Source: Pseudoxanthomonas sp. JBR18
GTDB lineage: Bacteria; Pseudomonadota; Gammaproteobacteria; Xanthomonadales; Xanthomonadaceae
Assembly: GCF_028198165.1 (NCBI RefSeq)
Contig: NZ_CP116339.1
Span: forward strand, 3,665,001-3,729,000
Reading direction: 5' to 3'
Length of the DNA stretch: 64,000 nt
Shown: piece by piece, positions 1 through 64,000 of the stretch
Layout: every line of letters starts with the position of its first letter
Position numbering within the stretch: position 1 is the first letter of the stretch
Translations under genes and position numbers: made by a program
Notes under the pieces: model-generated
Database searches by the model: none
The model's input: only the letters and a program-made list of their open reading frames with translations
What the model was told of the DNA's origin: nothing

Positions 1-1334
1 AGCATGGCCTGCAGCGGACTGTTGACGTAGACGATGGTGCGGTCGCGGTCGGCAATCATCACGTTGGTGGTGACGCTTTCCAGGGCCGAACGGATGCGCA
101 GGCTCTCGCTGGCGATCACCGCATCGCGATCGATGCGCGATTTCAGGTTGGATTGCATGCGCTGCATGGACTTCATCAACTCGCCGACCTCGTCCTGCGC
201 GGAGGTGTCGATGCGGCCGTCGAGCCTGCCTTCGGCCACGTCGTGGGCGATGGCGCCGGCGCGCGCCAGCGGGCGGCTGACCAGGCGCCGGGCGACGATG
301 AAGACCAGGGTCGCCAGGGCCACGATCGCCAGCAGCGACAGGCCCAGCATGCGCAGCATCAGACCATGCAGGGTCGCGGTCAGGGCGGTGCGCGGCTCGA
401 CGCCGATCAGGGTCCATTTCCAGGGGCCGAACGGCTCGGCACTGGCCATGACCGGGACCGGCTCGGCGTTGGTCGAGGGTGCGAGCGCCAGGGTCGCGCT
501 GCCGCCCTTGCCGTCGATCAGCGCGGCAAGGGCGGCCTTGTCCTCGGGGGCGACCAGGCTGTCCACGCGGGCGCCTTCCTGCCCGGAATGAACCACCAGG
601 GTGCCTTGCTTCTCGCCGGCCGCGGTGTCGACGATCATGAAATAGCCGTCGTCCCCGACCTTCATGCCACGCACCTGCTCCTTCAGCGCGGCCAGGCCGG
701 CGCCGTAGTCGACGCCCACGAACAGGATGCCGATGACCTTGCCGTCGGCGTCGGCCACCGGGCGGTAATGGGTCATGTAGTCGCGTCCGAACAGTCGCGC
801 GCGCCCGGTGTAGGGCTTGCCAGCCAGCATCAGTGCGTAGGCGGGGTGGGTGTGGTCCAGCGCGGTGCCGATCACGCGCTCGTTCTTGTCGTTGGTCAGC
901 GAGGTGGACAGGCGCACGAAGTCATCGCCGGTGCGGCTGAAGATCGTGGCCACCGCACCGGTGCTGGCGGTGAAGCGGTCCACCAGGCGGTAGTCGCCGC
1001 TCAACGGCTTGCCGCCAAAGGTGAGCTGGGGCACGGCGAACTTGCCCAACTCGACCACCGACGCCGCGTCGCTCGCGATCGGCCCCGCCGGCAGCATCGC
1101 GGCGAAGCCACCGGTGAGCCGTTCGGTGTCCTCGGTCAACGAGCGGTCGTAGAGGGCGATGGTGTCGTGCAGAACATGGGTGGCCGTCTCCAGGCCGCGC
1201 TGGGTCTGGGTCTCGTAGGCCGAGGCGGACTGCCGGTAGGCCAGCCAGGTCAGCAGCAGCAGGGCCGTGGCGGTTGCCGCGGTGACCATCAGCGCCAGGC
1301 GCAGGCCGATGGGGAGCTTGGAGAGTCTGTTCAT
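1..1334 (-). CDS. Methyl-accepting chemotaxis protein with Cache sensor and PAS (3'-truncated by window)
   Basis: Transmembrane chemoreceptor, with the first 444 codons visible; the signalling domain lies beyond position 1. An N-terminal membrane helix (about residues 10-30) is followed by a large periplasmic region that reads like a Cache_3/Cache_2 domain. Its landmarks include FTASTGAVATIF, a GRDYMTHYRP segment, ILFVGVDYG and a DGYFMIVD segment. A second membrane helix, a HAMP segment (RPLARAGAIAHDVAEGRLDG) and the start of a PAS domain (MIADRDRTIVYVN) follow. The ATG at 1334 fits the membrane anchor but has no clear Shine-Dalgarno sequence. A sigma-28 site lies about 108 bases upstream. 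The ligand cannot be told from sequence. Confidence 0.9.
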   Translation of the reverse strand, partial: MNRLSKLPIGLRLALMVTAATATALLLLTWLAYRQSASAYETQTQRGLETATHVLHDTIALYDRSLTEDTERLTGGFAAMLPAGPIASDAASVVELGKFAVPQLTFGGKPLSGDYRLVDRFTASTGAVATIFSRTGDDFVRLSTSLTNDKNERVIGTALDHTHPAYALMLAGKPYTGRARLFGRDYMTHYRPVADADGKVIGILFVGVDYGAGLAALKEQVRGMKVGDDGYFMIVDTAAGEKQGTLVVHSGQEGARVDSLVAPEDKAALAALIDGKGGSATLALAPSTNAEPVPVMASAEPFGPWKWTLIGVEPRTALTATLHGLMLRMLGLSLLAIVALATLVFIVARRLVSRPLARAGAIAHDVAEGRLDGRIDTSAQDEVGELMKSMQRMQSNLKSRIDRDAVIASESLRIRSALESVTTNVMIADRDRTIVYVNSPLQAM

Positions 1335-1441
1335 GGAGGGAGTTCCATTGGCGGTCTGGCGCGGCGCGTGATCCGTGTCAGGCGGTTCCAGGTTTCTTGA
1401 GGGTGCGGGACGCCGCCCAGGGCGGGTTCGTGTTGCTTGAG

Positions 1442-1468
1442 TTATCGGCAGCGGTGCCTGGAACCTGA
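1442..1468 (-). promoter_or_regulatory. Sigma-28 (FliA) promoter of the Cache receptor gene
   Basis: On the minus strand this reads TCAGGTTC, 11 bases, GCCGATAA. The -10 element is a perfect match to the FliA consensus, at the expected spacing. It lies about 108 bases upstream of the ATG at 1334. Confidence 0.8.
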
Positions 1469-1577
1469 TGCCGCCGCATGACGCGTTGTGCATCCTGTCC
1501 AGTGAGACTAACTGGTGCTCGATCTGACAGGTCCCGTGGCGTCGCGGCACGGACGGCTGTGGACCCCTCCACTTCGC

Positions 1578-1603
1578 AAAAAAGCCCGGCGAACCGGGCT
1601 TTT
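1578..1603 (-). terminator. Rho-independent terminator
   Basis: A 7-bp stem (AGCCCGG/CCGGGCT) with a 4-base loop is followed on the minus strand by a run of six T. It begins 9 bases after the stop of the receptor gene ending at 1612. Confidence 0.85.
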
Positions 1604-1611
1604 CAATGGCC

Positions 1612-3861
1612 TCAGAACTCCTGCCAGTGGGCGGTCTCGGCGGCCTGGGTCACGGCCGCCTTGGGCATCGCGCGTGGAGCCGGACGCGCCGCCGGAGGCG
1701 GGGCCTTGCGCGGCGGCGCGGCACGGGTTGCGGCAACCAGGGTCGGCCGCGACGGCGTGGCCGGGGCCGAGGCGCTCAGCTTGAACAGCGACACGGTCTC
1801 GCTCAGGCGCGTGGCCTGTTCTTCCATCGAGCGCGCGGCGGCCGTGGCTTCCTCGACCAGAGCGGCGTTCTGCTGGGTGGCCTCGTCCATCTGGGTGACG
1901 GTCAGGTTGACCTGCTCGATGCCCGAGGACTGCTCCTGCGAGGCGGCCGCGATCTCACTCATGATGTCGGTCACCCGCTGCACGCTTGTCACGATCTCGC
2001 CCATGGTCCTGCCGGCCTGGTCGACCAGGGCCGTGCCGTTGGCGACCTTGCTCACCGAGTCGTCGATCAGGCCCTTGATCTCCTTGGCGGCGTTGGCCGA
2101 ACGCTGGGCCAGGGTGCGCACCTCGGAGGCGACCACGGCAAAGCCGCGACCCTGTTCGCCGGCACGGGCGGCTTCCACCGCGGCGTTGAGCGCCAGGATG
2201 TTGGTCTGGAAGGCGATGCCGTCGATGACCGAGATGATCTCGGCGATCTTCTTGGAGGAGGCTTCGATGTCGGACATGGTGGTGACCACCTGACCGACCA
2301 CCGCGCCACCCTTGGAGGCCACGTCGGCGGCGCCGACGGCCAGCTGGTTGGCCTGGCGGGCGTGCTCGGCGTTCTGCTTGACCGTGGAGGTCAGCTCCTC
2401 CATGGAGGCGGCGGTCTCTTCCAGGTTGGCGGCCTGCTGCTCGGTACGTTGAGACAGGTCGTTGTTGCCCGAGGCGATTTCGGTGGAAGCGGTATTGATG
2501 CTGCCCGCCGCCTCCTGGATGCTGCCCACGATCTGCGCCAGCTTGTCGCAGGTGCCGTTGGCGTCGTCGCGCATGGTGGCAAAGACACCGTGGAACTCGC
2601 CATTCATACGCTGCGTCAGATCCCCTTCGGCGATCGCTCGGAGCAGCACCGACAGCGACTGGAGGCTGGTGTCTGCGGTGGACATCAGGCGGTTCAAGTC
2701 ACCGACCATCACCCGGAAATCATGATCGAAGGCGCGCTCGTCGCCGCGGGCGGTGAAATCCCCCGAAGCCGCCGCGCCGGCCAGGCGCTTGATCTCGGTA
2801 TTGATCGCCAGCAGGCTGGCCTTGGCGGCATCCATCGATTCGTGCAGGACGGCACGGCTGCCGGGCAGGCGGCGTGCGTCGCGGCGCAGGTCGCCATTGG
2901 CGTATTCGTTGAGGACGCCGATCGCATCGACGATGGCATCCAGGTGCTCGAACATCATCGTGTTGATGCCCTTGCTCAGTTCGCCATACACACCAGGAAA
3001 GTCCTCGGGCATGCGATGGGACATGTCCTTGTCGGCGTGCAGCTCGATCATGCGCGCGGTCTCGCTGGAGAAGCGCTGCAGCTGCAGCTGCATGCCGCCC
3101 ATGGCCTTGAGCAGCCGGCCGCTCTCATCGTTGGCCTGGGTGCGCACATCATTATCCAGGTTGCCGGCGGCAATGGCCTCGGCGGCGCGGGTCGCGCGTG
3201 CCAGTGGCACCGTCAGGCTGCGCGTGATGGCCAGGGCAAGCAGGCTGCTGATGAGCAGCACAGCCACGCCGCCGCCGATCAACATCCATTTCCCGCGCTG
3301 CATGGAGGCCACGGCCTGGGCATAGCTGGCCGAACTCTGCTTTTCCTGCATGGCCAGGTTCTGGGCGATGCTGGCCTGCCAGGCCAGCATCGCTGGCCGA
3401 GCCTGCTCGCTCATCAACGTCTGAGCCTCGATATTCTTGTTCTGGAGGCCCAGCGCGACGACTTGATCGTTCAAGGCCCTGGCGATGTCGCGGTTACGGT
3501 CGATTTCGTCGCGATTCTTACGGGCCTCCGGCGAGGCAGGAAACGCCTCCATTGCGTCACGTGCAGCCTGGTAAGCGTCGCGTTCGCGCTTGATGGAGGC
3601 GATGGCTTGCTTGTTCAACTCCTCGGTCGTGGTCATGAGCAAGGTGCCCATGGCAATGAAGATGTTGGAATTCGCATCGCGCATCGCGCTCCCCAGGCGC
3701 GTTTTTTCAATATTGACCTTGACGATGTTGTCCAGCTCGCTCCGTGCGCTGGAGACAGTCATCAGGCCGACTGCGACCAACAGCCCCGATAGCAAGATAA
3801 GCACGCCGAAGGCTGCGCCAAGGCGGCGGCCTACGTTGTAACGTTGCAGGAAGTTGTTCAT
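1612..3861 (-). CDS. Methyl-accepting chemotaxis protein (four-helix-bundle sensor)
   Basis: Chemoreceptor of 749 residues. It has TM1 at about 15-37, a helical periplasmic region of the Tar-like four-helix-bundle kind, TM2 at about 190-212, then HAMP and further HAMP-like segments. The C-terminal signalling hairpin has the conserved tip [20 protein letters not shown]. The protein ends in HWQEF, an xWxxF tail like the NWETF tether that docks CheR/CheB in enteric receptors. I start at the ATG at 3861 because it places the basic segment before TM1; an upstream in-frame start would add 30 unlikely residues. Its signalling domain is nearly identical in DNA to the neighbouring receptors. Confidence 0.93.
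1826..2440 (-). repeat. Dispersed near-identical receptor signalling-domain block (copy 1 of 5)
   Basis: About 615 bases coding the methylation helices and hairpin tip recur at 4404-5018, 7800-8414, 10442-11056 and, more diverged, 12925-13539. The first four copies agree at most synonymous positions, while the flanking sensor regions are unrelated. That pattern suggests recent duplication or gene conversion. Confidence 0.8.
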
Positions 3862-3950
3862 TTTCAGGTCCCAGAGCGAGCCATGAATGGAGGGTGTGAG
3901 CTGCGCAGAAATCCGCCCTTGTGAGAGCGAATATTCGCGTTGCTTTTTCA

Positions 3951-3977
3951 ATAGCGACTCGCGTAAATCGAACTGAA
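3951..3977 (-). promoter_or_regulatory. Weak sigma-28-like promoter candidate
   Basis: The minus strand reads TTCAGTTC, 11 bases, GTCGCTAT, which is 5 of 8 matches in each box. Support comes from its distance of about 90 bases to the ATG at 3861, the same as at the other receptor genes. Confidence 0.35.
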
Positions 3978-4156
3978 GCTTGTCTTTCCATAGAATCAGA
4001 AATACACAACGCCATCTTTTTTGATGCGCTCAAGTCGCAACGAAAGACGCGCGATGTGCCGCATCGCTTCGAACACAAGATCCTTGCAGTCTTGAAAGCT
4101 GCTGGTCGTACAAGTCGGTGCGGGTACGGTCCCATGCGTGTCGCGCAGCGGGCCGT

Positions 4157-4187
4157 AAAAAGGCCGCACTCCCGGAGGGGCGCGGCC
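4157..4187 (-). terminator. Rho-independent terminator
   Basis: The minus strand carries GGCCGC, an inner small hairpin, then GCGGCC followed by five T. It lies 33 bases after the stop of the receptor gene ending at 4220. Confidence 0.85.
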
Positions 4188-4219
4188 ATAGGTCCATCGT
4201 CACGCCGGAAGCGTCGTCC

Positions 4220-6559
4220 TTAGAACTCCGACTCACTGGCTTCGGTGGCGGCCACCAGCTTGGGCTGGCCTTTGACGTGCGGCTTGGCTTTCGGCGCGGC
4301 GAGACCTGCACCCTTGGGCGGAGTGCTTTGCAGGGCTAATTGCGGGTTGTCGGTCAACCGGAACAGCGAGACTGTTTCGATCAACGCCTGAGCCTGCTCC
4401 TCCATCGAGCGCGCCGCGGCGGTGGCTTCCTCGACCAGGGCGGCGTTCTGCTGGGTGGCCTCGTCCATCTGGGTGACGGTCAGGTTGACCTGCTCGATAC
4501 CCGAGGACTGCTCCTGCGAGGCGGCCGCGATCTCACTCATGATGTCGGTCACCCGCTGCACGCTGGTCACGATCTCGCCCATGGTCCTGCCGGCCTGGTC
4601 GACCAGGGCCGAGCCATTGGCGACCTTGCTCACCGAATCATCGATCAGGCCCTTGATCTCCTTGGCCGCGTTGGCCGAACGCTGGGCCAGGGTGCGTACC
4701 TCGGAGGCGACCACGGCAAAGCCGCGGCCCTGTTCGCCGGCACGGGCGGCTTCCACTGCGGCGTTGAGCGCGAGGATGTTGGTCTGGAAGGCGATGCCGT
4801 CGATGACCGAGATGATCTCGGCGATCTTCTTGGAGGAGGCTTCGATGTCGGACATGGTGGTGACCACCTGACCGACCACCGCACCACCCTTGGAGGCCAC
4901 GTCGGCGGCGCCTGCGGCCAGCTGATTGGCCTGGCGGGCATGCTCGGCGTTCTGCTTGACCGTGGAGGTCAGTTCCTCCATCGAAGCGGCGGTTTCTTCC
5001 AGGTTGGCGGCCTGCTGCTCGGTACGCACCGACAGGTCGCTGTTGCCGGCGGCGATCTCACCGGCGGCGGTGTTGATTGCCGTGGAGGCGTGCGTGATCC
5101 GGCCCACGATGTCGGCCAACTGGTCGGCGGTGGCGTTGGCATCGTCGCGCATCGTGGCAAACACGCCCTGGAAGTCGCCTTCCATGCGCACGGTGAGGTC
5201 ACCGGTCGCCAGCGCACTGAGCAGTCTTGAGACCTCGGCGATGCTGGCCGCGTTGGCGTCGAGCAGACCGTTGAGCTGCTGCGCCAGCATCAGGAAGAAG
5301 CCCTGCTTGCCCTGTTGGTCGATGCGCTGCGAGAGGTCCCCGTCGGCAGCGCTGCGCACCGCCGCTGCGATTTCCGCTTCCACCTGGGCCTCGTCGGTGC
5401 GGTCGCGCCATTCGCAGACAAAGCCCAGGTGCGCGCCGCCGGCGCCGCGGATGACGGTGATTTCCTGCGCGATGCAGACGTCGCCGTAGCGGACCTCGCG
5501 CTGTGCCGAGCCCTGGCGATCGAGCTGCTGGTAGATCTCCGCATCCTGCGAGTTGCCGACTTCCAGCAATGCCACCGGCTGGCCAAGCAGGGGCAGGGAC
5601 CGGTCGAAGGCCGGCGCGCAGGCCTGGATGTCCTCGGCGTGGGTCTGCAGCAGGGTCTGCAGCGTGGTGTTGGCATAGATGATGGTCAAGTCGGGATCGG
5701 CGATGTACATGCCGGTCGAGGCGTTGTCCAGGGCCGTGCGGATGCGCAGGTTCTCGGCGGCGATGCTGCGCTCATGCTCGATCTGTTCGCGCAGCTGCCT
5801 TTGCATCCGCGCCAGCGCCGCCATCAGGCTGCGTCCGTGCTTGGCTGCGACCGGGATCGCCTGATCCAGGCGGCCTTCTGCGATGTGTTGCGCCGCGGTC
5901 ATTGCCACACGCGGCTCACCGCCAAGCAGGTGCGCGATCGAGCGAATGATCCAGCCGGCGGCGACGGCCAGGCATAGCACCGCCACGACCACCGCGCCGG
6001 CCTGTTGCCAGGTCGCGCGCCGGCTCTGTTGTTCGGCGGCTTTTCGGCTTTGTTCGTTCAGCGCCACGATGCGGTCGCTGATCTCACTCATGCTGGTTTC
6101 CAGGCGAGTGAATTGGTCGGTGAAGTCGGTATAGGCAGCGCGGTTGTCGGCGTGGCTTTCGGTCAGCGAAAGCACCTTGTCGGCGGCAGTGATGTACCGC
6201 TGCAGGGTCGGAGTCACTGCCTCAAGCTGGGCGCGCAGAGCGGGATCCAGTGGCAGCTTGCGGTTTTCGGCCAGCGCCTGATGGAACTCGGCGGCGTGTT
6301 CGCCCAGCGAGTCACGTGCGGCCTTGAGGCCGTCCACATCTTGCTGCGTTGCGGCCAACATGGCGGCGGTCACGTCGCTGCGCAGCGCGTCGTGCATCAT
6401 GTCGGCTTGCATGTGGTTGCGCAGCGCATCGGAAGACACGACCTGCGCGGAAACCGAACTCAGCAGGCCCTGCCGTGCGAAGTAGCCGACGCCGCTCAGT
6501 GCCAGCAAGGCCAGCACCGCCACCAGCACCAGGATGGCGAGCATATGCATGATCTTCAT
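4220..6559 (-). CDS. Methyl-accepting chemotaxis protein with PAS domain
   Basis: Chemoreceptor of 779 residues. TM1 (about 7-27) is followed by a compact helical periplasmic region (about 30-185), TM2 (about 187-207) and HAMP. A cytoplasmic PAS domain follows (signature [14 protein letters not shown]), then further HAMP-like segments and the canonical signalling domain. Unlike its neighbours it ends in SESEF: the terminal Phe is kept but the Trp of the CheR-docking tail is missing. The ATG at 6559 is preceded by GAGGGG at a good distance. It starts 13 bases after the stop of the barrel gene and is probably cotranscribed with it. The same PAS type occurs in the receptor cut at position 1. Confidence 0.93.
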
Positions 6560-6572
6560 GGGTCCGGTCCCC

Positions 6573-7334
6573 TCAGAAGCGGAAGGACAGGCCCGCGCCG
6601 ACCGCGTGGTCGGGCGAGCGGTCGTTGAGGCCGTGGCTGTAGACCACGTCCACCTGCACATCCTGGTTGAGCAGCCAGGCCGAACCGACATTCAGCTGGG
6701 CGAGGGTGCCGCCGTCGTCGTGATGCGCGATCTGCGGGAGTGCCACTTCCACGAACGAGCGGCTGCGTTCGCTCCATGCCTTGCCGAGCACCGCGCCGAA
6801 GATGCCGGCGGTGTAGTGGTGCCCATCCTCGTCCGCGTCGTGGATCAGGCCAGGCATGACGCCGGCCGAAACGCTGTCGCTGAGTTCCCACTCGGCCACC
6901 AGGCGCAACGACGGGCGTGCACCGCGGCCGCGCACGCTGTGTGCGCCGCTGGGCAGATCGACATGCAGCAGCCAGGCCAGTGTCGCGCCGCCGACCTCGC
7001 TGGTCAGATGACGCTTGACGCCCAGCGAGACGTCGGAGAATCCGGAGTCGCGCCCGCCGGCTGGGGCGTCCACGGTCTGCCAGCCGTCGGTTTCCAGGCG
7101 GAGTTCCCAGTCCGGGCCGATGCCGTAGCGAAACAGTGTCGGCGTGCTGTACCCGTCGAGGCCTTCATCGCGTTCCCAGGCCACGCTGGTTTCCACCTGC
7201 AGGCGGCGGTCGCCGACCGTCAGGCTGGATTCGACGAAATCGGGGCGGTCGGTGGCGATCGGTTCCGACTGGGCCTGGGCCAGGTTGGCGATACTGCACA
7301 AAGTCAGACAGCTGGCGAGTGCGAAGGGCTTCAT
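6573..7334 (-). CDS. Outer-membrane beta-barrel protein (phenol MetA-type transporter family)
   Basis: A 253-residue protein with a cleavable signal peptide (residues 1 to about 22, ending in Ala-Gln-Ala-Gln). The motif [10 protein letters not shown] near the mature N-terminus is typical of the family annotated as transporter / putative MetA pathway of phenol degradation. The alternating pattern of the rest and the C-terminal Phe (SFRF) fit an outer-membrane barrel. GGAG precedes the ATG. It is the first gene of a two-gene unit with the PAS-containing receptor downstream and has a sigma-28 promoter. It may admit or bind a small molecule that the receptor senses. That is inference; the substrate is unknown. 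Confidence 0.8.
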
Positions 7335-7444
7335 GGCGACTCCAGACGTGGTTCGTGATGGAATGCGATGGGCCCCGGGCGCGCGAAAGGCGCGTGCGGT
7401 CGTCGTCCTTGCGCTTGCCCACTGGTGGTGCAGTGCTGGTTTCT

Positions 7445-7471
7445 GTATCGGCGCAGGATTGGCCCTCTTGA
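7445..7471 (-). promoter_or_regulatory. Sigma-28 (FliA) promoter of the barrel-receptor operon
   Basis: The minus strand reads TCAAGAGG, 11 bases, GCCGATAC, about 111 bases before the ATG at 7334. This is 7 of 8 in the -10 box. Confidence 0.8.
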
Positions 7472-7539
7472 GCGTGTGACCCTGTCCGAAGGGGGCTGGC
7501 GCAACGCGTCAGCCCGTCGTGGTGGGTGAGGTGGCCATG

Positions 7540-7566
7540 TCGCGAGGCGCAGATAGCGCCTCGCGA
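7540..7566. repeat. Perfect 11-bp inverted repeat, possible terminator
   Basis: TCGCGAGGCGC, the loop AGATA, then GCGCCTCGCGA, 26 bases after the stop of the receptor ending at 7592. There is no T run on the minus strand, so intrinsic termination is uncertain. Confidence 0.6.
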
Positions 7567-7591
7567 TGGCCGCCGCGCGACCTTACGGTTT

Positions 7592-9829
7592 TTAGAACTC
7601 CTGCCACTGCCGATCTTCCGCGGTCGCGACTGCACGCGATGCTGTGCGTGGCACGCGCGCGACCGGCCCGGAAGATTTGGGGGTGGCGTGGGTCTGGACG
7701 CGAGCGGGACGCTGCGCGGTCGGTGCGGCGGCGATGGTCGTGGCGGCATCGAGTTTGAACAGGGCCACGGCCTGGCTCAGTTGTCCGGCCTGCTGCTCCA
7801 TCGAGCGCGCGGCGGCAGTGGCTTCCTCGACCAGGGCAGCGTTCTGCTGCGTGGCTTCGTCCATCTGGGTGACGGTCAGGTTGACCTGCTCGATGCCCGA
7901 GGACTGCTCCTGCGAGGCCGCCGAGATCTCGCCCATGATGTCGGTGACCCGCTGCACGCTGGAGACGATCTCGCCCATGGTCTTGCCGGCCTGGTCGACC
8001 AGGGCCGAACCATTGGCGACCTTGCTCACCGAATCGTCGATCAGGCCCTTGATCTCCTTGGCCGCGTTGGCCGAACGCTGGGCCAGGGTGCGCACCTCGG
8101 AGGCGACCACGGCGAAGCCGCGGCCCTGATCACCGGCGCGGGCGGCTTCCACCGCGGCGTTGAGCGCCAGGATGTTGGTCTGGAAGGCGATGCCGTCGAT
8201 GACCGAGATGATCTCGGCGATCTTCTTGGAGGAGGTCTCGATGTCGGACATGGTGGTGACCACCTGACCGACCACCGCACCACCCTTGGAGGCCACGTCG
8301 GCGGCGCCGACGGCCAGCTGGTTGGCCTGGCGGGCGTGCTCGGCGTTCTGCTTGACCGTGGAGGTCAGCTCCTCCATGGAAGCGGCGGTCTCTTCCAGGT
8401 TGGCGGCCTGCTGCTCGGTGCGCTGTGAGAGGTCGTCATTTCCGGCGGCGATCTCGCTGGCGGCACTGTTGATGCTGAGCGCGGCGGTCTGGATGCGGCC
8501 CACGATGTCGGCCAACTGCTGGGCGGTGGCGTTGGCATCGTCGCGCATGGTGGCGAACACGCCCTGGAAGTCGCCTTCCATACGGGCGGTGAGGTCGCCG
8601 GCTGCGATGGCCTGCAGCAGGGTGGACAGGGCCTGCAGGTTGCCGTCGGCGGTGGCCATCAGCTGGTTGAGGCTGTCGACCATCAGCCGGAAGTCGTACT
8701 GGAAGCGCTCGGCGTCGCCACGCACGCTGAAATCGCCGCTGGCGGCCGCGCCCGACAGGCGCGAGATCTCCTGGTTGATCGCGGTCAGGTTGTGCTTGAC
8801 CGTGTCCATGGTCTCGGTGAGTACGGCCTTCTCGCCGGGCAGGCGATCCATGTCCTCGGACAGGTCGCCGATGGCGTAGCGGCCCATGAGCTGTGCCAGG
8901 CGCATCTTGACCGCGATATGCGAAGCGGCCAGCGCATTGCTGTCGCGGACCATGCGCCCGTAGTCGCCGGGGAAGGCCGCCTCGTCCATGCGGAAGCTGA
9001 TCTGGCCGGCGTCGTGGCGCTGGGCCATCTCCACCTGCGCGGCGAGCACCGCCTGCAACTGGCTCTGCATCTTGTCCATGCTCAGCAGCAGCACGCCCGC
9101 CTCGTCCTTGCTGCGCAGGTCGATTGAATTGTCGAGCTTGCCCCGGGAAATGGAATCAGCCACGCCAATGGCAGTGCCGAGCCGCTTGAGCAACTGCCGG
9201 CGGATCAGTACCGCCATGCCGATGGCGGCCGTGATGACCAGCAGGTTGCCCACCAGGACCGCCCACTTGTTCTGCGCGCGGACTTTGACCAGCGTTGCGC
9301 TGCGCTCGGCCAGCAGGGTGCGCTCTTCGTTGTCGAACGCGCTGAGGATCTCGCGAATCGACTTCATGACGGCGCGGTCGGGCGCCTGATTGAACTGGGA
9401 GGAGATCTGCGCCATGTCGCTGGAGTGTTCGCGCACGGCGATGATCTGCTGTTCCAGGCGGACCAGCTCATCGAACGCGGTATGCAGCTTCTGCAGCCGC
9501 GTCTGCTGATTCGGGTTGTCCTGGGTCAGGCGCTTGGCTTCGGCGAAGTTTTTCTCAAAGCTGGCCTGGCCGTCGGTGAAGGGCTGAAGACTCTCCTTTT
9601 CGCCTGACAGCAAGTAGCCGCGCGCGCCGGTTTCGACGTTGAGGGCGTCGGCTTTCATCAACTCGCCGGTGGCCAGCACCTTGTAGGTATGGTCGTTCAT
9701 GTCTGCCGCCGCGTTCAGCGAGGACAGGCTGGTCAGACTGATGGTGCCGATGATCAGGGTGATCAGCACGATGGTGGCGAAACTGAGTGCCATCCTGGCG
9801 GAAAGACTGAGGTTCTTGAATGTCGTCAT
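7592..9829 (-). CDS. Methyl-accepting chemotaxis protein with CHASE3-like sensor
   Basis: Chemoreceptor of 745 residues. TM1 lies at about 12-34. The extracytoplasmic region carries the CHASE3-like signature [21 protein letters not shown]2 is near 190-210, followed by HAMP, one copy of the extended HAMP-like module (REMSxQHxxG type; here [10 protein letters not shown]), and the canonical signalling hairpin. It ends in RQWQEF, an xWxxF CheR-docking tail. The ATG at 9829 gives a normal short basic N-terminus before TM1. I could not find a convincing sigma-28 site in its upstream region, unlike most receptors here. Confidence 0.93.
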
Positions 9830-10233
9830 CGCAGTGGTCCAAATGAAAAGAGTTGGGGTGTTAGGAAGCGCGTCGTGTTCTTGGAGATGTCTTGTCTGTG
9901 ATGGATCTGAACCGACAACTCCCGGTGAATTCATCTTGTTGTTTTTGATGAGGCGTTCCGGCTTGGCGTTTGGCCGGCTTGGTGCGCGCGTTCCCTGTCA
10001 TCGCATTTCGAAAATTTCGGTCGCTTTAGTGTCACGTCTGCGGAGATGTGCGAGATGGCGCTAGGGACACGGCGGTTCGACATGCTCGACGCCACGCTCG
10101 ATGGATCCAGGCGTTGCGTCCTTGCACGGCCATGCGCGTGTCGCGGTGCTTGATACCGGGCCGTCAAGCAACGGCCCCGTTTGCCATGTCCCATGACTCA
10201 CTACCTGCATGGCAGGAGTCGATCATCGAGTTC
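9830..10233. other. Intergenic region, no gene seen
   Basis: This separates two receptor genes. It contains a terminator-like hairpin next to the upstream gene's stop (10158-10177). Otherwise I see no coding signal and no clear promoter motif. Confidence 0.5.
10158..10177 (-). terminator. Terminator-like hairpin
   Basis: GGGCCGT, a 6-base loop, then ACGGCCC, 57 bases after the stop of the receptor ending at 10234. There is no T run. Confidence 0.45.
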
Positions 10234-12486
10234 TCAGAACGTCTGCCATTCGTTGCCGCTGGGCGCGGCAGCTGCGACCCGGTGTGCGGTCCTGGCGGGG
10301 GCGCCATGCTTGGCCTGTCGTCGCCCACGGACGGCCGCGACCTCTGCCGTCGGAGCGCTCGGCTGGCGTGAGGCGTTGGGCATCGGTGATTTGATCTTGA
10401 ACACGGCCACCGCCGATGCCAGTTGCCCGGCCTGTTCTTCCATCGAGCGCGCGGCAGCGGTGGCTTCCTCGACCAGGGCGGCGTTCTGCTGGGTGGCCTC
10501 GTCCATCTGGGTGACGGTCAGGTTGACCTGCTCGATGCCCGAGGACTGCTCCTGCGAGGCGGCCGCGATCTCACTCATGATGTCGGTCACCCGCTGCACG
10601 CTTGTCACGATCTCGCCCATGGTCCTGCCGGCCTGGTCGACCAGGGCCGAACCATTGGCGACCTTGCTCACGGAATCGTCGATCAGGCCCTTGATCTCCT
10701 TGGCGGCATTGGCCGAACGCTGGGCCAGGGTGCGCACCTCGGAGGCGACCACGGCAAAGCCGCGACCCTGCTCGCCGGCGCGCGCGGCTTCCACCGCGGC
10801 ATTGAGCGCCAGGATGTTGGTCTGGAAGGCGATGCCGTCGATGACCGAGATGATCTCGGCGATCTTCTTGGAGGAGGTCTCGATGTCGGACATGGTGGTG
10901 ACCACCTGACCGACGACCGCGCCGCCCTTGGAGGCCACGTCGGCGGCGCCGACCGCCAGCTGGTTGGCCTGGCGGGCGCTTTCGGCATTCTGCTTGACCG
11001 TGGAGGTCAGTTCCTCCATCGAAGCGGCGGTCTCTTCCAGGCTGGCGGCCTGCTGCTCGGTCCGGACCGACAGGTCGCTGTTGCCGGCGGCGATTTCGCT
11101 GGAAGCGGTGTTGATGCTGCCCGCGGCATCCTGGATGCCGCTGACGATGTCGGTCAGCCGCTCGATGGTGGCATTGCCATCATCGCGCATGGTGGCGAAC
11201 ACCCCATGGAACTGGCCCTCCATGCGATGGGTCAGGTCGCCGTCGGCGATGGCGCGCAGCAGCCGCGAGAGCGCATGCAGGTTGTCATCGGCCGTGGCCA
11301 TCAGCGTGTTCAACGCCTCGACCATGGCGCGGAAGTCGTACTGGAAGCCTTCCGCGTCGCCGCGCACGCTGAAATCGCCGCTGGCGGCCGCGCCAGACAG
11401 GCGCGAGATCTCCTGGTTGATCGCGGTCAGGTTGTGCTTGACCTCGTCCATGGTCCGGGTGATGACCGCCTTCTCGCCGGGCAGCCGCGTCATGTCCTGG
11501 CTCAGGTCGCCGATGGCATAGCGCTGGGCCAGCTCGATGATGCTCATCTTCACCGCGATATGGTCGGCCACCAACTGATTGGTATCGTCGACCATGCGGC
11601 CGTAGGCGCCAGGGAAGCGCGATGCGTCCATCCGGTGGCTGATGGTGCCGGCTGCGTGCTGTTCGGACATTTCGCGCTGGGCTGCGATCACCGACCTCAG
11701 CTGTTCCTGCATGGTGTCCATGCTGCGGGTCAACAGCCCGAGTTCGTCATTGGCACGCCAGCTGTTGATGGCCTGCAGATCGCCCTGGGCCATGCGCTGG
11801 GCGCTGTTGGACAGCGCCATGATCGGGGCGACGATGGCGCGCTTGAGCCACACTCCCAGCCCCACCAGCAGCGCCAGTGCGATCGCGATGGTGAGCAGCG
11901 CGGAGACCATCAGCTTGCTGCGCGCGTGCGCGACGTTGGCCACGACCGCGGCCTTGGCATCCTCGCTCAGCGCCTGGTTCAGGGCATCCAGGGTCTGAGT
12001 GGGCGGACGATCCATGCCGCGGACCAGCAGGTCGGTGGCGCGGGTGTCATAGGCATTGGACTGGAACTGCACCAGGGCGGCATCGTATTGGGCCTGCAGG
12101 GTTGCATGCTGTGCACCGAAGCGTGCGGCCAGGTCGGCGGCCTTGGCCTTGTCCGCCTGCCTTGCCTCGTTGGCGATCTGGGAGGCGGCATCCTGGACAC
12201 GCTTGCCGCTTTCCTGGAAAGCCTTCAGGTATTTGTCGCGCAGGGACGCATCGCCCCCGCGGATCAGGACGTTCTTCCATTCCTGCACCTGGATCCTGAA
12301 CTCGAGGGCGAGGGCTTCGCCCTTTTGCGCACGGTTGACCGCCGGAGGCACGGTATCGGACAGGCTGAACCATGCCGAGGCCAGCCCTCCCAGGGCGCAG
12401 ATCAGGATCAACCCGAGCCCCAGGCCGAGCGCGGCGTGGATTTTGCTGCTGATGCTGGTCAGGCCAGTGGGGCGGTCGGTGGACAT
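10234..12486 (-). CDS. Methyl-accepting chemotaxis protein (helical sensor)
   Basis: Chemoreceptor of 750 residues. TM1 (about 18-40) is followed by a helical periplasmic region that includes QVQEWKNVLIRG, a motif seen in four-helix-type sensors. TM2 is at about 205-225. HAMP, one extended HAMP-like module ([10 protein letters not shown] at its start) and the canonical signalling domain follow. It ends in NEWQTF, very close to the NWETF tether for CheR/CheB. GGAG lies 9 bases before the ATG at 12486. A sigma-28 promoter lies about 88 bases upstream. Confidence 0.93.
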   Translation of the reverse strand: MSTDRPTGLTSISSKIHAALGLGLGLILICALGGLASAWFSLSDTVPPAVNRAQKGEALALEFRIQVQEWKNVLIRGGDASLRDKYLKAFQESGKRVQDAASQIANEARQADKAKAADLAARFGAQHATLQAQYDAALVQFQSNAYDTRATDLLVRGMDRPPTQTLDALNQALSEDAKAAVVANVAHARSKLMVSALLTIAIALALLVGLGVWLKRAIVAPIMALSNSAQRMAQGDLQAINSWRANDELGLLTRSMDTMQEQLRSVIAAQREMSEQHAAGTISHRMDASRFPGAYGRMVDDTNQLVADHIAVKMSIIELAQRYAIGDLSQDMTRLPGEKAVITRTMDEVKHNLTAINQEISRLSGAAASGDFSVRGDAEGFQYDFRAMVEALNTLMATADDNLHALSRLLRAIADGDLTHRMEGQFHGVFATMRDDGNATIERLTDIVSGIQDAAGSINTASSEIAAGNSDLSVRTEQQAASLEETAASMEELTSTVKQNAESARQANQLAVGAADVASKGGAVVGQVVTTMSDIETSSKKIAEIISVIDGIAFQTNILALNAAVEAARAGEQGRGFAVVASEVRTLAQRSANAAKEIKGLIDDSVSKVANGSALVDQAGRTMGEIVTSVQRVTDIMSEIAAASQEQSSGIEQVNLTVTQMDEATQQNAALVEEATAAARSMEEQAGQLASAVAVFKIKSPMPNASRQPSAPTAEVAAVRGRRQAKHGAPARTAHRVAAAAPSGNEWQTF

Positions 12487-12573
12487 GGAAGCTCCAGAAG
12501 AGGATGGCGTGAAAAGGGGCAGCGGCATCCGTTCTCGCTGGGGTGCTGTAGTGCGACACGTCCGACGTCTTCC

Positions 12574-12600
12574 TTATCGGCCGGGTTGGTGTGGTCCTTG
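12574..12600 (-). promoter_or_regulatory. Sigma-28 (FliA) promoter
   Basis: The minus strand reads CAAGGACC (preceded by T), 11 bases, GCCGATAA, a perfect -10. It serves the receptor starting at 12486. Confidence 0.8.
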
Positions 12601-12674
12601 AGTCACATTCGGCATGTGCGGTTGTTTGCTGTTGTGTCGGCGAATACGGGTTGGCGGCGACGCGTCGCCTTTCC

Positions 12675-12706
12675 GCGCGACGCCCCGGTGGATCGGGGCG
12701 TCGCGC
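12675..12706 (-). terminator. Strong hairpin, probable terminator
   Basis: A 13-bp perfect stem (GCGCGACGCCCCG and its complement) with a 6-base loop begins 5 bases after the stop at 12711. There is no T run on the minus strand. Confidence 0.6.
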
Positions 12707-12710
12707 CAGC

Positions 12711-15512
12711 TCAGAACTCCTGCCAGTGGGTGTCGGCCGTCGCCACCTGTGCCTGCTGGGAGCGCGCCTGCGTGGAAGCGGCCGCGCGGGCCGGTCGCAG
12801 CGCGGTCACCGGCAGGGAGGGCACCGGGGGAGCCGACTTGGCCGTCTCGGGTTTGGTGCCGCTGGCACGTTGCCCGATGCGGAAGATCGACACGGCGGTC
12901 CCCAGCTGGGTGGCTTGATGCTCCATCGCCCGCGCCGCGGCCGTTGCTTCTTCCACCAACGCCGCGTTCTGCTGGGTGGTCTCGTCCATCTGGGTCACGG
13001 CCAGGTTGATCTGCTCGATGCCCGAGGACTGCTCCTGCGAGGCCGCGGAGATCTCGGCCATGATGTCGGTCACCCGCTGCACCGAAGCCACGATCTCGCC
13101 CATGGTCTGGCCGGCCTTGTTGACCAGCTCCGAGCCAACGGCGACCTCGGAAACCGAGGCGTCGATGAGCAGCTTGATCTCCTTGGCCGCGTTGGCCGAA
13201 CGCTGGGCCAGGGTACGCACTTCGGAGGCGACCACCGCAAAGCCACGGCCCTGTTCGCCGGCACGTGCGGCCTCCACCGCGGCGTTGAGCGCCAGGATGT
13301 TGGTCTGGAAGGCGATGCCGTCGATCACCGTGATGATGTCGGCGATCTTGCGGGACTGCCGCTCGATGCCGGACATGGTGCTGACCACCTTGCCGACCAC
13401 TTCTCCACCGCGCGAGGCGACATCGGCCGCGCCCACCGCCAATTGGTTGGCCTGGCGCGCGTTGTCCGCGTTCTGTTTGACCGTGGAGGTCAGTTCCTCC
13501 ATCGAGGCGGCGGTTTCCTCCAGGTTGGCGGCCTGCTGTTCGGTCCGCGTGGACAGGTCGGCATTGCCCGCGGCGATCTCGGTGGCGGCGGTATTGATGT
13601 CGCCGGCGGCCTGCTGGATGCGGCTGACGATCTCGGTCAGGCGCTCGACCGTGGTGTTGGCATCGTCGCGCATGGTGGCGAACACGCCCTGGAACTGGCC
13701 TTCCATGCGCACGCTAAGGTCGCCCTGGGCCACCGCGCGCAGCAGGTGCGAGAGCGAGGCCAGGTTGCCGTCGGCGGTGGCCATGAGCTGGTTGAGGCTT
13801 TCGACCATGGCGCGGAATTCGAACTGGAAGCGCTCGGCGTCGCCCCGGGTGCTGAAGTCGCCGCCGGCCGCGGCCCCGGACAGGCGCGCGATCTCCTGGT
13901 TGATCGCCGTCAGGTTGTGCTTGACCTCGTCCATGGTCTGGGTGATGACCGCCTTCTCGCCGGGCAGGCGCGCCATGTCCTGGCTCAGGTCGCCGATCGC
14001 ATAGCGCTGGGCCAGCTTGATGATCTGCATCTTGACCGAGATGTGGTCGGCCACCAGCTGGTTGGTGTCGGCGACCATGCGGCCGTACTCGCCGGGGAAG
14101 CGCTCGGCGTCCATGCGGTAGCTGATGGTGCCGGCGGCATGCTGGCTGGACATCTCGCGCAGCGCGGTCAACACGGCGGACAGCTGATTGACCGTGGCCT
14201 CGACATCGTTGCGCATGGCATCGAACACGCCATGGAACTGGCCGTCCATGCGCACGTCCAGCCTGCCGTCGGCCACGCCGCGCAGCACGCCGGAGATGGC
14301 CGCCAGGTTGACATCGGCGGTGGTCATCAGCGCGTTGAGGTTGTCGACCATCGCGCGGAAGTCGTACTGGAAGCGCTGGGCATCGCCGCGCTGGCTGAAG
14401 TCGCCCTGGGCCGCTGCGGCGCTCAGGCGGGAGATCTCCTGGCTGAGGTCGCTCAAGCTGCGCTTGACCTCGTCCATCGTGCGGGTGATGACCGCCTTTT
14501 CGCCGGGCAGGCGCGGCATGTCCTGGCTCAGATCGCCGATGGCGTAGCGCTGGGCCAGCTCGATGACCTGCATCTTGACCGCGATGTGTTCGGCGACCAG
14601 TTGGTTGGTGTCGGCCACCATGCGGCCGAACTCGCCCGGGAAGCTGGCCGCGTCCATGCGGTGGCTGATGGCGCCGGCCGCGTGTTGCTCGGACATCTCA
14701 CGCTGAGCGGCAGTGACCGCCTTGAGCTGGTGCTGCATGCGCTGCATGCTCTCCAGCAGCAGGCCTGGCTCGTCACGCGACGTGCTGACGATGGCGTTGT
14801 CCAGGTTGCCCTGCGCGATGGCGTGCGCAACGCGCGCGGCCTGGCCCAGGGGCCGTGCAACGGTCCGGCTGAGGGCCCAGCCCAACACCGCCGCCAGCGT
14901 CGCGATCAGCGCCATCGCGCAGGCGAGGGCGGTCACGGTGGCGGTGTGATCGGTCTCGGAGGCCAGCACTTCCTCGCCTAGCTCGCGCATGTTGAGCTCG
15001 GACAGCGCCTTCAGCGCGGCGAACAGTTCACGACGGGCCGGACGCGACTGGTCGGCGGAAATCTCGCGCGCACTGGCGAAATCGCCCTTGGCCACCGCCG
15101 CGGCGATCCGCTCATGCGCGGCGAAGTAGGCACCGCGTGCGTTCTCGACCTTGGCGAACACGGCTGACTCGGCGGCCGAGGCGTCGGCGGACAGGGTGCG
15201 GTAGCCGGCCTCTTCCTCCAGGATCTTACGCTGGGTCTGCTCCAGCAATTGGTCGTACTCGCGGATCTTGGCCGCATCGCCATCCTGCGCGAGCTGGGAG
15301 ATCTCGTAGGTGCGGTATTCGCCCAGCAGCGCGCGCATCTCGGACAGGTGTCCGACCGAGGGCATCAACTGGTGGCTGATCGCGCCAAGCTGGACGTTGG
15401 CAGTATGTAGACGCAGCAGCGAAAAGCCGCCCAGCGCCAGGGTCATCACCGTGGTCACGATGAAGGCCAGCGCGAGCTTCTTCGCGATGGGTAGGTTGCG
15501 GAACCAGTTCAT
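12711..15512 (-). CDS. Methyl-accepting chemotaxis protein with duplicated poly-HAMP module
   Basis: The largest receptor, 933 residues against about 750 for its neighbours. TM1 is at about 13-35, followed by a four-helix-bundle periplasmic region (40-190), TM2 at about 195-215 and HAMP from 216. Two tandem copies of a 181-residue module follow (about 268-448 and 449-629; REMSEQ at 271, REMSSQ at 452), then the canonical signalling domain. It ends in HWQEF, an xWxxF docking tail. The start at 15512 has GAGGTG upstream. Its signalling block is more diverged from the others. It has its own sigma-28 promoter and a hairpin terminator. Confidence 0.93.
13623..14711 (-). repeat. In-frame tandem duplication of a HAMP module (2 x 181 codons)
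   Basis: Two 543-base copies inside the receptor gene. Both encode a REMSxQHAAG start, a [19 protein letters not shown] segment, [21 protein letters not shown] and GDFSxRGDA. The neighbouring receptors carry one copy. Confidence 0.8.
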
Positions 15513-15603
15513 GGGCACCTCGTCTGCGCTCGATGTTGGCGTGACGGGATGACGCGCAGCGCACGTGTGCAGTGGCGTTTTCACGTCGTGTCCCGTGCCA
15601 TAA

Positions 15604-15630
15604 GTAACGGCCTGGGGCCGGCGCGCTTGA
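15604..15630 (-). promoter_or_regulatory. Sigma-28 (FliA) promoter
   Basis: The minus strand reads TCAAGCGC, 11 bases, GCCGTTAC, about 92 bases before the ATG at 15512. The -10 variant resembles that of fliC. Confidence 0.7.
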
Positions 15631-15677
15631 GCGAATTTGGTGCCCGTGCTCATTCGACTTTGGTCGATCCGGACACG

Positions 15678-15705
15678 AAAAAGCCCCGCGCGAGGCGGGG
15701 CTTTT
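15678..15705 (-). terminator. Rho-independent terminator after cheA
   Basis: A 9-bp stem (AAGCCCCGC/GCGGGGCTT) with a 5-base loop and a T run lies 24 bases after the cheA stop at 15729. Confidence 0.85.
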
Positions 15706-15728
15706 CAGTGACTGGAGCGTTGGCTGTG

Positions 15729-17732
15729 TCAGGCGGCCTGTTGGACCTTGAGCGAGCGCACCAGGCCACCGATGTCCACGATCAGGGCGACGCGACCGTC
15801 ACCCAGGATGGTGGCACCGGAGATGCCGGCGATGCGGCGGTAGTTGTTCTCGATGTTCTTGACCACCACCTGTTGCTGGCCGACCAGTTCGTCCACTTCC
15901 AGCGCGATCTTCTGGCCGTCGGCCTCGACCACCACCACCAGCGGGTCGGCCTGGACGGTGCGTCCGTAGCCGTAGGCATCGCTCAGGGACATGATCGGCA
16001 GGTACTCGCCGCGGACCCGCAGCACACGGCCTTCGCCGCCCATGGTGCGGATGTCCTCGGGCAACGGCTGCAGGGCTTCGAGCACATAGGCCAGCGGCAG
16101 GATCACCGTTTCGCCAGCGACCGAGACCGTCATGCCGTCCAGGATCGCCAGGGTCAGCGGCAGGCGGATCAACACCCGGGTGCCGTGGCCGGTGCTGCTT
16201 TCCAGCTGCACCTCGCCGCCCAGTGCCTGGATGTTGCGGCGGACCACGTCCATGCCCACGCCACGTCCGGACAGGTCGGTGACCGCGTCGGCGGTGGAGA
16301 AGCCCGGGGCGAAGATCAGGTCCCAGACCTGGCTGTCGGTGGGGTTGTCCGGCACCACGATGCCGCGCTCGGCCGCCTTGGACAGGATCTTCTCGCGGTT
16401 CAGGCCACGACCGTCGTCGCTGACTTCGATGACGATGTGCCCGCCTTGGTGTGAGGCGGCCAGGGTGATGGTGCCGGTCTCGTCCTTGCCCGCGCTGCGG
16501 CGTGCATCGGGCAATTCCAGGCCATGGTCGATGGAGTTGCGGACCAGGTGCACCAGCGGATCGGCGATCTTCTCGATCAGGCCCTTGTCCAGCTCGGTGC
16601 TCTCGCCGATGGTGCGCAGGCGCACCTGCTTGCCCAGGCGGCTGGACAGGTCGCGTACCAGGCGCGGGAAGCGGCGGAATACCGCGTCCACGGGCAGCAT
16701 GCGCACGCCGATCACCGCTTCCTGCAGGTCGCGCGTGTTGCGCTCCAGCAGGTCCAGGCCGGCGAACAGCTGTTCGGCATGGGCCGGGTCGATGGCGCCG
16801 GAGACCTGCTTGAGCATGGCCTGGGTGATGACCAGTTCGCCGACCAGGTTGATCAGGGCATCGACCTTGTCGACGCTGACGCGGATGGAGCTTTCGGCTT
16901 CCTGGGCAGCGGCGTTGCCTGCCGGCGCGTTGGCGGCCACGGTCGCGGCCGGTGCAGCGGTGCTGGCGGTGGGCGCGGCGGTCAGCACCGGCGGCGGCTC
17001 GACGGCCAGGCTCGGCGGCGGCACATCGCGGATCTCCAGCTCGCAGTCGTCCTCGACCCAGGCGAAGGTGTCGGCGATCGCGCTGCGGGGAATCTTGCCG
17101 ATCAGGCCCAGATCCCAGGCCAGATAGGCTTCCAGCGGATCCAGGTCCTTGAAGGCCGGCAGGCGCTCGCTGCGGCACGCCACTTCCAGCGGGCCGAGGT
17201 TTTCCAGCTCACGGATGATGCGCAGCGGGTCGTTGCCGCTCATGAACATGCCCGGCGCCGGCGTGAAGGCGATCTTCCAGGCTTCCGGCTCGGCCGGTGG
17301 CGGCGCGGCTTGCGCCTTGGCCGGGCCAGCGGCGGCGGCCGGGGTGCCATCCAGCGCCTGCTGCAGGCGATCACGCACGGCCTGGACGACCTGGGGATCG
17401 GCCGGGGTGCCGTGCTCGGCTTCACGCAGCAGGGCACGCAGGACGTCGACCGAGGCCAGGATCGCATCGATGGCGTTGCCTTCGACCTCGCGCTTGCCGG
17501 CACGCAGCTCGTCGAGCAGCGTCTCCAGCACGTGGGTCAGGCCGGCCATCGACTCGAAGCCGAAGGTGGCCGCGCCGCCCTTGATCGAGTGCGCCGCGCG
17601 GAAGATCGAGTTGATGACCTCCGCATCGCGGTTGCCCTGTTCAAGCGACAGCAGGCCGGCTTCCATGGCGTCCAGGCCTTCGCGGCTTTCCTCGAAGAAG
17701 GTGGCGTGGAAACGCTGAAGGTCCATGCTCAT
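15729..17732 (-). CDS. cheA: Chemotaxis histidine kinase CheA (with P2 domain)
   Basis: Sensor kinase of the receptor array, 667 residues. An Hpt domain has the phospho-accepting His48 in AAHSIKGGA. A CheY-binding P2-like region spans about 155-240, then a Pro/Ala-rich linker and the dimerisation domain. The HATPase has N-box HLVRNSIDHG, DDGRGL and GRGVGMD, and a CheW-like domain ends the protein. It lies 32 bases downstream of a cheY and is the last gene of the STAS-cheY-cheA operon. A second, shorter CheA without P2 is encoded at 26899-28512. An alternative ATG lies two codons inside. Confidence 0.95.
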   Translation of the reverse strand: MSMDLQRFHATFFEESREGLDAMEAGLLSLEQGNRDAEVINSIFRAAHSIKGGAATFGFESMAGLTHVLETLLDELRAGKREVEGNAIDAILASVDVLRALLREAEHGTPADPQVVQAVRDRLQQALDGTPAAAAGPAKAQAAPPPAEPEAWKIAFTPAPGMFMSGNDPLRIIRELENLGPLEVACRSERLPAFKDLDPLEAYLAWDLGLIGKIPRSAIADTFAWVEDDCELEIRDVPPPSLAVEPPPVLTAAPTASTAAPAATVAANAPAGNAAAQEAESSIRVSVDKVDALINLVGELVITQAMLKQVSGAIDPAHAEQLFAGLDLLERNTRDLQEAVIGVRMLPVDAVFRRFPRLVRDLSSRLGKQVRLRTIGESTELDKGLIEKIADPLVHLVRNSIDHGLELPDARRSAGKDETGTITLAASHQGGHIVIEVSDDGRGLNREKILSKAAERGIVVPDNPTDSQVWDLIFAPGFSTADAVTDLSGRGVGMDVVRRNIQALGGEVQLESSTGHGTRVLIRLPLTLAILDGMTVSVAGETVILPLAYVLEALQPLPEDIRTMGGEGRVLRVRGEYLPIMSLSDAYGYGRTVQADPLVVVVEADGQKIALEVDELVGQQQVVVKNIENNYRRIAGISGATILGDGRVALIVDIGGLVRSLKVQQAA

Positions 17733-17764
17733 GGCGCGAGATCCGGTTCGGAAGAAGGGAGGGG

Positions 17765-18130
17765 TCAGCCCAGGACTTTCTGGACGGTGGCGACCAGCTG
17801 TTCGGGGTTGAACGGCTTGACCAGCCAGCCGGTGGCGCCGGCGGCCTTGCCTTCGGACTTCTTGTCGGCCGCCGATTCGGTGGTGAGCATCAGCATCGGC
17901 GTGAACTTGTAGTCGGCCAGCTGGCGCAGCTCACGGATCAGCGAGATGCCGTCCATGTTGGGCATGTTGACGTCGGTGACCACCGCGTTGAAGCGCGAGC
18001 CCTTGGCCCGGCCCAGCGCCACCGCGCCGTCTTCGGCCTCTTCGACGGCAAAGCCGGCCGAGGTCAGTGCAAAGCTGACCATCTGGCGCATCGACGCCGA
18101 ATCGTCCACTACCAAGATGCGTGCGCTCAT
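17765..18130 (-). CDS. cheY: CheY-like response regulator
   Basis: A single receiver domain of 121 residues with the acidic pair Asp9/Asp10, phospho-acceptor Asp53, Thr83 and Lys105. The position equivalent to the CheY switch tyrosine is Trp102 (GWLVKPF), unlike the second CheY of this window. It overlaps the STAS gene by 4 bases (ATGA) and precedes cheA. It is probably phosphorylated by the neighbouring CheA. Whether it binds the motor or acts as a phosphate sink is not clear. Confidence 0.92.
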   Translation of the reverse strand: MSARILVVDDSASMRQMVSFALTSAGFAVEEAEDGAVALGRAKGSRFNAVVTDVNMPNMDGISLIRELRQLADYKFTPMLMLTTESAADKKSEGKAAGATGWLVKPFNPEQLVATVQKVLG

Positions 18131-18435
18131 GCCGCGTTCTCCACAGATTCCAGTTTGTCGGGGGTGGCCGGCAGGCCGAGCGTGTCGCTGACCCCCAGCA
18201 GTCGCGCCGCGTCGCGGAGCGTGTCGTTACAGGTTTCGAAAGCCGTGGGCCGGCCTTCCTTGCGGCGGGCATCGAAGAAGGCGCACAGCACCTGGACCGA
18301 AGCGGTGTGGATGCGACGGACATCGCCGGCGCCCAGGTTCACCGCCGCATCCTGGGACAGGAGCGGTGCCAGCATCTGTTTGAGGTCGGCACTGGTCTCG
18401 ATGCCGAGATCCTCACCGAGTTGGACTGTGCTCAT
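18127..18435 (-). CDS. STAS-domain protein
   Basis: A small protein of 102 residues resembling SpoIIAA-type STAS domains (anti-sigma-factor antagonist fold). The usual phospho-acceptor loop would be RIHTASVQVL, with Ser46 as candidate. The ATG at 18435 has GGAG 8 bases upstream; the longer upstream frame lacks such a site. It is the first gene of a unit with cheY (4-base overlap) and cheA, and has a sigma-28 promoter directly upstream. Its role in chemotaxis is unknown. A regulatory partner of CheA or CheY, or a scaffold, are both possible. Confidence 0.82.
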   Translation of the reverse strand: MSTVQLGEDLGIETSADLKQMLAPLLSQDAAVNLGAGDVRRIHTASVQVLCAFFDARRKEGRPTAFETCNDTLRDAARLLGVSDTLGLPATPDKLESVENAA

Positions 18436-18465
18436 CGTTGCTCCGCACGAAATGGTTCTCACGCT

Positions 18466-18492
18466 GTAGCGGCCGGATTGGAAGAACCTTTA
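18466..18492 (-). promoter_or_regulatory. Sigma-28 (FliA) promoter of STAS-cheY-cheA
   Basis: The minus strand reads TAAAGGTT, 11 bases, GCCGCTAC. The -35 box is identical to that in front of fliC. It lies about 31 bases before the STAS start codon, in the 232-base gap after the scaffold gene. Confidence 0.7.
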
Positions 18493-18667
18493 GCGTCGGA
18501 TTCGTCCGCCGGCCGGGCCGGTTTGAAGACAGACGCTCGCTGAATGGGGCGCGCAGGCGTCGGGGTTGCGGATTGGCACGCGCGCGGCTTGCGTGACGGC
18601 GCTGGCGCGGCGCGCAGTGAAGCCGCCGTGGGGTCGGCGCGGGTCGCGCGGGCACGCCGGGAGGCGC

Positions 18668-19921
18668 TCAGTGCAGCAGGCGTTCGGCGTCGAGCAGGAT
18701 CATGGGGCGCTGAGCCAGGCGCGCGACGCCGCGGAACAGGTGGTTGGAAATTCGGCAGATGCGCGCGTTGTCCGGCGGCTCGATCTGGTTCTCGGTGAGG
18801 CTGGTGACATCTTCCACGGCCGACACACGCAGGCCCAGGGTCTCGCCGTTTTCCTCCAGCACCACGATGCGCGTCTGCGCGTCGCTTTCGATCGGGCTGG
18901 CGCCCAGGTGCAGCCCTAGATCGATGACCGGGACCACCTGGCCGCGCAGGTTCATGATGCCCAGCACCGAGGGACCCGTGCCGCGCAGGGCCAGCAGCGG
19001 CGCGGGCAGGACGACCTCCTGCACCTTCAGCAGTTCCAGCGCATAGGCCTGGCTGCCGCAGCGCAGGCGCAGCCAGCGCGAGCTGCGGTCGCGGGCGCGG
19101 CGGTGCGGGGTGTTGGCGCTTTCCAGCGGCTGGGAGGGCGGCAGGAAAGATTGCAGGTTGGACGGCACGTTGGCATGCGCCGCCTGGGGCTGGGGAGGCG
19201 TCGCACGGGCGGCCGGTGCGGCCATGATCGCGGCCAGCGCCGGATCGGATTCGGCCTCGGCCAGGATCGAGGCGGCGATGTCGTCCGCCGAGGGGCCGGC
19301 CGGCGCCGATGCGGCGGGCGCAGCCATGATCGCGGCCAGGGCCGGATCGGACTCGGCTTCGGCCAGGATGGAGGCGGCGATGTCGTCCGCCGAGGGGCCG
19401 GCCGGCGCCCGCGCGGCGGGTGCCGCCATAATCGCGGCCAGCGCCGGATCGGATTCGGCTTCGGCCAGGATCGAGGCGGCAATGTCTTCGGGCGAGGGGC
19501 CAGCCGGCACCCGCGCGGCGGGAGCGGCCATGATCGCGGCCAAGGCCGGATCGGATTCGGCCTCGGCCAGGATAGAGGCGGCGATGTCTTCGGGCGAAGG
19601 ACCGGTCGGCACCCGCGTGGCGGGCGCGGCCATGATCGCGGCCAGCGCCGGATCGGTTTCGGCCTCGGCCAGGACCGAGGCGGCAATGTCCTCGGGCGAG
19701 GGGCCGGTCGGCATCGGTGTGGCGGGGGTGGCCATGATCGCGGCCAGGGCCGGATCGGCTTCGGCCTCGGCCTCGGCCAGGACCGAGGCGGCCACGTCCT
19801 CGTGCAACGGAGCGACCGGTGCGGGTGCGGCGACCGCCGCGACAGGCGCCGGCGTCTCCGGCGCGGCCAGGTCGTGCAGCAGGCCTTCCAGATAGTCGTC
19901 GATGACGCCTGGCGTGCTCAT
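18668..19921 (-). CDS. parP: ParP-like CheW-domain array scaffold with six tandem repeats
   Basis: A 417-residue protein. The N-terminus (MSTPGVIDDYLEGLLHDL) is followed by an Ala/Pro-rich stretch. Six 34-residue repeats (residues 38-243, first copy 36 long) follow, with consensus PSPEDIAASILAEAESDPAL, then AAIMAAPA. After a short linker comes a C-terminal CheW domain (about 280-417; VLGIMNLRGQVVPVIDL). Directly after a ParA-like gene (4-base overlap), this matches the ParC/ParP pair known from Vibrio and Pseudomonas, which places chemotaxis arrays at the pole. The repeats are unusual. Each begins like the CheY-binding peptides of FliM and CheZ, but that likeness is my inference. Confidence 0.85.
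   Translation of the reverse strand: MSTPGVIDDYLEGLLHDLAAPETPAPVAAVAAPAPVAPLHEDVAASVLAEAEAEADPALAAIMATPATPMPTGPSPEDIAASVLAEAETDPALAAIMAAPATRVPTGPSPEDIAASILAEAESDPALAAIMAAPAARVPAGPSPEDIAASILAEAESDPALAAIMAAPAARAPAGPSADDIAASILAEAESDPALAAIMAAPAASAPAGPSADDIAASILAEAESDPALAAIMAAPAARATPPQPQAAHANVPSNLQSFLPPSQPLESANTPHRRARDRSSRWLRLRCGSQAYALELLKVQEVVLPAPLLALRGTGPSVLGIMNLRGQVVPVIDLGLHLGASPIESDAQTRIVVLEENGETLGLRVSAVEDVTSLTENQIEPPDNARICRISNHLFRGVARLAQRPMILLDAERLLH
19193..19810 (-). repeat. Six tandem 102-bp coding repeats
   Basis: Exact 102-base periodicity: ATGATCGCGG-type landmarks fall at 19224, 19326, 19428, 19530, 19632 and 19734. The first coding copy has six extra bases. High identity between copies suggests recent expansion or ongoing recombination. 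Confidence 0.95.
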
Positions 19922-20700
19922 GCCGCTTCCTCCATGGCCACGGCACTGCTGGCCAGCAGCCAGGCAAGAGCGCGTTCGTAGGCGGCCTGGCCACGGCTGG
20001 GCTGGGCGTTGGAGACCACCGGCACGGTCAGGGACCTGATGTTGCAGATGCGGGTATCGACCGGGACGGCCTCGGTCCAGACCCGCTCGCCGTAGGTGTC
20101 CTGCATCTGGCGCAGGGTGTCGTGGCCAGCACGGGTGCGGCGGTCAAACAGGGTCGGCAGGATCGACTGGGGCAGGGGTCGGCGGCGCGAGCGCTCCACC
20201 ATGTCCACGGTGCGCACCATGCTGGTCAGGCCATGCAGGGCCAGGGGCTCGGCCTGGGTGGGGATGATCACCCGGTCGGCGGCGGCCAGCGCATTGATCA
20301 TCAGCAGCCCCAGGGTGGGGGGGCAGTCCAGCAGCACGTAGTCGTGCTGGCCTGCGTGGCGGGTCAGCGCCTGCTGCAGGGCCAGACCCAGGCCGGGCTG
20401 GTTGGCGCTGCGGCGCTCCAGCGTGGCCAGGGCGGTCTGCCCGCATACGTAGTCCAGGTGTTCGATCTCGCTGTGGTGCGCAAGCGTGGTCAGGTCCGCC
20501 GGCGGGGTGCCGAACAGTTCCACCACGCCGGCCGGCGGTGGGTCGAGCGGAATGTCGAAGGCCCGCGTCAGTGAGGCGTGCGGGTCCAGGTCGATCAGCA
20601 GCACGCGCTGGCCCTGAAGGGCCAAACCGCGCCCGAGCGCGAGGGTGGTCGTGGTCTTGCCGACGCCGCCCTTCTGGTTGGCAATGGCCCAGATGCGCAT
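19918..20700 (-). CDS. parC: ParA-like ATPase, polar array positioning (ParC)
   Basis: MinD/ParA-family ATPase of 260 residues with the deviant Walker A KGGVGKTT (residues 10-17), a DLDPH motif and Walker B VLLDCPPTLG. It lacks a DNA-binding N-terminal extension and no parB or parS is nearby. That and its place between motD and the CheW-domain scaffold point to ParC, which recruits chemotaxis arrays to the pole, not to chromosome partition. It overlaps motD by one base (TGATG) and the scaffold gene by four. Confidence 0.88.
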   Translation of the reverse strand: MRIWAIANQKGGVGKTTTTLALGRGLALQGQRVLLIDLDPHASLTRAFDIPLDPPPAGVVELFGTPPADLTTLAHHSEIEHLDYVCGQTALATLERRSANQPGLGLALQQALTRHAGQHDYVLLDCPPTLGLLMINALAAADRVIIPTQAEPLALHGLTSMVRTVDMVERSRRRPLPQSILPTLFDRRTRAGHDTLRQMQDTYGERVWTEAVPVDTRICNIRSLTVPVVSNAQPSRGQAAYERALAWLLASSAVAMEEAA

Positions 20701-21635
20701 CAGTTCACTCCTTCAATTGCAGCAGGGACGACGGCCGGCGCCCGGGATGCGGGTGCGGCGTCGACGGGGGTAGGGGTGGCCGGCGCGCCGGTCGCCAGGA
20801 CCGGCTGGGGCGCCGGATCCTGCACCGAGGCACCGCCATCGGCCAGGATCACCAGCAACACGCGGCGGTTGGCGTTGCGGCCGGCGGGGGTGGCGTTGTC
20901 CGCGCGCGGGCGGAACTGGCCATAGCCGATCATCGACAGGCGCGCCGGGTCCACGCCCTGGTCGGCGAACAGGTGCACCACCGTGGCCGCGCGGGCGGCC
21001 GACAATTCCCAGTTGGAGGGGAACTGAGCCGTGGCGATGGGGGTGTTGTCGGTATAGCCTTCCACGCGCACGCCGTTGGGCGCGTCGCTGAGGACCGCGG
21101 CCAATGCGTCAAGGGTCTGGCGCGCGTCGTGGCCCAGCGTGGCCGAGCCGGCGCCGAACAGGATGTCGCTGTTGATCTCCACTTCGATCCACAGCTCCGA
21201 GCGACGCACGGTGATGAGCTTTTTATTAATCAGTGGCGACAGGGCGTGGCTGAGCCGGCTGGCCACCGCATCGAGCTGGCGCTGGGCGCGATCCATCTGG
21301 CCGCTGTCGCGCAGGGACACCGGCGTGGTACGGCTGCTGGACAGGCGATTGGGATCAGGCACCGAGAGCGGCGGGCTGGACTTGATCGGGGTGGGACGCT
21401 CGCCGCCGGAGCCCTGCAGCGCCTGGTCGCCCACCTGCACCGGGGCCATGGTGTGCGGCTGGCCGCCGAACGCGGTGCGCATGGCATCGGCCATGACCCG
21501 GTACTTGGCCTCGTTGACCGTGGACAGCGCATACATGACCACGAAGAAGGCCAGCAGCAACGTCATTAGGTCGGCATAGGGAATGGCCCATGCCTCGTGG
21601 TTGGCGTGTTCTTCGTGGGAGCGCTTGCGGGCCAT
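20700..21635 (-). CDS. motD: Flagellar stator protein MotD (MotB family)
   Basis: Stator B subunit of 311 residues. A short cytoplasmic N-terminus is followed by one membrane helix with the proton-carrying Asp22 (PYADLMTLLLAFFVV). A linker and a C-terminal OmpA-like peptidoglycan-binding domain follow (VEGYTDNTPIA, RLSMIGYGQFRP, NRRVLLVI). The extra Ala/Pro-rich tail is dispensable in the family. It lies 9 bases downstream of motC. Pseudomonas MotCD is the second stator used at high load; whether a separate MotAB exists here cannot be seen. Confidence 0.93.
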   Translation of the reverse strand: MARKRSHEEHANHEAWAIPYADLMTLLLAFFVVMYALSTVNEAKYRVMADAMRTAFGGQPHTMAPVQVGDQALQGSGGERPTPIKSSPPLSVPDPNRLSSSRTTPVSLRDSGQMDRAQRQLDAVASRLSHALSPLINKKLITVRRSELWIEVEINSDILFGAGSATLGHDARQTLDALAAVLSDAPNGVRVEGYTDNTPIATAQFPSNWELSAARAATVVHLFADQGVDPARLSMIGYGQFRPRADNATPAGRNANRRVLLVILADGGASVQDPAPQPVLATGAPATPTPVDAAPASRAPAVVPAAIEGVN

Positions 21636-21644
21636 ATGCAGGAC

Positions 21645-22385
21645 CTAATGCAAGAACCCGGCCAATTTGGCCTCGATGTTGCGCGGGTTCTCGCCCTGGG
21701 CGATGGCGATCAGCCCCTCGATGAGCATTTCCCGCTCGCCGCTGCTGTGCTGGATCACGCTCTTGAGCTTGTTGGCCATCGGCAGGAACAGCAGGTTGGC
21801 CGAGGCGATGCCGTAGATCGTCGCGGTGAAGGCGGCGGCGATGCCGTGGCCGAGCATGCTGGGGTCGGCCAGATTCTTCATGACCGCGATCAGGCCCAGC
21901 ACCGCGCCGATGATGCCCAGCGTGGGCGCATAGATGCCCATGCCCTCGAACACCTTGGCGGCGGCCAGGTCGCAATGCTCCTGGCCCTCCAGGTCGATCT
22001 CCAGCATGTGCCGGATGGCCTCGGGCTCGACCCCGTCCACCAGCATCTGCAGGCCCTTGCGCACGAACGGATCGGCCTGGCCGCCGACCTGGTCTTCCAG
22101 GCCCAGCAGGCCGCTGCGGCGCGCGGTGTTGCTCCACTCCACGATCTGGCCGAGCAGTGCGTCGCGGTTGTTGGCCGGCGGCTGGATCACCCAGCGGGCG
22201 ATCTTGAAGGCCCGCCGGAACACCGCCGGCGGGGTATGCACCAGGATGGCCGCCACGGTCCCGACGATCACGATGACAAAGGCGGCCGGCGACCAGAGCG
22301 CGGCGATCCCCGCGCCCTTGAGAATGCTTCCCCCCACCAGCGACGCGATCGCCAGCAGCAGGCCGGTGAGACTGAGCTTATCCAT
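21645..22385 (-). CDS. motC: Flagellar stator protein MotC (MotA family)
   Basis: Stator A subunit of 246 residues with four membrane segments. Two are N-terminal; the other two follow the large cytoplasmic loop and contain YAPTLGIIGAVLGLI and AAAFTATIYGIASANLL. The loop carries charged residues for FliG contact. The ATG at 22385 has no Shine-Dalgarno sequence. A sigma-28 -10 element ends only 7 bases upstream, so the mRNA is probably leaderless. First gene of motC-motD-parC-parP. Confidence 0.94.
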   Translation of the reverse strand: MDKLSLTGLLLAIASLVGGSILKGAGIAALWSPAAFVIVIVGTVAAILVHTPPAVFRRAFKIARWVIQPPANNRDALLGQIVEWSNTARRSGLLGLEDQVGGQADPFVRKGLQMLVDGVEPEAIRHMLEIDLEGQEHCDLAAAKVFEGMGIYAPTLGIIGAVLGLIAVMKNLADPSMLGHGIAAAFTATIYGIASANLLFLPMANKLKSVIQHSSGEREMLIEGLIAIAQGENPRNIEAKLAGFLH

Positions 22386-22392
22386 GCAGACG

Positions 22393-22419
22393 GTATCGGC
22401 ACCATGCGCGCTGACTTGA
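22393..22419 (-). promoter_or_regulatory. Sigma-28 (FliA) promoter abutting motC
   Basis: The minus strand reads TCAAGTCA, 11 bases, GCCGATAC, then 7 bases, then the motC ATG. The predicted transcription start falls at or next to the A of the start codon. Confidence 0.78.
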
Positions 22420-22734
22420 TACGCAAGCCAGGCCGAGCGTGCGCGAGCGTCGGAAAACCGGCGCTGGGGCTCATGCCGCCGCGGCGCCGTCCGCTAGGTG
22501 CAAGCGAATCGCGAGCAAGCCCGGAAGCGCCCGGCATTGGTCCACACAATCTCGTCGATTATTCCTTAAAATCGAGATGCGTCAGCCGATCAACCCGCCG
22601 AAATGAGCCTGTGAGCCCCTCAATACGCACCGCCCCGTTCCGCTCAGCACAGACCTGCAGTCGTGGCGGTTCCACGCCGAATTGGACGAGTCATTGAGCA
22701 GACTTGCTGAATTGATGAGGTCGGGTGCGCGTTG
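22420..22734. other. Divergent intergenic region, AT-richer
   Basis: Lies between motC (minus) and the glycan block (plus). No gene seen. Base composition drops toward the plus-strand genes. I could not identify a convincing plus-strand promoter. Confidence 0.5.
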
Positions 22735-24000
22735 ATGGATGAGAGACAAGAGGTCGGTGGCGGAGGCTGCCGGCCGAAGTCCGGGCTCATGGCCAGGCGC
22801 GACCGACCGCTGAATTGGCGATCCGTTTGTCGGGCGCTGTTGGGCATCGGCCTGATCTGGCTGATGGTCGGGATGGCCTTGATGCCGTCCGCGATCTCCT
22901 TCAACCCGGGCCGCGGCTTCCAGCGCAGCCTGTTCGTGTTGCTCTATCTTCCTTCGTTGATTTTGGTGCTGGCCGACAGGGCGCAGGTCTGGAGGCGGGC
23001 CTGGCAGCAACCTGTGTTCAAGATTTATCTTCTGCTGTGCGCGTGGGCGCTACTGACCCTGGTGTGGGGCAAGGCCGAGCGGCCGGGCAATGAGATCGGT
23101 CGACTCTGCACCGTGACACTCTTCATCCTGGGATGGCGCGCCTGGGCGGGACAGAGCGGGGTGGCTGAGAAGCGCCTGCTGCTTTTGAGTGGTCTCTTGA
23201 TCGGCGGCTGTGCGTTGTTCTACAGCATCCGGTTCATTCTGGGCATGCCGCATGCGGGCGAGGGTGCGCGCATCGCCGCCGCGGGGGTGGTAGGGACTCC
23301 GAACTATGCGGCCGCGTACATGGGTGTGGCCTGTCTGTGGTTAGCACAGGTGCCGCTGGGCCGGAAGGGCGGGGTGTGGCAGTGGTTGCGTGGCATCGCC
23401 GTAGCGGCGCTACTGGTGTTCATCGCGCTGACCCAGTCTCGCAGCATATGGGCGGCCTTGCTGGCCAGTGTGCTGCTGGCTCCCCTGTGGACCCCCGGCC
23501 GACGCAGCCGCTGGGTCGCGCTGACTGCGGCAGTGCTGGTTGTGCCAGCTAGCCTGGCGGCGCTTCCGATCCTTCTGCAGCGTGGCGTCTCGTTCCGGCC
23601 GCAGATATTCCAGCAGGCGATGAGTCTGGTCGGACACCATCCCCTGGGCGGTCAGGGCCTGGGAAGCGATTTCCTCCTGCACGTCGGGCGGGAATCTTTC
23701 ACTCATAGCCACAATCTTTTCACGCAGGCAGCGATCCAGCTGGGTTTGCCAGGCTTGACCTTATTAGTTTCGCTCTGGGTGGCGGTGACGTGGCAAGGAT
23801 GGCGCCATCGCAGGGACTGGCGCGGTCGGTTGATGTTGTCGCTGTGGTTGTTCGCTACGGTTGCCCTGCAATTCGACATGCCCCAGCTGCTCGACAGCCC
23901 ACGACCGGGTTGGTTGTTGATCTGGTTGCCCGTGGCACTCGCGCTTGGGTTGGTCGATCGATCGCGCCCGCCGGATTGGTCACGGCGAGACGTGCAGTAA
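22735..24000 (+). CDS. O-antigen ligase / Wzy-like polytopic membrane protein
   Basis: A 421-residue integral membrane protein with about ten or more hydrophobic segments and a long loop between about residues 280 and 330. That loop contains HHPLGGQGLGSDF and THSHNLFTQAAIQLGLPG, typical of the O-antigen ligase/polymerase (Wzy_C) family. It probably joins or polymerises lipid-linked sugar chains at the periplasmic face. The ATG at 22735 is chosen; ATG at 22789 is possible. Codon use is less GC-biased than in the flagellar genes around it. First gene of a plus-strand block with a UXS-like gene and two glycosyltransferases. The acceptor (LPS, capsule or flagellin) is unknown. Confidence 0.8.
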   Translation: MDERQEVGGGGCRPKSGLMARRDRPLNWRSVCRALLGIGLIWLMVGMALMPSAISFNPGRGFQRSLFVLLYLPSLILVLADRAQVWRRAWQQPVFKIYLLLCAWALLTLVWGKAERPGNEIGRLCTVTLFILGWRAWAGQSGVAEKRLLLLSGLLIGGCALFYSIRFILGMPHAGEGARIAAAGVVGTPNYAAAYMGVACLWLAQVPLGRKGGVWQWLRGIAVAALLVFIALTQSRSIWAALLASVLLAPLWTPGRRSRWVALTAAVLVVPASLAALPILLQRGVSFRPQIFQQAMSLVGHHPLGGQGLGSDFLLHVGRESFTHSHNLFTQAAIQLGLPGLTLLVSLWVAVTWQGWRHRRDWRGRLMLSLWLFATVALQFDMPQLLDSPRPGWLLIWLPVALALGLVDRSRPPDWSRRDVQ

Positions 24001-24042
24001 ACTGGCCGCCATTTCGCTGGCATCGGATCTAGATCGACTGTC

Positions 24043-24984
24043 ATGAGCAGAACATTGGTGACCGGCGGAGCCGGATTCTTGTGCTCAAGCTTGTGCGACC
24101 GGCTGCTGCAGGACGGGCATGACCTGTTATGCGTCGATAATTTCTACACCGGTTCCAAGCGCAACATCGCGCATCTAATCGGCAACCCCTATTTCGAGTT
24201 GATGCGACACGATGTGACTTTTCCGCTTTATGTGGAGGTCGATCGCCTCTTCAATCCGGCCTGCCCGGCTTCGCCTGTGCACTACCAGAACGACCCGGTG
24301 CAGACCACCAAGACTTCGGTTCATGGCGCTATCAATATGCTGGGTCTGGCCAAGCGCCGCGGCGCGCGGATTCCGCAGGCGTCGACGAGCGAGGTCTATG
24401 GTGACCCGGAGATCCATCCGCAGGAGGAAAGCTATTGGGGCCGGGTCAACCCGATCGGCGTGCGTAGTTGCCACGACGAGGGCAAACGCTGCGCCGAAAC
24501 CCTCTGTTTCGACTACCACCGGCAACATGCGCTGGACATCAAGGTGGTGCGCATCTTCAACCCCTACGGCCCGCGCATGCAGCCCAACGACGGGCGGGTG
24601 GTCAGTAATTTCATCGTGCAAGCGTTGCGCGGCGAAGACATCACCATCTACGGCGATGGCAGCCAGACCCGCAGCTTCTGCTATGTCGATGACCTGATCG
24701 AGGCGATGGTCCGCACGATGGAAACGGGTCCGGAGTTCACCGGCCCGGCCAATATCGGCAATCCGAGCCAGTTCACGATCCGCGAACTGGCCGAGAAGGT
24801 GGTCAGCCTGGTCGGAGGCCGCTCGCGCCTGTTGTTCCAGTCATTGCCCTCGGACGATCCGCGCCAGCGGCAGCCGGATATTGCCCTGGCGCGCGAGGCG
24901 CTGGGTGGCTGGCAGCCCACGGTTCCGTTAGATGATGGGCTCAGGCACACGATTGCCTACTTCCGCGAGCTGCTCCACGCATGA
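24043..24984 (+). CDS. UDP-glucuronate decarboxylase-like SDR, catalytic Tyr replaced
   Basis: A 313-residue extended short-chain dehydrogenase of the UXS family, which makes UDP-xylose from UDP-glucuronate with NAD. Recognisable family segments include [70 protein letters not shown] and [10 protein letters not shown]. The most conserved spots deviate. The glycine loop is TGGAGFLC (Cys14 for Gly). The YxxxK catalytic Tyr is His144 (RSCHDEGK; Lys148 kept). Pro replaces the usual residue in [15 protein letters not shown] and IFNPYGP. The frame is intact, so it may be a missense-decayed gene or a non-catalytic homologue. It overlaps the next gene by 4 bases. Confidence 0.85.
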
Positions 24985-25910
24985 GTCAGGCTCAAACCCC
25001 GTGCGTCTCGGTGGTTGTCACCAACTACAACTATGGCCACTTCGTCTGCGAGGCAGTGGACAGCGCGCTGGCGCAGCATCATCTGCCGTTGGAAGTGATC
25101 GTGGTGGATGATGGCTCTACCGACGGTTCGTTGGAACTGTTGCGCGAACGTTACGGCGAGGACGCACGGGTGAAGCTGTTGCCGGGTGTCAACGGCGGAC
25201 AACTGTCCGCTTTTGTGCGTGGTCTGGCGCAGGTCCAGGGTGAATGGGTGTGTTTCCTCGATGCCGACGACCGCTGGGGCGCGGACTATCTGAGCAGCAT
25301 CGTCGGTCTTATAGGACATCGCCCCGACGTGGACTTCGTGTTCTCTGATGTATGCCTGATCGGCAATGAGCAGGGTCGCCAAGGGTATGCCGATCAGGCA
25401 CTGGACCTGGGCTACACTGCGTTGAGCACCTGGGTAACCGGCTACTGGCATGGCGCACCGACCTCGGCTCTGGCGATGCGGCGCACGCTGGCCCAAGAGG
25501 TATTGACGCTGCCGGCGGAGGTGGTCGCGCATTGGCGCATCTCGGCCGACAACGCCTTGGTGTTCGGGGCCAGCGTGCTGGGCGCGCGCAAGTACTATCT
25601 GCCGACCGGTCAGGTCGATTATCGCATCCATGGCGGCAATGGCTGGTGGCACGACCAGGCCAGGGCCGGTCAGTTTGCCGCCAAGTTCCGCTCGCGCAGT
25701 TTGATCAACCTCTATGCGCAGCGCATGCGGCTGGATGTGCTGGCACTGGATCTGGTCAAAATGGAGTTCCAGTCACGGCCCCAGACTGACTGGGTGCACG
25801 CCAGTCACTATGCCAGGATCGCGCTGCGCGGCAGCGCGCCCTGGTGGAAGCGTGTCGAGCGTGCGCTGGCGATCCTGCGACGTGGACTAAAGGGGCGACG
25901 CCGGGGATGA
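24981..25910 (+). CDS. GT2 family glycosyltransferase
   Basis: A 309-residue GT-A-fold transferase. The N-terminal nucleotide-binding part has [20 protein letters not shown] and [12 protein letters not shown]. The metal-binding DxD-type motif is in [10 protein letters not shown] later region has [13 protein letters not shown] and Trp-rich [10 protein letters not shown]. There is no membrane helix. It starts at ATGA overlapping the UXS-like gene and overlaps the next transferase by 4 bases, so the set is translationally coupled. Donor and acceptor sugars cannot be told. Confidence 0.85.
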
Positions 25911-26755
25911 GGGTCTCCCTGATCATCCCAGTGTACAACTGGCCGCAGGCGTTGGCGCGCGTGCTGGACAGCGTAGCGGGCCAGCGCCGGCTGCCGGACG
26001 AGGTGATTGTGACCGACGATGGCTCAGGCGACGACACTTCGGCGCTGGTGGCCGAAAGCGCCCGCAGCTTCCCCGTGCCGTTGCGCTATCTGTGGCAGGA
26101 CGATCTGGGCTTTCGCGCCGCTCGTGCGCGCAACCGCGGCATCGCGGCCGCATGCGGAAATTACATCATTCTCATCGATGGTGACATGCTGCTGCACCCT
26201 GCATTCGTCGCTGATCACCTGGCCTTTGCCGAACCTGGGTTTTTCCTCCAGGGAGGGCGGATCAAGGCCACCGATACCGCAACCGCGCGCCTCTTGGACG
26301 GCCAATCGCCTGTATTCGCTCCGTGGTCGGCCGCCGACTTCTCCGCCTCCGATGGTCTACGTCGGCATTACGCATGGCACGCTCCGCTACTGGCTCGCTG
26401 GAAGACGCGCAGCAGCAGTGGCGGCCGGGTGATGAGCTGCAACATGAGCTTCTGGCGCGAAGACCTGCTGAAGGTCAACGGCTTTGACGAGCGAATGGAA
26501 GGCTACGGCGCGGAAGATCGCGAGTTGGCGGCCAGGCTGGGCAACGCCGGGATCCGCCGGCGCGCGCTGAAGTGGGCTGCGCTGGCGGTGCACCTGGAGC
26601 ACCGTTCCCGGGCACAGCCAGACGTGGACGATATGCGCCTGCCCAACAACCGCCTGTTCCGCGCCACCCAGCAGGAGGGCCTGGTCTGGTGCGAGCGAGG
26701 CATTGCCGATCACTTGGTCGAGCTCGGCGACGGTGATGCTTCAGACCGCGCATGA
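25907..26755 (+). CDS. GT2 family glycosyltransferase (chondroitin-polymerase-like)
   Basis: A 282-residue transferase starting at ATG 25907, which overlaps the previous stop (ATGA) with GGGG just upstream. It shows VSLIIPVYNWPQAL, VIVTDDGSGDDT, FRAARARNRGIAAA and the DxD region IDGDMLLHPAF. A C-terminal GFDERMEGYGAEDRELAARL segment is typical of the galactosyltransferase-type C-terminal domain that follows GT2 modules. It is the last gene of the plus-strand block and converges on cheA with a 143-base gap, where I see no strong terminator. Confidence 0.85.
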   Translation: MRVSLIIPVYNWPQALARVLDSVAGQRRLPDEVIVTDDGSGDDTSALVAESARSFPVPLRYLWQDDLGFRAARARNRGIAAACGNYIILIDGDMLLHPAFVADHLAFAEPGFFLQGGRIKATDTATARLLDGQSPVFAPWSAADFSASDGLRRHYAWHAPLLARWKTRSSSGGRVMSCNMSFWREDLLKVNGFDERMEGYGAEDRELAARLGNAGIRRRALKWAALAVHLEHRSRAQPDVDDMRLPNNRLFRATQQEGLVWCERGIADHLVELGDGDASDRA

Positions 26756-26898
26756 GACGGGCCCCAGGCGCCACGAGATAACGTCGATGGCCAGCAGGGC
26801 ACCGAAGAACGCTGTCATGCGCGTCAAAGCGGCGCGGGATGGACTATTCACGACGGGTCGCGGCCTCGCTGAGATGCGGGGCCGCTTGAGGGTTCGGA

Positions 26899-28512
26899 TC
26901 AGCTCCGCAGGCCGTCCACGTCCAGGATCAGGGCCAGGCGGCCGTCGCCGATGAGGGTGGCACCGGCATAGCCGGGCAGGCCTCGCAGGGAACGCGGCAG
27001 CGGCTTGATGACCACTTCCTCGCGGCCGCGGACCTGGTCGACGACCAGGCCGACGCGGGATTCGCCAGCCTGCAGTACCACCACGGTCAGCAGCGGGCAG
27101 CTTGGGGCATCCAGGCCCAGCCACTGGCGCAGGTCCACCAGCGGCAGGGTGTGCGAGCGGCGGTCAAGCACCGCGCGGCCGTCGAACCAGCCCAGCGAGG
27201 ACTGCGGCGCGTGCAGCACCTCGACCACGCGGGCCAGCGGCAGAGCATAGACGTCCGCGCCAGCCTGGACCAGCAAGGTGGGCAGGATTGCCAGGGTCAG
27301 CGGCACGCGGATCAGGAAGCGGCTGCCGCGGCCCAGTTCGGACTGGATGGTGATCTGGCCGCTGAGTTCGCGGATGCGGGACTGGACCACGTCCATGCCC
27401 ACGCCGCGTCCGGAAATGTCGGTGACCTCGGTCTTGGTCGAGAAGCCCGGCAGGAAGATCAGGTGCAGGCATTCCTCGGTGCTCAGGCGCGCGGCGGCTT
27501 CCGGATCGATCAGGCCCTTTTCGCGGGCCTTGGCGCGCAAGCGCTCGGGATCGATGCCGGCGCCATCGTCCTGCACCTCGATGCTGACGTAGTCGCCTTC
27601 CTGCTGGGCCGACAGGCGCACGTGGCCGCTGCGCGGCTTGCCCGAGGCCTCGCGCAGGGCGGGCGCCTCGACGCCATGGTCGATGGAGTTGCGCACCAGA
27701 TGGACCAGCGGATCGGCCAGGGCCTCGACCAGGTTGCGATCCAGCTCGGTGTCGGCGCCGACCAGTTCCAGCTCGACTTCCTTCTCCAGGGTGCGGGCGA
27801 CATCGCGCGCCACCTTGGGGAAGCGCGAGAACACCTTGCCGACCGGCTGCATGCGGGTGCGCATCACCGCGGTCTGCAGGCGCGCGGTGGCCACGTCCAG
27901 GCCGCTGACGGCGCGATCCAGTTCTTCGTCCTTGAGCCGGATGCGCAGGGTCTTGAGGCGATTGCGGGCCAGGACCAGTTCGCCGATCAAGTTGACGATG
28001 GCATCCAGGCGCTTGGTGTCCACGCGGACGGTGTGCTCGGCTTCGGCCGGTTTGGCCGCCGCGGCCTGGGCCTTGGGCGCGGCAGGCGCCGGCGCCGCCA
28101 CGGGCGTGGGTTTGCTGGGCGCCGCGGCCGGGACGTCGCCGGCCGCGAACTGCGCGATCAGCGCCGGCGGGGCCGGCGTGAGCGGCTGTCCGCCGGAAAA
28201 GGCGTCCAGCATGTCCTTCAGGTAGTCCAGCGACTGCTGGGCGGCGTCGAAGTGGCGCGCCTGCAGCGTGGTCTGGCCGGCGCGCGCCATGCCCAGGGTT
28301 TCCTCGGCGGCGTGGCACAGCTCGACCATCGGGTGGATCGCCAGGAACCCGGCGCCGCCCTTGAGCGTGTGGAAGCCGCGGAACACGGCGTTGAGTTGCT
28401 CCGAATCACCGGGCGCCTGTTCCAGCGCGACCAGCTGCTCGCCCAGGCGCTCCAGGATTTCCTGGGCCTCGATGATGAAGTCGGCAGCGATGTCGTCGGG
28501 AACGGCGCTCAT
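26899..28512 (-). CDS. cheA: Chemotaxis histidine kinase CheA (no P2 domain)
   Basis: Kinase of 537 residues. An Hpt domain has His48 in FRGFHTLKGGA. An Ala/Pro-rich linker (about 115-160) stands where P2 would be. The dimerisation domain, HATPase (N-box HLVRNSIDHG, DDGAGID, GRGVGMD) and CheW-like domain follow. It lies 3 bases after cheZ in the fliA-cheY-cheZ-cheA order known from polar-flagellated gammaproteobacteria. The usual downstream cheB is absent; the glycan block follows instead. Without P2, CheY phosphorylation should be less efficient, or depend on direct contact. Confidence 0.94.
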   Translation of the reverse strand: MSAVPDDIAADFIIEAQEILERLGEQLVALEQAPGDSEQLNAVFRGFHTLKGGAGFLAIHPMVELCHAAEETLGMARAGQTTLQARHFDAAQQSLDYLKDMLDAFSGGQPLTPAPPALIAQFAAGDVPAAAPSKPTPVAAPAPAAPKAQAAAAKPAEAEHTVRVDTKRLDAIVNLIGELVLARNRLKTLRIRLKDEELDRAVSGLDVATARLQTAVMRTRMQPVGKVFSRFPKVARDVARTLEKEVELELVGADTELDRNLVEALADPLVHLVRNSIDHGVEAPALREASGKPRSGHVRLSAQQEGDYVSIEVQDDGAGIDPERLRAKAREKGLIDPEAAARLSTEECLHLIFLPGFSTKTEVTDISGRGVGMDVVQSRIRELSGQITIQSELGRGSRFLIRVPLTLAILPTLLVQAGADVYALPLARVVEVLHAPQSSLGWFDGRAVLDRRSHTLPLVDLRQWLGLDAPSCPLLTVVVLQAGESRVGLVVDQVRGREEVVIKPLPRSLRGLPGYAGATLIGDGRLALILDVDGLRS

Positions 28513-28515
28513 GGC

Positions 28516-29124
28516 TTACAACCCGAGGTTGGAGAGCAGGTCATCGGCGTCGTGCTGGGACACGCCGTGCTTGTCCAGGCCGGCCAGGGCAGGGCCCGCC
28601 AGGCCATTGGCCACCGGCGATCCCTCCTTGGGAGGCAGGCCCAGCGCGCCGAAGCCTTCATGCACACGGCGCACGATGCCGGCCACGCGGCGGATGATCT
28701 GTCCGGTCAGGTCCTGGAAGCTCTGGGCCAGGGCCATCTCGGTGAGGTTGTGGCGGATGCGGTCCAGGATTTCGCCCTGGTCGGCGTTCAGGCCGCCGGC
28801 GCGCAGCTGGTCGGCCAGGGTGCGGCATTCCTCGGCCAGGTCTAGGGTGCGGTGGCTGGCCTGTTCGGTCATGGCCACCACGTGGTCCAGGCGCGAGCAG
28901 GCATCGTCCAGCTCGCCGGCTTCGCTCGGCACGGTGGGCAGGTCGCCCAGGGCCTGGCCCAGGTCGCGTGCCAGCCGGCTCAGCCCCTGCATCATCGGCT
29001 TGGTGCGCCAGGCGGCCAGGGTGTCGATCTCCACCCGCCAGGCGCCCTCGTCGCCGCTTTCCAGCGCGTCCAGGGCCCGCTGCAGGCTCTCGATGAGCGC
29101 GCCGCGCTCGGTCGTGGCGTTCAT
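28516..29124 (-). CDS. cheZ: Chemotaxis phosphatase CheZ
   Basis: A 202-residue helical protein that speeds dephosphorylation of CheY-P. The catalytic segment is ALAQSFQDLTGQ, where the first or second Gln of QSFQD corresponds to the E. coli catalytic Gln147. The C-terminal CheY-tethering peptide DADDLLSNLGL is clear. It overlaps the last base of cheY and is followed by cheA. Confidence 0.93.
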   Translation of the reverse strand: MNATTERGALIESLQRALDALESGDEGAWRVEIDTLAAWRTKPMMQGLSRLARDLGQALGDLPTVPSEAGELDDACSRLDHVVAMTEQASHRTLDLAEECRTLADQLRAGGLNADQGEILDRIRHNLTEMALAQSFQDLTGQIIRRVAGIVRRVHEGFGALGLPPKEGSPVANGLAGPALAGLDKHGVSQHDADDLLSNLGL

Positions 29125-29516
29125 CAGGCGGCCGCTCCCAGGCGTTCGAAGATCTTGCCCAGCTTTTCTTCCAGGGTCTGGGCGGTGAACGGCTTGATGA
29201 TGTAGCCGCTGACGCCGGCCTGCGCCGCCTCGATGATCTGCTCGCGCTTGGCCTCGGCGGTGACCATCAGCACCGGTAGGTGCTTGAACTTGTCATCGGC
29301 GCGGATGTTGCGCAGCAGGTCGATGCCGGTCATGCCGGGCATGTTCCAGTCGGTGACCACGAAATCGAACGGCGATGCCCGCAGCGCCGCCAGGGCGCTG
29401 TTGCCGTCTTCGGCTTCGGCGGTGTTGGTGAAGCCCAGATCGCCGAGCAGATTCTTGACGATACGTCGCATCGTCGAGAAATCGTCCACGATCAAAATCC
29501 GCATGTTCTTGTTCAC
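29124..29516 (-). CDS. cheY: Chemotaxis response regulator CheY (motor type)
   Basis: A 130-residue receiver with Asp11/Asp12, phospho-acceptor Asp56 in [10 protein letters not shown], Thr in MVTAEA, an aromatic switch residue in GYIIKPF and its Lys. This is the classic motor-binding CheY. The start is a GTG at 29516: GGAG lies 8 bases before it, whereas the in-frame ATG at 29504 would have the same site about 20 bases away. Partners are CheZ and CheA downstream and FliM/FliN at the motor. Confidence 0.95.
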
Positions 29517-29534
29517 CGCTGACTCCTAGGTTCT

Positions 29535-30284
29535 TTAATCTTCGTCTTCGAGGCCGGAATCGGCCATTTCGAATGCCTTGAGGCGACCGCGCAGGCGCAC
29601 GGTGGCCTGGCCGTGGATCTGGCAGACGCGCGATTCGCTCACCCCCAGTACGGCACCGATTTCCTTCAGGTTCAACTCCTGCTCGTAGTAGAGCGAGAGC
29701 ACCAGCTGTTCGCGCTCGGGCAGCTGCGCGATGGCCTTGCCCAGCTCGCGGCCGAATTCCTGCCGTTCGAGCATCTGCTGCGGATTGGGCCCGCCCTTGG
29801 CGACGGTGTCCAGCTCGCCCTGGTCCTCGATGCGCGACTCCAGGCTGAGCACGTGCCCGCGCGAGGCGTCTTCCATCAGGCGCATGTAGTCCGGCAGGGG
29901 CATGTCCATCGCCGCGGCCACCTCGTTGGGGGCGGCGGCGCGGCCGGTGGCCTGCTCGATCTTGCGGATCGCGGCGGCCGCGTCGCGGGCGCGGCGATGC
30001 ACCGAGCGCGGCACCCAGTCGCCGCGGCGGATCTCGTCGATCATCGAACCGCGGATGCGGATCGAGGCGTAGGTCTCGAACGAGGCGCCCTGGTCGGCGT
30101 CGTAGCTGCGCGAGGCCTCCAGCAGGCCGATCATCCCGGCCTGGATCAGGTCGTCGATTTCCACGCTGGCCGGCAGGCGCGCGGCCAGGTGATGGGCGAT
30201 GCGGCGCACCAGGTCGGCGTGCTGGGTGATGTAGTCGTTGTCGTTGTTGCGCTGGACGGCGCGGTACTGGGCCAGGGCGCTCAT
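29535..30284 (-). CDS. fliA: Flagellar sigma factor FliA (sigma-28)
   Basis: A 249-residue sigma factor with region 2 (DLIQAGMIGLLEA, YASIRIRGSMIDEIR), region 3 and region 4 helix-turn-helix (LKEIGAVLGVSESRVCQIH). It directs late flagellar and chemotaxis transcription. Matching promoters occur in this window before fliC, fliS, motC, STAS-cheY-cheA and several receptor genes. It overlaps flhG by 4 bases. No flgM is visible here. Confidence 0.97.
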   Translation of the reverse strand: MSALAQYRAVQRNNDNDYITQHADLVRRIAHHLAARLPASVEIDDLIQAGMIGLLEASRSYDADQGASFETYASIRIRGSMIDEIRRGDWVPRSVHRRARDAAAAIRKIEQATGRAAAPNEVAAAMDMPLPDYMRLMEDASRGHVLSLESRIEDQGELDTVAKGGPNPQQMLERQEFGRELGKAIAQLPEREQLVLSLYYEQELNLKEIGAVLGVSESRVCQIHGQATVRLRGRLKAFEMADSGLEDED

Positions 30285-31165
30285 GCGGCCACCCCCGGGC
30301 GGATCATCCGCTCGACGAAGAACTCCACGTTGCCGCGCGGGGCGGTCGGGGCCTGCCAGCGGGCGGTGCGGCGGGCGATTTCGGCGATGGCCTGGGCCGA
30401 GGGGCTGGCCGGGTAGGCCCTGACCACCGGCTGCTGGCGCTGCACCGACAGGCGCAGCCAGTCGTCCTGCGGCACGCAGCCCAGATAGTTGAGTGACACA
30501 TCGCCCAGGAACTTCTCGCAGACCCGGCCGAGCTTGTCGTACAGCAGGCGGCCTTCGTTGGGGTCGCGGACCATGTTGGCCACGATCTGCACCCGGTCCA
30601 CGCCGCGCTCGCGCGAGAGGACCTTGATCAGGGCGTAGGCGTCGGTGATCGAGGCCGGCTCGTCACAGACCACCACCACCGCATCCTGGGCGGCCTGACA
30701 GAAGGTCAGCACGCTGTCGGTGATGCCCGCGGCGGTGTCGATCACCATGACATCCAGGTCGCGCTCCAGCTCGGAGAAGACGTTGATCAGCCCGACGTGC
30801 TGGCCCGGGGCCAGCTCGGCCATGTGCCGGCGGCCGGAGGCGGCCGGGACCACCATCAGCCCATTGGGCATGTCGATGATCGACTCTTCCAGGGTGCAGC
30901 GGCCGGCGACCAGGTCGGCCAGCGTGTAGCGGGGCGTCAGGCCCAGCAACACGTCGACGTTGGCCAGACCCAGGTCGGCGTCGAGCAGCAGGGTCCGCTT
31001 GCCCATGTCCGCAAGGGCCATGGACAGGTTGACCGACAGGTTGGTCTTGCCGACACCACCCTTGCCACCGGTCACGGCGATGGTCCGCACCGGGCCCAGC
31101 GGCTCGGGTCGGGTCGCCGACAGGGGGAAGGCGTTGGTCAGCTTGGCGTAGTCACGCGACTGCAT
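30281..31165 (-). CDS. flhG: Flagellar number regulator FlhG/FleN
   Basis: MinD-like ATPase of 294 residues with Walker A KGGVGKT (35-41) and switch motifs LLDADLGLANVD and VIDTAAGI. It limits flagellar number, acting on FlhF and FleQ. The ATG at 31165 has GGAG upstream and lies within the end of flhF (14-base overlap). The N-terminus reads MQSRDYAKLT. The DQAxxLR motif that stimulates FlhF in other species is not evident. Confidence 0.94.
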   Translation of the reverse strand: MQSRDYAKLTNAFPLSATRPEPLGPVRTIAVTGGKGGVGKTNLSVNLSMALADMGKRTLLLDADLGLANVDVLLGLTPRYTLADLVAGRCTLEESIIDMPNGLMVVPAASGRRHMAELAPGQHVGLINVFSELERDLDVMVIDTAAGITDSVLTFCQAAQDAVVVVCDEPASITDAYALIKVLSRERGVDRVQIVANMVRDPNEGRLLYDKLGRVCEKFLGDVSLNYLGCVPQDDWLRLSVQRQQPVVRAYPASPSAQAIAEIARRTARWQAPTAPRGNVEFFVERMIRPGVAA

Positions 31166-32819
31166 GGGTCTGCTCCGGGATACAGGGCTTATCGGCATCG
31201 CGCCGCAAATCTTCAAGGCGCAAAACCAGGCTGGGGGCATTGGCGCGGTGCAGGTCGTCCGGCACGTGCTGTCCATCGGTCACCCAGGTGATGGGGAGGC
31301 GGTGATCCACGACCACCGACAGGGCGCTGCCAAAGCGTCCGGTCTCGTCGAGCTTGGTCAGGATCACGCCCTGCGGCGCGGCCCCGGCGAAGCGGCGCAC
31401 CACCTCGTCCAGGTCCGAAAAGTGGGCATTGGCCGGCAGCACCAGCAGCGAGCGGACCGTGCGCGAGGCGCGCAGCCAGTTCAGCTGGGCGGCCAGGGCG
31501 CGGTCGCGCTGGCCCAGGCCGGCGGTGTCGATCAGCACCAGCTTGTAGTCGGCCAGGCGCACCAGCAGCTGCTGCAGGGAGGCGTCGCTGTCGGCCTCGT
31601 GCACCGCGATGCCCAGCTGGCGGCCGTAGCTGTGCAGTTGTTCGCGGCCGCCGACGCGGATGGTGTCGGTGGTGACCAGGGCGATGTCGCGGGCGGCATG
31701 GGTCTGCAGGAAGCGCGAGGCCAGCTTGGCGATGGTGGTGGTCTTGCCGGCGCCGGTCGGGCCGACCAGGGCGATCACGCCGCCTTCTTCCAGCGGGTCG
31801 CCGTGGGCGATGGGCAGGCGCTGGGACAACAGGCCCAGCATCAGGCCGCGGCCGCGGTGCAGCTCCAGGTCGGCCGGGATCTGCATGACCACATCCCGGA
31901 TCAGGCCGGCATCGAAGCCGTAATCGTCCATCAGCTCCAGGGCCTGGGCGCGCACGGGCGACCCGCGCAGGCGCTCGTCGGTGAGGCGGTTCATCTCACG
32001 CTCGATCATCTGGCGCATCAGGGCCAGCTCGTCGCGGAGTTGGCTGAGTTGGGCGTCATCCTGCGGCTTGGGGAACACCGGCGCGGCGGGAAGGGGGGCC
32101 ACTGGAGCGGCGGCCACCGGTGCCGGGGCGGCAGTGGCGACCGGCGCAGCGGCCATGATCGCCGGCTCGGCCTGGACCGCGGGCGCTGCCTGGATCGGCG
32201 CGGGGGCCGGGACGGCGGGTGCCACCGGCGGGGCGGTGACCGGATCGCGCGGGAAGGCGGCCACGGCCGGGGCCGGCGCGGCGGCGGCCAGTTCCTGGGG
32301 CTGGACCGGCTGCATGTATTCGGCGAACGGGCGCGGCGCGGCGGGCGCGCGCACCGGGACGGCCGGCGACTCGACTTCGGCTTGGGCAACACGCGGAGCC
32401 GGCGCCGGCGCGACGGGGCGGGCCGGGCGGGAAGCCACGGTGGCCGTCGGTGCGGGGGCAGGCGCGGCCTGCTCGCGGGGCTGGCCGCCCAGGCGACGCT
32501 CGGTGATGGCCGCCATCATGGCCATGGCCGAGTTGGGGGCTGCCTCGGCGGGCACGCGCGGGGCCGGGTTGGCCGCCGAGTAGCTCACCTGCGGCGGCAC
32601 CGGCGCAGTCGGGGCGGGCATCGGGGCGCTGGCCGGCTCCGGCCGCACCGCGTCCAGGGCGCGCTGGACCAGGGCCTCGTCGTAGTTGCTGGCGGCCACG
32701 ATCTCGATGCCTTCCTCGGTGCGGCGATTGGAGAGGATCACCGCGTCAGGGCCATGTTCTTCGCGGACCATGCGCAAGGCGTTGCGCATGTCGGGAGCTA
32801 CGAAGCGCTTGATCTTCAT
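31152..32819 (-). CDS. flhF: Flagellar SRP-like GTPase FlhF
   Basis: A 555-residue GTPase that sets the polar site of flagellar assembly. The basic N-terminal domain (MKIKRFVAPDMRNALRMVRE) is followed by a very long Ala/Pro-rich linker (about 60-250). The NG domain has G1 VGPTGAGKTTT at about residue 353, DTIRVGGREQL, LIDTAGLGQRD and TKLDETGRFG. No canonical Shine-Dalgarno sequence is seen at the ATG. A 170-base gap to flhA may hold its promoter, but I could not define it. Confidence 0.95.
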   Translation of the reverse strand: MKIKRFVAPDMRNALRMVREEHGPDAVILSNRRTEEGIEIVAASNYDEALVQRALDAVRPEPASAPMPAPTAPVPPQVSYSAANPAPRVPAEAAPNSAMAMMAAITERRLGGQPREQAAPAPAPTATVASRPARPVAPAPAPRVAQAEVESPAVPVRAPAAPRPFAEYMQPVQPQELAAAAPAPAVAAFPRDPVTAPPVAPAVPAPAPIQAAPAVQAEPAIMAAAPVATAAPAPVAAAPVAPLPAAPVFPKPQDDAQLSQLRDELALMRQMIEREMNRLTDERLRGSPVRAQALELMDDYGFDAGLIRDVVMQIPADLELHRGRGLMLGLLSQRLPIAHGDPLEEGGVIALVGPTGAGKTTTIAKLASRFLQTHAARDIALVTTDTIRVGGREQLHSYGRQLGIAVHEADSDASLQQLLVRLADYKLVLIDTAGLGQRDRALAAQLNWLRASRTVRSLLVLPANAHFSDLDEVVRRFAGAAPQGVILTKLDETGRFGSALSVVVDHRLPITWVTDGQHVPDDLHRANAPSLVLRLEDLRRDADKPCIPEQTHAVA

Positions 32820-32989
32820 GAGCGGAAACCGGAATGGGTGGAAGGGAAGTGGAGCGGGGTGGAGCGCGGTGCGTGATCAGGGTGCGTCGATCTGAGGGCT
32901 GAGGGCGTCGCCGATGTCATCGTCTTGTCGTCTCCACGTGCCGGGCCGGGTGGCGGCGCCGGTTTTCAGTTGCACGGGGAGATCGTCAA

Positions 32990-35074
32990 TCAGCTGATCG
33001 TCCCCACCAATTTCAAACGTTTGTCTTCTGGTACTTCGCTGTAGGACAGGACCGAGAGTGCCGGGACGCTGTGCCGGACCAGGCGGGCCAGGGCGGCCCG
33101 GACCTGGGCCGGGACCAGCACCACCGCCGGCTCGTTGCGGGCTTCCTGCTTGGTGACGCAGTCGGCCAGGCTCTGATGCAAGCGCTCTGCCAATCCGGGC
33201 TCCAGCGCAGCGCCGTTGCCTTGGGTGGAATCTTGCAAGACGCGTTCCAATTGCGGAGCCAGGGTGAAGACCGGCAGTTCCGGCGACATGCCGGCGATTT
33301 CCTGGACGATGAAGCGGCCCAGGGAGTTGCGCACGGCAGCGGTCAGCGCGCCGGGTTCCTGACTCTGCGGGGCATGCTCGACCAGGGCCTCGACGATCTT
33401 GCGCAGCTGGCGCACCGGGATCTTCTCGATCAACAGGTTCTGCAGCACGCGCACCACCACCGACAGCGGCAGCGCCTTGGGGGTGAGGTCCTCGACCAGC
33501 TTGGGCGCGCTCTTGGCCAGGGTGGCCAGCAATTGCTGGACTTCCTCGTGGCCGAGCAGCTCGGGGGCGTGCTCGCGGACCAGGTGGGACAGGTGGGTGG
33601 CGATGACGGTGGCCGGGTCGACCACGGTGTAGCCCATGGTCTCGGCGTAGGCGCGCTGGTGCGGCTGGATCCAGATCGCGTCCAGGCCGAAGGCCGGGTC
33701 CTTGCCGGGGATGCCGTCGATCTTGGCCAGGGCGCCACCCGGGTCCAGGGCCAGCTCGCGGTCGGGGTGGATGTCGGCGGTGGCCACCGGCACGCCATGG
33801 ACCAGCAGGCGGTAGGCGCTGGCCTGCAGTTCCAGGTTGTCGCGGATGTGCACCGGCGGGATCAGGAAGCCGATGTCCTGGGTCAGCTTGCGGCGCACGC
33901 CCTTGATCCGGGCCATCAGTTCGCCGCCCTGGGCCTTGTCCACTAGCGGAATCAACCGGTAACCGACCTCCAGGCTCAACGGATCGATCGGGCGCAGCTC
34001 GTCCCAGCTCAGCTCGGCGCTGGCCTGGGCCGCGGCGGTGACCTCGGGCTTGTCGGGGGCGGACTTGGCCTGCTCAAGGGCCAGGCTGCGCTTCCACATC
34101 TTCCAGCCGATCAGGCCCAGGATCAGGGCCAGCGTCAAGAAAGCGACATTGGGCATGCCCGGGATCAGGCCGACCAGGCCCAGGATGGCCGCGGCCACGG
34201 CCAGCGCCTTGTGCTGGCCGAACACCTGGCCGACCATCGCCCCGCCCATGTCCTGCGAGCGCGAGGCGCGGGTGACCAGCATGGCCACCGCCGAAGACAC
34301 CAGCAGCGCCGGCAGCTGGGCGACCAGGCCGTCACCGATGGACAGCAGGGTGTAGGTGGCCGCCGCCTCGGTGAAGGGCATGCCGTGCTGGAGCACGCCG
34401 ACGGCCAGGCCGCCGAGCAGGTTGATGAAGAGGATCAGGATGCCGGCGATGGCATCGCCTCGGATGAACTTGCTGGCGCCGTCCATCGAGCCGTAGAAGT
34501 CGGCTTCCTCGCGCACTTCCTCGCGCCGGGCCTTGGCTTCCTCACGGGTCAGCAGGCCGGCGTTGAGGTCGGCGTCGATCGCCATCTGCTTGCCGGGCAT
34601 GGCGTCCAGGATGAAGCGCGCGGTCACTTCCGACACGCGCCCGGCGCCCTTGGTGATCACCACGAAGTTGATGATCGTCAGGATGGCGAACACCACGATG
34701 CCGACCGCGTAGTTGCCGCCGATCACGAATTCGCCGAAGGCCTCGATCACCTTGCCGGCCGCGCCGTGGCCGCCCTGGCCGTTGAGCAGGATCACGCGGG
34801 TGGAGGCCACGTTGAGCGCCAGGCGCAGCATCGTGGTCATCAGCAGCACGATCGGGAAGATGCTGAACTCTAGCGGACGCTGCACGTACACCACCGCCAG
34901 CAGCACCATCAGCGAGATGGCGATGTTGAAGGTGAACAGCGCATCCAGGACCGGGGCGGCCAGCGGCACGACCACCATGGCCAGCATGGCCAGCACGATC
35001 AGCGGGGCGCCGAGCCCGTGCTTGATCATGTCCATGACCTTGCGCGGGTTCATCTGGGTGACGGGCTTGCTCAT
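32990..35074 (-). CDS. flhA: Flagellar export gate protein FlhA
   Basis: A 694-residue export-gate subunit. Eight or so membrane helices lie in the first half. They include the FHIPEP-type cytoplasmic loop with SEVTARFILDAMPGKQMAIDADLNAG and a GDGLVAQLPALLVSSA segment. A large cytoplasmic domain follows and docks chaperone-substrate complexes. It overlaps flhB by 4 bases. Confidence 0.97.
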   Translation of the reverse strand: MSKPVTQMNPRKVMDMIKHGLGAPLIVLAMLAMVVVPLAAPVLDALFTFNIAISLMVLLAVVYVQRPLEFSIFPIVLLMTTMLRLALNVASTRVILLNGQGGHGAAGKVIEAFGEFVIGGNYAVGIVVFAILTIINFVVITKGAGRVSEVTARFILDAMPGKQMAIDADLNAGLLTREEAKARREEVREEADFYGSMDGASKFIRGDAIAGILILFINLLGGLAVGVLQHGMPFTEAAATYTLLSIGDGLVAQLPALLVSSAVAMLVTRASRSQDMGGAMVGQVFGQHKALAVAAAILGLVGLIPGMPNVAFLTLALILGLIGWKMWKRSLALEQAKSAPDKPEVTAAAQASAELSWDELRPIDPLSLEVGYRLIPLVDKAQGGELMARIKGVRRKLTQDIGFLIPPVHIRDNLELQASAYRLLVHGVPVATADIHPDRELALDPGGALAKIDGIPGKDPAFGLDAIWIQPHQRAYAETMGYTVVDPATVIATHLSHLVREHAPELLGHEEVQQLLATLAKSAPKLVEDLTPKALPLSVVVRVLQNLLIEKIPVRQLRKIVEALVEHAPQSQEPGALTAAVRNSLGRFIVQEIAGMSPELPVFTLAPQLERVLQDSTQGNGAALEPGLAERLHQSLADCVTKQEARNEPAVVLVPAQVRAALARLVRHSVPALSVLSYSEVPEDKRLKLVGTIS

Positions 35075-36207
35075 GGACGGCGGCTCCCCGGAGCGAATTC
35101 GTCAACGTCGATCGGTGGCAGGGGCGGCATCGGGCCGGCGCGCCAGGCGCGCAGCTGATAGACGTAAGAGAGGATCTGGGCGACGGCCGCGTACAGTCTC
35201 ACGGGGATTTCCTTGCCGAGTTCCCCTTCTCTATACAAGGCGCGTGCCAAAGGCGGCGCCGTGACGATGGCCACCCGGTGCTGCTCGCCCAGTTCGCGGA
35301 TGTTGAAGGCCACCTCGTCCACGCCCTTGGCCACCACGGTGGGCGCGCGCATCTTGCCGCCCTCGTACTTGAGGGCTACCGCGTAGTGGGTCGGGTTGAC
35401 CACCACCACGTCGGCACTGGGCACCGCCTCCATCATCCGGCGCTGCGACATCTGCATCTGCATCTGCCGGATCTTGCCCTTGACCTCGGGGCTGCCCTCG
35501 GACTCCTTCATTTCGCGGCGGACTTCCTCGCGGGTCATCTTCAGCTTCCGCGTGTAGTTCCATTTCTGGTAGGGCGCGTCGATGGCCGCCAGCAGGGCCA
35601 GGGCCCCGGCGGTGAAGGCCAGCAGGCGCACGGTGAACCCCAGCCCGTGGGTCATGGCCTGCTCCAGCGGCAGGCGCAACAAGCCCTGCAGTTCGTCCAG
35701 GCCCCCGTAGATGCACAGCCCGGCCGCGCCGCCGACGAAGGCCACGCGCAGCAACGACTTGGTCAGCTCGGCCAGGCTCTCCGGGCCGTACAGGCGCTTG
35801 ATGCCGTTGAGCGGGTTCAGCCGGTTCAGGTCCGGGACCAGGGACTTGCTGGAAAAGCGCAGGCCGCCCATCAGCACCGGCCCGACGAAGCCGGCGATCA
35901 GGCAGACGATCACCAGCGGCACGGTGATCCAGGCCAGGCCCAGCAGCAGGTGCCCGGCGTAGGCGAACAGTCCGTTGGGATCCTGGCGAATGCCGGCGAT
36001 GTCCGGGCTGAGCGCGTCCTTCATCCACAGCACGGCCTTGGCTGCCAGGGTGTGGGACATGCTCATCATGGCGAAGATGCCGGCGCTGAACACTGCGGCG
36101 GTGGCCAGCTCCCGCGAGCGCGGGATGTTGCCCTGTTCACGGGCTTCGCGGAGCCGTTTTTCGGTTGGCTGTTCTGTGCGTTCGCCGGCGTCTTCGTTTT
36201 CGGCCAT
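35071..36207 (-). CDS. flhB: Flagellar export switch protein FlhB
   Basis: A 378-residue protein with four membrane helices and a cytoplasmic domain carrying the self-cleaving NPTH motif (Asn271-Pro-Thr-His274, in VVVVNPTHYAVALKY). Cleavage switches export from hook to filament substrates together with FliK. A strong sigma-54 element lies about 43 bases upstream, so flhB-flhA looks like its own operon after fliR. Confidence 0.97.
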   Translation of the reverse strand: MAENEDAGERTEQPTEKRLREAREQGNIPRSRELATAAVFSAGIFAMMSMSHTLAAKAVLWMKDALSPDIAGIRQDPNGLFAYAGHLLLGLAWITVPLVIVCLIAGFVGPVLMGGLRFSSKSLVPDLNRLNPLNGIKRLYGPESLAELTKSLLRVAFVGGAAGLCIYGGLDELQGLLRLPLEQAMTHGLGFTVRLLAFTAGALALLAAIDAPYQKWNYTRKLKMTREEVRREMKESEGSPEVKGKIRQMQMQMSQRRMMEAVPSADVVVVNPTHYAVALKYEGGKMRAPTVVAKGVDEVAFNIRELGEQHRVAIVTAPPLARALYREGELGKEIPVRLYAAVAQILSYVYQLRAWRAGPMPPLPPIDVDEFAPGSRRP

Positions 36208-36249
36208 GGCAGCGGGGCAGCCTGGGAGGGGGAAGGATGCCCCTCATCT

Positions 36250-36263
36250 GCAAGCGCCGTTCC
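36250..36263 (-). promoter_or_regulatory. Sigma-54 promoter of flhBA
   Basis: The minus strand reads TGGAACG, GCGC, TTGCA around this site. GG and GC are ten bases apart, with one mismatch to TGGCACG-N4-TTGCA. It lies in the 87-base gap between fliR and flhB. Confidence 0.75.
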
Positions 36264-36294
36264 ACACGCGCCCGGCGCGGGCCAGAACGACGCG

Positions 36295-37086
36295 TCAGGC
36301 GGTGATCTGGCGTGCCGCGTCGAAGGCCGCGTCGAACATGCGCTGCACCGGCGGGCCCATCTCGCCCACCAGCACCGCCAACAGGGCCAGGCCCAGGATC
36401 ACCGCCACCGGCAGGCCAAGCTGGATCGGGTTGAGCGCCGGGGCAGCCTTGGACAGGGCGCCGAAGGCCAGGTTGACCGCCAGCATGGCCACCATCACCG
36501 GCAGGGCCAGGGTGACCGCGCCGCGGAACATGGTCATGACGAAATCCGGGGCGACCGAGGCCATGGCCTGCACATCGGGCAGGGCGGTACCGATCGGCAG
36601 CGCCTTGTAGCTGTCCACCAGCAGCTGGACCACGGCCAGATGACCGTTGGCGGTGAAGAACAGCAGGCCGAAGGCCAGGTAGAACCACTGCCCGATCACG
36701 CCTGAAGTGACCCCGCGCAGCGGGTCGGCCATCTGCGCGAAGCCCAGTCCGGTACTCTGCGAGACCAGTTCGCCGGCCACCGCGCCGGCCTCGAAGATCA
36801 GGCGCAGCAGGAAGCCCATGCTGGCGCCGACCGCCAGTTCGCGGGCCACGCTCAGCACCACCGCGGCATTGAAGCCGTCCCAGTTCGGGACCGGCGGCAG
36901 GATCGGGGCCAGGGCCATGCCCAGGGTGGCGGCCAGCATCACCCGGATCCGCACCGGCACCGCGCGGCTGCCGACCACGGGCATCACCAGCAGCATCGCG
37001 CCGATGCGCAGCATGGTCCACAGGATCGCCCCGACCATGGCGAAGGCCTGCTGGCCATCGATGACCATCTGGGTGGCCGAATCCAT
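36295..37086 (-). CDS. fliR: Flagellar export protein FliR
   Basis: A 263-residue integral membrane protein of the export gate core (FliP5-Q4-R1). It has five to six hydrophobic segments, with family landmarks such as LWTMLRIGAMLLVMPVVG and STGLGFAQMADP. It starts 7 bases after fliQ and ends the fliLMNOPQR operon. Confidence 0.95.
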   Translation of the reverse strand: MDSATQMVIDGQQAFAMVGAILWTMLRIGAMLLVMPVVGSRAVPVRIRVMLAATLGMALAPILPPVPNWDGFNAAVVLSVARELAVGASMGFLLRLIFEAGAVAGELVSQSTGLGFAQMADPLRGVTSGVIGQWFYLAFGLLFFTANGHLAVVQLLVDSYKALPIGTALPDVQAMASVAPDFVMTMFRGAVTLALPVMVAMLAVNLAFGALSKAAPALNPIQLGLPVAVILGLALLAVLVGEMGPPVQRMFDAAFDAARQITA

Positions 37087-37093
37087 CGCCGGG

Positions 37094-37363
37094 CTATCCG
37101 ATCAGATGGGGAATGCGATGGAACAGCAGGATGGTGTACTCGACCACGCGTCCCAGCAGCAGGTTGCCGATGGCGAAGAGCATGGCGGTCAAGGCGGCGA
37201 CCTTGGCCACGAAGGCGATCGTCGGCTCGTTGAGCTGGGTGGCGGCCTGGAAGATGCCGATCACCACGCCGACGGCCAGCATGGCCAGCAGCAACGGGCC
37301 TGCAACCCACAGCAGGGTGATCAGGCCGCCGCGCAGTTCGGTCAGGGCAAGTTCGGGGGTCAT
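37094..37363 (-). CDS. fliQ: Flagellar export protein FliQ
   Basis: An 89-residue protein with two membrane helices and the conserved NEPTIAFVAK loop between them. It is an export gate subunit. It starts 4 bases after the fliP stop. Confidence 0.95.
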   Translation of the reverse strand: MTPELALTELRGGLITLLWVAGPLLLAMLAVGVVIGIFQAATQLNEPTIAFVAKVAALTAMLFAIGNLLLGRVVEYTILLFHRIPHLIG

Positions 37364-37367
37364 GGCG

Positions 37368-38195
37368 TCAGACCGCGTTGAAGCTGGCGGCCAGGGTGCC
37401 GACGGTCAGGACCCAGCCGTCCACCAGGACGAACAACAGGATCTTGAACGGCGCCGAGACCAGCATCGGCGACATCATCATCATGCCCATGGACATCAGC
37501 ACGCTGGCCACGACCAGGTCGATGATCACGAACGGGATGAAGATCAGGAAGCCGATCTCGAAGGCGGTCTTCAGCTCGCTGGTGACGAAGGAGGCCACCA
37601 GCACCGGGAAGGGGATCGCGTCCGGGCCGCTGTAGGTCCCGTTGCCGGCCATGCCGGCGAAGGTCATCAGGTCGGCCTCGCGCACCTGGGCCAGCATGAA
37701 GGCGCGCAGCGGCTGGGTGGTCAGGGTCCAGGCGGTGGAGAAATCGATCTGGCCGTTGAGATACGGGCTCATGCCCTGGCTCCAGGCCTTGTCCCACACC
37801 GGCATCATCACCAGCGCGGTCAGGAACAACGCCAGGCCCATCAATACCTGGTTGGAGGGCGTCTGGCCGGTGCCCATGGCCTGGCGCAGCAGGCCCAGCA
37901 CGATGGTGATGCGGGTGAAGGCGGTCAGCACCAGCAGCATCGAGGGCAGCAGGGTGATGGCCGTCATCAGCAGCAGGGTCTGCAGCGGCAGGCTGACCTG
38001 GTCGCCGCCCACCTTGCCCACGTTGACGCTGGGCAGCGAGGGCAGGGTCGGGCCGGCCGGCGCGCTCGACGGCGCGGTCTGGGCGGTTTGGGTGGTCTGC
38101 GCGGCCTGGGCCTGGGCCAGGGCGGGCAGGGCCAGGGACGCGAGCAGCAGCAACAGGCACGCCGCGCGCAGGCAGCGGTTCCAGGAGGCGGACAT
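37368..38195 (-). CDS. fliP: Flagellar export protein FliP
   Basis: A 275-residue export gate subunit. An N-terminal signal peptide is followed by a short Thr/Ala/Pro-rich stretch. The conserved membrane core has FTRITIVLGLLRQAMGT, PSNQVLMGLALFLT and FVIIDLVVASVLMSMGMMMM. I prefer the ATG at 38195: the site AAGGA is then at normal spacing, while the ATG at 38201, overlapping the fliO stop, would leave only three bases. Confidence 0.93.
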   Translation of the reverse strand: MSASWNRCLRAACLLLLLASLALPALAQAQAAQTTQTAQTAPSSAPAGPTLPSLPSVNVGKVGGDQVSLPLQTLLLMTAITLLPSMLLVLTAFTRITIVLGLLRQAMGTGQTPSNQVLMGLALFLTALVMMPVWDKAWSQGMSPYLNGQIDFSTAWTLTTQPLRAFMLAQVREADLMTFAGMAGNGTYSGPDAIPFPVLVASFVTSELKTAFEIGFLIFIPFVIIDLVVASVLMSMGMMMMSPMLVSAPFKILLFVLVDGWVLTVGTLAASFNAV

Positions 38196-38200
38196 GGTCA

Positions 38201-38611
38201 TCAATCCTTGCGCAGCTTCTGTGAGAGCAGCTGGGCGAAGTCAGGGAGTTTCTTGAGGTTGGGCAACTGGGTGGGGGCGGCGGGCGGCAGGGGCTCGGGC
38301 AGCTTGTGCAGGGTGCGCACGCCACCGGCCGACACGCCCAGCAGCAGTTGCTCGCCATTGACGTCCACCACCACCACGCGCTCCTTGGCGCCGACATTGA
38401 GGCTGGCGACGACCTTCAGCCCTTCGGCGGGGCGGAAGCCACTGCCCGGCATGCGCTTGAGCAGCCAGGCCAGGCCGACGATCAGTCCCAGCACCAGCAG
38501 CAGGGCCAGCACCGCGCCGAACAGGCTCGGTGGCTGCGGGGCAGCGTTGCCGATTCCAGGCGCGCGCGTGGCGGCCCCCTGGACGGCAGCGGCGGCCAGG
38601 ATCAGGTTCAC
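38201..38611 (-). CDS. fliO: Flagellar protein FliO
   Basis: A 136-residue protein with one membrane helix (about 29-50, LFGAVLALLLVLGLIVGLAWLL) and a small cytoplasmic domain with VGAKERVVVVDVNGEQLLLGV. It helps assemble the FliP ring. The start is GTG at 38611, overlapping fliN by 4 bases, with GGAG 8 bases upstream. Confidence 0.92.
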   Translation of the reverse strand: MNLILAAAAVQGAATRAPGIGNAAPQPPSLFGAVLALLLVLGLIVGLAWLLKRMPGSGFRPAEGLKVVASLNVGAKERVVVVDVNGEQLLLGVSAGGVRTLHKLPEPLPPAAPTQLPNLKKLPDFAQLLSQKLRKD

Positions 38612-38949
38612 CGCAGTCTCCGGATGCGCTCGCTGGGGCTGACCACGTCGGTCAGGCGCACGCCGAAGCGGTCGTTGATGGTGACCACCTCACCATGGGC
38701 GATCAGGGTGCCGTTGACGTAGACGTCCAGCGGCTCGCCGGCGCCGCGCTCCAGTTCCACCACCGAGCCCTGGTTGAGCTGCAGCAGGTTGCGGATCGGG
38801 ATGCGCGAACGGCCGACTTCCAGCGACAGGGTCACCGGCACATCCAGGATCAGGTCCAGGTTGAGGTCGTTGCCGCCCATCGTGGTCGGCTCGGCCTGCA
38901 GGGTGTCGAACTGGGCGGTCTCGGCGTCGTTGGGTGCGGTCTGGCTCAT
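38608..38949 (-). CDS. fliN: Flagellar switch protein FliN
   Basis: A 113-residue C-ring protein with the SpoA domain (LDVPVTLSLEVGRSRIPI, VVELERGAGEPLDVYVNGTLIAHGEVV). It forms the lower C-ring with FliM and binds FliH. It overlaps fliM and fliO by 4 bases each. Confidence 0.96.
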   Translation of the reverse strand: MSQTAPNDAETAQFDTLQAEPTTMGGNDLNLDLILDVPVTLSLEVGRSRIPIRNLLQLNQGSVVELERGAGEPLDVYVNGTLIAHGEVVTINDRFGVRLTDVVSPSERIRRLR

Positions 38950-39953
38950 GGGGCGTCTTCCTGGAGGGCGGGGCGGCGAGGCATGGCGCCCGGGGGTTGG
39001 TTGGACACGATCTTGATGGCGTTCTGACCGCGCGAGATGCCGAACTCACCGGTGAACAACGGCACGTCTTCCACGCACAGGGGGACCTGGGGTGACAGCT
39101 CGATGGGCAGGATGTCGCCGACCTTCAGACTGGTCAGCTCGCGCAGGCTCAGCTGCTTGCGCGCCAGCACGCTGGACAGGGTCACCTCGGCGCTGTTGAG
39201 CTGTTCGCGCAGCATGATGTTCCAGCTTTCGTCACGGTCGACCCGGTCGCTCTGGATGCCGGCATCGAGCAGTTCGCGGATCGGCTCGAGCATGGAGTAG
39301 GGCAGGGTGATGTGGATCTCGCCGCCACCGCCCTCCAGCTCCACATGGAAGCGGCACACCACCACGTACTCGCGCGGGGTGACGATGTTGGCGAAGTGCG
39401 GATTGATCTCCGAGTTGATGTACTCGAACTCCACGTCCATCACCGGCGACCAGGCTTCCTTGAGGTCGGCGAAGGTCTGCCTGAGCATCAGCTGGACCAC
39501 GCGCATCTCGGTGGCGGTGAACTCGCGGCCTTCGATGCGCGTGTGGTAGCGCCCGTCGCCCCCGAAGAAATTGTCCACCACCGAAAACACCAGGGTCGGC
39601 TCGAACACGATCAGGCCGGTGCCACGCAGTGGCTTGAACTTGATCAGGTTCAGATTGGTCGGGACGTACAGCGAGTGCATGTACTCGTTGAACTTGACCA
39701 GGTCGATGCCGCGCACCGACAGGTCGGCCGAACGACGGATCAGGTTGAACAGACCGATGCGCCACAGGCGGGCGAAGCGCTCGTTGACCATTTCCAGGGT
39801 GGGCATGCGCCCGCGGATGATCCGGTCCTGGCTGGAAAAGTCGTACTGGCGCGCCTCGCCGGGGGCGGCCGGCTCCGGCTCGGTGTCCACCACGCCGGCA
39901 TCGACGCCATGCAGCAGGGCATCGATTTCGTCCTGGGAAAGCAGGTCGCTCAT
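38946..39953 (-). CDS. fliM: Flagellar switch protein FliM
   Basis: A 335-residue C-ring protein. The N-terminal CheY-P-binding peptide is MSDLLSQDEIDALLHG. The middle domain contacts FliG and the C-terminal SpoA domain contacts FliN. It starts 10 bases after fliL. The start peptide is worth comparing with the repeats of the ParP-like scaffold. Confidence 0.97.
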   Translation of the reverse strand: MSDLLSQDEIDALLHGVDAGVVDTEPEPAAPGEARQYDFSSQDRIIRGRMPTLEMVNERFARLWRIGLFNLIRRSADLSVRGIDLVKFNEYMHSLYVPTNLNLIKFKPLRGTGLIVFEPTLVFSVVDNFFGGDGRYHTRIEGREFTATEMRVVQLMLRQTFADLKEAWSPVMDVEFEYINSEINPHFANIVTPREYVVVCRFHVELEGGGGEIHITLPYSMLEPIRELLDAGIQSDRVDRDESWNIMLREQLNSAEVTLSSVLARKQLSLRELTSLKVGDILPIELSPQVPLCVEDVPLFTGEFGISRGQNAIKIVSNQPPGAMPRRPALQEDAP

Positions 39954-39963
39954 GGCCGGTGCC

Positions 39964-40482
39964 TTACTGGGTGACGAAGCTGGTGAACAGGAGTTCTTCG
40001 ATGCACTTCTTGCCGGTTTCGCCGGTCATGACCTTCTGCGCGTCGGCGAGCGCGGCGGCCTGCAGCTTCTGGCGGCCGGCGATGTCGGCGATGTCGGTCG
40101 CCTTGACCTGCGAGAACAACATCAGCAGGTGGGCCCGGATGGCCGGGGCGTTTTCCTCGATGTGCTTGAGCTCCTCCGGATCGCGGGTCATCAGCTGGAC
40201 CTCGATCTGCAGGTAGCGCGGGCCGTCCTCGCCACCGTTGAGGTTGACCACGAAGGCCGGATCCATCGCGAAATAGCTGGCCGGCTTGGGCAGCTCGTGC
40301 TTTTCCTCGGCCTTGGCGTGGCCGTCGGCCGCGGGCTTCTTCAGGAAGAACCAGGCGGCCGCGCCGCCGCCGCCGAGCAGCACCACGGCTGCGATGACGA
40401 TGATCAGCAGCTTTTTGGACTTGCCGCTCTTGGGGGCGTCCTTGGCGTCGTCGGACTTCTTCGATTTGTCGGGGGCGGACAC
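39964..40482 (-). CDS. fliL: Flagellar protein FliL
   Basis: A 172-residue single-pass membrane protein (helix about 25-46) with a periplasmic domain that supports the stator. The Lys-rich N-terminus precedes the helix. The start is GTG at 40482, with GGAG 8 bases upstream. First gene of fliLMNOPQR, with a sigma-54 site about 38 bases before it. Confidence 0.93.
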   Translation of the reverse strand: MSAPDKSKKSDDAKDAPKSGKSKKLLIIVIAAVVLLGGGGAAAWFFLKKPAADGHAKAEEKHELPKPASYFAMDPAFVVNLNGGEDGPRYLQIEVQLMTRDPEELKHIEENAPAIRAHLLMLFSQVKATDIADIAGRQKLQAAALADAQKVMTGETGKKCIEELLFTSFVTQ

Positions 40483-40519
40483 GGATTGCTCCAGCAGGTT
40501 TCAACGTGCCCTGCTACAT

Positions 40520-40533
40520 GCAATCAACGTGCC
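40520..40533 (-). promoter_or_regulatory. Sigma-54 promoter of fliLMNOPQR
   Basis: The minus strand reads GGCACGTTGATTGC, followed by AT. This is a near-perfect GGCACG-N4-TTGC. Confidence 0.85.
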
Positions 40534-40688
40534 TAAATCGGTGATGCCGTGGACGGACTTTTGACGCGTCGTGGCAGGCGCCCCTCGCGTGTCCATCAAA
40601 CGCCCGTACGACGGGGATTGGCGTCTTTCAGGGGCGCCGTGTCATGACCGCAACGGGTGGCCCGGCGCCAGGCGGAGGTGGCTGGTCA

Positions 40689-40705
40689 GGGGCCGATTCG
40701 GCCCC
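40689..40705 (-). terminator. Terminator-like hairpin after fliK
   Basis: GGGGCCG, a 3-base loop, then CGGCCCC, 6 bases after the fliK stop. There is no T run. Confidence 0.5.
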
Positions 40706-40711
40706 ATCGGG

Positions 40712-41977
40712 TCAGGCGTAGGCGTCCAACAGGCCGCGCTGGCGCAGCACCACCGACGGAATCCCGGCGGGTGTCATGCCGTCCTCGGCCAACTCGCCGC
40801 CGGGACCGGCGCTGGTTCCGGATCCGCCCTGCGAGGGCGATTGCTGGTGCTGGCCGACATCGGCCTGGCCCAGCTGGAAGCCGTGCTGGCCGAGCATTTC
40901 GCGCAGGCGGGGCAGGCTGTTTTCCAGCGCGTGGCGCACTTCGGCGTGGTTGCTGCTGAAGGCGGCGTTGACCTGGTCGCCGCTCAGGTGCAGACGCACC
41001 TCGACCGGGCCCAGGTCGGCCGGGCTGAGCTTGATGTGGGCGTGGCCGATCTTCTGGTCGGCCAGCCAGCTCATGCGCGCGCCCATCGCATCGTCGAAGT
41101 TGTCCGCGTGCAGGTTGGGCGTCGGCGTCGGCGAGCCGGTGAACGGCGCGCCGACGCCGGCCACATCGCGCACCGGCGATTGCGGCACGGTCGTCGCCAG
41201 CAGATTGATCGGGTCGACCGCACCGGCATCGGCACCGCTCGCATCGTCAGCGGGCTTGCTGCCGATGGCCTGGGCCAGCGCGGCCGCGGCCAGTGCATTG
41301 CCTGCCTCGGCGGGCGCCTGCGCCGGCTGGGCGGCGGACTGGGACAGCAGGCTGGCGAACCCGGCGCCGGCCTGTTGATTCACGGCGGTGCTCGTGGCCG
41401 CGCTCGCCCCCTGCGCAAGGGCGGTGCCATCGGCCTGTGCCGCACCCGCAGCCAGGCCGGCCACCAGTGCGGTCAGGCCCGGCGTGCTCGCGCCGCCACC
41501 GGTGCCGATCGCCAGACCGTTGCCGCCCAGCGGCGTGGCCTGGCTGGCCAGCGCGGTGGGGGCCAGCGGCAGCAGGTTCAGGCCGAAGCCGCCCAGACCG
41601 GCCGGTGGCCATGCATCGTCCTTGTCGTCGGACTCGGTGGCGGTGTCCTTGCCGGAAGCCGGCTTGCCGGCGGGCTTGGCCTGCGCCACGGCGCGCTCGC
41701 CGGCCTCGGCGCTGGCGCCTTCGCGCGCGGGCGAGGTGGCCTGCTGATCCTGTGGATCGGTGTCCTGGGACGCCTGGCCGTCCTCGCGTGCCTGCGGACG
41801 CTCCTTGGCCTGCGGAGCGGCGCTGGCGCGGGATGCCTGGTTGGCCTGCTGGCCGGCGCCCATCATGCTGGCGAAATCCTGGCCCTGCGTGACCTGGTCG
41901 GCCGCGCCGCTGTCGTTGCTGGCGTTGGCCATCAGGCCGTTGCGACCGGCACCGCCGATCATGGAAAGACCGCTCAT
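40712..41977 (-). CDS. fliK: Flagellar hook-length control protein FliK
   Basis: A 421-residue exported ruler. A long Ala/Gln/Gly-rich N-terminal part is followed by a C-terminal hook-length domain (about 310-385) with KIGHAHIKLSPADLGPVEVRL, HAEVRHALENSLPRLREML and HGFQLGQADV. It overlaps fliJ by 4 bases and ends the fliE-to-fliK operon. Confidence 0.94.
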   Translation of the reverse strand: MSGLSMIGGAGRNGLMANASNDSGAADQVTQGQDFASMMGAGQQANQASRASAAPQAKERPQAREDGQASQDTDPQDQQATSPAREGASAEAGERAVAQAKPAGKPASGKDTATESDDKDDAWPPAGLGGFGLNLLPLAPTALASQATPLGGNGLAIGTGGGASTPGLTALVAGLAAGAAQADGTALAQGASAATSTAVNQQAGAGFASLLSQSAAQPAQAPAEAGNALAAAALAQAIGSKPADDASGADAGAVDPINLLATTVPQSPVRDVAGVGAPFTGSPTPTPNLHADNFDDAMGARMSWLADQKIGHAHIKLSPADLGPVEVRLHLSGDQVNAAFSSNHAEVRHALENSLPRLREMLGQHGFQLGQADVGQHQQSPSQGGSGTSAGPGGELAEDGMTPAGIPSVVLRQRGLLDAYA

Positions 41978-42435
41978 CGCTGCTGCTCCTTGTCTTCGTT
42001 GGCCGCGCCCAGCGACGGACGGGCCAGGCGGGCGCCGAGGTCGTCCATCTCACGCTGGCTGCGGCGGTCGGCGGCCTGGCGCTCCTGGGCGCGGTAGCTG
42101 GCGGCCAGCTGCTCGAGCACCTGCTTGTCGCGGCTGGCCAGCAGCAGGCGGCTGCGTTCCATCTCGACCTTCTCGCGGTTGCGGTCCACGGTCTGGCACT
42201 GCTGCTCGACGGCGCTGTTGAGGCGGTCCAGGAAGGCGCGCCGGTTGGCCAACTGGGCCGGGCTGGTGGCCGCCATCTGGCTGTTGGCGTATTCCTCGGC
42301 GTAGCGACGCAGTTCCTCCAGGCGCGACTCGTGCGTGCTCAGGGCGCGCTGGCGCTCGGCCAGGTCGCGGGCCACTTCGTCCTCGTGCTGCTGGGCCCGG
42401 CGGAGCAGGGGATCGATTCGCTGCGATTGCATCAT
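41974..42435 (-). CDS. fliJ: Flagellar export chaperone FliJ
   Basis: A 153-residue highly charged coiled-coil protein, rich in Arg, Glu, Gln and Ala. It is the stalk of the FliI ATPase ring that contacts FlhA. It overlaps fliI and fliK by 4 bases each. An ATG codon follows the first one immediately, so the exact start is uncertain by one codon. Confidence 0.92.
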   Translation of the reverse strand: MMQSQRIDPLLRRAQQHEDEVARDLAERQRALSTHESRLEELRRYAEEYANSQMAATSPAQLANRRAFLDRLNSAVEQQCQTVDRNREKVEMERSRLLLASRDKQVLEQLAASYRAQERQAADRRSQREMDDLGARLARPSLGAANEDKEQQR

Positions 42436-43811
42436 GACTGGGTCTCACGTTCGACCAGGCGCCGCAACGCGGCCTGGCTATGGGGCAGATCGGCGGCCTT
42501 GGTGACGTCCTGGCCCAGGAATTCGACGATTTCCGGCCAGCGCTCCAGGGCCTCGTCCACGGCCGCGTCGTTGCCGCGCTGGTAGGCGCCGATGCTGATC
42601 AGGTCGCGGTTGGACGAATAGGCCGACACCAGCCGCTTGAGCGCGCGGATGCGCAGGCGCCAGGGCTCGTCGGCGATGTCCTGCACCACACGGCTGACCG
42701 AGGATTCGACGTCGATGGCCGGGTACAGGCCCGAATCGGCGACCCGGCGCGAGAGCAGGATGTGGCCGTCCAGGATCGCGCGCGCGGCATCGGCGATCGG
42801 ATCCTGCGGATCGTCGCCTTCGGTCAGCACGGTGTAGAAGGCGGTGATCGAGCCGCGGCCCTTGGCGCCGTTGCCGGCGCGCTCGACCAGCGCCGGCAGC
42901 TTGGCGAACACGCTGGGCGGGTAGCCGCGGGTGGTCGGCGGTTCGCCCACCGACAGGCCGATCTCGCGCTGGGCCTGGGCAAAGCGGGTCAGCGAATCCA
43001 TCAGCAGCAGCACGTTCAAGCCCTGGTCGCGGAACCATTCGGCAATCGCAGTGGCCCGGTAGGCACCGTGCAGACGGGCCAGCGGCGGGCGGTCGGCCGG
43101 CGCGGCCACGACCACCGCGCGGCGCAGGCCTTCCTCGCCCAGGGTGCTCTCGACGAAGTCGCGCACTTCGCGGCCGCGTTCGCCGATCAGCCCGACCACG
43201 ATCACATCGGCGGCGGTGTAGCGGGTCATCATGCCCAGCAAGGTGGACTTGCCCACGCCCGAGCCGGCGAACAGGCCCACGCGTTGGCCGCGACCGATGG
43301 GCAGCAGGGCGTTGATGGCGCGCACGCCCACGTCCAGCGGGGTGGTGATCGGCTCGCGTGCCAAGGGGTTGATCGACACGCCGGCCATGCCCACCGCGCC
43401 TTCGGCACGGATCGGGCCCTTGCCGTCCAGCGGCACGCCGTCCGAGTCGATCACACGGCCGAGCAGGCCTTCGCCCACTTCCACGCCGCCACGCTGGTGG
43501 GAGGGCACCACGCGGGCATTGGGCAGCAGGCCGTGCATTTCGGCGCTGGGCATCAGGTAGGTGCGCTCGCCGGCGAAGCCGACCACCTCGGCATCCACCC
43601 AGCCGTCGTCGACCACCTGAACTTTGCACACCGAACCCAAAGGGGCCTCGCAGCCGACCGCTTCCAGGGTCAGGCCGACGGCGCGGCGCAGGATGCCCTC
43701 GCGGATCAGACCGCGACCGTTGGCTGGGTCCAGGTTGATGCGGCCCAGGCGCCCGGCCAGGCGCAGGTTGCGCGCCTCCAGCCAGTCGATCGGATCGGGA
43801 ACGGCGCTCAC
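42432..43811 (-). CDS. fliI: Flagellar export ATPase FliI
   Basis: A 459-residue F1-beta-like ATPase. Walker A is GLFAGSGVGKST; IGERGREVRDF, LLLMDSLTRFAQAQREI and GSITAFYTVLTEGDD are all present. The start is GTG at 43811, overlapping the fliH stop (GTGA) with GGAG upstream. It couples ATP hydrolysis to substrate release from chaperones at the export gate. Confidence 0.96.
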   Translation of the reverse strand: MSAVPDPIDWLEARNLRLAGRLGRINLDPANGRGLIREGILRRAVGLTLEAVGCEAPLGSVCKVQVVDDGWVDAEVVGFAGERTYLMPSAEMHGLLPNARVVPSHQRGGVEVGEGLLGRVIDSDGVPLDGKGPIRAEGAVGMAGVSINPLAREPITTPLDVGVRAINALLPIGRGQRVGLFAGSGVGKSTLLGMMTRYTAADVIVVGLIGERGREVRDFVESTLGEEGLRRAVVVAAPADRPPLARLHGAYRATAIAEWFRDQGLNVLLLMDSLTRFAQAQREIGLSVGEPPTTRGYPPSVFAKLPALVERAGNGAKGRGSITAFYTVLTEGDDPQDPIADAARAILDGHILLSRRVADSGLYPAIDVESSVSRVVQDIADEPWRLRIRALKRLVSAYSSNRDLISIGAYQRGNDAAVDEALERWPEIVEFLGQDVTKAADLPHSQAALRRLVERETQS

Positions 43812-44431
43812 AGGCCGGCTCCGGACCTGCGCATGATGGTCTCCAGCGCGGCGCGCAGGCGTGCCTCCAGGGTGCCGTCGATGCGCACGGCTTCGGCGTG
43901 GACGCGCAGGTCGCCGCGGGTCAACGACAGGTCCGGCACCAGCCGGTTGCCGTCGGCCAGCTGAAGCAGCGGGGTCAGGGCGATGATGTCGTCCGGATGC
44001 AGGCGCACCTCGACCTCGCGCTGGGCGCCGCCGACGGCGATCAGGGCCTCGTTGACCAGGTCGGCCAGCTGCGTCGGATCGGCCTGGTAGGCCGGGCCGA
44101 CCAAGGCGCCGGCGATGCGCACGGCCAGTTCGCCCAGGGCGCCGACGACCTCGTTTTCCAGATGCGCCAGCGGACGGGTGAAGTTGTCCACGATGCCTTC
44201 GAACTGCGCGGCCAGGCGCCGCATCTCGGACTGGGCCTGGGCCAGACCCTCGGCATGGCCACGGTCGAAGCCTTCCTGGTGGGCGGCGTCCTGGATGGCC
44301 TGCAGTTCCTCCAGGCTCGGCGGACGCAGGACCGGGGCGGCGGCCTCGACCGAGATGTCCTCGGAGGTCTCGGTCTGGGCCGGGGCATCCAGCTCCGGAG
44401 CGAACCAGCGCACGGCGGCAGGCGTGTTCAT
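43808..44431 (-). CDS. fliH: Flagellar export regulator FliH
   Basis: A 207-residue regulator of FliI. The variable N-terminus (containing the aromatic VRWFAPEL) is followed by a helical stretch with EGFDRGHAEGLAQAQSEM (GxxxG-like spacing). A C-terminal domain follows, related to the F1 stator. It overlaps fliG by 3 bases and fliI by 4. Confidence 0.93.
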   Translation of the reverse strand: MNTPAAVRWFAPELDAPAQTETSEDISVEAAAPVLRPPSLEELQAIQDAAHQEGFDRGHAEGLAQAQSEMRRLAAQFEGIVDNFTRPLAHLENEVVGALGELAVRIAGALVGPAYQADPTQLADLVNEALIAVGGAQREVEVRLHPDDIIALTPLLQLADGNRLVPDLSLTRGDLRVHAEAVRIDGTLEARLRAALETIMRRSGAGL

Positions 44432-45435
44432 ACCATCGCCTCCGCACCGCTGCCGCCCAGGCTGATCACGCCCTCATCGGCCAGGCGCCGGACGATGGCC
44501 AGGATCTCCTTCTGCGCGGCTTCCACGTCGGCCAGACGGACCGGTCCGCGGGCCTCCATGTCCTCCAGCAGGATCTCGGCTGCGCGCTGGGACATGTTCT
44601 TGGTGATCTTCTCGCGGACCTTCACGTCGGCACCGCGCAGGGCCAGGCCCAGGCGCTCGCCGGAGACTTCGCGCAGCATGGTCTGCAGGGCGCGGTCGTC
44701 CAGCTCGACCAGGTTGTCGAAGACGAACATCAGGTCCTGGATGCGGCTGCCCAGTTCGGCGTCGATCTTGGTGATCGCCGCCAGCACGCCCTGGTCGGCG
44801 CCGGTGTCGAGGAAGTTGAGGATGTTGGCGGCCACCTTGACCCCACCGACGTTGGAGGACTTCATGCCCTGGTTGCCGGCGAACTGGCGCTCCATGATCT
44901 CGTTGAGCTCGTTCAGCGCGTTGGGCGGGATGCCGTCCAGGGTGGCGATGCGCATCAGCACGTCGGCGCGGGTGCGCTCGGGCAGCAGCTTGAGCGCCTC
45001 GGCCGCCTGGTCGTTGTCCAGATGCGCCATGACGATGGCGATGATCTGCGGGTGCTCGTTGCGCACCAGGTCGGCCACCGCGCGCGGATCCATCCACTTG
45101 AGCGTGTCCAGCCCGGTGGTGTTGCGGCCCAGCAGGATCCGGTCGATCAGGCCGCCGGCCTTGTCCTCGCCCAGGGCCTGGACCAGCACGTTGCGGATGT
45201 AGTCGTCGGCGCCCACGCCCAGCGAGGTCTTGCTGCCCAGCTCCGTATTGAATTCGTCCATGACCCGCTCGACCTGCTCGCGCGAGATGCCGGTCATGGT
45301 GGCCATGGCGATGCCGATCTTCTGCACCTCCTTGGGGTCCATGTGCTTGAGCACCTCGGCCGCGTCGGCCTCGCCCAGCGAGAGCAACAGCACCGCGGCG
45401 CGCTGCACGCCCTTGATGTCCGAATCAGGCTTCAC
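44428..45435 (-). CDS. fliG: Flagellar motor switch protein FliG
   Basis: A 335-residue rotor protein. The middle domain has an EHPQIIAIVMAHL motif. The C-terminal torque helix carries conserved charges (LVELDDRALQTMLREV). The N-terminus binds FliF. The start is GTG at 45435 with GGGTGG upstream, inside the end of fliF (11-base overlap). Confidence 0.97.
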   Translation of the reverse strand: MKPDSDIKGVQRAAVLLLSLGEADAAEVLKHMDPKEVQKIGIAMATMTGISREQVERVMDEFNTELGSKTSLGVGADDYIRNVLVQALGEDKAGGLIDRILLGRNTTGLDTLKWMDPRAVADLVRNEHPQIIAIVMAHLDNDQAAEALKLLPERTRADVLMRIATLDGIPPNALNELNEIMERQFAGNQGMKSSNVGGVKVAANILNFLDTGADQGVLAAITKIDAELGSRIQDLMFVFDNLVELDDRALQTMLREVSGERLGLALRGADVKVREKITKNMSQRAAEILLEDMEARGPVRLADVEAAQKEILAIVRRLADEGVISLGGSGAEAMV

Positions 45436-47161
45436 TGGCCACCCAACCCTTGACGACCTGCGCCACGCGCTTGGAATCCGCCTTCACCGCCTCGCGGGCC
45501 AGGCGCAGACGCTCCTCGTAGGCGTCCGGCAGCGGCAGGGCGCCGCCCTTCTCACCGCCGGAGAGCCGGGCGGTGTCCTCGGCCAGGGACAGCAGCGGAT
45601 CGTCGTTCTCCAGCATCGAGACGCTGCCGGTCGGCACGCCCTCGCCATCGGTCCCCTTCTTGCCCTTCTTGCCGCCCGCGCTGGCCGGACCGGCGATCTG
45701 GCGCAGCGCCGGGCGTAGCACGCCAAACAGCAGGGCCAGCACGATCAATGCACCCACGCCCAGGCGCAGCGCGTCGCGGATGCGCGGGTCTTCCCACCAC
45801 TTGACCGGGTCCGGGCCATCGGTGGTGGTCTTGACGAACGGCGCGTTCATCACCGACACGGTGTCGCCACGGTCGGCGTCGAAGCCCACGGCCTGCTTGA
45901 CCAGGGCCTCGACCTTGGTCAGCTCGGCGGCGCTGAGCGGCTGGTCGGTGAGCTTGCCCTTGGCATCCGGGCGCGGCACGTTGTCGATCAGGACCGCCAC
46001 CGACACGCGCTTGATGCGCCCCGCCGGCTGGCGGGTGTGCTGCAGGGTGCGGTCCAGCTCGTAGTTGCGGGTGGCGCTCTTGGAGGTCTCGGTCGGGGTG
46101 GCCGCCGCAGCGGTCTGCTGCCCAGCGGCGCCGGTCGCGGCAGCGGCGGCGTTGGGCTGGCCGGCGGCCGGCGCTGGGGCATTGGCACCCTGGCCCGGGG
46201 AATTGCTGGTCGCACCGGGGACGCCCTGCGGGCCGTTGGCGGTGCTGCTGCTGTCGCTGACCTGCTCGCTGCGCAGCTTCGGCGGGTCGCCGTTGTACAG
46301 CTCGCGGGCTTCCTCCACGACCGAAAAGTCCATGTCCACGCTGACTTCCGGATTGACCCGGCCCGGGCCGGTCATCGGCTCGAGCAGCTCGCGGATGCGC
46401 TGGTTGTAGGAGCTTTCCTGGCGGCGCACCCGGTCGAACTGCGCCGCATTGAGCGCCGCATCGCTGTTGGGATCGGAGATGGTCAACATGCGCCCGCTCT
46501 GATCCACCACGGTGACCCGGTCAGGCGACAGATCCGGGATGCTGGAGGCGACCATGTTGACGATGGCGTCGACCTGGTTGCGCTCCAGGCTGTTGCCGCC
46601 GCGCAGCTCCAGCACGACCGAGGCGCTGGCGGCCTCGCGCTGGCGGGTGAAGGCGCTGGGCTTGGGGATGGCCAGGTGCACGCGCGCCTCCCGCACCGGG
46701 CGCAGCGAGGCGATCGTGCGGGCCAGTTCGGTTTCCAGCGCGTGCTGGTAGCGCGCGCTCTCGACGAACTGGCTCACACCGAAGCCCGGGTCTTTTTCCA
46801 TCATTTCAAAGCCCATGCTGCCGTTGTCGGTCAGCCCGGCGCCGGCCAGCTTGAGGCGTGCATCGTAGACCTTGTCCTGCGGCACCGAGATCGCGCCGGT
46901 GGCCTGGTCCAGCTTGAACGGGATCTGCGCGGTGCGCAGCAGGTCGGCGGCCTCGGCCGTGCCTTTTTCGTCCAGGCCGGTGTAGAGCGGGGCGTAGTCG
47001 GGCTTCTGCGACCAGAAGAACACGAACAGGCCGGCGGCCACGGCCACGGCGATCATCGCCATCAGCCCCAGCCGACGGGTGATCTGCAGGCTCTGCACCC
47101 GGTCGAACCAGGCGCCGGCCTTTTCGCTGCTGAGAGAATCTTTGGAGAGGGCCAGGGCCAT
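45425..47161 (-). CDS. fliF: Flagellar MS-ring protein FliF
   Basis: A 578-residue inner-membrane ring protein. TM1 is at about 31-50. Ring-building domains include APLYTGLDEK and GFEMMEKDPGFGVSQFVES. A Pro/Ala/Gln-rich linker spans about 300-360, and TM2 is at about 460-482. The C-terminal tail binds FliG (about 540-578). Second gene of the fliE operon, 15 bases after fliE. Confidence 0.97.
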   Translation of the reverse strand: MALALSKDSLSSEKAGAWFDRVQSLQITRRLGLMAMIAVAVAAGLFVFFWSQKPDYAPLYTGLDEKGTAEAADLLRTAQIPFKLDQATGAISVPQDKVYDARLKLAGAGLTDNGSMGFEMMEKDPGFGVSQFVESARYQHALETELARTIASLRPVREARVHLAIPKPSAFTRQREAASASVVLELRGGNSLERNQVDAIVNMVASSIPDLSPDRVTVVDQSGRMLTISDPNSDAALNAAQFDRVRRQESSYNQRIRELLEPMTGPGRVNPEVSVDMDFSVVEEARELYNGDPPKLRSEQVSDSSSTANGPQGVPGATSNSPGQGANAPAPAAGQPNAAAAATGAAGQQTAAAATPTETSKSATRNYELDRTLQHTRQPAGRIKRVSVAVLIDNVPRPDAKGKLTDQPLSAAELTKVEALVKQAVGFDADRGDTVSVMNAPFVKTTTDGPDPVKWWEDPRIRDALRLGVGALIVLALLFGVLRPALRQIAGPASAGGKKGKKGTDGEGVPTGSVSMLENDDPLLSLAEDTARLSGGEKGGALPLPDAYEERLRLAREAVKADSKRVAQVVKGWVASEA

Positions 47162-47176
47162 CGTCGTCTACCTTGC

Positions 47177-47539
47177 TTACAGCGGCATGTTCATCACGTC
47201 CTGGTACGCCTGGACGAGTCGGTTGCGGACTTCCACGGTGGCGCGGAACGCCACCTGGGACTGCTGCGCGGCCAGCATCACCTTGGCCAGGCCGGCGTTG
47301 GGGTCGCCCATTTCAAAGGCCTTGGCCAGGTTGGCCGCATTCTGCTGGGTCTCGTTGACGCCACCGATGGCCCCGCGCAGGGTGTCGCTGAAGCTCGGCC
47401 CCTGGGTGCCGGTGGTGCCGACCAGGCCCTGGATCTCGTTGCCACGGGCGACATCGCCCACCGGACCGGCCGCGCTCTGGCTGACCTGGCTCTGGTAGCT
47501 GCGGATCTGGGACAGGATGGAATTGATGGAGTCGCTCAT
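47177..47539 (-). CDS. fliE: Flagellar hook-basal body protein FliE
   Basis: A 120-residue rod adaptor between MS ring and rod. The C-terminal half has the conserved GDPNAGLAKVMLAAQQSQVA stretch followed by VRNRLVQAYQDVMNMPL. First gene of the fliEFGHIJK operon, with a sigma-54 site about 38 bases upstream. Confidence 0.95.
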   Translation of the reverse strand: MSDSINSILSQIRSYQSQVSQSAAGPVGDVARGNEIQGLVGTTGTQGPSFSDTLRGAIGGVNETQQNAANLAKAFEMGDPNAGLAKVMLAAQQSQVAFRATVEVRNRLVQAYQDVMNMPL

Positions 47540-47576
47540 CGCAAAACGCTCGCGCCAACGGGGCGTTCAACACGAT

Positions 47577-47590
47577 GCAAGCGGTGTGCC
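47577..47590 (-). promoter_or_regulatory. Sigma-54 promoter of fliEFGHIJK
   Basis: The minus strand reads GGCACACCGCTTGC, followed by AT. GG and GC are ten bases apart. Confidence 0.82.
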
Positions 47591-47674
47591 TAAATGGCGC
47601 CGGATTTCCGGCAGGTGGCTGGATCGGGGCTGTGGCGCCGGCACGGGGGACGGCGAACCTCTTCATCCCGAAGG

Positions 47675-47691
47675 CGGCGCCAGCGGCGCCG
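47675..47691 (-). terminator. Weak terminator-like hairpin after fleQ
   Basis: CGGCGCC, a 3-base loop, then GGCGCCG, 22 bases after the fleQ stop. There is no T run. Confidence 0.35.
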
Positions 47692-47712
47692 TCACGCCCG
47701 CGGCGGCTTGAG

Positions 47713-49183
<1,471 letters not shown>

Positions 49184-49191
<8 letters not shown>

Positions 49192-49567
49192 TCCTGGCTC
49201 CTTCGGTCAGGCCCTCCAGGATCGGCATGACTTCCTGGATGTAGGACAGCTTGCTGACGAAGTTATCAGCCCCGGCACGCAATGCGTGTTCACGGTGTTC
49301 GGCGTCGTCGAAATGGCTGGCGATCACGATGTAGGGCGGATCGTCCTGGGTCTTGATCAGGCGGGTGGCCTGCAGGCCGCCCATCTCGGGCATGGCCAGG
49401 TCCATGAGCACTACCTTCGGACGCAGGGTTTCGGAGCGTTCGATCGCCTCCAACCCGTTGGCCGCGCTTCCCACGATGTCCAGCCAGTCGACCTTGCGGA
49501 AATGCCGCATTGCAGCGTTGATGAAACCTTCGTGGTCGTCGACCAGCAACACGGTGAGCTTGCTCAT
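49184..49567 (-). CDS. Receiver-only response regulator
   Basis: A 127-residue single receiver domain with Asp10/Asp11, phospho-acceptor Asp56 (VLMDLAMPEMGG), Ser in IASHFD and Lys in NFVSKLS. The fold resembles the receiver of NarL-type regulators, but there is no output domain. It sits between rpoN (8-base gap) and fleQ (8-base overlap). No kinase is adjacent. It may act through FleQ, whose own receiver is degenerate, but that is a guess. Confidence 0.88.
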
Positions 49568-49575
49568 AGTTGTCC

Positions 49576-50973
49576 TTATCCTGCCCGTGCCAGCAGCGAT
49601 TTGCTGCTCCTCCGGCGTTCGCGGGCTGGGGCAATGTCCAACTGCTCGCGATACTTGGCGACGGTGCGTCGGGCGATGTTAACGCCTTGGCGGGACAACA
49701 GTCCGGCAATGGCCTCGTCCGCCAGGGGCCGACCGGCTGGCTCGCTCTCGATCAGGCGGCGGACCATGGCCTTGACGGCCTGCCCGGAGACGCTGGCGCC
49801 CTCCAGGCGCACGGCGAAGAAGTGCTTGAGCTCGAAGGTGCCGCGCGGGGTCTGGATGTACTTGCCGGTGGTGATGCGCGAAATGGTCGACTCGTGCATG
49901 CCGATCTCCTCAGCGATTTCCTTGAGGGTCAGCGGCGCCATGGCTTCCTCGCCGCGGACCAGGAAGGCAGCCTGGCGCTCGACGATGGCGCGAGTGGCGC
50001 GCAGCAGGGTTTCGTAGCGCATGGACAGGCCGCGGGTGAGCCAGCGCGCTTCCTGCAGCATGTCGCGCAACGGCTGGGCCGCCTCGCCGGCCTCGGCCAG
50101 GGCGCGCTCGTGCATGGGATTGATGCTGACCCGGTGGGTGGTGGCCGGGTTGAGTGCGACCCGCCAGCTGCCGTCGGCGTGCCAGGCGAGCACGTCGGGA
50201 ATCACCACCGCGTTGCTTTCCGGCAGCAGGTGTTCGCCCGGGCGGGGCTGCAGGGACAGGATCAGGCGCACCGCCTCGCGCACATCGGCTTCTTCGGCGT
50301 CCAGCTGGCGGGCCAGGCGCGGATAGTCGTGCTCGGCCAGGGCCGACAGATCGGTGTCCAAAATCCGGCCTGCCAGGTGCCGGGCGGGGACGCGGCCGGG
50401 CAGGGCGGCCAGCTGGGCCTGCAGGCATTCGCGCAGGTCACAGGCGGCCAGGCCTGTGGGGTCGCCCCGCACGATGCGCTGGCGGATGGCCTCCACCTCG
50501 CCGGCGGTCATGGCGAAACGGGCGCAGGCCAGCTTCTGCAGTGCATCCAGCGAGGCGGCCAGATAGCCGGCCTCGTCGGTCTGCTCCAGCCAGAACGCGG
50601 CCACGGCCAGAGCGCTGTCGTCCAGGTCGTAGGCCAGCTCACGGAGCACGCGCACATGCGGGTCGGTCGATTCGCCGGCCGCCACGCGCTGCATGCGGTC
50701 ATCGTCGCCCTCGTTCCAACTGCTTCCGGCCACATCCCACATGGAGCTTTCCGGCAGTTCGTCGAAGGCGGCCACGTCGCTCGCGTCGGCGTCCTGGCGG
50801 GGCGCTTCCTCGGCTTCCTGCTCTTCCAGTTCCAGCAGGGGATTGGTTTCGAGCGCGCGCCGGATCTCCAGTTCCAGCTGCAGGCCGTCCAGTTGGAGCA
50901 GGCGGATGGATTGAAGCAGTTGCGGGGTCAGGTGCAGCTGCTGACCAAGCTGGGTCGAGAGCGATGCCTTCAT
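49576..50973 (-). CDS. rpoN: RNA polymerase sigma-54 factor RpoN
   Basis: A 465-residue factor. The N-terminal activator-interacting region (QQLHLTPQLLQSIRLLQLDGLQLE) is followed by an acidic region, core-binding and HTH parts, and the C-terminal RpoN box ARRTVAKYRE. I start at ATG 50973, where GGGGATGG lies upstream and the normal N-terminus begins. Its place inside the flagellar block resembles rpoN2 of Xanthomonas. A second rpoN elsewhere is likely but not visible. Confidence 0.95.
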   Translation of the reverse strand: MKASLSTQLGQQLHLTPQLLQSIRLLQLDGLQLELEIRRALETNPLLELEEQEAEEAPRQDADASDVAAFDELPESSMWDVAGSSWNEGDDDRMQRVAAGESTDPHVRVLRELAYDLDDSALAVAAFWLEQTDEAGYLAASLDALQKLACARFAMTAGEVEAIRQRIVRGDPTGLAACDLRECLQAQLAALPGRVPARHLAGRILDTDLSALAEHDYPRLARQLDAEEADVREAVRLILSLQPRPGEHLLPESNAVVIPDVLAWHADGSWRVALNPATTHRVSINPMHERALAEAGEAAQPLRDMLQEARWLTRGLSMRYETLLRATRAIVERQAAFLVRGEEAMAPLTLKEIAEEIGMHESTISRITTGKYIQTPRGTFELKHFFAVRLEGASVSGQAVKAMVRRLIESEPAGRPLADEAIAGLLSRQGVNIARRTVAKYREQLDIAPARERRRSSKSLLARAG

Positions 50974-51055
50974 GTGTCCATCCCCGGATGCGCCGACATA
51001 TGGCGTTACGGAACACATCTTGCAGGCGGGTGTGACAACTTTATAATCAGGGCAT

Positions 51056-51108
51056 CTGTAAGGAGTTGAGGGGGTTTACCCTACAAAATGTAGGGAATGG
51101 CCTTACAG
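51056..51108. repeat. Nested inverted repeats upstream of rpoN
   Basis: An outer pair CTGTAAGG (51056-51063) / CCTTACAG (51101-51108) encloses an inner pair CCCTACA / TGTAGGG with loop AAA (51079-51095). All are perfect. They lie 83-135 bases before the rpoN start, just upstream of a minus-strand TATAAA (-10-like). An operator or RNA structure is possible. Confidence 0.65.
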
Positions 51109-51166
51109 GTGAAATGGAGGGAGACCCGCCGCCAAAGCGCTGACGCGGGTCTGCGTGATCTGCGTC

Positions 51167-51185
51167 ACGCTCCGTTCCGGAGCGT
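51167..51185 (-). terminator. Terminator-like hairpin after the LuxR-type regulator
   Basis: An 8-bp perfect stem ACGCTCCG/CGGAGCGT with a 3-base loop, 11 bases after the stop at 51196. A second 8-bp stem (AGACCCGC/GCGGGTCT) follows at 51122-51152. Neither has a T run. Confidence 0.45.
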
Positions 51186-51195
51186 TTGTGCCGCC

Positions 51196-51828
51196 TCAGC
51201 CAAGTTCGGCCAAGTGCTTGGCTGCCAGCAGGAGCAGGTCGTTGGCGCGTCGACAGCCCAGTGATTCCATCATCCGGGCCCGATGGGTCTCCACCGTCTT
51301 GATGCTGATGCCCAGGTCCGCGGCGATTTCCTTGGTGCTCTGGCCGCGGCCGATCTCACGCAGGATCTGGCGCTGACGCGGCGGCAGTGCGGCGACCCCT
51401 TGGAGCTTCTCGCGACCCAGCATCGGCGCCAGCATGCTGGAGGAGATCTGCGGACTGAGGAAGAGCTGCCCGGCAAAGGCCGCGCGCAGTGCCAGTTCAA
51501 GCTCGAGCGGTGCGGCATCCTTGACGATGAAGCCGGCCGCGCCACGGTCCAGTGCCTCGCGCACGTGGACCGGATCGTCGTACATGGACATCATCACCAC
51601 ACGCGTGCGCGGCATGGCGCGCAGGATGTCGCTCAAGGCATCCAGGCCACTGCGGCCCGGCAGGGACAGGTCCATGAGGACCACGTCGGGGCGATGCAGC
51701 AGGGTCATGTCCAGCGCGAGCTGGGCGGTGCTGGCCTCGGCGACGACGTCAATGTCGGCAAAGCCCTGCAGCAGGCGTGAAAGGCCGGCGCGGACAAGCG
51801 TGTGGTCATCAACAATGAGGATTCGCAC
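51196..51828 (-). CDS. NarL/LuxR-family response regulator
   Basis: A 210-residue two-domain regulator. The receiver has Asp7/Asp8, phospho-acceptor Asp53 and KDAAP. A LuxR-type helix-turn-helix follows (LPPRQRQILREIGRG, STKEIAADLGISIKTVETHRARM). I start at GTG 51828 because family members begin VRILIVDDH; no good ribosome site is seen. A GTG at 51882 would add 18 residues. It lies between the PilZ-like gene and rpoN. Target genes and kinase are unknown. Confidence 0.85.
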   Translation of the reverse strand: MRILIVDDHTLVRAGLSRLLQGFADIDVVAEASTAQLALDMTLLHRPDVVLMDLSLPGRSGLDALSDILRAMPRTRVVMMSMYDDPVHVREALDRGAAGFIVKDAAPLELELALRAAFAGQLFLSPQISSSMLAPMLGREKLQGVAALPPRQRQILREIGRGQSTKEIAADLGISIKTVETHRARMMESLGCRRANDLLLLAAKHLAELG

Positions 51829-51963
51829 GGGGGAATGCGCTGCGCCTGCGGATGACGCACCATAACGGAGCCGCCACGGCACGCCAACCTTGCAGGGTGA
51901 AGCGAAAGTCCACAGCGCCGGCGCGGGCTGGCCACGACGGCCGATACGCTGAGGTGCAGCGTG

Positions 51964-52539
51964 TTATCGCTCGCGGCGTGCTTCGGCGATCTGGCGACGG
52001 TGCAGGCGGAACAGGTGGCGCTCCAGCGCCGATTCCAGGCCCGGGCCCAATTCGCCAAATGCCAGCCAGACGAAGAAGCCACCGCTCCCGGTGGCGGCCT
52101 CGGCCAGGACGGTGACCGGCAGTTCGATCGGTTCGGGAAGCCAGTCGGAAGGCTGCAGGCAGACCACGCCGGCGGCGCCGGGTGCGGCACCGGTGCGCGC
52201 GCCCAGCTCCAGGCGGATGCCGCGGCGGGACCAGCGGACCGGGCGCAGGGCGGGGAAATCCTCGCCCTGGCGCACCAGCCGCCCGATGAGCGCCAGCAGC
52301 AGGTCGAGCTTGGCGTCCATGCGCTGCACCATCAAGGGCAGTTCGCCACGCTCCTCGGTACTGTCCTCGCTGCGCAGGTCCTCGATCTGGCCCAAGGCAC
52401 GCAGCAGCGATTCGGCCGCGGCCTGGCGTCCGCCGCCACTGCCGGCGCGGAACTCGGCCGGCTGCAGCAGTTCGCAGCTCAAGGCATCGTCGAAGAGCTG
52501 CGATTCGGCCGGATGGTGGATGGCGATGCCTGAGTTCAT
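51964..52539 (-). CDS. PilZ-like flagellar-cluster protein
   Basis: A 191-residue soluble protein. A helical N-terminal half has heptad-like hydrophobic spacing (ALIGRL, MDAKLDLLLA). A C-terminal beta-rich part begins at about residue 105 (RWSRRGIRLEL) and ends in an Arg-rich helix (RHLFRLHRRQIAEARRE). This layout resembles the atypical, oligomeric PilZ proteins of Xanthomonas. The full RxxxR and D/NxSxxG c-di-GMP motifs are not evident. It overlaps fliT by one base. Confidence 0.65.
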   Translation of the reverse strand: MNSGIAIHHPAESQLFDDALSCELLQPAEFRAGSGGGRQAAAESLLRALGQIEDLRSEDSTEERGELPLMVQRMDAKLDLLLALIGRLVRQGEDFPALRPVRWSRRGIRLELGARTGAAPGAAGVVCLQPSDWLPEPIELPVTVLAEAATGSGGFFVWLAFGELGPGLESALERHLFRLHRRQIAEARRER

Positions 52540-52844
52540 TAAAGCCAGCCGCCCCGGGCATAGGCGCGCGCGGCGCGGGTCGCCTGGGACTGGGCGCGCA
52601 TGAGTTCCAGGATCCGCGCCTGACGTTCACGCATGCGCCGGATCAGGTCGTATTGCATGGTGTTGAGCTGCTTCAGCTCGTCCCGCACCGCCTCCACGTC
52701 GGCGCCAGCGCAGTACGCGCGCAGGTGCTGGTCATGCTCGACAAGCATGTCCTTCATCTCGTCGAACTGGTCGTGCGCGAGCGCCGAGGCGAGCGCGGTG
52801 ACCTGGGCCTGCAGTGACTGGACGGTGTGGGGCTGGAGGGTCAT
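52539..52844 (-). CDS. fliT: FliT-like flagellar chaperone
   Basis: A 101-residue all-helical, charged protein in the fliT position directly after fliS (4-base overlap). In the family, FliT chaperones the cap protein FliD. Assignment rests mostly on size, helix content and position, since FliT sequences vary widely. Confidence 0.65.
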   Translation of the reverse strand: MTLQPHTVQSLQAQVTALASALAHDQFDEMKDMLVEHDQHLRAYCAGADVEAVRDELKQLNTMQYDLIRRMRERQARILELMRAQSQATRAARAYARGGWL

Positions 52845-53254
52845 GCCGGTTCCGGGAATCCACGTTGGCCGGCCGGGATCGCATCCCAGGCCGAGTTGAT
52901 CTCGCCGAGCAGCTCAAGGGCTTCCCCAAGCGCGGCCTCGTCGTTGTGCAGGTTGGCCTCGGTCAGCCGCTGCATCACGTATTCGTAGAGGGAGGACAGG
53001 TTGGTGGCGATCTCGCCGCCGGCCTCATGGTCCAGCGAGCCATTCAAGTGCCCCACGATCGCGCAGGCTTCGCCGATGGCCTTGCCCTTGCGGGCCTGGT
53101 CGCCCTGGGTCAGGCAGGCCTGTGCCAGGCGGATGCGCTGGCACGCACCGTTGAACAGCAGGGCGACCAGCTTGTGCGGATCGGCCTCGGTCACGCTGGT
53201 GGTGACGCCGACCTTGCGGTACTGCTCTGCGTATTGGCGACTTGAACCGTACAT
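52841..53254 (-). CDS. fliS: Flagellin chaperone FliS
   Basis: A 137-residue helical export chaperone that binds the flagellin C-terminus. It begins MYGSSRQYAEQYRKV and shows ADPHKLVALLFNGA. The ATG at 53254 has GAGGAG upstream. It carries its own sigma-28 promoter, separate from fliD, and is followed by fliT and the PilZ-like gene. Confidence 0.94.
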   Translation of the reverse strand: MYGSSRQYAEQYRKVGVTTSVTEADPHKLVALLFNGACQRIRLAQACLTQGDQARKGKAIGEACAIVGHLNGSLDHEAGGEIATNLSSLYEYVMQRLTEANLHNDEAALGEALELLGEINSAWDAIPAGQRGFPEPA

Positions 53255-53354
53255 GGAGAACTCCTCGGGTGGTCCTGATCCCGTCCCGGGATCGCGTCGG
53301 CCGCCGCTGTGCTGGCCAAGCCCGAATGGACCGTGGTGGTGATGGTTGCCCAAG

Positions 53355-53381
53355 TTATCGGCCGCCAGCCCATGGGACTTG
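53355..53381 (-). promoter_or_regulatory. Sigma-28 (FliA) promoter of fliS-fliT
   Basis: The minus strand reads CAAGTCCC (preceded by T), 11 bases, GCCGATAA, a perfect -10. It lies about 101 bases before the fliS ATG. Confidence 0.82.
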
Positions 53382-53402
53382 AGTGCTGGCGGCGCGCCGC
53401 AC

Positions 53403-54734
53403 TCACGATTCCAGCAGGCTGCTCAGCGAACCGGCCGAGCTCTGCATCTGGGTGATCATGGTTTCCATCGCGGTGAACTGCGCGGTGTACTGGTTGCTGA
53501 GTTTGTCCATCCGCGCATCCAGCGCATCCATCTGGTCCGACAGGTCGGAGATCTGATCGTTGAGGCTGTTGGTGCGCATGACCAATGTGCCATTGGTCGA
53601 GTTGAGGTTGCTGTTGAGCATCGAGCTCAGGCCGGCGCTGTAGGTGCCGTCCTTGCCGAACATGTTCTTGGCCGCAAGCGGGTCGGCCGCTATGGCCGTA
53701 TCGAGCGCGCTGGCGGAAAAGGACATCACGCCATCCTTGTCCAGGGTCAGGCCCAGCGCCTTGAGGTCGACCAGGTTTGCGCTGACCGAGCCACGCAGCT
53801 GCTGTTGCAGGCTGCGGATCAGCGAGTCGCCGGTGAGGGTGGAGGCGGTCTTGGTATCGGGGTTGTAGGCAGAGCTCGACTTGAGCAGGGTGTTGGTGGC
53901 GTTGTAGGCAGCGGCGAAGGCGGTCAGATTGCCCTTGAGGGCGCTGGTGTCCGAGGCGACGGTGAGGCTGAAATTGCTGCCCTCGGCGGCCTTGGTCAGG
54001 TTCAGGACCACGCCCGGCACCAGATCGGCCACCGTATTGCTGCTGGAGGTCCGCTCGAAGCCGTCCACCCGCACCACGGCGTCCTTGGCCGCGATCGTGG
54101 CGCTCAGGCCGCTGTTGCTGGTGCCGTCATAGGTCAGCCCGGCCAGACCGGTCGAATCGGCCGAGGCGGTCACGGTGAGGGCGCCGGCCTCCCCGGTATT
54201 GGTGGAGCTGAAGACCAGGTGCTGGCCGTCATCGGCGGTGACCACGCTGGCGGTGACGCCGACGCCGCCAGCGGCCTTGTTCACTGCCGCGGCGATGGTG
54301 GCCAGGGTGTCGTCGGCGCCGATGGTGACCTCGATGGTCTTGTCATCTCCGTAGCTGAAGGTCAGCGTCCCGCTGCCTACCGTGGCCCCACTTGCATAGG
54401 CGCCCGAGGACAGCTTCTGTGCGGTGGCCAACTGGACCACCTCGACGCTATAGCTGCCGGTGGCCGAGTTGCTGGTCGTGGTCGCGGTGAATCCTGCGTC
54501 GGCCTGCACCGTGGCTTTGTAGGCGGTCGTGTCAGCGCTGCTGATGACCTTGTTCAGCGCGCTCTGCAGCGTGGTCATGCTGCTCTTGACCTGGCCGATG
54601 GCGCTCAGCTTGGCGGTTGCCGCGCTCCCCGCGCTGTTGATCCGGGTCGCAGCGGGGGTCCGGGCGGCGGTGACCAGTTGACTGACCAGGGACGGGATGT
54701 CCAGCCCGGAACCGGTGACGGAGGAAGTGGCCAT
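53403..54734 (-). CDS. fliD: Flagellar cap protein FliD
   Basis: A 443-residue filament cap. The N-terminal D0 part (SGLDIPSLVSQLVTAARTPA) is followed by a Thr/Ser/Ala-rich middle region and a C-terminal coiled coil (DQISDLSDQMDALDARMDKL) ending near MITQMQSS. A sigma-54 element lies about 109 bases upstream, after the fliC terminator. Confidence 0.95.
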   Translation of the reverse strand: MATSSVTGSGLDIPSLVSQLVTAARTPAATRINSAGSAATAKLSAIGQVKSSMTTLQSALNKVISSADTTAYKATVQADAGFTATTTSNSATGSYSVEVVQLATAQKLSSGAYASGATVGSGTLTFSYGDDKTIEVTIGADDTLATIAAAVNKAAGGVGVTASVVTADDGQHLVFSSTNTGEAGALTVTASADSTGLAGLTYDGTSNSGLSATIAAKDAVVRVDGFERTSSSNTVADLVPGVVLNLTKAAEGSNFSLTVASDTSALKGNLTAFAAAYNATNTLLKSSSAYNPDTKTASTLTGDSLIRSLQQQLRGSVSANLVDLKALGLTLDKDGVMSFSASALDTAIAADPLAAKNMFGKDGTYSAGLSSMLNSNLNSTNGTLVMRTNSLNDQISDLSDQMDALDARMDKLSNQYTAQFTAMETMITQMQSSAGSLSSLLES

Positions 54735-54842
54735 GTGTGGTCTACCTTGGGCTGTGAGACGGCGGCGCGGAGGTGGAGAGGTGCATTGCGGGTATCGGCC
54801 GGCGAGGGCCAGTCTTTAACGCAGCGGTGCTGCGGGTGTAAT

Positions 54843-54856
54843 GCAATTTCCATGCC
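54843..54856 (-). promoter_or_regulatory. Sigma-54 promoter of fliD
   Basis: The minus strand reads GGCATGGAAATTGC, followed by A. GG and GC are ten bases apart and TTGCA is kept. Confidence 0.75.
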
Positions 54857-54867
54857 GGAATCGGCGT

Positions 54868-54903
54868 CAAACAAAAGAAGGCCCCTCCTGGGAGGGGCCT
54901 TTG
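54868..54903 (-). terminator. Rho-independent terminator of fliC
   Basis: A 10-bp stem AGGCCCCTCC/GGAGGGGCCT with a minimal loop, followed on the minus strand by TTCTTTTGTTT. Confidence 0.9.
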
Positions 54904-54941
54904 CTTGCCTGGTGCGCCGGGGATGACCGGCGTGCCGCTGC

Positions 54942-56162
54942 TTACTGCAGCAGGCTCAGGACGTTCTGCGGGACCGACTTGGCCTGGGCCAGCATCGCGG
55001 TACCGGCCTGCTGCAGGATCTGCGTGCGGGTCAGCTCGGCGGTTTCCTTCGCATAGTCGGCATCCTGGATGCGGCTACGCGAGGCGGTCAGGTTCTCCGA
55101 GGTCGAGCTCAGGTTGGCGATGGTGGAGGTGAAGCGGTTCTGGATCGCACCCATGTCGGCACGCGAGGAGTTCACCGCGGTCAGCGCCTTGTCGACGATT
55201 TCCATGGCCTTCTGCGCGCCAGTGAAGGTCGAGATGTCCAGGTCCTGCAGGTGCACGGCGCTGCCCGAGTTGCCCGAGACCGCGTAGGAGGCGGTGCCGA
55301 AGTCAGCACCCAGGGTCACGCCGGTGCCGCCGGTCAGGGTGCCGGTGTCGAAGGACGTGAAGTCCTGGCCGGCCTTCAGCGAGGAAATGGTCAGGTTGGC
55401 GCCCGTGCTGTCCAGGGTGGCGTACATGCCGGTCTGGTCCAGCTTGTCGTTGATGGCGGCGGCGATCTTCTTGTTGACCGCGGCGGCGTCGTCGCCCACG
55501 TCGACCTTGACGTCGGCCAGCTTGATGGTCTGGGCGGTGCCGCTGGCATCGTTGAACTTGATTTCCATGCCCTTGATGGTGCCCGAGGCCGTCGCGCCGC
55601 TGGCCGAGGTGGCGCCCGCGCCGCTGACGGCGTCGGCGAAGCTCGCCTTGCCCAGCGAATCGACGTTGGCGTCGACGATGCTGTTGATGCCGATCGTCTG
55701 GCCGGCGTCGGCGCCGACCTGGAACAGGGCGCCGGAGAAGTCACCGTTCAGCAGCTTGGTGCCGTTGAAGCTGGTCTGGTTGGCCACGCGGTCGATTTCC
55801 GACAGCAGCTGGCTGACTTCCGAGTTCAACGCCGAGCGGTCGGTGTCGGAGTTGGTGGCGTTAGCCGACTGCACCGACAGCTCACGGATGCGCTGCAGGT
55901 TGTTGCCGATCTCGACCATCGCGCCTTCGGCGGTCTGGGCCAGCGAGATGCCGTCGTTGGCGTTGCGCGAGGCAACGTCCAGGCCGCGGATCTGGGTGGT
56001 GAAGCGCTGGCTGATCGCCAGGCCGGCCGCGTCGTCCTTGGCGCTGTTGATGCGCAGGCCGGACGACAGACGCTGGATCGTCGTGGCCATGCTGGAGCTG
56101 GTGGTGTTCAGATTGCGCTGAGCGTTCAGCGACATCACGTTGGTGTTGATGACCTGTGCCAT
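54942..56162 (-). CDS. fliC: Flagellin FliC
   Basis: A 406-residue filament protein. The conserved N-terminal (about 1-165) and C-terminal (about 310-406) domains flank a short variable middle. The flg22-equivalent epitope begins at residue 30 ([15 protein letters not shown]) and has Asp43. The C-terminus ends in [20 protein letters not shown] precedes the ATG. It is the only flagellin in the window, with a sigma-28 promoter and a strong terminator, hence monocistronic. Confidence 0.98.
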
Positions 56163-56257
56163 TTGATATCTCCTCTAAGCGATTTTTTCCGGCATGCGAT
56201 TTGGCCGGAGCCTGTCGCAGGGGGGCCATCATTTGGCCGTTGCCGCTGCTGGTATAG

Positions 56258-56284
56258 ATAACGGCGCTGTGTCAACAACCTTTA
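56258..56284 (-). promoter_or_regulatory. Sigma-28 (FliA) promoter of fliC
   Basis: The minus strand reads TAAAGGTT, 11 bases, GCCGTTAT, about 96 bases before the fliC ATG. Confidence 0.82.
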
Positions 56285-56438
56285 GAACTTTTCTTCCGAA
56301 AACCCTGGAAATTTCAGGGTATTTTCGCGGCCGACACAGGCGCGAACAGAGAGTTTCGGCCAGGGTCCGGCAAACTTTAGAGATTCGTCGGGATGAGGCG
56401 GCGATAGGGCAAGGTGGTTGTGGACCCCACACATGCAA

Positions 56439-56466
56439 GGCCCGGCGACGCGAAGCGTGCCGGGCC
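56439..56466 (-). terminator. Terminator-like hairpin after flgL
   Basis: An 8-bp stem GGCCCGGC/GCCGGGCC with an inner ACGC/GCGT pair, 28 bases after the flgL stop. Only two T follow on the minus strand. Confidence 0.6.
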
Positions 56467-56493
56467 CGGAAGGCGTGGCGGGAGGGACGGGGC

Positions 56494-57699
56494 TTACCCG
56501 AGCTTGTTGAAGAGCGACATCGACTGCATCTGGGTAAAGAGGGTCTGCGCGGCCGACAGCGCGGATTGCTCGAGCTGGTACTCGCCGATGGCCTGTGCAT
56601 AGTCCAGGTCGCGGATCGAGGACAGGGTGGTCTTGAGCGTGACTTCGTTGGCCGCGCGCACCTCGCCTGCGTCGTCGATGGCGGCAAGCTGGGCGCCGCC
56701 GGCGGCGCGGGCGTCGATCATCTTGGAGGAGGCCTGGCTGATGTCGCGCATCGAGGCCTGCAAGGTATTGGTCAGCGCCGCCTTGTCGCTGGCGGTCACC
56801 GGGTCGGAGCTCAGGGCCGTCACCAGATCGTCCAGGGTGGAGAAGACGTCCTTGTTGGTCGAGGCGCCAATCTGGAAGCTGTCGCCCGTCGCCGGCGCAC
56901 CGTCGATGCGCATGTTCAATCCGCCGAAGCCGATCGACTCGCCCGCTGCGTAGGTCCCGGTCTTGACCACGTTGCCGCCATTGTCCAGGACCTCGTAGCT
57001 GTCGGCCGCCGTGAACGAGACGGTATAGCTGCCACCGTTCCAACTACCGGAAGAAGCATCGCGGCCATAGTCCAGCAGCAGCCCGGTGCCGGTGTTGCCG
57101 CCGGCGGCATGCGCGTCCACGGTGCCGTCGCCGGTGCGGATGCGCATGAAGATCTCGCTGCCAGGCAGGGTGTCGGAAATCTGCGTGTCGGCCGCCACTT
57201 CCACCTTGCGCTGGGTCTGGTCGCCGCTGTAGACCACCTGGCCGCCGACGATGGAAAACGGGGCGCTGTCGTCGGCGGTCCCGGCGAACAGATAGCGGCC
57301 GGCGCCATCGGTGCTGTTGGACAGGCTCAGCAGGCTGTCCTTGAGGGTCTTGATCTCCGAGGCGATCGCCTTGCGGTCGTCGGTGGTCATCGTGGCGTTG
57401 TTGGCCTCGATCACCAGTTCATTGACCCGGGACATGACCTCGCCGGCCGAGGACAAGGCGTTCTCCTGCAGTCCCAGGCGGTTCTGTACGGTGTTGGCGT
57501 TCTCGCCGAAGCGGGTCAGCTCGGCCAGGGCCCGGTCCAGGTTGACCGCCGTGCCCGAGGCGACCGGATCGTCGGCGGCGCTCACCAGCTTCTTGCCGGT
57601 GGCCAACTGCTCCTGCAGGTGTGACAGCTTGGCCTGCTTGCCCAGCATCTGGTTGACCGACTGGCTGTACATCATGCTGGTGGAGATGCGGGTGCTCAT
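56494..57699 (-). CDS. flgL: Hook-filament junction protein FlgL
   Basis: A 401-residue flagellin-related junction protein (HAP3). The N-terminal helix region starts MSTRISTSMMYSQSV, with LATGKKLVSAADDPVA; the C-terminus ends MSLFNKLG. It overlaps flgK by 4 bases and is the last gene of the flg operon. Confidence 0.96.
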   Translation of the reverse strand: MSTRISTSMMYSQSVNQMLGKQAKLSHLQEQLATGKKLVSAADDPVASGTAVNLDRALAELTRFGENANTVQNRLGLQENALSSAGEVMSRVNELVIEANNATMTTDDRKAIASEIKTLKDSLLSLSNSTDGAGRYLFAGTADDSAPFSIVGGQVVYSGDQTQRKVEVAADTQISDTLPGSEIFMRIRTGDGTVDAHAAGGNTGTGLLLDYGRDASSGSWNGGSYTVSFTAADSYEVLDNGGNVVKTGTYAAGESIGFGGLNMRIDGAPATGDSFQIGASTNKDVFSTLDDLVTALSSDPVTASDKAALTNTLQASMRDISQASSKMIDARAAGGAQLAAIDDAGEVRAANEVTLKTTLSSIRDLDYAQAIGEYQLEQSALSAAQTLFTQMQSMSLFNKLG

Positions 57700-59570
57700 C
57701 GGATCGCACTCAGGATGGACTGAAACATGTTGTCGGCCGTGGAGATCAATTGTGAAGCGGCCTGGTAGGCCTGCTGCAGGCGCAGCATGTCGGCCGCTTC
57801 CTCGTCCAGGTTGACGCCGGAGATCGAATCGCGCGCATCCTGGGCGTTGGTGTTGATGGCTTCCTGCGCATCGGCGGCCAGGGAGGCCTGCCGTGCCGAG
57901 GAGCCGACAGCGGTCGTCAGGCCGGACACCGCGCCGTTGAGGGTGATCGTCTTGCCGTTGAAGGCCTTCGCGTCATCCAGGTTGGACAGGATCAACGCGT
58001 TGCCGTTGTTGCTGGAGCCGGCACCGGTCGGGCCGACGGTGAACGCGTCGCCGGCCACCGGCGCGCCATCCAGGGTCAGACTCCAGCCGTTGGCGCTGAT
58101 GGTCTGGCCGGCGGTATAGGCGTAGGGGCCGGCGCCGTCGATCGTGAACTGGTTGGCATCGATGAAGCTGATGCTGGCCGGCGTCAGCAGATTGGCGTTG
58201 CCCGCATCGGTGACGGTCATGCGGCTGGCCACGCCCGTGCCCAGGTTGGCCAGGTCCGAGGACACGCTGACCGGGGTCGCCGCGGCGATGCGCGAGGGGT
58301 CGTTGATGGCCACCGACAGTCCGGTGACCGCCGTGGCCGTGGGCTGCAGCAGGAACTTGTCGCCCGCTGCGGCGGCGCCGGACAGCTGCAGCGCCACGCC
58401 ATTGACCATGAACGGATCGGCGGCGGTGCCGCTGCCGGTCATGGCCACGTTGGCGCCGGTATCGGCGCGGCTGGCGCTCCAGTTGGTGCCGTCGAACTTC
58501 AGCAGCAGGTTCTGCCCGTCGAGCTTGCTCAGGTCCTGGACGCTGGCGCTGAAGCTGGCCGTGCCGGTGTTGGCGCTGTTGCCGGTCACCGATGGGGCGG
58601 GCAGGTTGAAGAAGTCGCCGCCCAGGTTGCCGTACAGGTCGACACCGGCGTGGTGCTGCTGGTTGTAGGTGACCGCCAGGCCGGTGGCGATGCGGCCCAG
58701 CTCAGCCGTGGTCGGCTCCAGCACGGAGCTGCGGAACTCCAGCAGGCCGCCGATCTGCCCGCCCATGGAGCTGCTTCCCAGAGTGACGGTGTTGCCCTGG
58801 GTCTTGATGGCGACCTGCAGCTTGCCCGGCTGGTAGGGGTCGGCAACGGTGGTCAGGGTCGCGGCGCTGGTGCCCACGACCATGGCCTGGCCGCCCGCGG
58901 TGTAGACGTTGATCGCACCGCCGTCCTGGCTGACCGCCGTTCCGCCGGTGTAGCCGACCAGCTCCTTGATCAGCTGGTCGCGCTGGTCGAGCAGATCCGG
59001 GGCGGCGCTGGCGGCGTTGCTGCCGATCTTGCCGTTGAGCTTGGCGATCTCGCTGGCCAGGCGGTTGGCTTCGTTGGTGGTGGAGAGCAGCCCGTTGTTG
59101 ACCTCGGTATTGAGCGAGTCCAACTGGCCGTTGAGCTGCTTGAAGCGGGTCACCAGCGCGTTGGCGTTGTCCAACACGTTCTGTCGGTTGGCCGTGCCGG
59201 CCGCCTCCGAGGACAACCCGGTCACCGCGTCGAAGAAATTGGACCACTGGCCGGCGATGTTGGTGGCCGAATCGGAGAACAGCGTGTCCACGCGGTCCGA
59301 GAGCGATGACAGCTGCTGCAGGCGCGCCAGCTCGCCGGTGCTGTCCAGCAGGCGGGAGGTGGCCAACTGGTCGCCCACGCGGGCGATATCGGTGATCTGG
59401 GTGCCGTTGCCGATGTACTGCGACCCAAACAGGGTCGGCGTCTGGGTGGCGAAGGACACCTTCTGCCGGCTATAGCCCTCGGTGTTGATGTTGGCCACGT
59501 TGTGGCTGACCGTGGCCAACGCTCGCTGAAAGGCGAGCAGGGCACTGGTGCCGGTGGACATGACGGACAT
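57696..59570 (-). CDS. flgK: Hook-filament junction protein FlgK
   Basis: A 624-residue junction protein (HAP1). The N-terminal signature is STGTSALLAFQRALATVSHN then NTEGYSRQ, with a long Ala/Gly/Thr-rich middle. The C-terminal helix has GVNLDEEAADMLRLQQAYQA. It starts 9 bases after flgJ. An ATG three codons inside is possible. Confidence 0.96.
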   Translation of the reverse strand: MSVMSTGTSALLAFQRALATVSHNVANINTEGYSRQKVSFATQTPTLFGSQYIGNGTQITDIARVGDQLATSRLLDSTGELARLQQLSSLSDRVDTLFSDSATNIAGQWSNFFDAVTGLSSEAAGTANRQNVLDNANALVTRFKQLNGQLDSLNTEVNNGLLSTTNEANRLASEIAKLNGKIGSNAASAAPDLLDQRDQLIKELVGYTGGTAVSQDGGAINVYTAGGQAMVVGTSAATLTTVADPYQPGKLQVAIKTQGNTVTLGSSSMGGQIGGLLEFRSSVLEPTTAELGRIATGLAVTYNQQHHAGVDLYGNLGGDFFNLPAPSVTGNSANTGTASFSASVQDLSKLDGQNLLLKFDGTNWSASRADTGANVAMTGSGTAADPFMVNGVALQLSGAAAAGDKFLLQPTATAVTGLSVAINDPSRIAAATPVSVSSDLANLGTGVASRMTVTDAGNANLLTPASISFIDANQFTIDGAGPYAYTAGQTISANGWSLTLDGAPVAGDAFTVGPTGAGSSNNGNALILSNLDDAKAFNGKTITLNGAVSGLTTAVGSSARQASLAADAQEAINTNAQDARDSISGVNLDEEAADMLRLQQAYQAASQLISTADNMFQSILSAIR

Positions 59571-59579
59571 GGCGGGCCT

Positions 59580-60698
59580 TTAGCGCAGAAGGGGGGTGGA
59601 GCCGGTGGCGGCAAATACGCGCTCGATGCCGCCCATGGCCGCGTTGCTGATGGCCTCCACCGCGCGACCGATGGTCGGGCCGCCGGCGATCGCGGCGATC
59701 TTGGCCGCGTAGGACGGGTCGGTGGCGTAGCCGGCGCGCTGCAGACCCTGGGCGAAGCCCTTGATGTCGGTGCCGGCCTTGAGCGCATGCTGGTAGCGCG
59801 GATTGTTCTTCAGCAGCCGCACGTAGTCGGCGAAGCTGGCCTCGGCCGAGTCGTAGGCGCGGAAAGCGGCGGTCTCGGTGGTCTTGACCCCGTTGACGTA
59901 TTCGTGGGTGCCGGTGGTGACGCTCTCGCCGCTCCAACCGATGGCCTTGATGCCGAACAGGTTGTTGGAATCGCTGCCGTTGCCGCGCGAGATGCCCTTG
60001 CGGCCCCAGCCGGTTTCCAGCGCCGCCTGAGCGACCAGCGCGCGCGGGTCCACGCCCAGTTCGCTGGCTGCCTTCTTGGCATGGGTCCAGATCTTGGCCA
60101 CGAAGCCTTCGGGGGTGCGCTCGCCCAGTTCGGCGACCGCGGCGCTGGCCGCCTTGCGGGTTGCCGCCAACTCGGCGCTGTCGGCCGCGTTGACGCCGCT
60201 CCAGCGGTCGTCGCCGGAAGCCCAGGTCGTGTCGACGCCCTCGTTGCCGGGGTTGCTGGACGTGGTGCCCGCCGGACGCCCGGCGATCATGTCCAGCAGC
60301 TGGTCCATCGGCGACTGGGTGGCGGTGGGCTGGATCTGCGACACCTGGCGCTCGCCGGCGACCAGCGAATAGGCCTTGGCCGCCTGCTTGCCGACCAGCG
60401 AGGTGTCGGTGGCCGGGGCGTCGGCCTTGTCGCCACCGCCCAGCTGGCGGGCGATGATCGCCTGCAGGCCCAGTCCCTTGCCTTCGGTCATGGACTTGGC
60501 CAGCTGCTGGTCGTACATGTCGCGGAAGGTCTGGTTTTCGCCAGGGAACAGCGAATCGCCGAAGCTCGCATCGCGCATGCTCTTGACCAGCATCTGCGCG
60601 AACTGGCCCTCGAGCTGGCGCGAAACCTGCTCGATCTTGGCCGGGTCCTTGGCCGTGTTGACGGCCTGCAGGTCGATGGAAGCGGCGGAGATGCGCAT
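59580..60698 (-). CDS. flgJ: Rod assembly protein and peptidoglycan hydrolase FlgJ
   Basis: A 372-residue dual protein. The N-terminal rod-binding domain (about 1-85, QLEGQFAQMLVKSMRDA) caps rod growth. The C-terminal glucosaminidase domain (about 185-330) has the catalytic Glu228 in AALETGWG and NNLFGIKA. It cuts cell wall for rod passage. Between flgI (1-base gap) and flgK. Confidence 0.96.
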   Translation of the reverse strand: MRISAASIDLQAVNTAKDPAKIEQVSRQLEGQFAQMLVKSMRDASFGDSLFPGENQTFRDMYDQQLAKSMTEGKGLGLQAIIARQLGGGDKADAPATDTSLVGKQAAKAYSLVAGERQVSQIQPTATQSPMDQLLDMIAGRPAGTTSSNPGNEGVDTTWASGDDRWSGVNAADSAELAATRKAASAAVAELGERTPEGFVAKIWTHAKKAASELGVDPRALVAQAALETGWGRKGISRGNGSDSNNLFGIKAIGWSGESVTTGTHEYVNGVKTTETAAFRAYDSAEASFADYVRLLKNNPRYQHALKAGTDIKGFAQGLQRAGYATDPSYAAKIAAIAGGPTIGRAVEAISNAAMGGIERVFAATGSTPLLR

Positions 60699-60699
60699 G

Positions 60700-61818
60700 T
60701 CAGATCACCTCGAGCTCCGCGCTCAGTGCGCCGGCCTGCTTCAGGGCTTCCAGGATCGCGATCAGGTCGCCGGGGGCGGCGCCGACCTCGTTGACCGCGC
60801 GCACGATCTGGTCGAGCGTGGTGCCGCCCTCGAACTTGAACATGCGGCTGCCTTCGCTGGTCGCGGTGATCGTGGACTGCGGCGCGGCCACGGTCTGCCC
60901 GTTGGAGAACGCGCCGGGCTGGCTGACGCTGGTGCCTTCGGTGATGCTGACCGTCAGCGAGCCATGCGAGATGGCGGCCGGGCTGACCCGCACCTGCGAG
61001 CCGATGACCACCGTGCCGGTCCGCGCGTTCACCACGACCTTGGCCGGGGCCACGCCCGGGGAAACTTCGAGGTTCTCGATCCGCGCCAGCAGGCCGATGC
61101 GCGCGCTCGGGTCGGTCGGCGAGCGCACGGACACCGTGCCGCCGTCCACGGCCTGGGCGGCGCCCGGGCCGAAGGCGCTGTCCAGCGCGGCCACCATGCG
61201 CGAGACAGTGGTGAAATCGTTCTGGTGCAGGTTGAGGGTGATCTGGTCGCTGGCGCCGAACACATCCGGCAGGGCGCGCTCGACCGTGGCGCCATTGGGG
61301 ATGCGGCCCACGCTGGGCACGTTGACCGAGATGCGCGAACCATCCTTGCCCTGCGCGCCGAAGCCGCCGACGATCAGGCTGCCCTGGGCGATCGCGTAGA
61401 CCTGCCCGTCGGCGCCCTTCAACGGCGCCATCAGCAGCGAACCGCCGCGCAGGGACACGGCGTTGCCGATGGAGGACACGGTCACGTCGATGGGCTGGCC
61501 GGGCTTGGCGAACGGCGGCAGCTCGGCCTGGATGGCCACGGCGGCGACGTTCTTCAACTGTGGGTTGACGTTGGCCGGCACGTTGACGCCCAGCTCGCCG
61601 AGCATGTTCTTCAGGCTCTGCACGGTGAAGGGCGCCTGGCTGGTGCGGTCGCCGCTGTTGTCCAGGCCCACCACCAGGCCGTAGCCGACCAGCTGGTTGT
61701 TGCGCACGCCACCGACCTGGGCCAGGTCCTTGATGCGTTCGGCATGGGCCGGCGCGGCCAGCGCGCAGGCGGCCACGACCAGGGCGAGCAGACGGCAGGG
61801 CAGGGAAGACAGGTTCAT
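60700..61818 (-). CDS. flgI: Flagellar P-ring protein FlgI
   Basis: A 372-residue periplasmic ring protein with a 26-residue signal peptide ending Ala-His-Ala. Family landmarks are [41 protein letters not shown] and a C-terminal [15 protein letters not shown]. Eleven bases after flgH. Confidence 0.97.
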
Positions 61819-61829
61819 AACGCGGCGGC

Positions 61830-62519
61830 TCAGTAGGGCGACAGGCGCGAATTGAAGAAGCGGCTCAGCCAGCCCATCGCGTTGGACTGGGCGACCGCGC
61901 CGCGACCGCCGTAGGCGATGCGGGCCTCGGCGACCTTGCTGGAGGGGATGGTGTTGTCCGGGGCGATGTCGGCGGCGCGGACGATGCCCTGCACCTGGAC
62001 CAGTTCGTCGCCCTGGTTCAGGCGCATGTTCTTCTGGCCCTGGACCACCAGGTTGCCGTTGGCCAGGCGCTGGACCACGGTCACCGTGATGCTGCCCTGC
62101 ATCTTGTTGCTCTGGGCGGTGTTGCCCTTGCCGGCGAAGCTGCGATCGCCGGCGGTGTTGTTGTTGAGGATGCCCAGCCCGCCCACGCTCAGCGGTGCGC
62201 CCAGCAGGGTGGGATTGGTCATGTCGACCGAGTCGGACTTGGTGATGGCCGTATTGGCGGTGGAGGAGGCGGTGGTGCTTTCCACCAGGGTGATCGTCAG
62301 CAGGTCGCCCACGTCGCGGGCGCGACGATCGCCGTAGAGGTTCAGGCCCGGACCGGCGGCGTAGATCGCCCCGGCGCTGGGCTGGGCGACCGGCATGGCC
62401 ACCGGCACGATCGGTGCCATCGGCGCGTAGGGGCGCACATCGCCGGCGGCCACGCAGCCGGAAAGCAGCGCGCTGGCGGTCACGGCGAGGACCACGGCAA
62501 GGGAGGATGGACGGATCAT
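61830..62519 (-). CDS. flgH: Flagellar L-ring lipoprotein FlgH
   Basis: A 229-residue outer-membrane ring protein. The lipobox LLSGC has Cys22 as the lipidated residue. It shows [21 protein letters not shown] and [23 protein letters not shown]. 22 bases after flgG. Confidence 0.97.
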
Positions 62520-62541
62520 GGCAGGAGGTCCTGGCAGCGCC

Positions 62542-63327
62542 TTAGACGTTGTTGTTGAGGTAACCGAGCATCGAGTCGGTGGTGGAGATGGCCTTGGCGT
62601 TCATTTCGTAGGCGCGCTGGGTCTCGATCATGCTGACCAGCTCCTCGACCACGTTGACGTTGCTGCCTTCCAGGGCGCCCTGCACGGTGGTGCCCAGGCC
62701 GTTGAGGCCCGGAGCGCCGTTCTGGGCCGGGCCCGAGGCGGTGGTTTCGGCGTAGAGGTTCTCGCCCTTGGCCTGCAGGCCGGCGGGATTGATGAAGTCG
62801 GTCAGGGTCAGCGAGCCCACTTCCAGGGCCTGGGCCGAATCGGCCATCTGCACGGTGATCGTGCCGTCGTTGCCGATGGTCAGCGACTGGGCGCCTTCGG
62901 GGATCTGGATGCCTGGCTGCACCGGATAGCCGGAGTTGGTGACCAGTTCGCCCTGCGAGTTGATCTGGAAGCTGCCGTCGCGGGTGTAGGCCGAGCTGCC
63001 GTCGGGCATCAGGACCTCGAAGAAGCCGCGGCCATTGACCATCACGTCCAGGGCGCGGCCGGTCTGCTGCTGGTTGCCCTGTTCGAAATCCTTGGAGGTG
63101 GACACCACGCGCACACCGGTGCCCAGCTGCAGGCCCGAGGGGAGCTGGGTCTGGGCCGAGGTCGAACCGCCGGGCTGGCGCACCTGCTGGTACAGCAGAT
63201 CCTCGAAGCTGGCGCGGTCGCGCTTGAAGCCGGTGGTGCTGGTGTTGGCCAGGTTGTTGGAGACGACCGACATGCGCGTCTGCTGCGCATCCAGTCCGGT
63301 CTTGGCGACCCACAAAGCCTGATTCAT
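62542..63327 (-). CDS. flgG: Flagellar distal rod protein FlgG
   Basis: A 261-residue rod protein beginning [33 protein letters not shown] lies in the N-terminal rod motif, with the C-terminal hook-type ending [20 protein letters not shown]. The start at 63327 has an AGGAA-type site upstream. A longer frame upstream lacks family similarity. Confidence 0.97.
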
Positions 63328-63430
63328 GACCCGATTCCTCTCAGTGATGGCCCCGCGTCTGGCGCCGGGCAATGAACCTGATGCACGCGCCGTGCCAGAA
63401 CAGGCGACGGCTTTCCGGCGGGCCGCGGCC

Positions 63431-64000
63431 TTAGCCGCTCAGGCGCAGCAGGGTGTTGGCGGACTGCGCGTTGTCATCGCCATGCTTGATGACCTTGACC
63501 TGCATCTCGAACTGGCGCTGCAGCTGGATCATCTGCACCAGGGCGCCGGCGGCGTCGACGTTGCTGCCTTCCAGCACGCCGCTGTTGAGGGTCTTGCCCG
63601 GCGCCTGGGCGAAGGCCTGGGCCGGATCGGTGCTGACATTGCGCATCAGTCCGTCCAGGCCGCGGGTCAGGCGCTCGGGCGTGGCTTCCACGACCTTCAT
63701 CTGGCCCACGATGGTCATCGTGGCCGGGCCTTCGCCCTGCGGGATGATCGAGATCGTGCCGTCGTTGCCGATTTCCAGCGACTGGTGCGGCGGGATCGTC
63801 ATCGGATTGCCGTCCTGGTCCAGGACCGCGCGGCCGCTGGCGGTGACCAGTTGCCCGTTGGGCGTCAGGGCCAGCTCGCCGCCGCGGGTGTAGGCCTCGC
63901 TGCCGTCGGCCGACTGCACGGCCAGCCAGCGGTTGTCCAGGAACGAGACATCCAGCGGGTTGCCGGTGACCTGCTGGGAACCGACGTCGCGGTCGAAGCC
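63431..64000 (-). CDS. flgF: Flagellar proximal rod protein FlgF (5' end outside window)
   Basis: The last 189 codons of FlgF. It shows [15 protein letters not shown], then [21 protein letters not shown] and the C-terminal rod motif with [26 protein letters not shown]. The frame stays open to the window end, so the true start lies beyond 64000. It precedes flgG by 103 bases. Confidence 0.95.

Follow-up and report, generated by a model that had tools for sequence, protein, structure and literature searches.

A ParP-like chemotaxis scaffold with six conserved repeat units in its linker, a possible multivalent docking arm

Introduction

Proteins of the ParP family bind the polar ATPase ParC through an N-terminal segment and have a CheW-like domain that lies within the receptor array. 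In the Vibrio protein, L209 and W305 are the residues of this AIF domain that bind MCP and CheA. The gene analyzed here lies in a window of 64,000 nucleotides (the whole stretch of DNA that was examined) from the single-contig genome of Pseudoxanthomonas sp. JBR18, and it raises the question of what a ParP-like protein would do with six tandem copies of a short unit in the linker between these two regions. A sequence-only reading of the window had proposed that the units resemble the CheY-docking peptides of FliM and CheZ and that they may form a multivalent tail for CheY or ParC. The Vibrio ParP (PMC5706961) shares with the window protein the parC neighbor, an N-terminal interaction region, a long linker and a C-terminal CheW-like domain. 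Its linker is described as proline-rich, however, and unlike the window ParP no tandem motif array is mentioned in the available text of that paper. A survey of titles and the beginnings of abstracts in the open literature likewise returned no ParP with a repeat array, a novelty that is provisional since subscription papers lay outside the scope of the survey.

Results

The window gene codes for a protein with the features of a ParP, namely a C-terminal CheW-like domain, an adjacent ParA-family parC gene and a conserved N-terminal DDYLxxLL segment (Table 1). The ParP identity proposed from the sequence alone is supported by the PF01584 match at the C-terminus, by the adjoining parC and by comparison with orthologues. 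The parP and parC genes overlap by 4 bases (19918-19921), and parP is followed by a gene for a STAS protein and then by the genes for CheY2 and CheA2. Residues D8, D9, Y10, L11, L14 and L15 are invariant in all 28 ParPs chosen for comparison, and parC is followed by a start of the Y[LF]xxLL type at 35 of 38 loci that belong to other families within the same order and class, a count for which the motif itself was the selection criterion. The linker between the N-terminal segment and the CheW domain is long and rich in Ala and Pro. Elsewhere in the window, positions 1612-15704 hold five chemoreceptor-like frames (recognized by eye), with another frame between two of them. Four of the five end in WQEF or WQTF, which we take to resemble the CheR/CheB docking pentapeptide, and the fifth ends in SESEF.

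Table 1. Features of the parP locus and of its candidate partners (positions in the window)
Feature	Position	Strand	Remarks
parP-like gene	18668..19921	(-)	417 aa; N-terminal segment, repeat linker, CheW/AIF-type domain; from ORF, PF01584 and orthologues
CheW-like (AIF) domain	18674..19072	(-)	residues 284-416; PF01584 E 2.5e-32
N-terminal motif MSTPGVIDDYLEGLLHDL (YLxxLL), presumed ParC-interaction region	19868..19921	(-)	conservation and AlphaFold2 helix 9-18
Repeat unit 1	19700..19807	(-)	36 residues, 108 bases; begins LHEDV; LHEDVAASVLAEAEAEADPALAAIM...
Repeat unit 2	19598..19699	(-)	34 residues, 102 bases
Repeat unit 3	19496..19597	(-)	34 residues, 102 bases
Repeat unit 4	19394..19495	(-)	34 residues, 102 bases
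Repeat unit 5	19292..19393	(-)	34 residues, 102 bases
Repeat unit 6	19190..19291	(-)	34 residues, 102 bases; spacer runs into post-array linker
parC, ParA-family ATPase	19918..20700	(-)	AAA_31 6.2e-42; ParA-type structures
Operon CheY2	17765..18130	(-)	same segments as in CheY1 read TTESAADKKS and GWLVKPF
CheA1, flagellar cluster	26899..28515	(-)	538-residue frame; Hpt and dimerisation domains 54 residues apart
Flagellar CheY1	29124..29525	(-)	candidate client; reads GYIIKPF(TA)
MinD/ParA-family ATPase by flagellar cluster	30281..31279	(-)	alternative candidate client; PF10609 3.6e-21

Across the 64-kb window, Tandem Repeats Finder reported the parP array and no other (19209-19772, period 102, 5.5 copies, 88% match), and in translation it comprises six units covering residues 39-244 (19190-19807). 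The six copies noticed earlier were thus recovered, with the exact length of 34 residues and 102 bases holding for units 2-6 and not for the longer unit 1, which also departs from the SPED or SADD start that had been ascribed to every unit. An AlphaFold2 model of the protein is poor overall (mean pLDDT 51.8), the repeat units being its best-modelled part. In it, units 2-6 each contain a helix of 11-14 residues, units 2-5 have a second of 7-8 residues, unit 1 is helical over only 6 residues and coil runs between the units. The CheW domain is badly modelled and the model gives no contacts, so it is silent on partners. Among solved structures there was no useful relative of the array, the search giving two weak matches (E 0.034 and 0.9). 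When residues 72-245 by themselves served as the query for homologues, 7997 candidates were scored and three proteins returned; each is a CheW protein, and one is the query itself. The repeats also scored 41.5 bits against PF16947 (Ferredoxin_N), which is above the curated cut-off of 25, but no single stretch passed E 0.001 and we set this assignment aside, taking it as a match to a repetitive Ala-rich unit.

The copies differ from each other in a patterned way. When the five in-phase copies (units 2-6) were compared codon by codon, the 22-residue core (unit positions 3-24, EDIAASILAEAESDPALAAIMA) gave a pN/pS of 0.11 as compared to 0.57 for the spacer, a spacer value to which the end of the sixth spacer contributes, where the post-array linker has already begun. 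Synonymous changes did accumulate within the core. These ratios are descriptions and not tests, since copies in one gene are non-independent and may be homogenised. The same was seen in relatives, for which nine arrays of three unit types were chosen and one (L035, core 0.57 versus spacer 0.91) was dropped as misregistered: in each of the eight arrays kept, the core had the lower ratio of the two, at 0.00-0.22 in seven of them and 0.51 versus 0.80 in the array of L009. This indicates that purifying selection acts on the window core from copy to copy and that the units are kept intact as units; the array is therefore not just a linker that drifts, and selection on it is supported. Searching six genomes with the core signature AE[..][DE][SA]DPA[LF] as a DNA pattern gave 31 matches, spread over five of the genomes. 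By position, 29 of the matches lie at parP; in the window genome all five are inside parP.

A clear orthologue (E < 1e-40) was present in 23 of 61 genomes. Arrays occur at the same position of ParP in Xanthomonas, in Stenotrophomonas and in relatives from the same genus, with a unit that differs by lineage. Specifically, DPA units (for example GPTPEELAAAVLAEADADPALAGIMSQQ and APSAADIAADFLAEMDADPAF) are found in the window protein, in Xanthomonas and in the nearest same-genus relative (G007), while Stenotrophomonas and its kin have LLDELMNDPAL, WDDLPDEVIYE and LEAAFEAAA units, G005 has the unit LLAEFDSEFP, and sister ParPs from the same genus carry one to three copies of DDEFEALLDxLHG. Of 152 distinct ParPs whose start could be read, 150 carry one or more counted units. 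The sample is biased to the nearest Xanthomonas, the protein search behind it covering the best 120 of 1086 proteins, and L082 and L084 lie outside it; DLITDDEFEALLDQLHGDGAPT units occur in 16 of the 152, all from same-genus genomes. Linkers without counted units are those of L007 and L020 and the short ones of L082 and L084. In the Stenotrophomonas-like linkers L075-L083 two other units, EPTWDDLPDEVIYET and DDAALEAAFEAAA, alternate.

As to the suggestion that copy number may vary between strains, it does differ between proteins assigned to the same named Xanthomonas species. There are six and four copies in ParPs of X. cucurbitae and five and four in X. perforans (counted by eye), and in X. 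fragariae five, four and four by eye or four, three and two by regular expression, counts that are affected by some of the Xanthomonas contigs being drafts in which repeats can collapse. The Xanthomonas-like parP array L074 (from G096) has nine units at the DNA level, with a frame that shifts inside the array at an ambiguous base of the assembly. In a tree of ParP and CheA, the window genome and G007 group with Xanthomonas-like genomes and not with the rest of their GTDB genus, which may reflect gene transfer or a mixed genus.

We addressed the likeness to CheY-docking peptides with a profile built from 26 gammaproteobacterial FliM N-termini, which was moved along every linker and, for comparison, along 1000 shuffled versions of it. 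The two reference peptides are indeed encoded within the window, where FliM starts MSDLLSQDEIDALL and CheZ ends DADDLLSNLGL. The window linker reached a best score of 7.05 bits (z 1.55), which was equalled by 80 of 1000 shuffles, and this best place falls outside the register in which the units had been read as FliM-like. In that register the units score -0.81 to 1.01 bits, as compared to 15-17 bits for the motif of the sister lineage and 37.6 for FliM itself. The spacing also differs, being I-x3-IL in the window unit and I-x2-LL in FliM. The alignment of SPEDIAASIL to SQDEIDALL was rejected given register scores near zero and the shuffle result. The likeness that fails for the window unit is found instead in orthologues from the same genus, where all 11 linkers of the DDEFEALL group that were tested (of 16 such linkers) gave z 3.8-6.6. 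B-type linkers gave z 1.2-3.4 (10 tested), that of P0016 being equalled by just 3 of 1000 shuffles, and linker types C, D, E, F and H were at chance (z <= 1.42). For 35 ParP starts at the order and class level, no FliM-like match of at least 9 bits was present in the next 250 residues. FliM-like sites in ParP therefore look like a property of the taxonomic family to which the window genome belongs. The EIDAL peptide of FliM and the C-terminal peptide of CheZ (the latter compared by eye only) are short acidic motifs like those of the sister ParPs. In FliM and CheZ there is one copy at the end of the protein, whereas in ParP several copies stand on a scaffold.

The sister motif is also present in CheA. 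A DEFEALL pattern gave 12 matches in five of seven genomes, six in parP (five of these assigned by position) and six in the P1-P3 linker of cheA1, where CheA1 is the CheA encoded beside cheZ. At the class level a CheA frame lies beside cheZ in 23 of 27 loci, and 21 of these 23 have the motif between P1 and P3, for a total of 58 instances (L209-L235) of the type [DE]ITDDEFEALLDxLHGKG, often two or three per protein and at least six in one. A profile built from these 58 instances, two of which are from a CheA of the family of the window genome (L235) and none from a ParP, matched all four sister ParPs tested with z 15-17. For the window ParP it gave z 0.18, equalled by 382 of 1000 shuffles, and descent of the window unit from the CheA motif is thus unsupported. 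Motif-bearing CheA linkers match the FliM profile with z 4.1-6.3 (8/8 tested), while CheA linkers without the motif (window, G096) have z values below zero. The motif of the CheA P1-P3 linker is repeated in the low-complexity linkers of sister ParPs and is absent from both the window CheA1, in the stretch between its Hpt and dimerisation domains, and the window ParP unit. No paper on the CheA motif strings was found in the open literature.

As P2 of CheA is the CheY docking site (PMC7534058, available part) and lies in the P1-P3 stretch, the presence of a FliM-like motif there suggests CheY docking. Pfam reported no P2 in three motif-bearing CheAs, in the window CheA1 or in CheA1 of G023, which is a weak argument since Pfam also reported none in CheA2, the control. 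CheA2 itself (15729-17732) aligns from end to end with an E. coli-type CheA model, and its Hpt and dimerisation domains are 180 residues apart. With 54 versus 180 residues in this stretch, the two CheAs of the window genome may dock CheY differently.

We also compared copy numbers in CheA1 and ParP across 35 genomes with both linkers. An identical ParP (L038) stands in for that of G103, and the set leaves out G001 and G012, whose ParPs are cut by contig ends, and G058, G141, G161 and G181, whose CheA linkers were unextracted. CheA1 has zero, one or two copies of the motif. Zero copies are found in the window genome, with six DPA units in its ParP, and in G096, with four counted in the translated part. 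One copy is found in 14 genomes whose ParP has two or three copies of the same motif, in three whose ParP has five DPA units, and in G005, whose ParP has four units of another kind. Two copies are found in G011 and G036, which have one copy in ParP, in four genomes without a unit and in nine with Stenotrophomonas-type units. For the shared motif alone the Spearman correlation is -0.51 (p 0.0016), with independent contrasts on the ParP/CheA tree giving -0.11 (p 0.55). Adding the DPA, NDPAL and AEF units, a grouping of 'helical' units (WDD and AAF left out) that was chosen after the data had been seen, gives -0.88 and contrasts of -0.66 (p 2e-5). With all units the values are -0.11 (p 0.52) and -0.06 (p 0.74). 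A trade-off between CheA and ParP thus appears for some choices of unit only, and we regard it as a lead.

Discussion

The explanation toward which we lean, by a modest degree, is that this is a ParP whose linker is a multivalent docking arm. The N-terminal segment would tie ParP to ParC and the CheW-like domain would sit in the receptor array, while six short units, predicted to be helical and set on flexible Ala/Pro spacers, would hold several copies of a partner beside that array. That the units bind a partner is suggested by their conservation and by the orthologues.

Flagellar CheY1 is the likeliest single client of such an arm, an identification that we offer as tentative. Two points favor it: the motif of the sister arm occupies the place in CheA where CheY docks and is similar to the N-terminus of FliM, and the window CheA1 lacks that motif. 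The CheY1 segments listed in Table 1 presumably read as in FliM-binding CheYs, and those of CheY2 differ, so CheY2 would be less likely to bind FliM-type peptides. A further proposal, speculative and in our judgment improbable as a whole, is docking in trans, in which the motif-less CheA1 would get its CheY from a ParP arm that took over docking, with a family-wide trade between kinase and scaffold and with copy number tuning the amount of regulator at the pole.

Among other candidate clients, ParC and FlhG are real alternatives, since the N-terminus of FliM binds not only CheY (PMC6946799) but also FlhG (PMC12826062), a ParA-family relative of ParC, as described in the available parts of these papers; a FliM-like motif can accordingly serve a ParA-family ATPase. 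By its position the window ATPase at 30281..31279 would be FlhG. We nevertheless regard ParC or FlhG as an unlikely client, and the reading that units bind one of them to strengthen the polar tether by avidity, with CheY uninvolved, as similarly doubtful. The N-termini of Vibrio ParPs bind ParC (PMC5706961, available text) and parC overlaps parP here, but the N-terminal YLxxLL motif is present with or without an array, so ParC binding probably occurs without need of one. In addition, the sister motif is carried by CheA, which the available text of PMC5706961 and PMC7534058 describes as binding ParP and not ParC.

Another reading is self-association, in which the sister motif would be the LID element of CheA that is bound by the CheW-like domain of ParP. 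If so, arms carrying the motif would link ParP molecules together and make the array thicker, with the window units doing so in another sequence. As described in the accessible portions of PMC7534058 and PMC5706961, the LID lies between P2 and P3, binds the AIF domain of ParP and is confined to CheAs that occur with ParC/ParP. The sister motif is moreover the sole recurrent element in the CheA P1-P3 linkers compared (by eye). However, the identity of motif and LID is our own conjecture, and self-association would make the FliM likeness of the motif a matter of chance. ParP itself as the client is given a low probability, as is this reading in general.

It is also improbable that the sister motif represents a short helix of the SHOCT kind in place of a FliM-like CheY dock, in which case it would give no hint about CheY. 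SHOCT (PF09851) matches all three CheA frames tested (E 3e-7 to 2e-4, one above the curated cut-off) and all three sister ParPs tested (E 4e-5 to 8e-3, all below it), and the window ParP has no SHOCT match at E up to 1. This match to the sister motif is partial, however, the best stretch in ParP covering 11-13 of 28 positions, and the LL pair of the motif (DDEFEALLDQLHG in a sister ParP) keeps the spacing of FliM and not that of the SHOCT consensus. Finally, a slippage-prone Ala-rich spacer in which length matters and sequence does not would fit the lineage-specific units, the variable copy number and the four linkers without counted units (L007, L020, L082 and L084), but is very unlikely given the strong synonymous bias in the core and the rarity of the core signature away from parP.

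What is known of ParP is its role in tethering the receptor array to the cell pole. If the docking-arm reading is true, ParP would also collect signaling proteins, and it would do so by means of repeated, selected units that change by lineage and that in sister species have the motif of the CheA linker. The ParP arm offers a direct route to the questions of how CheA1 finds CheY and which partners the linker motifs in gammaproteobacterial CheAs have.
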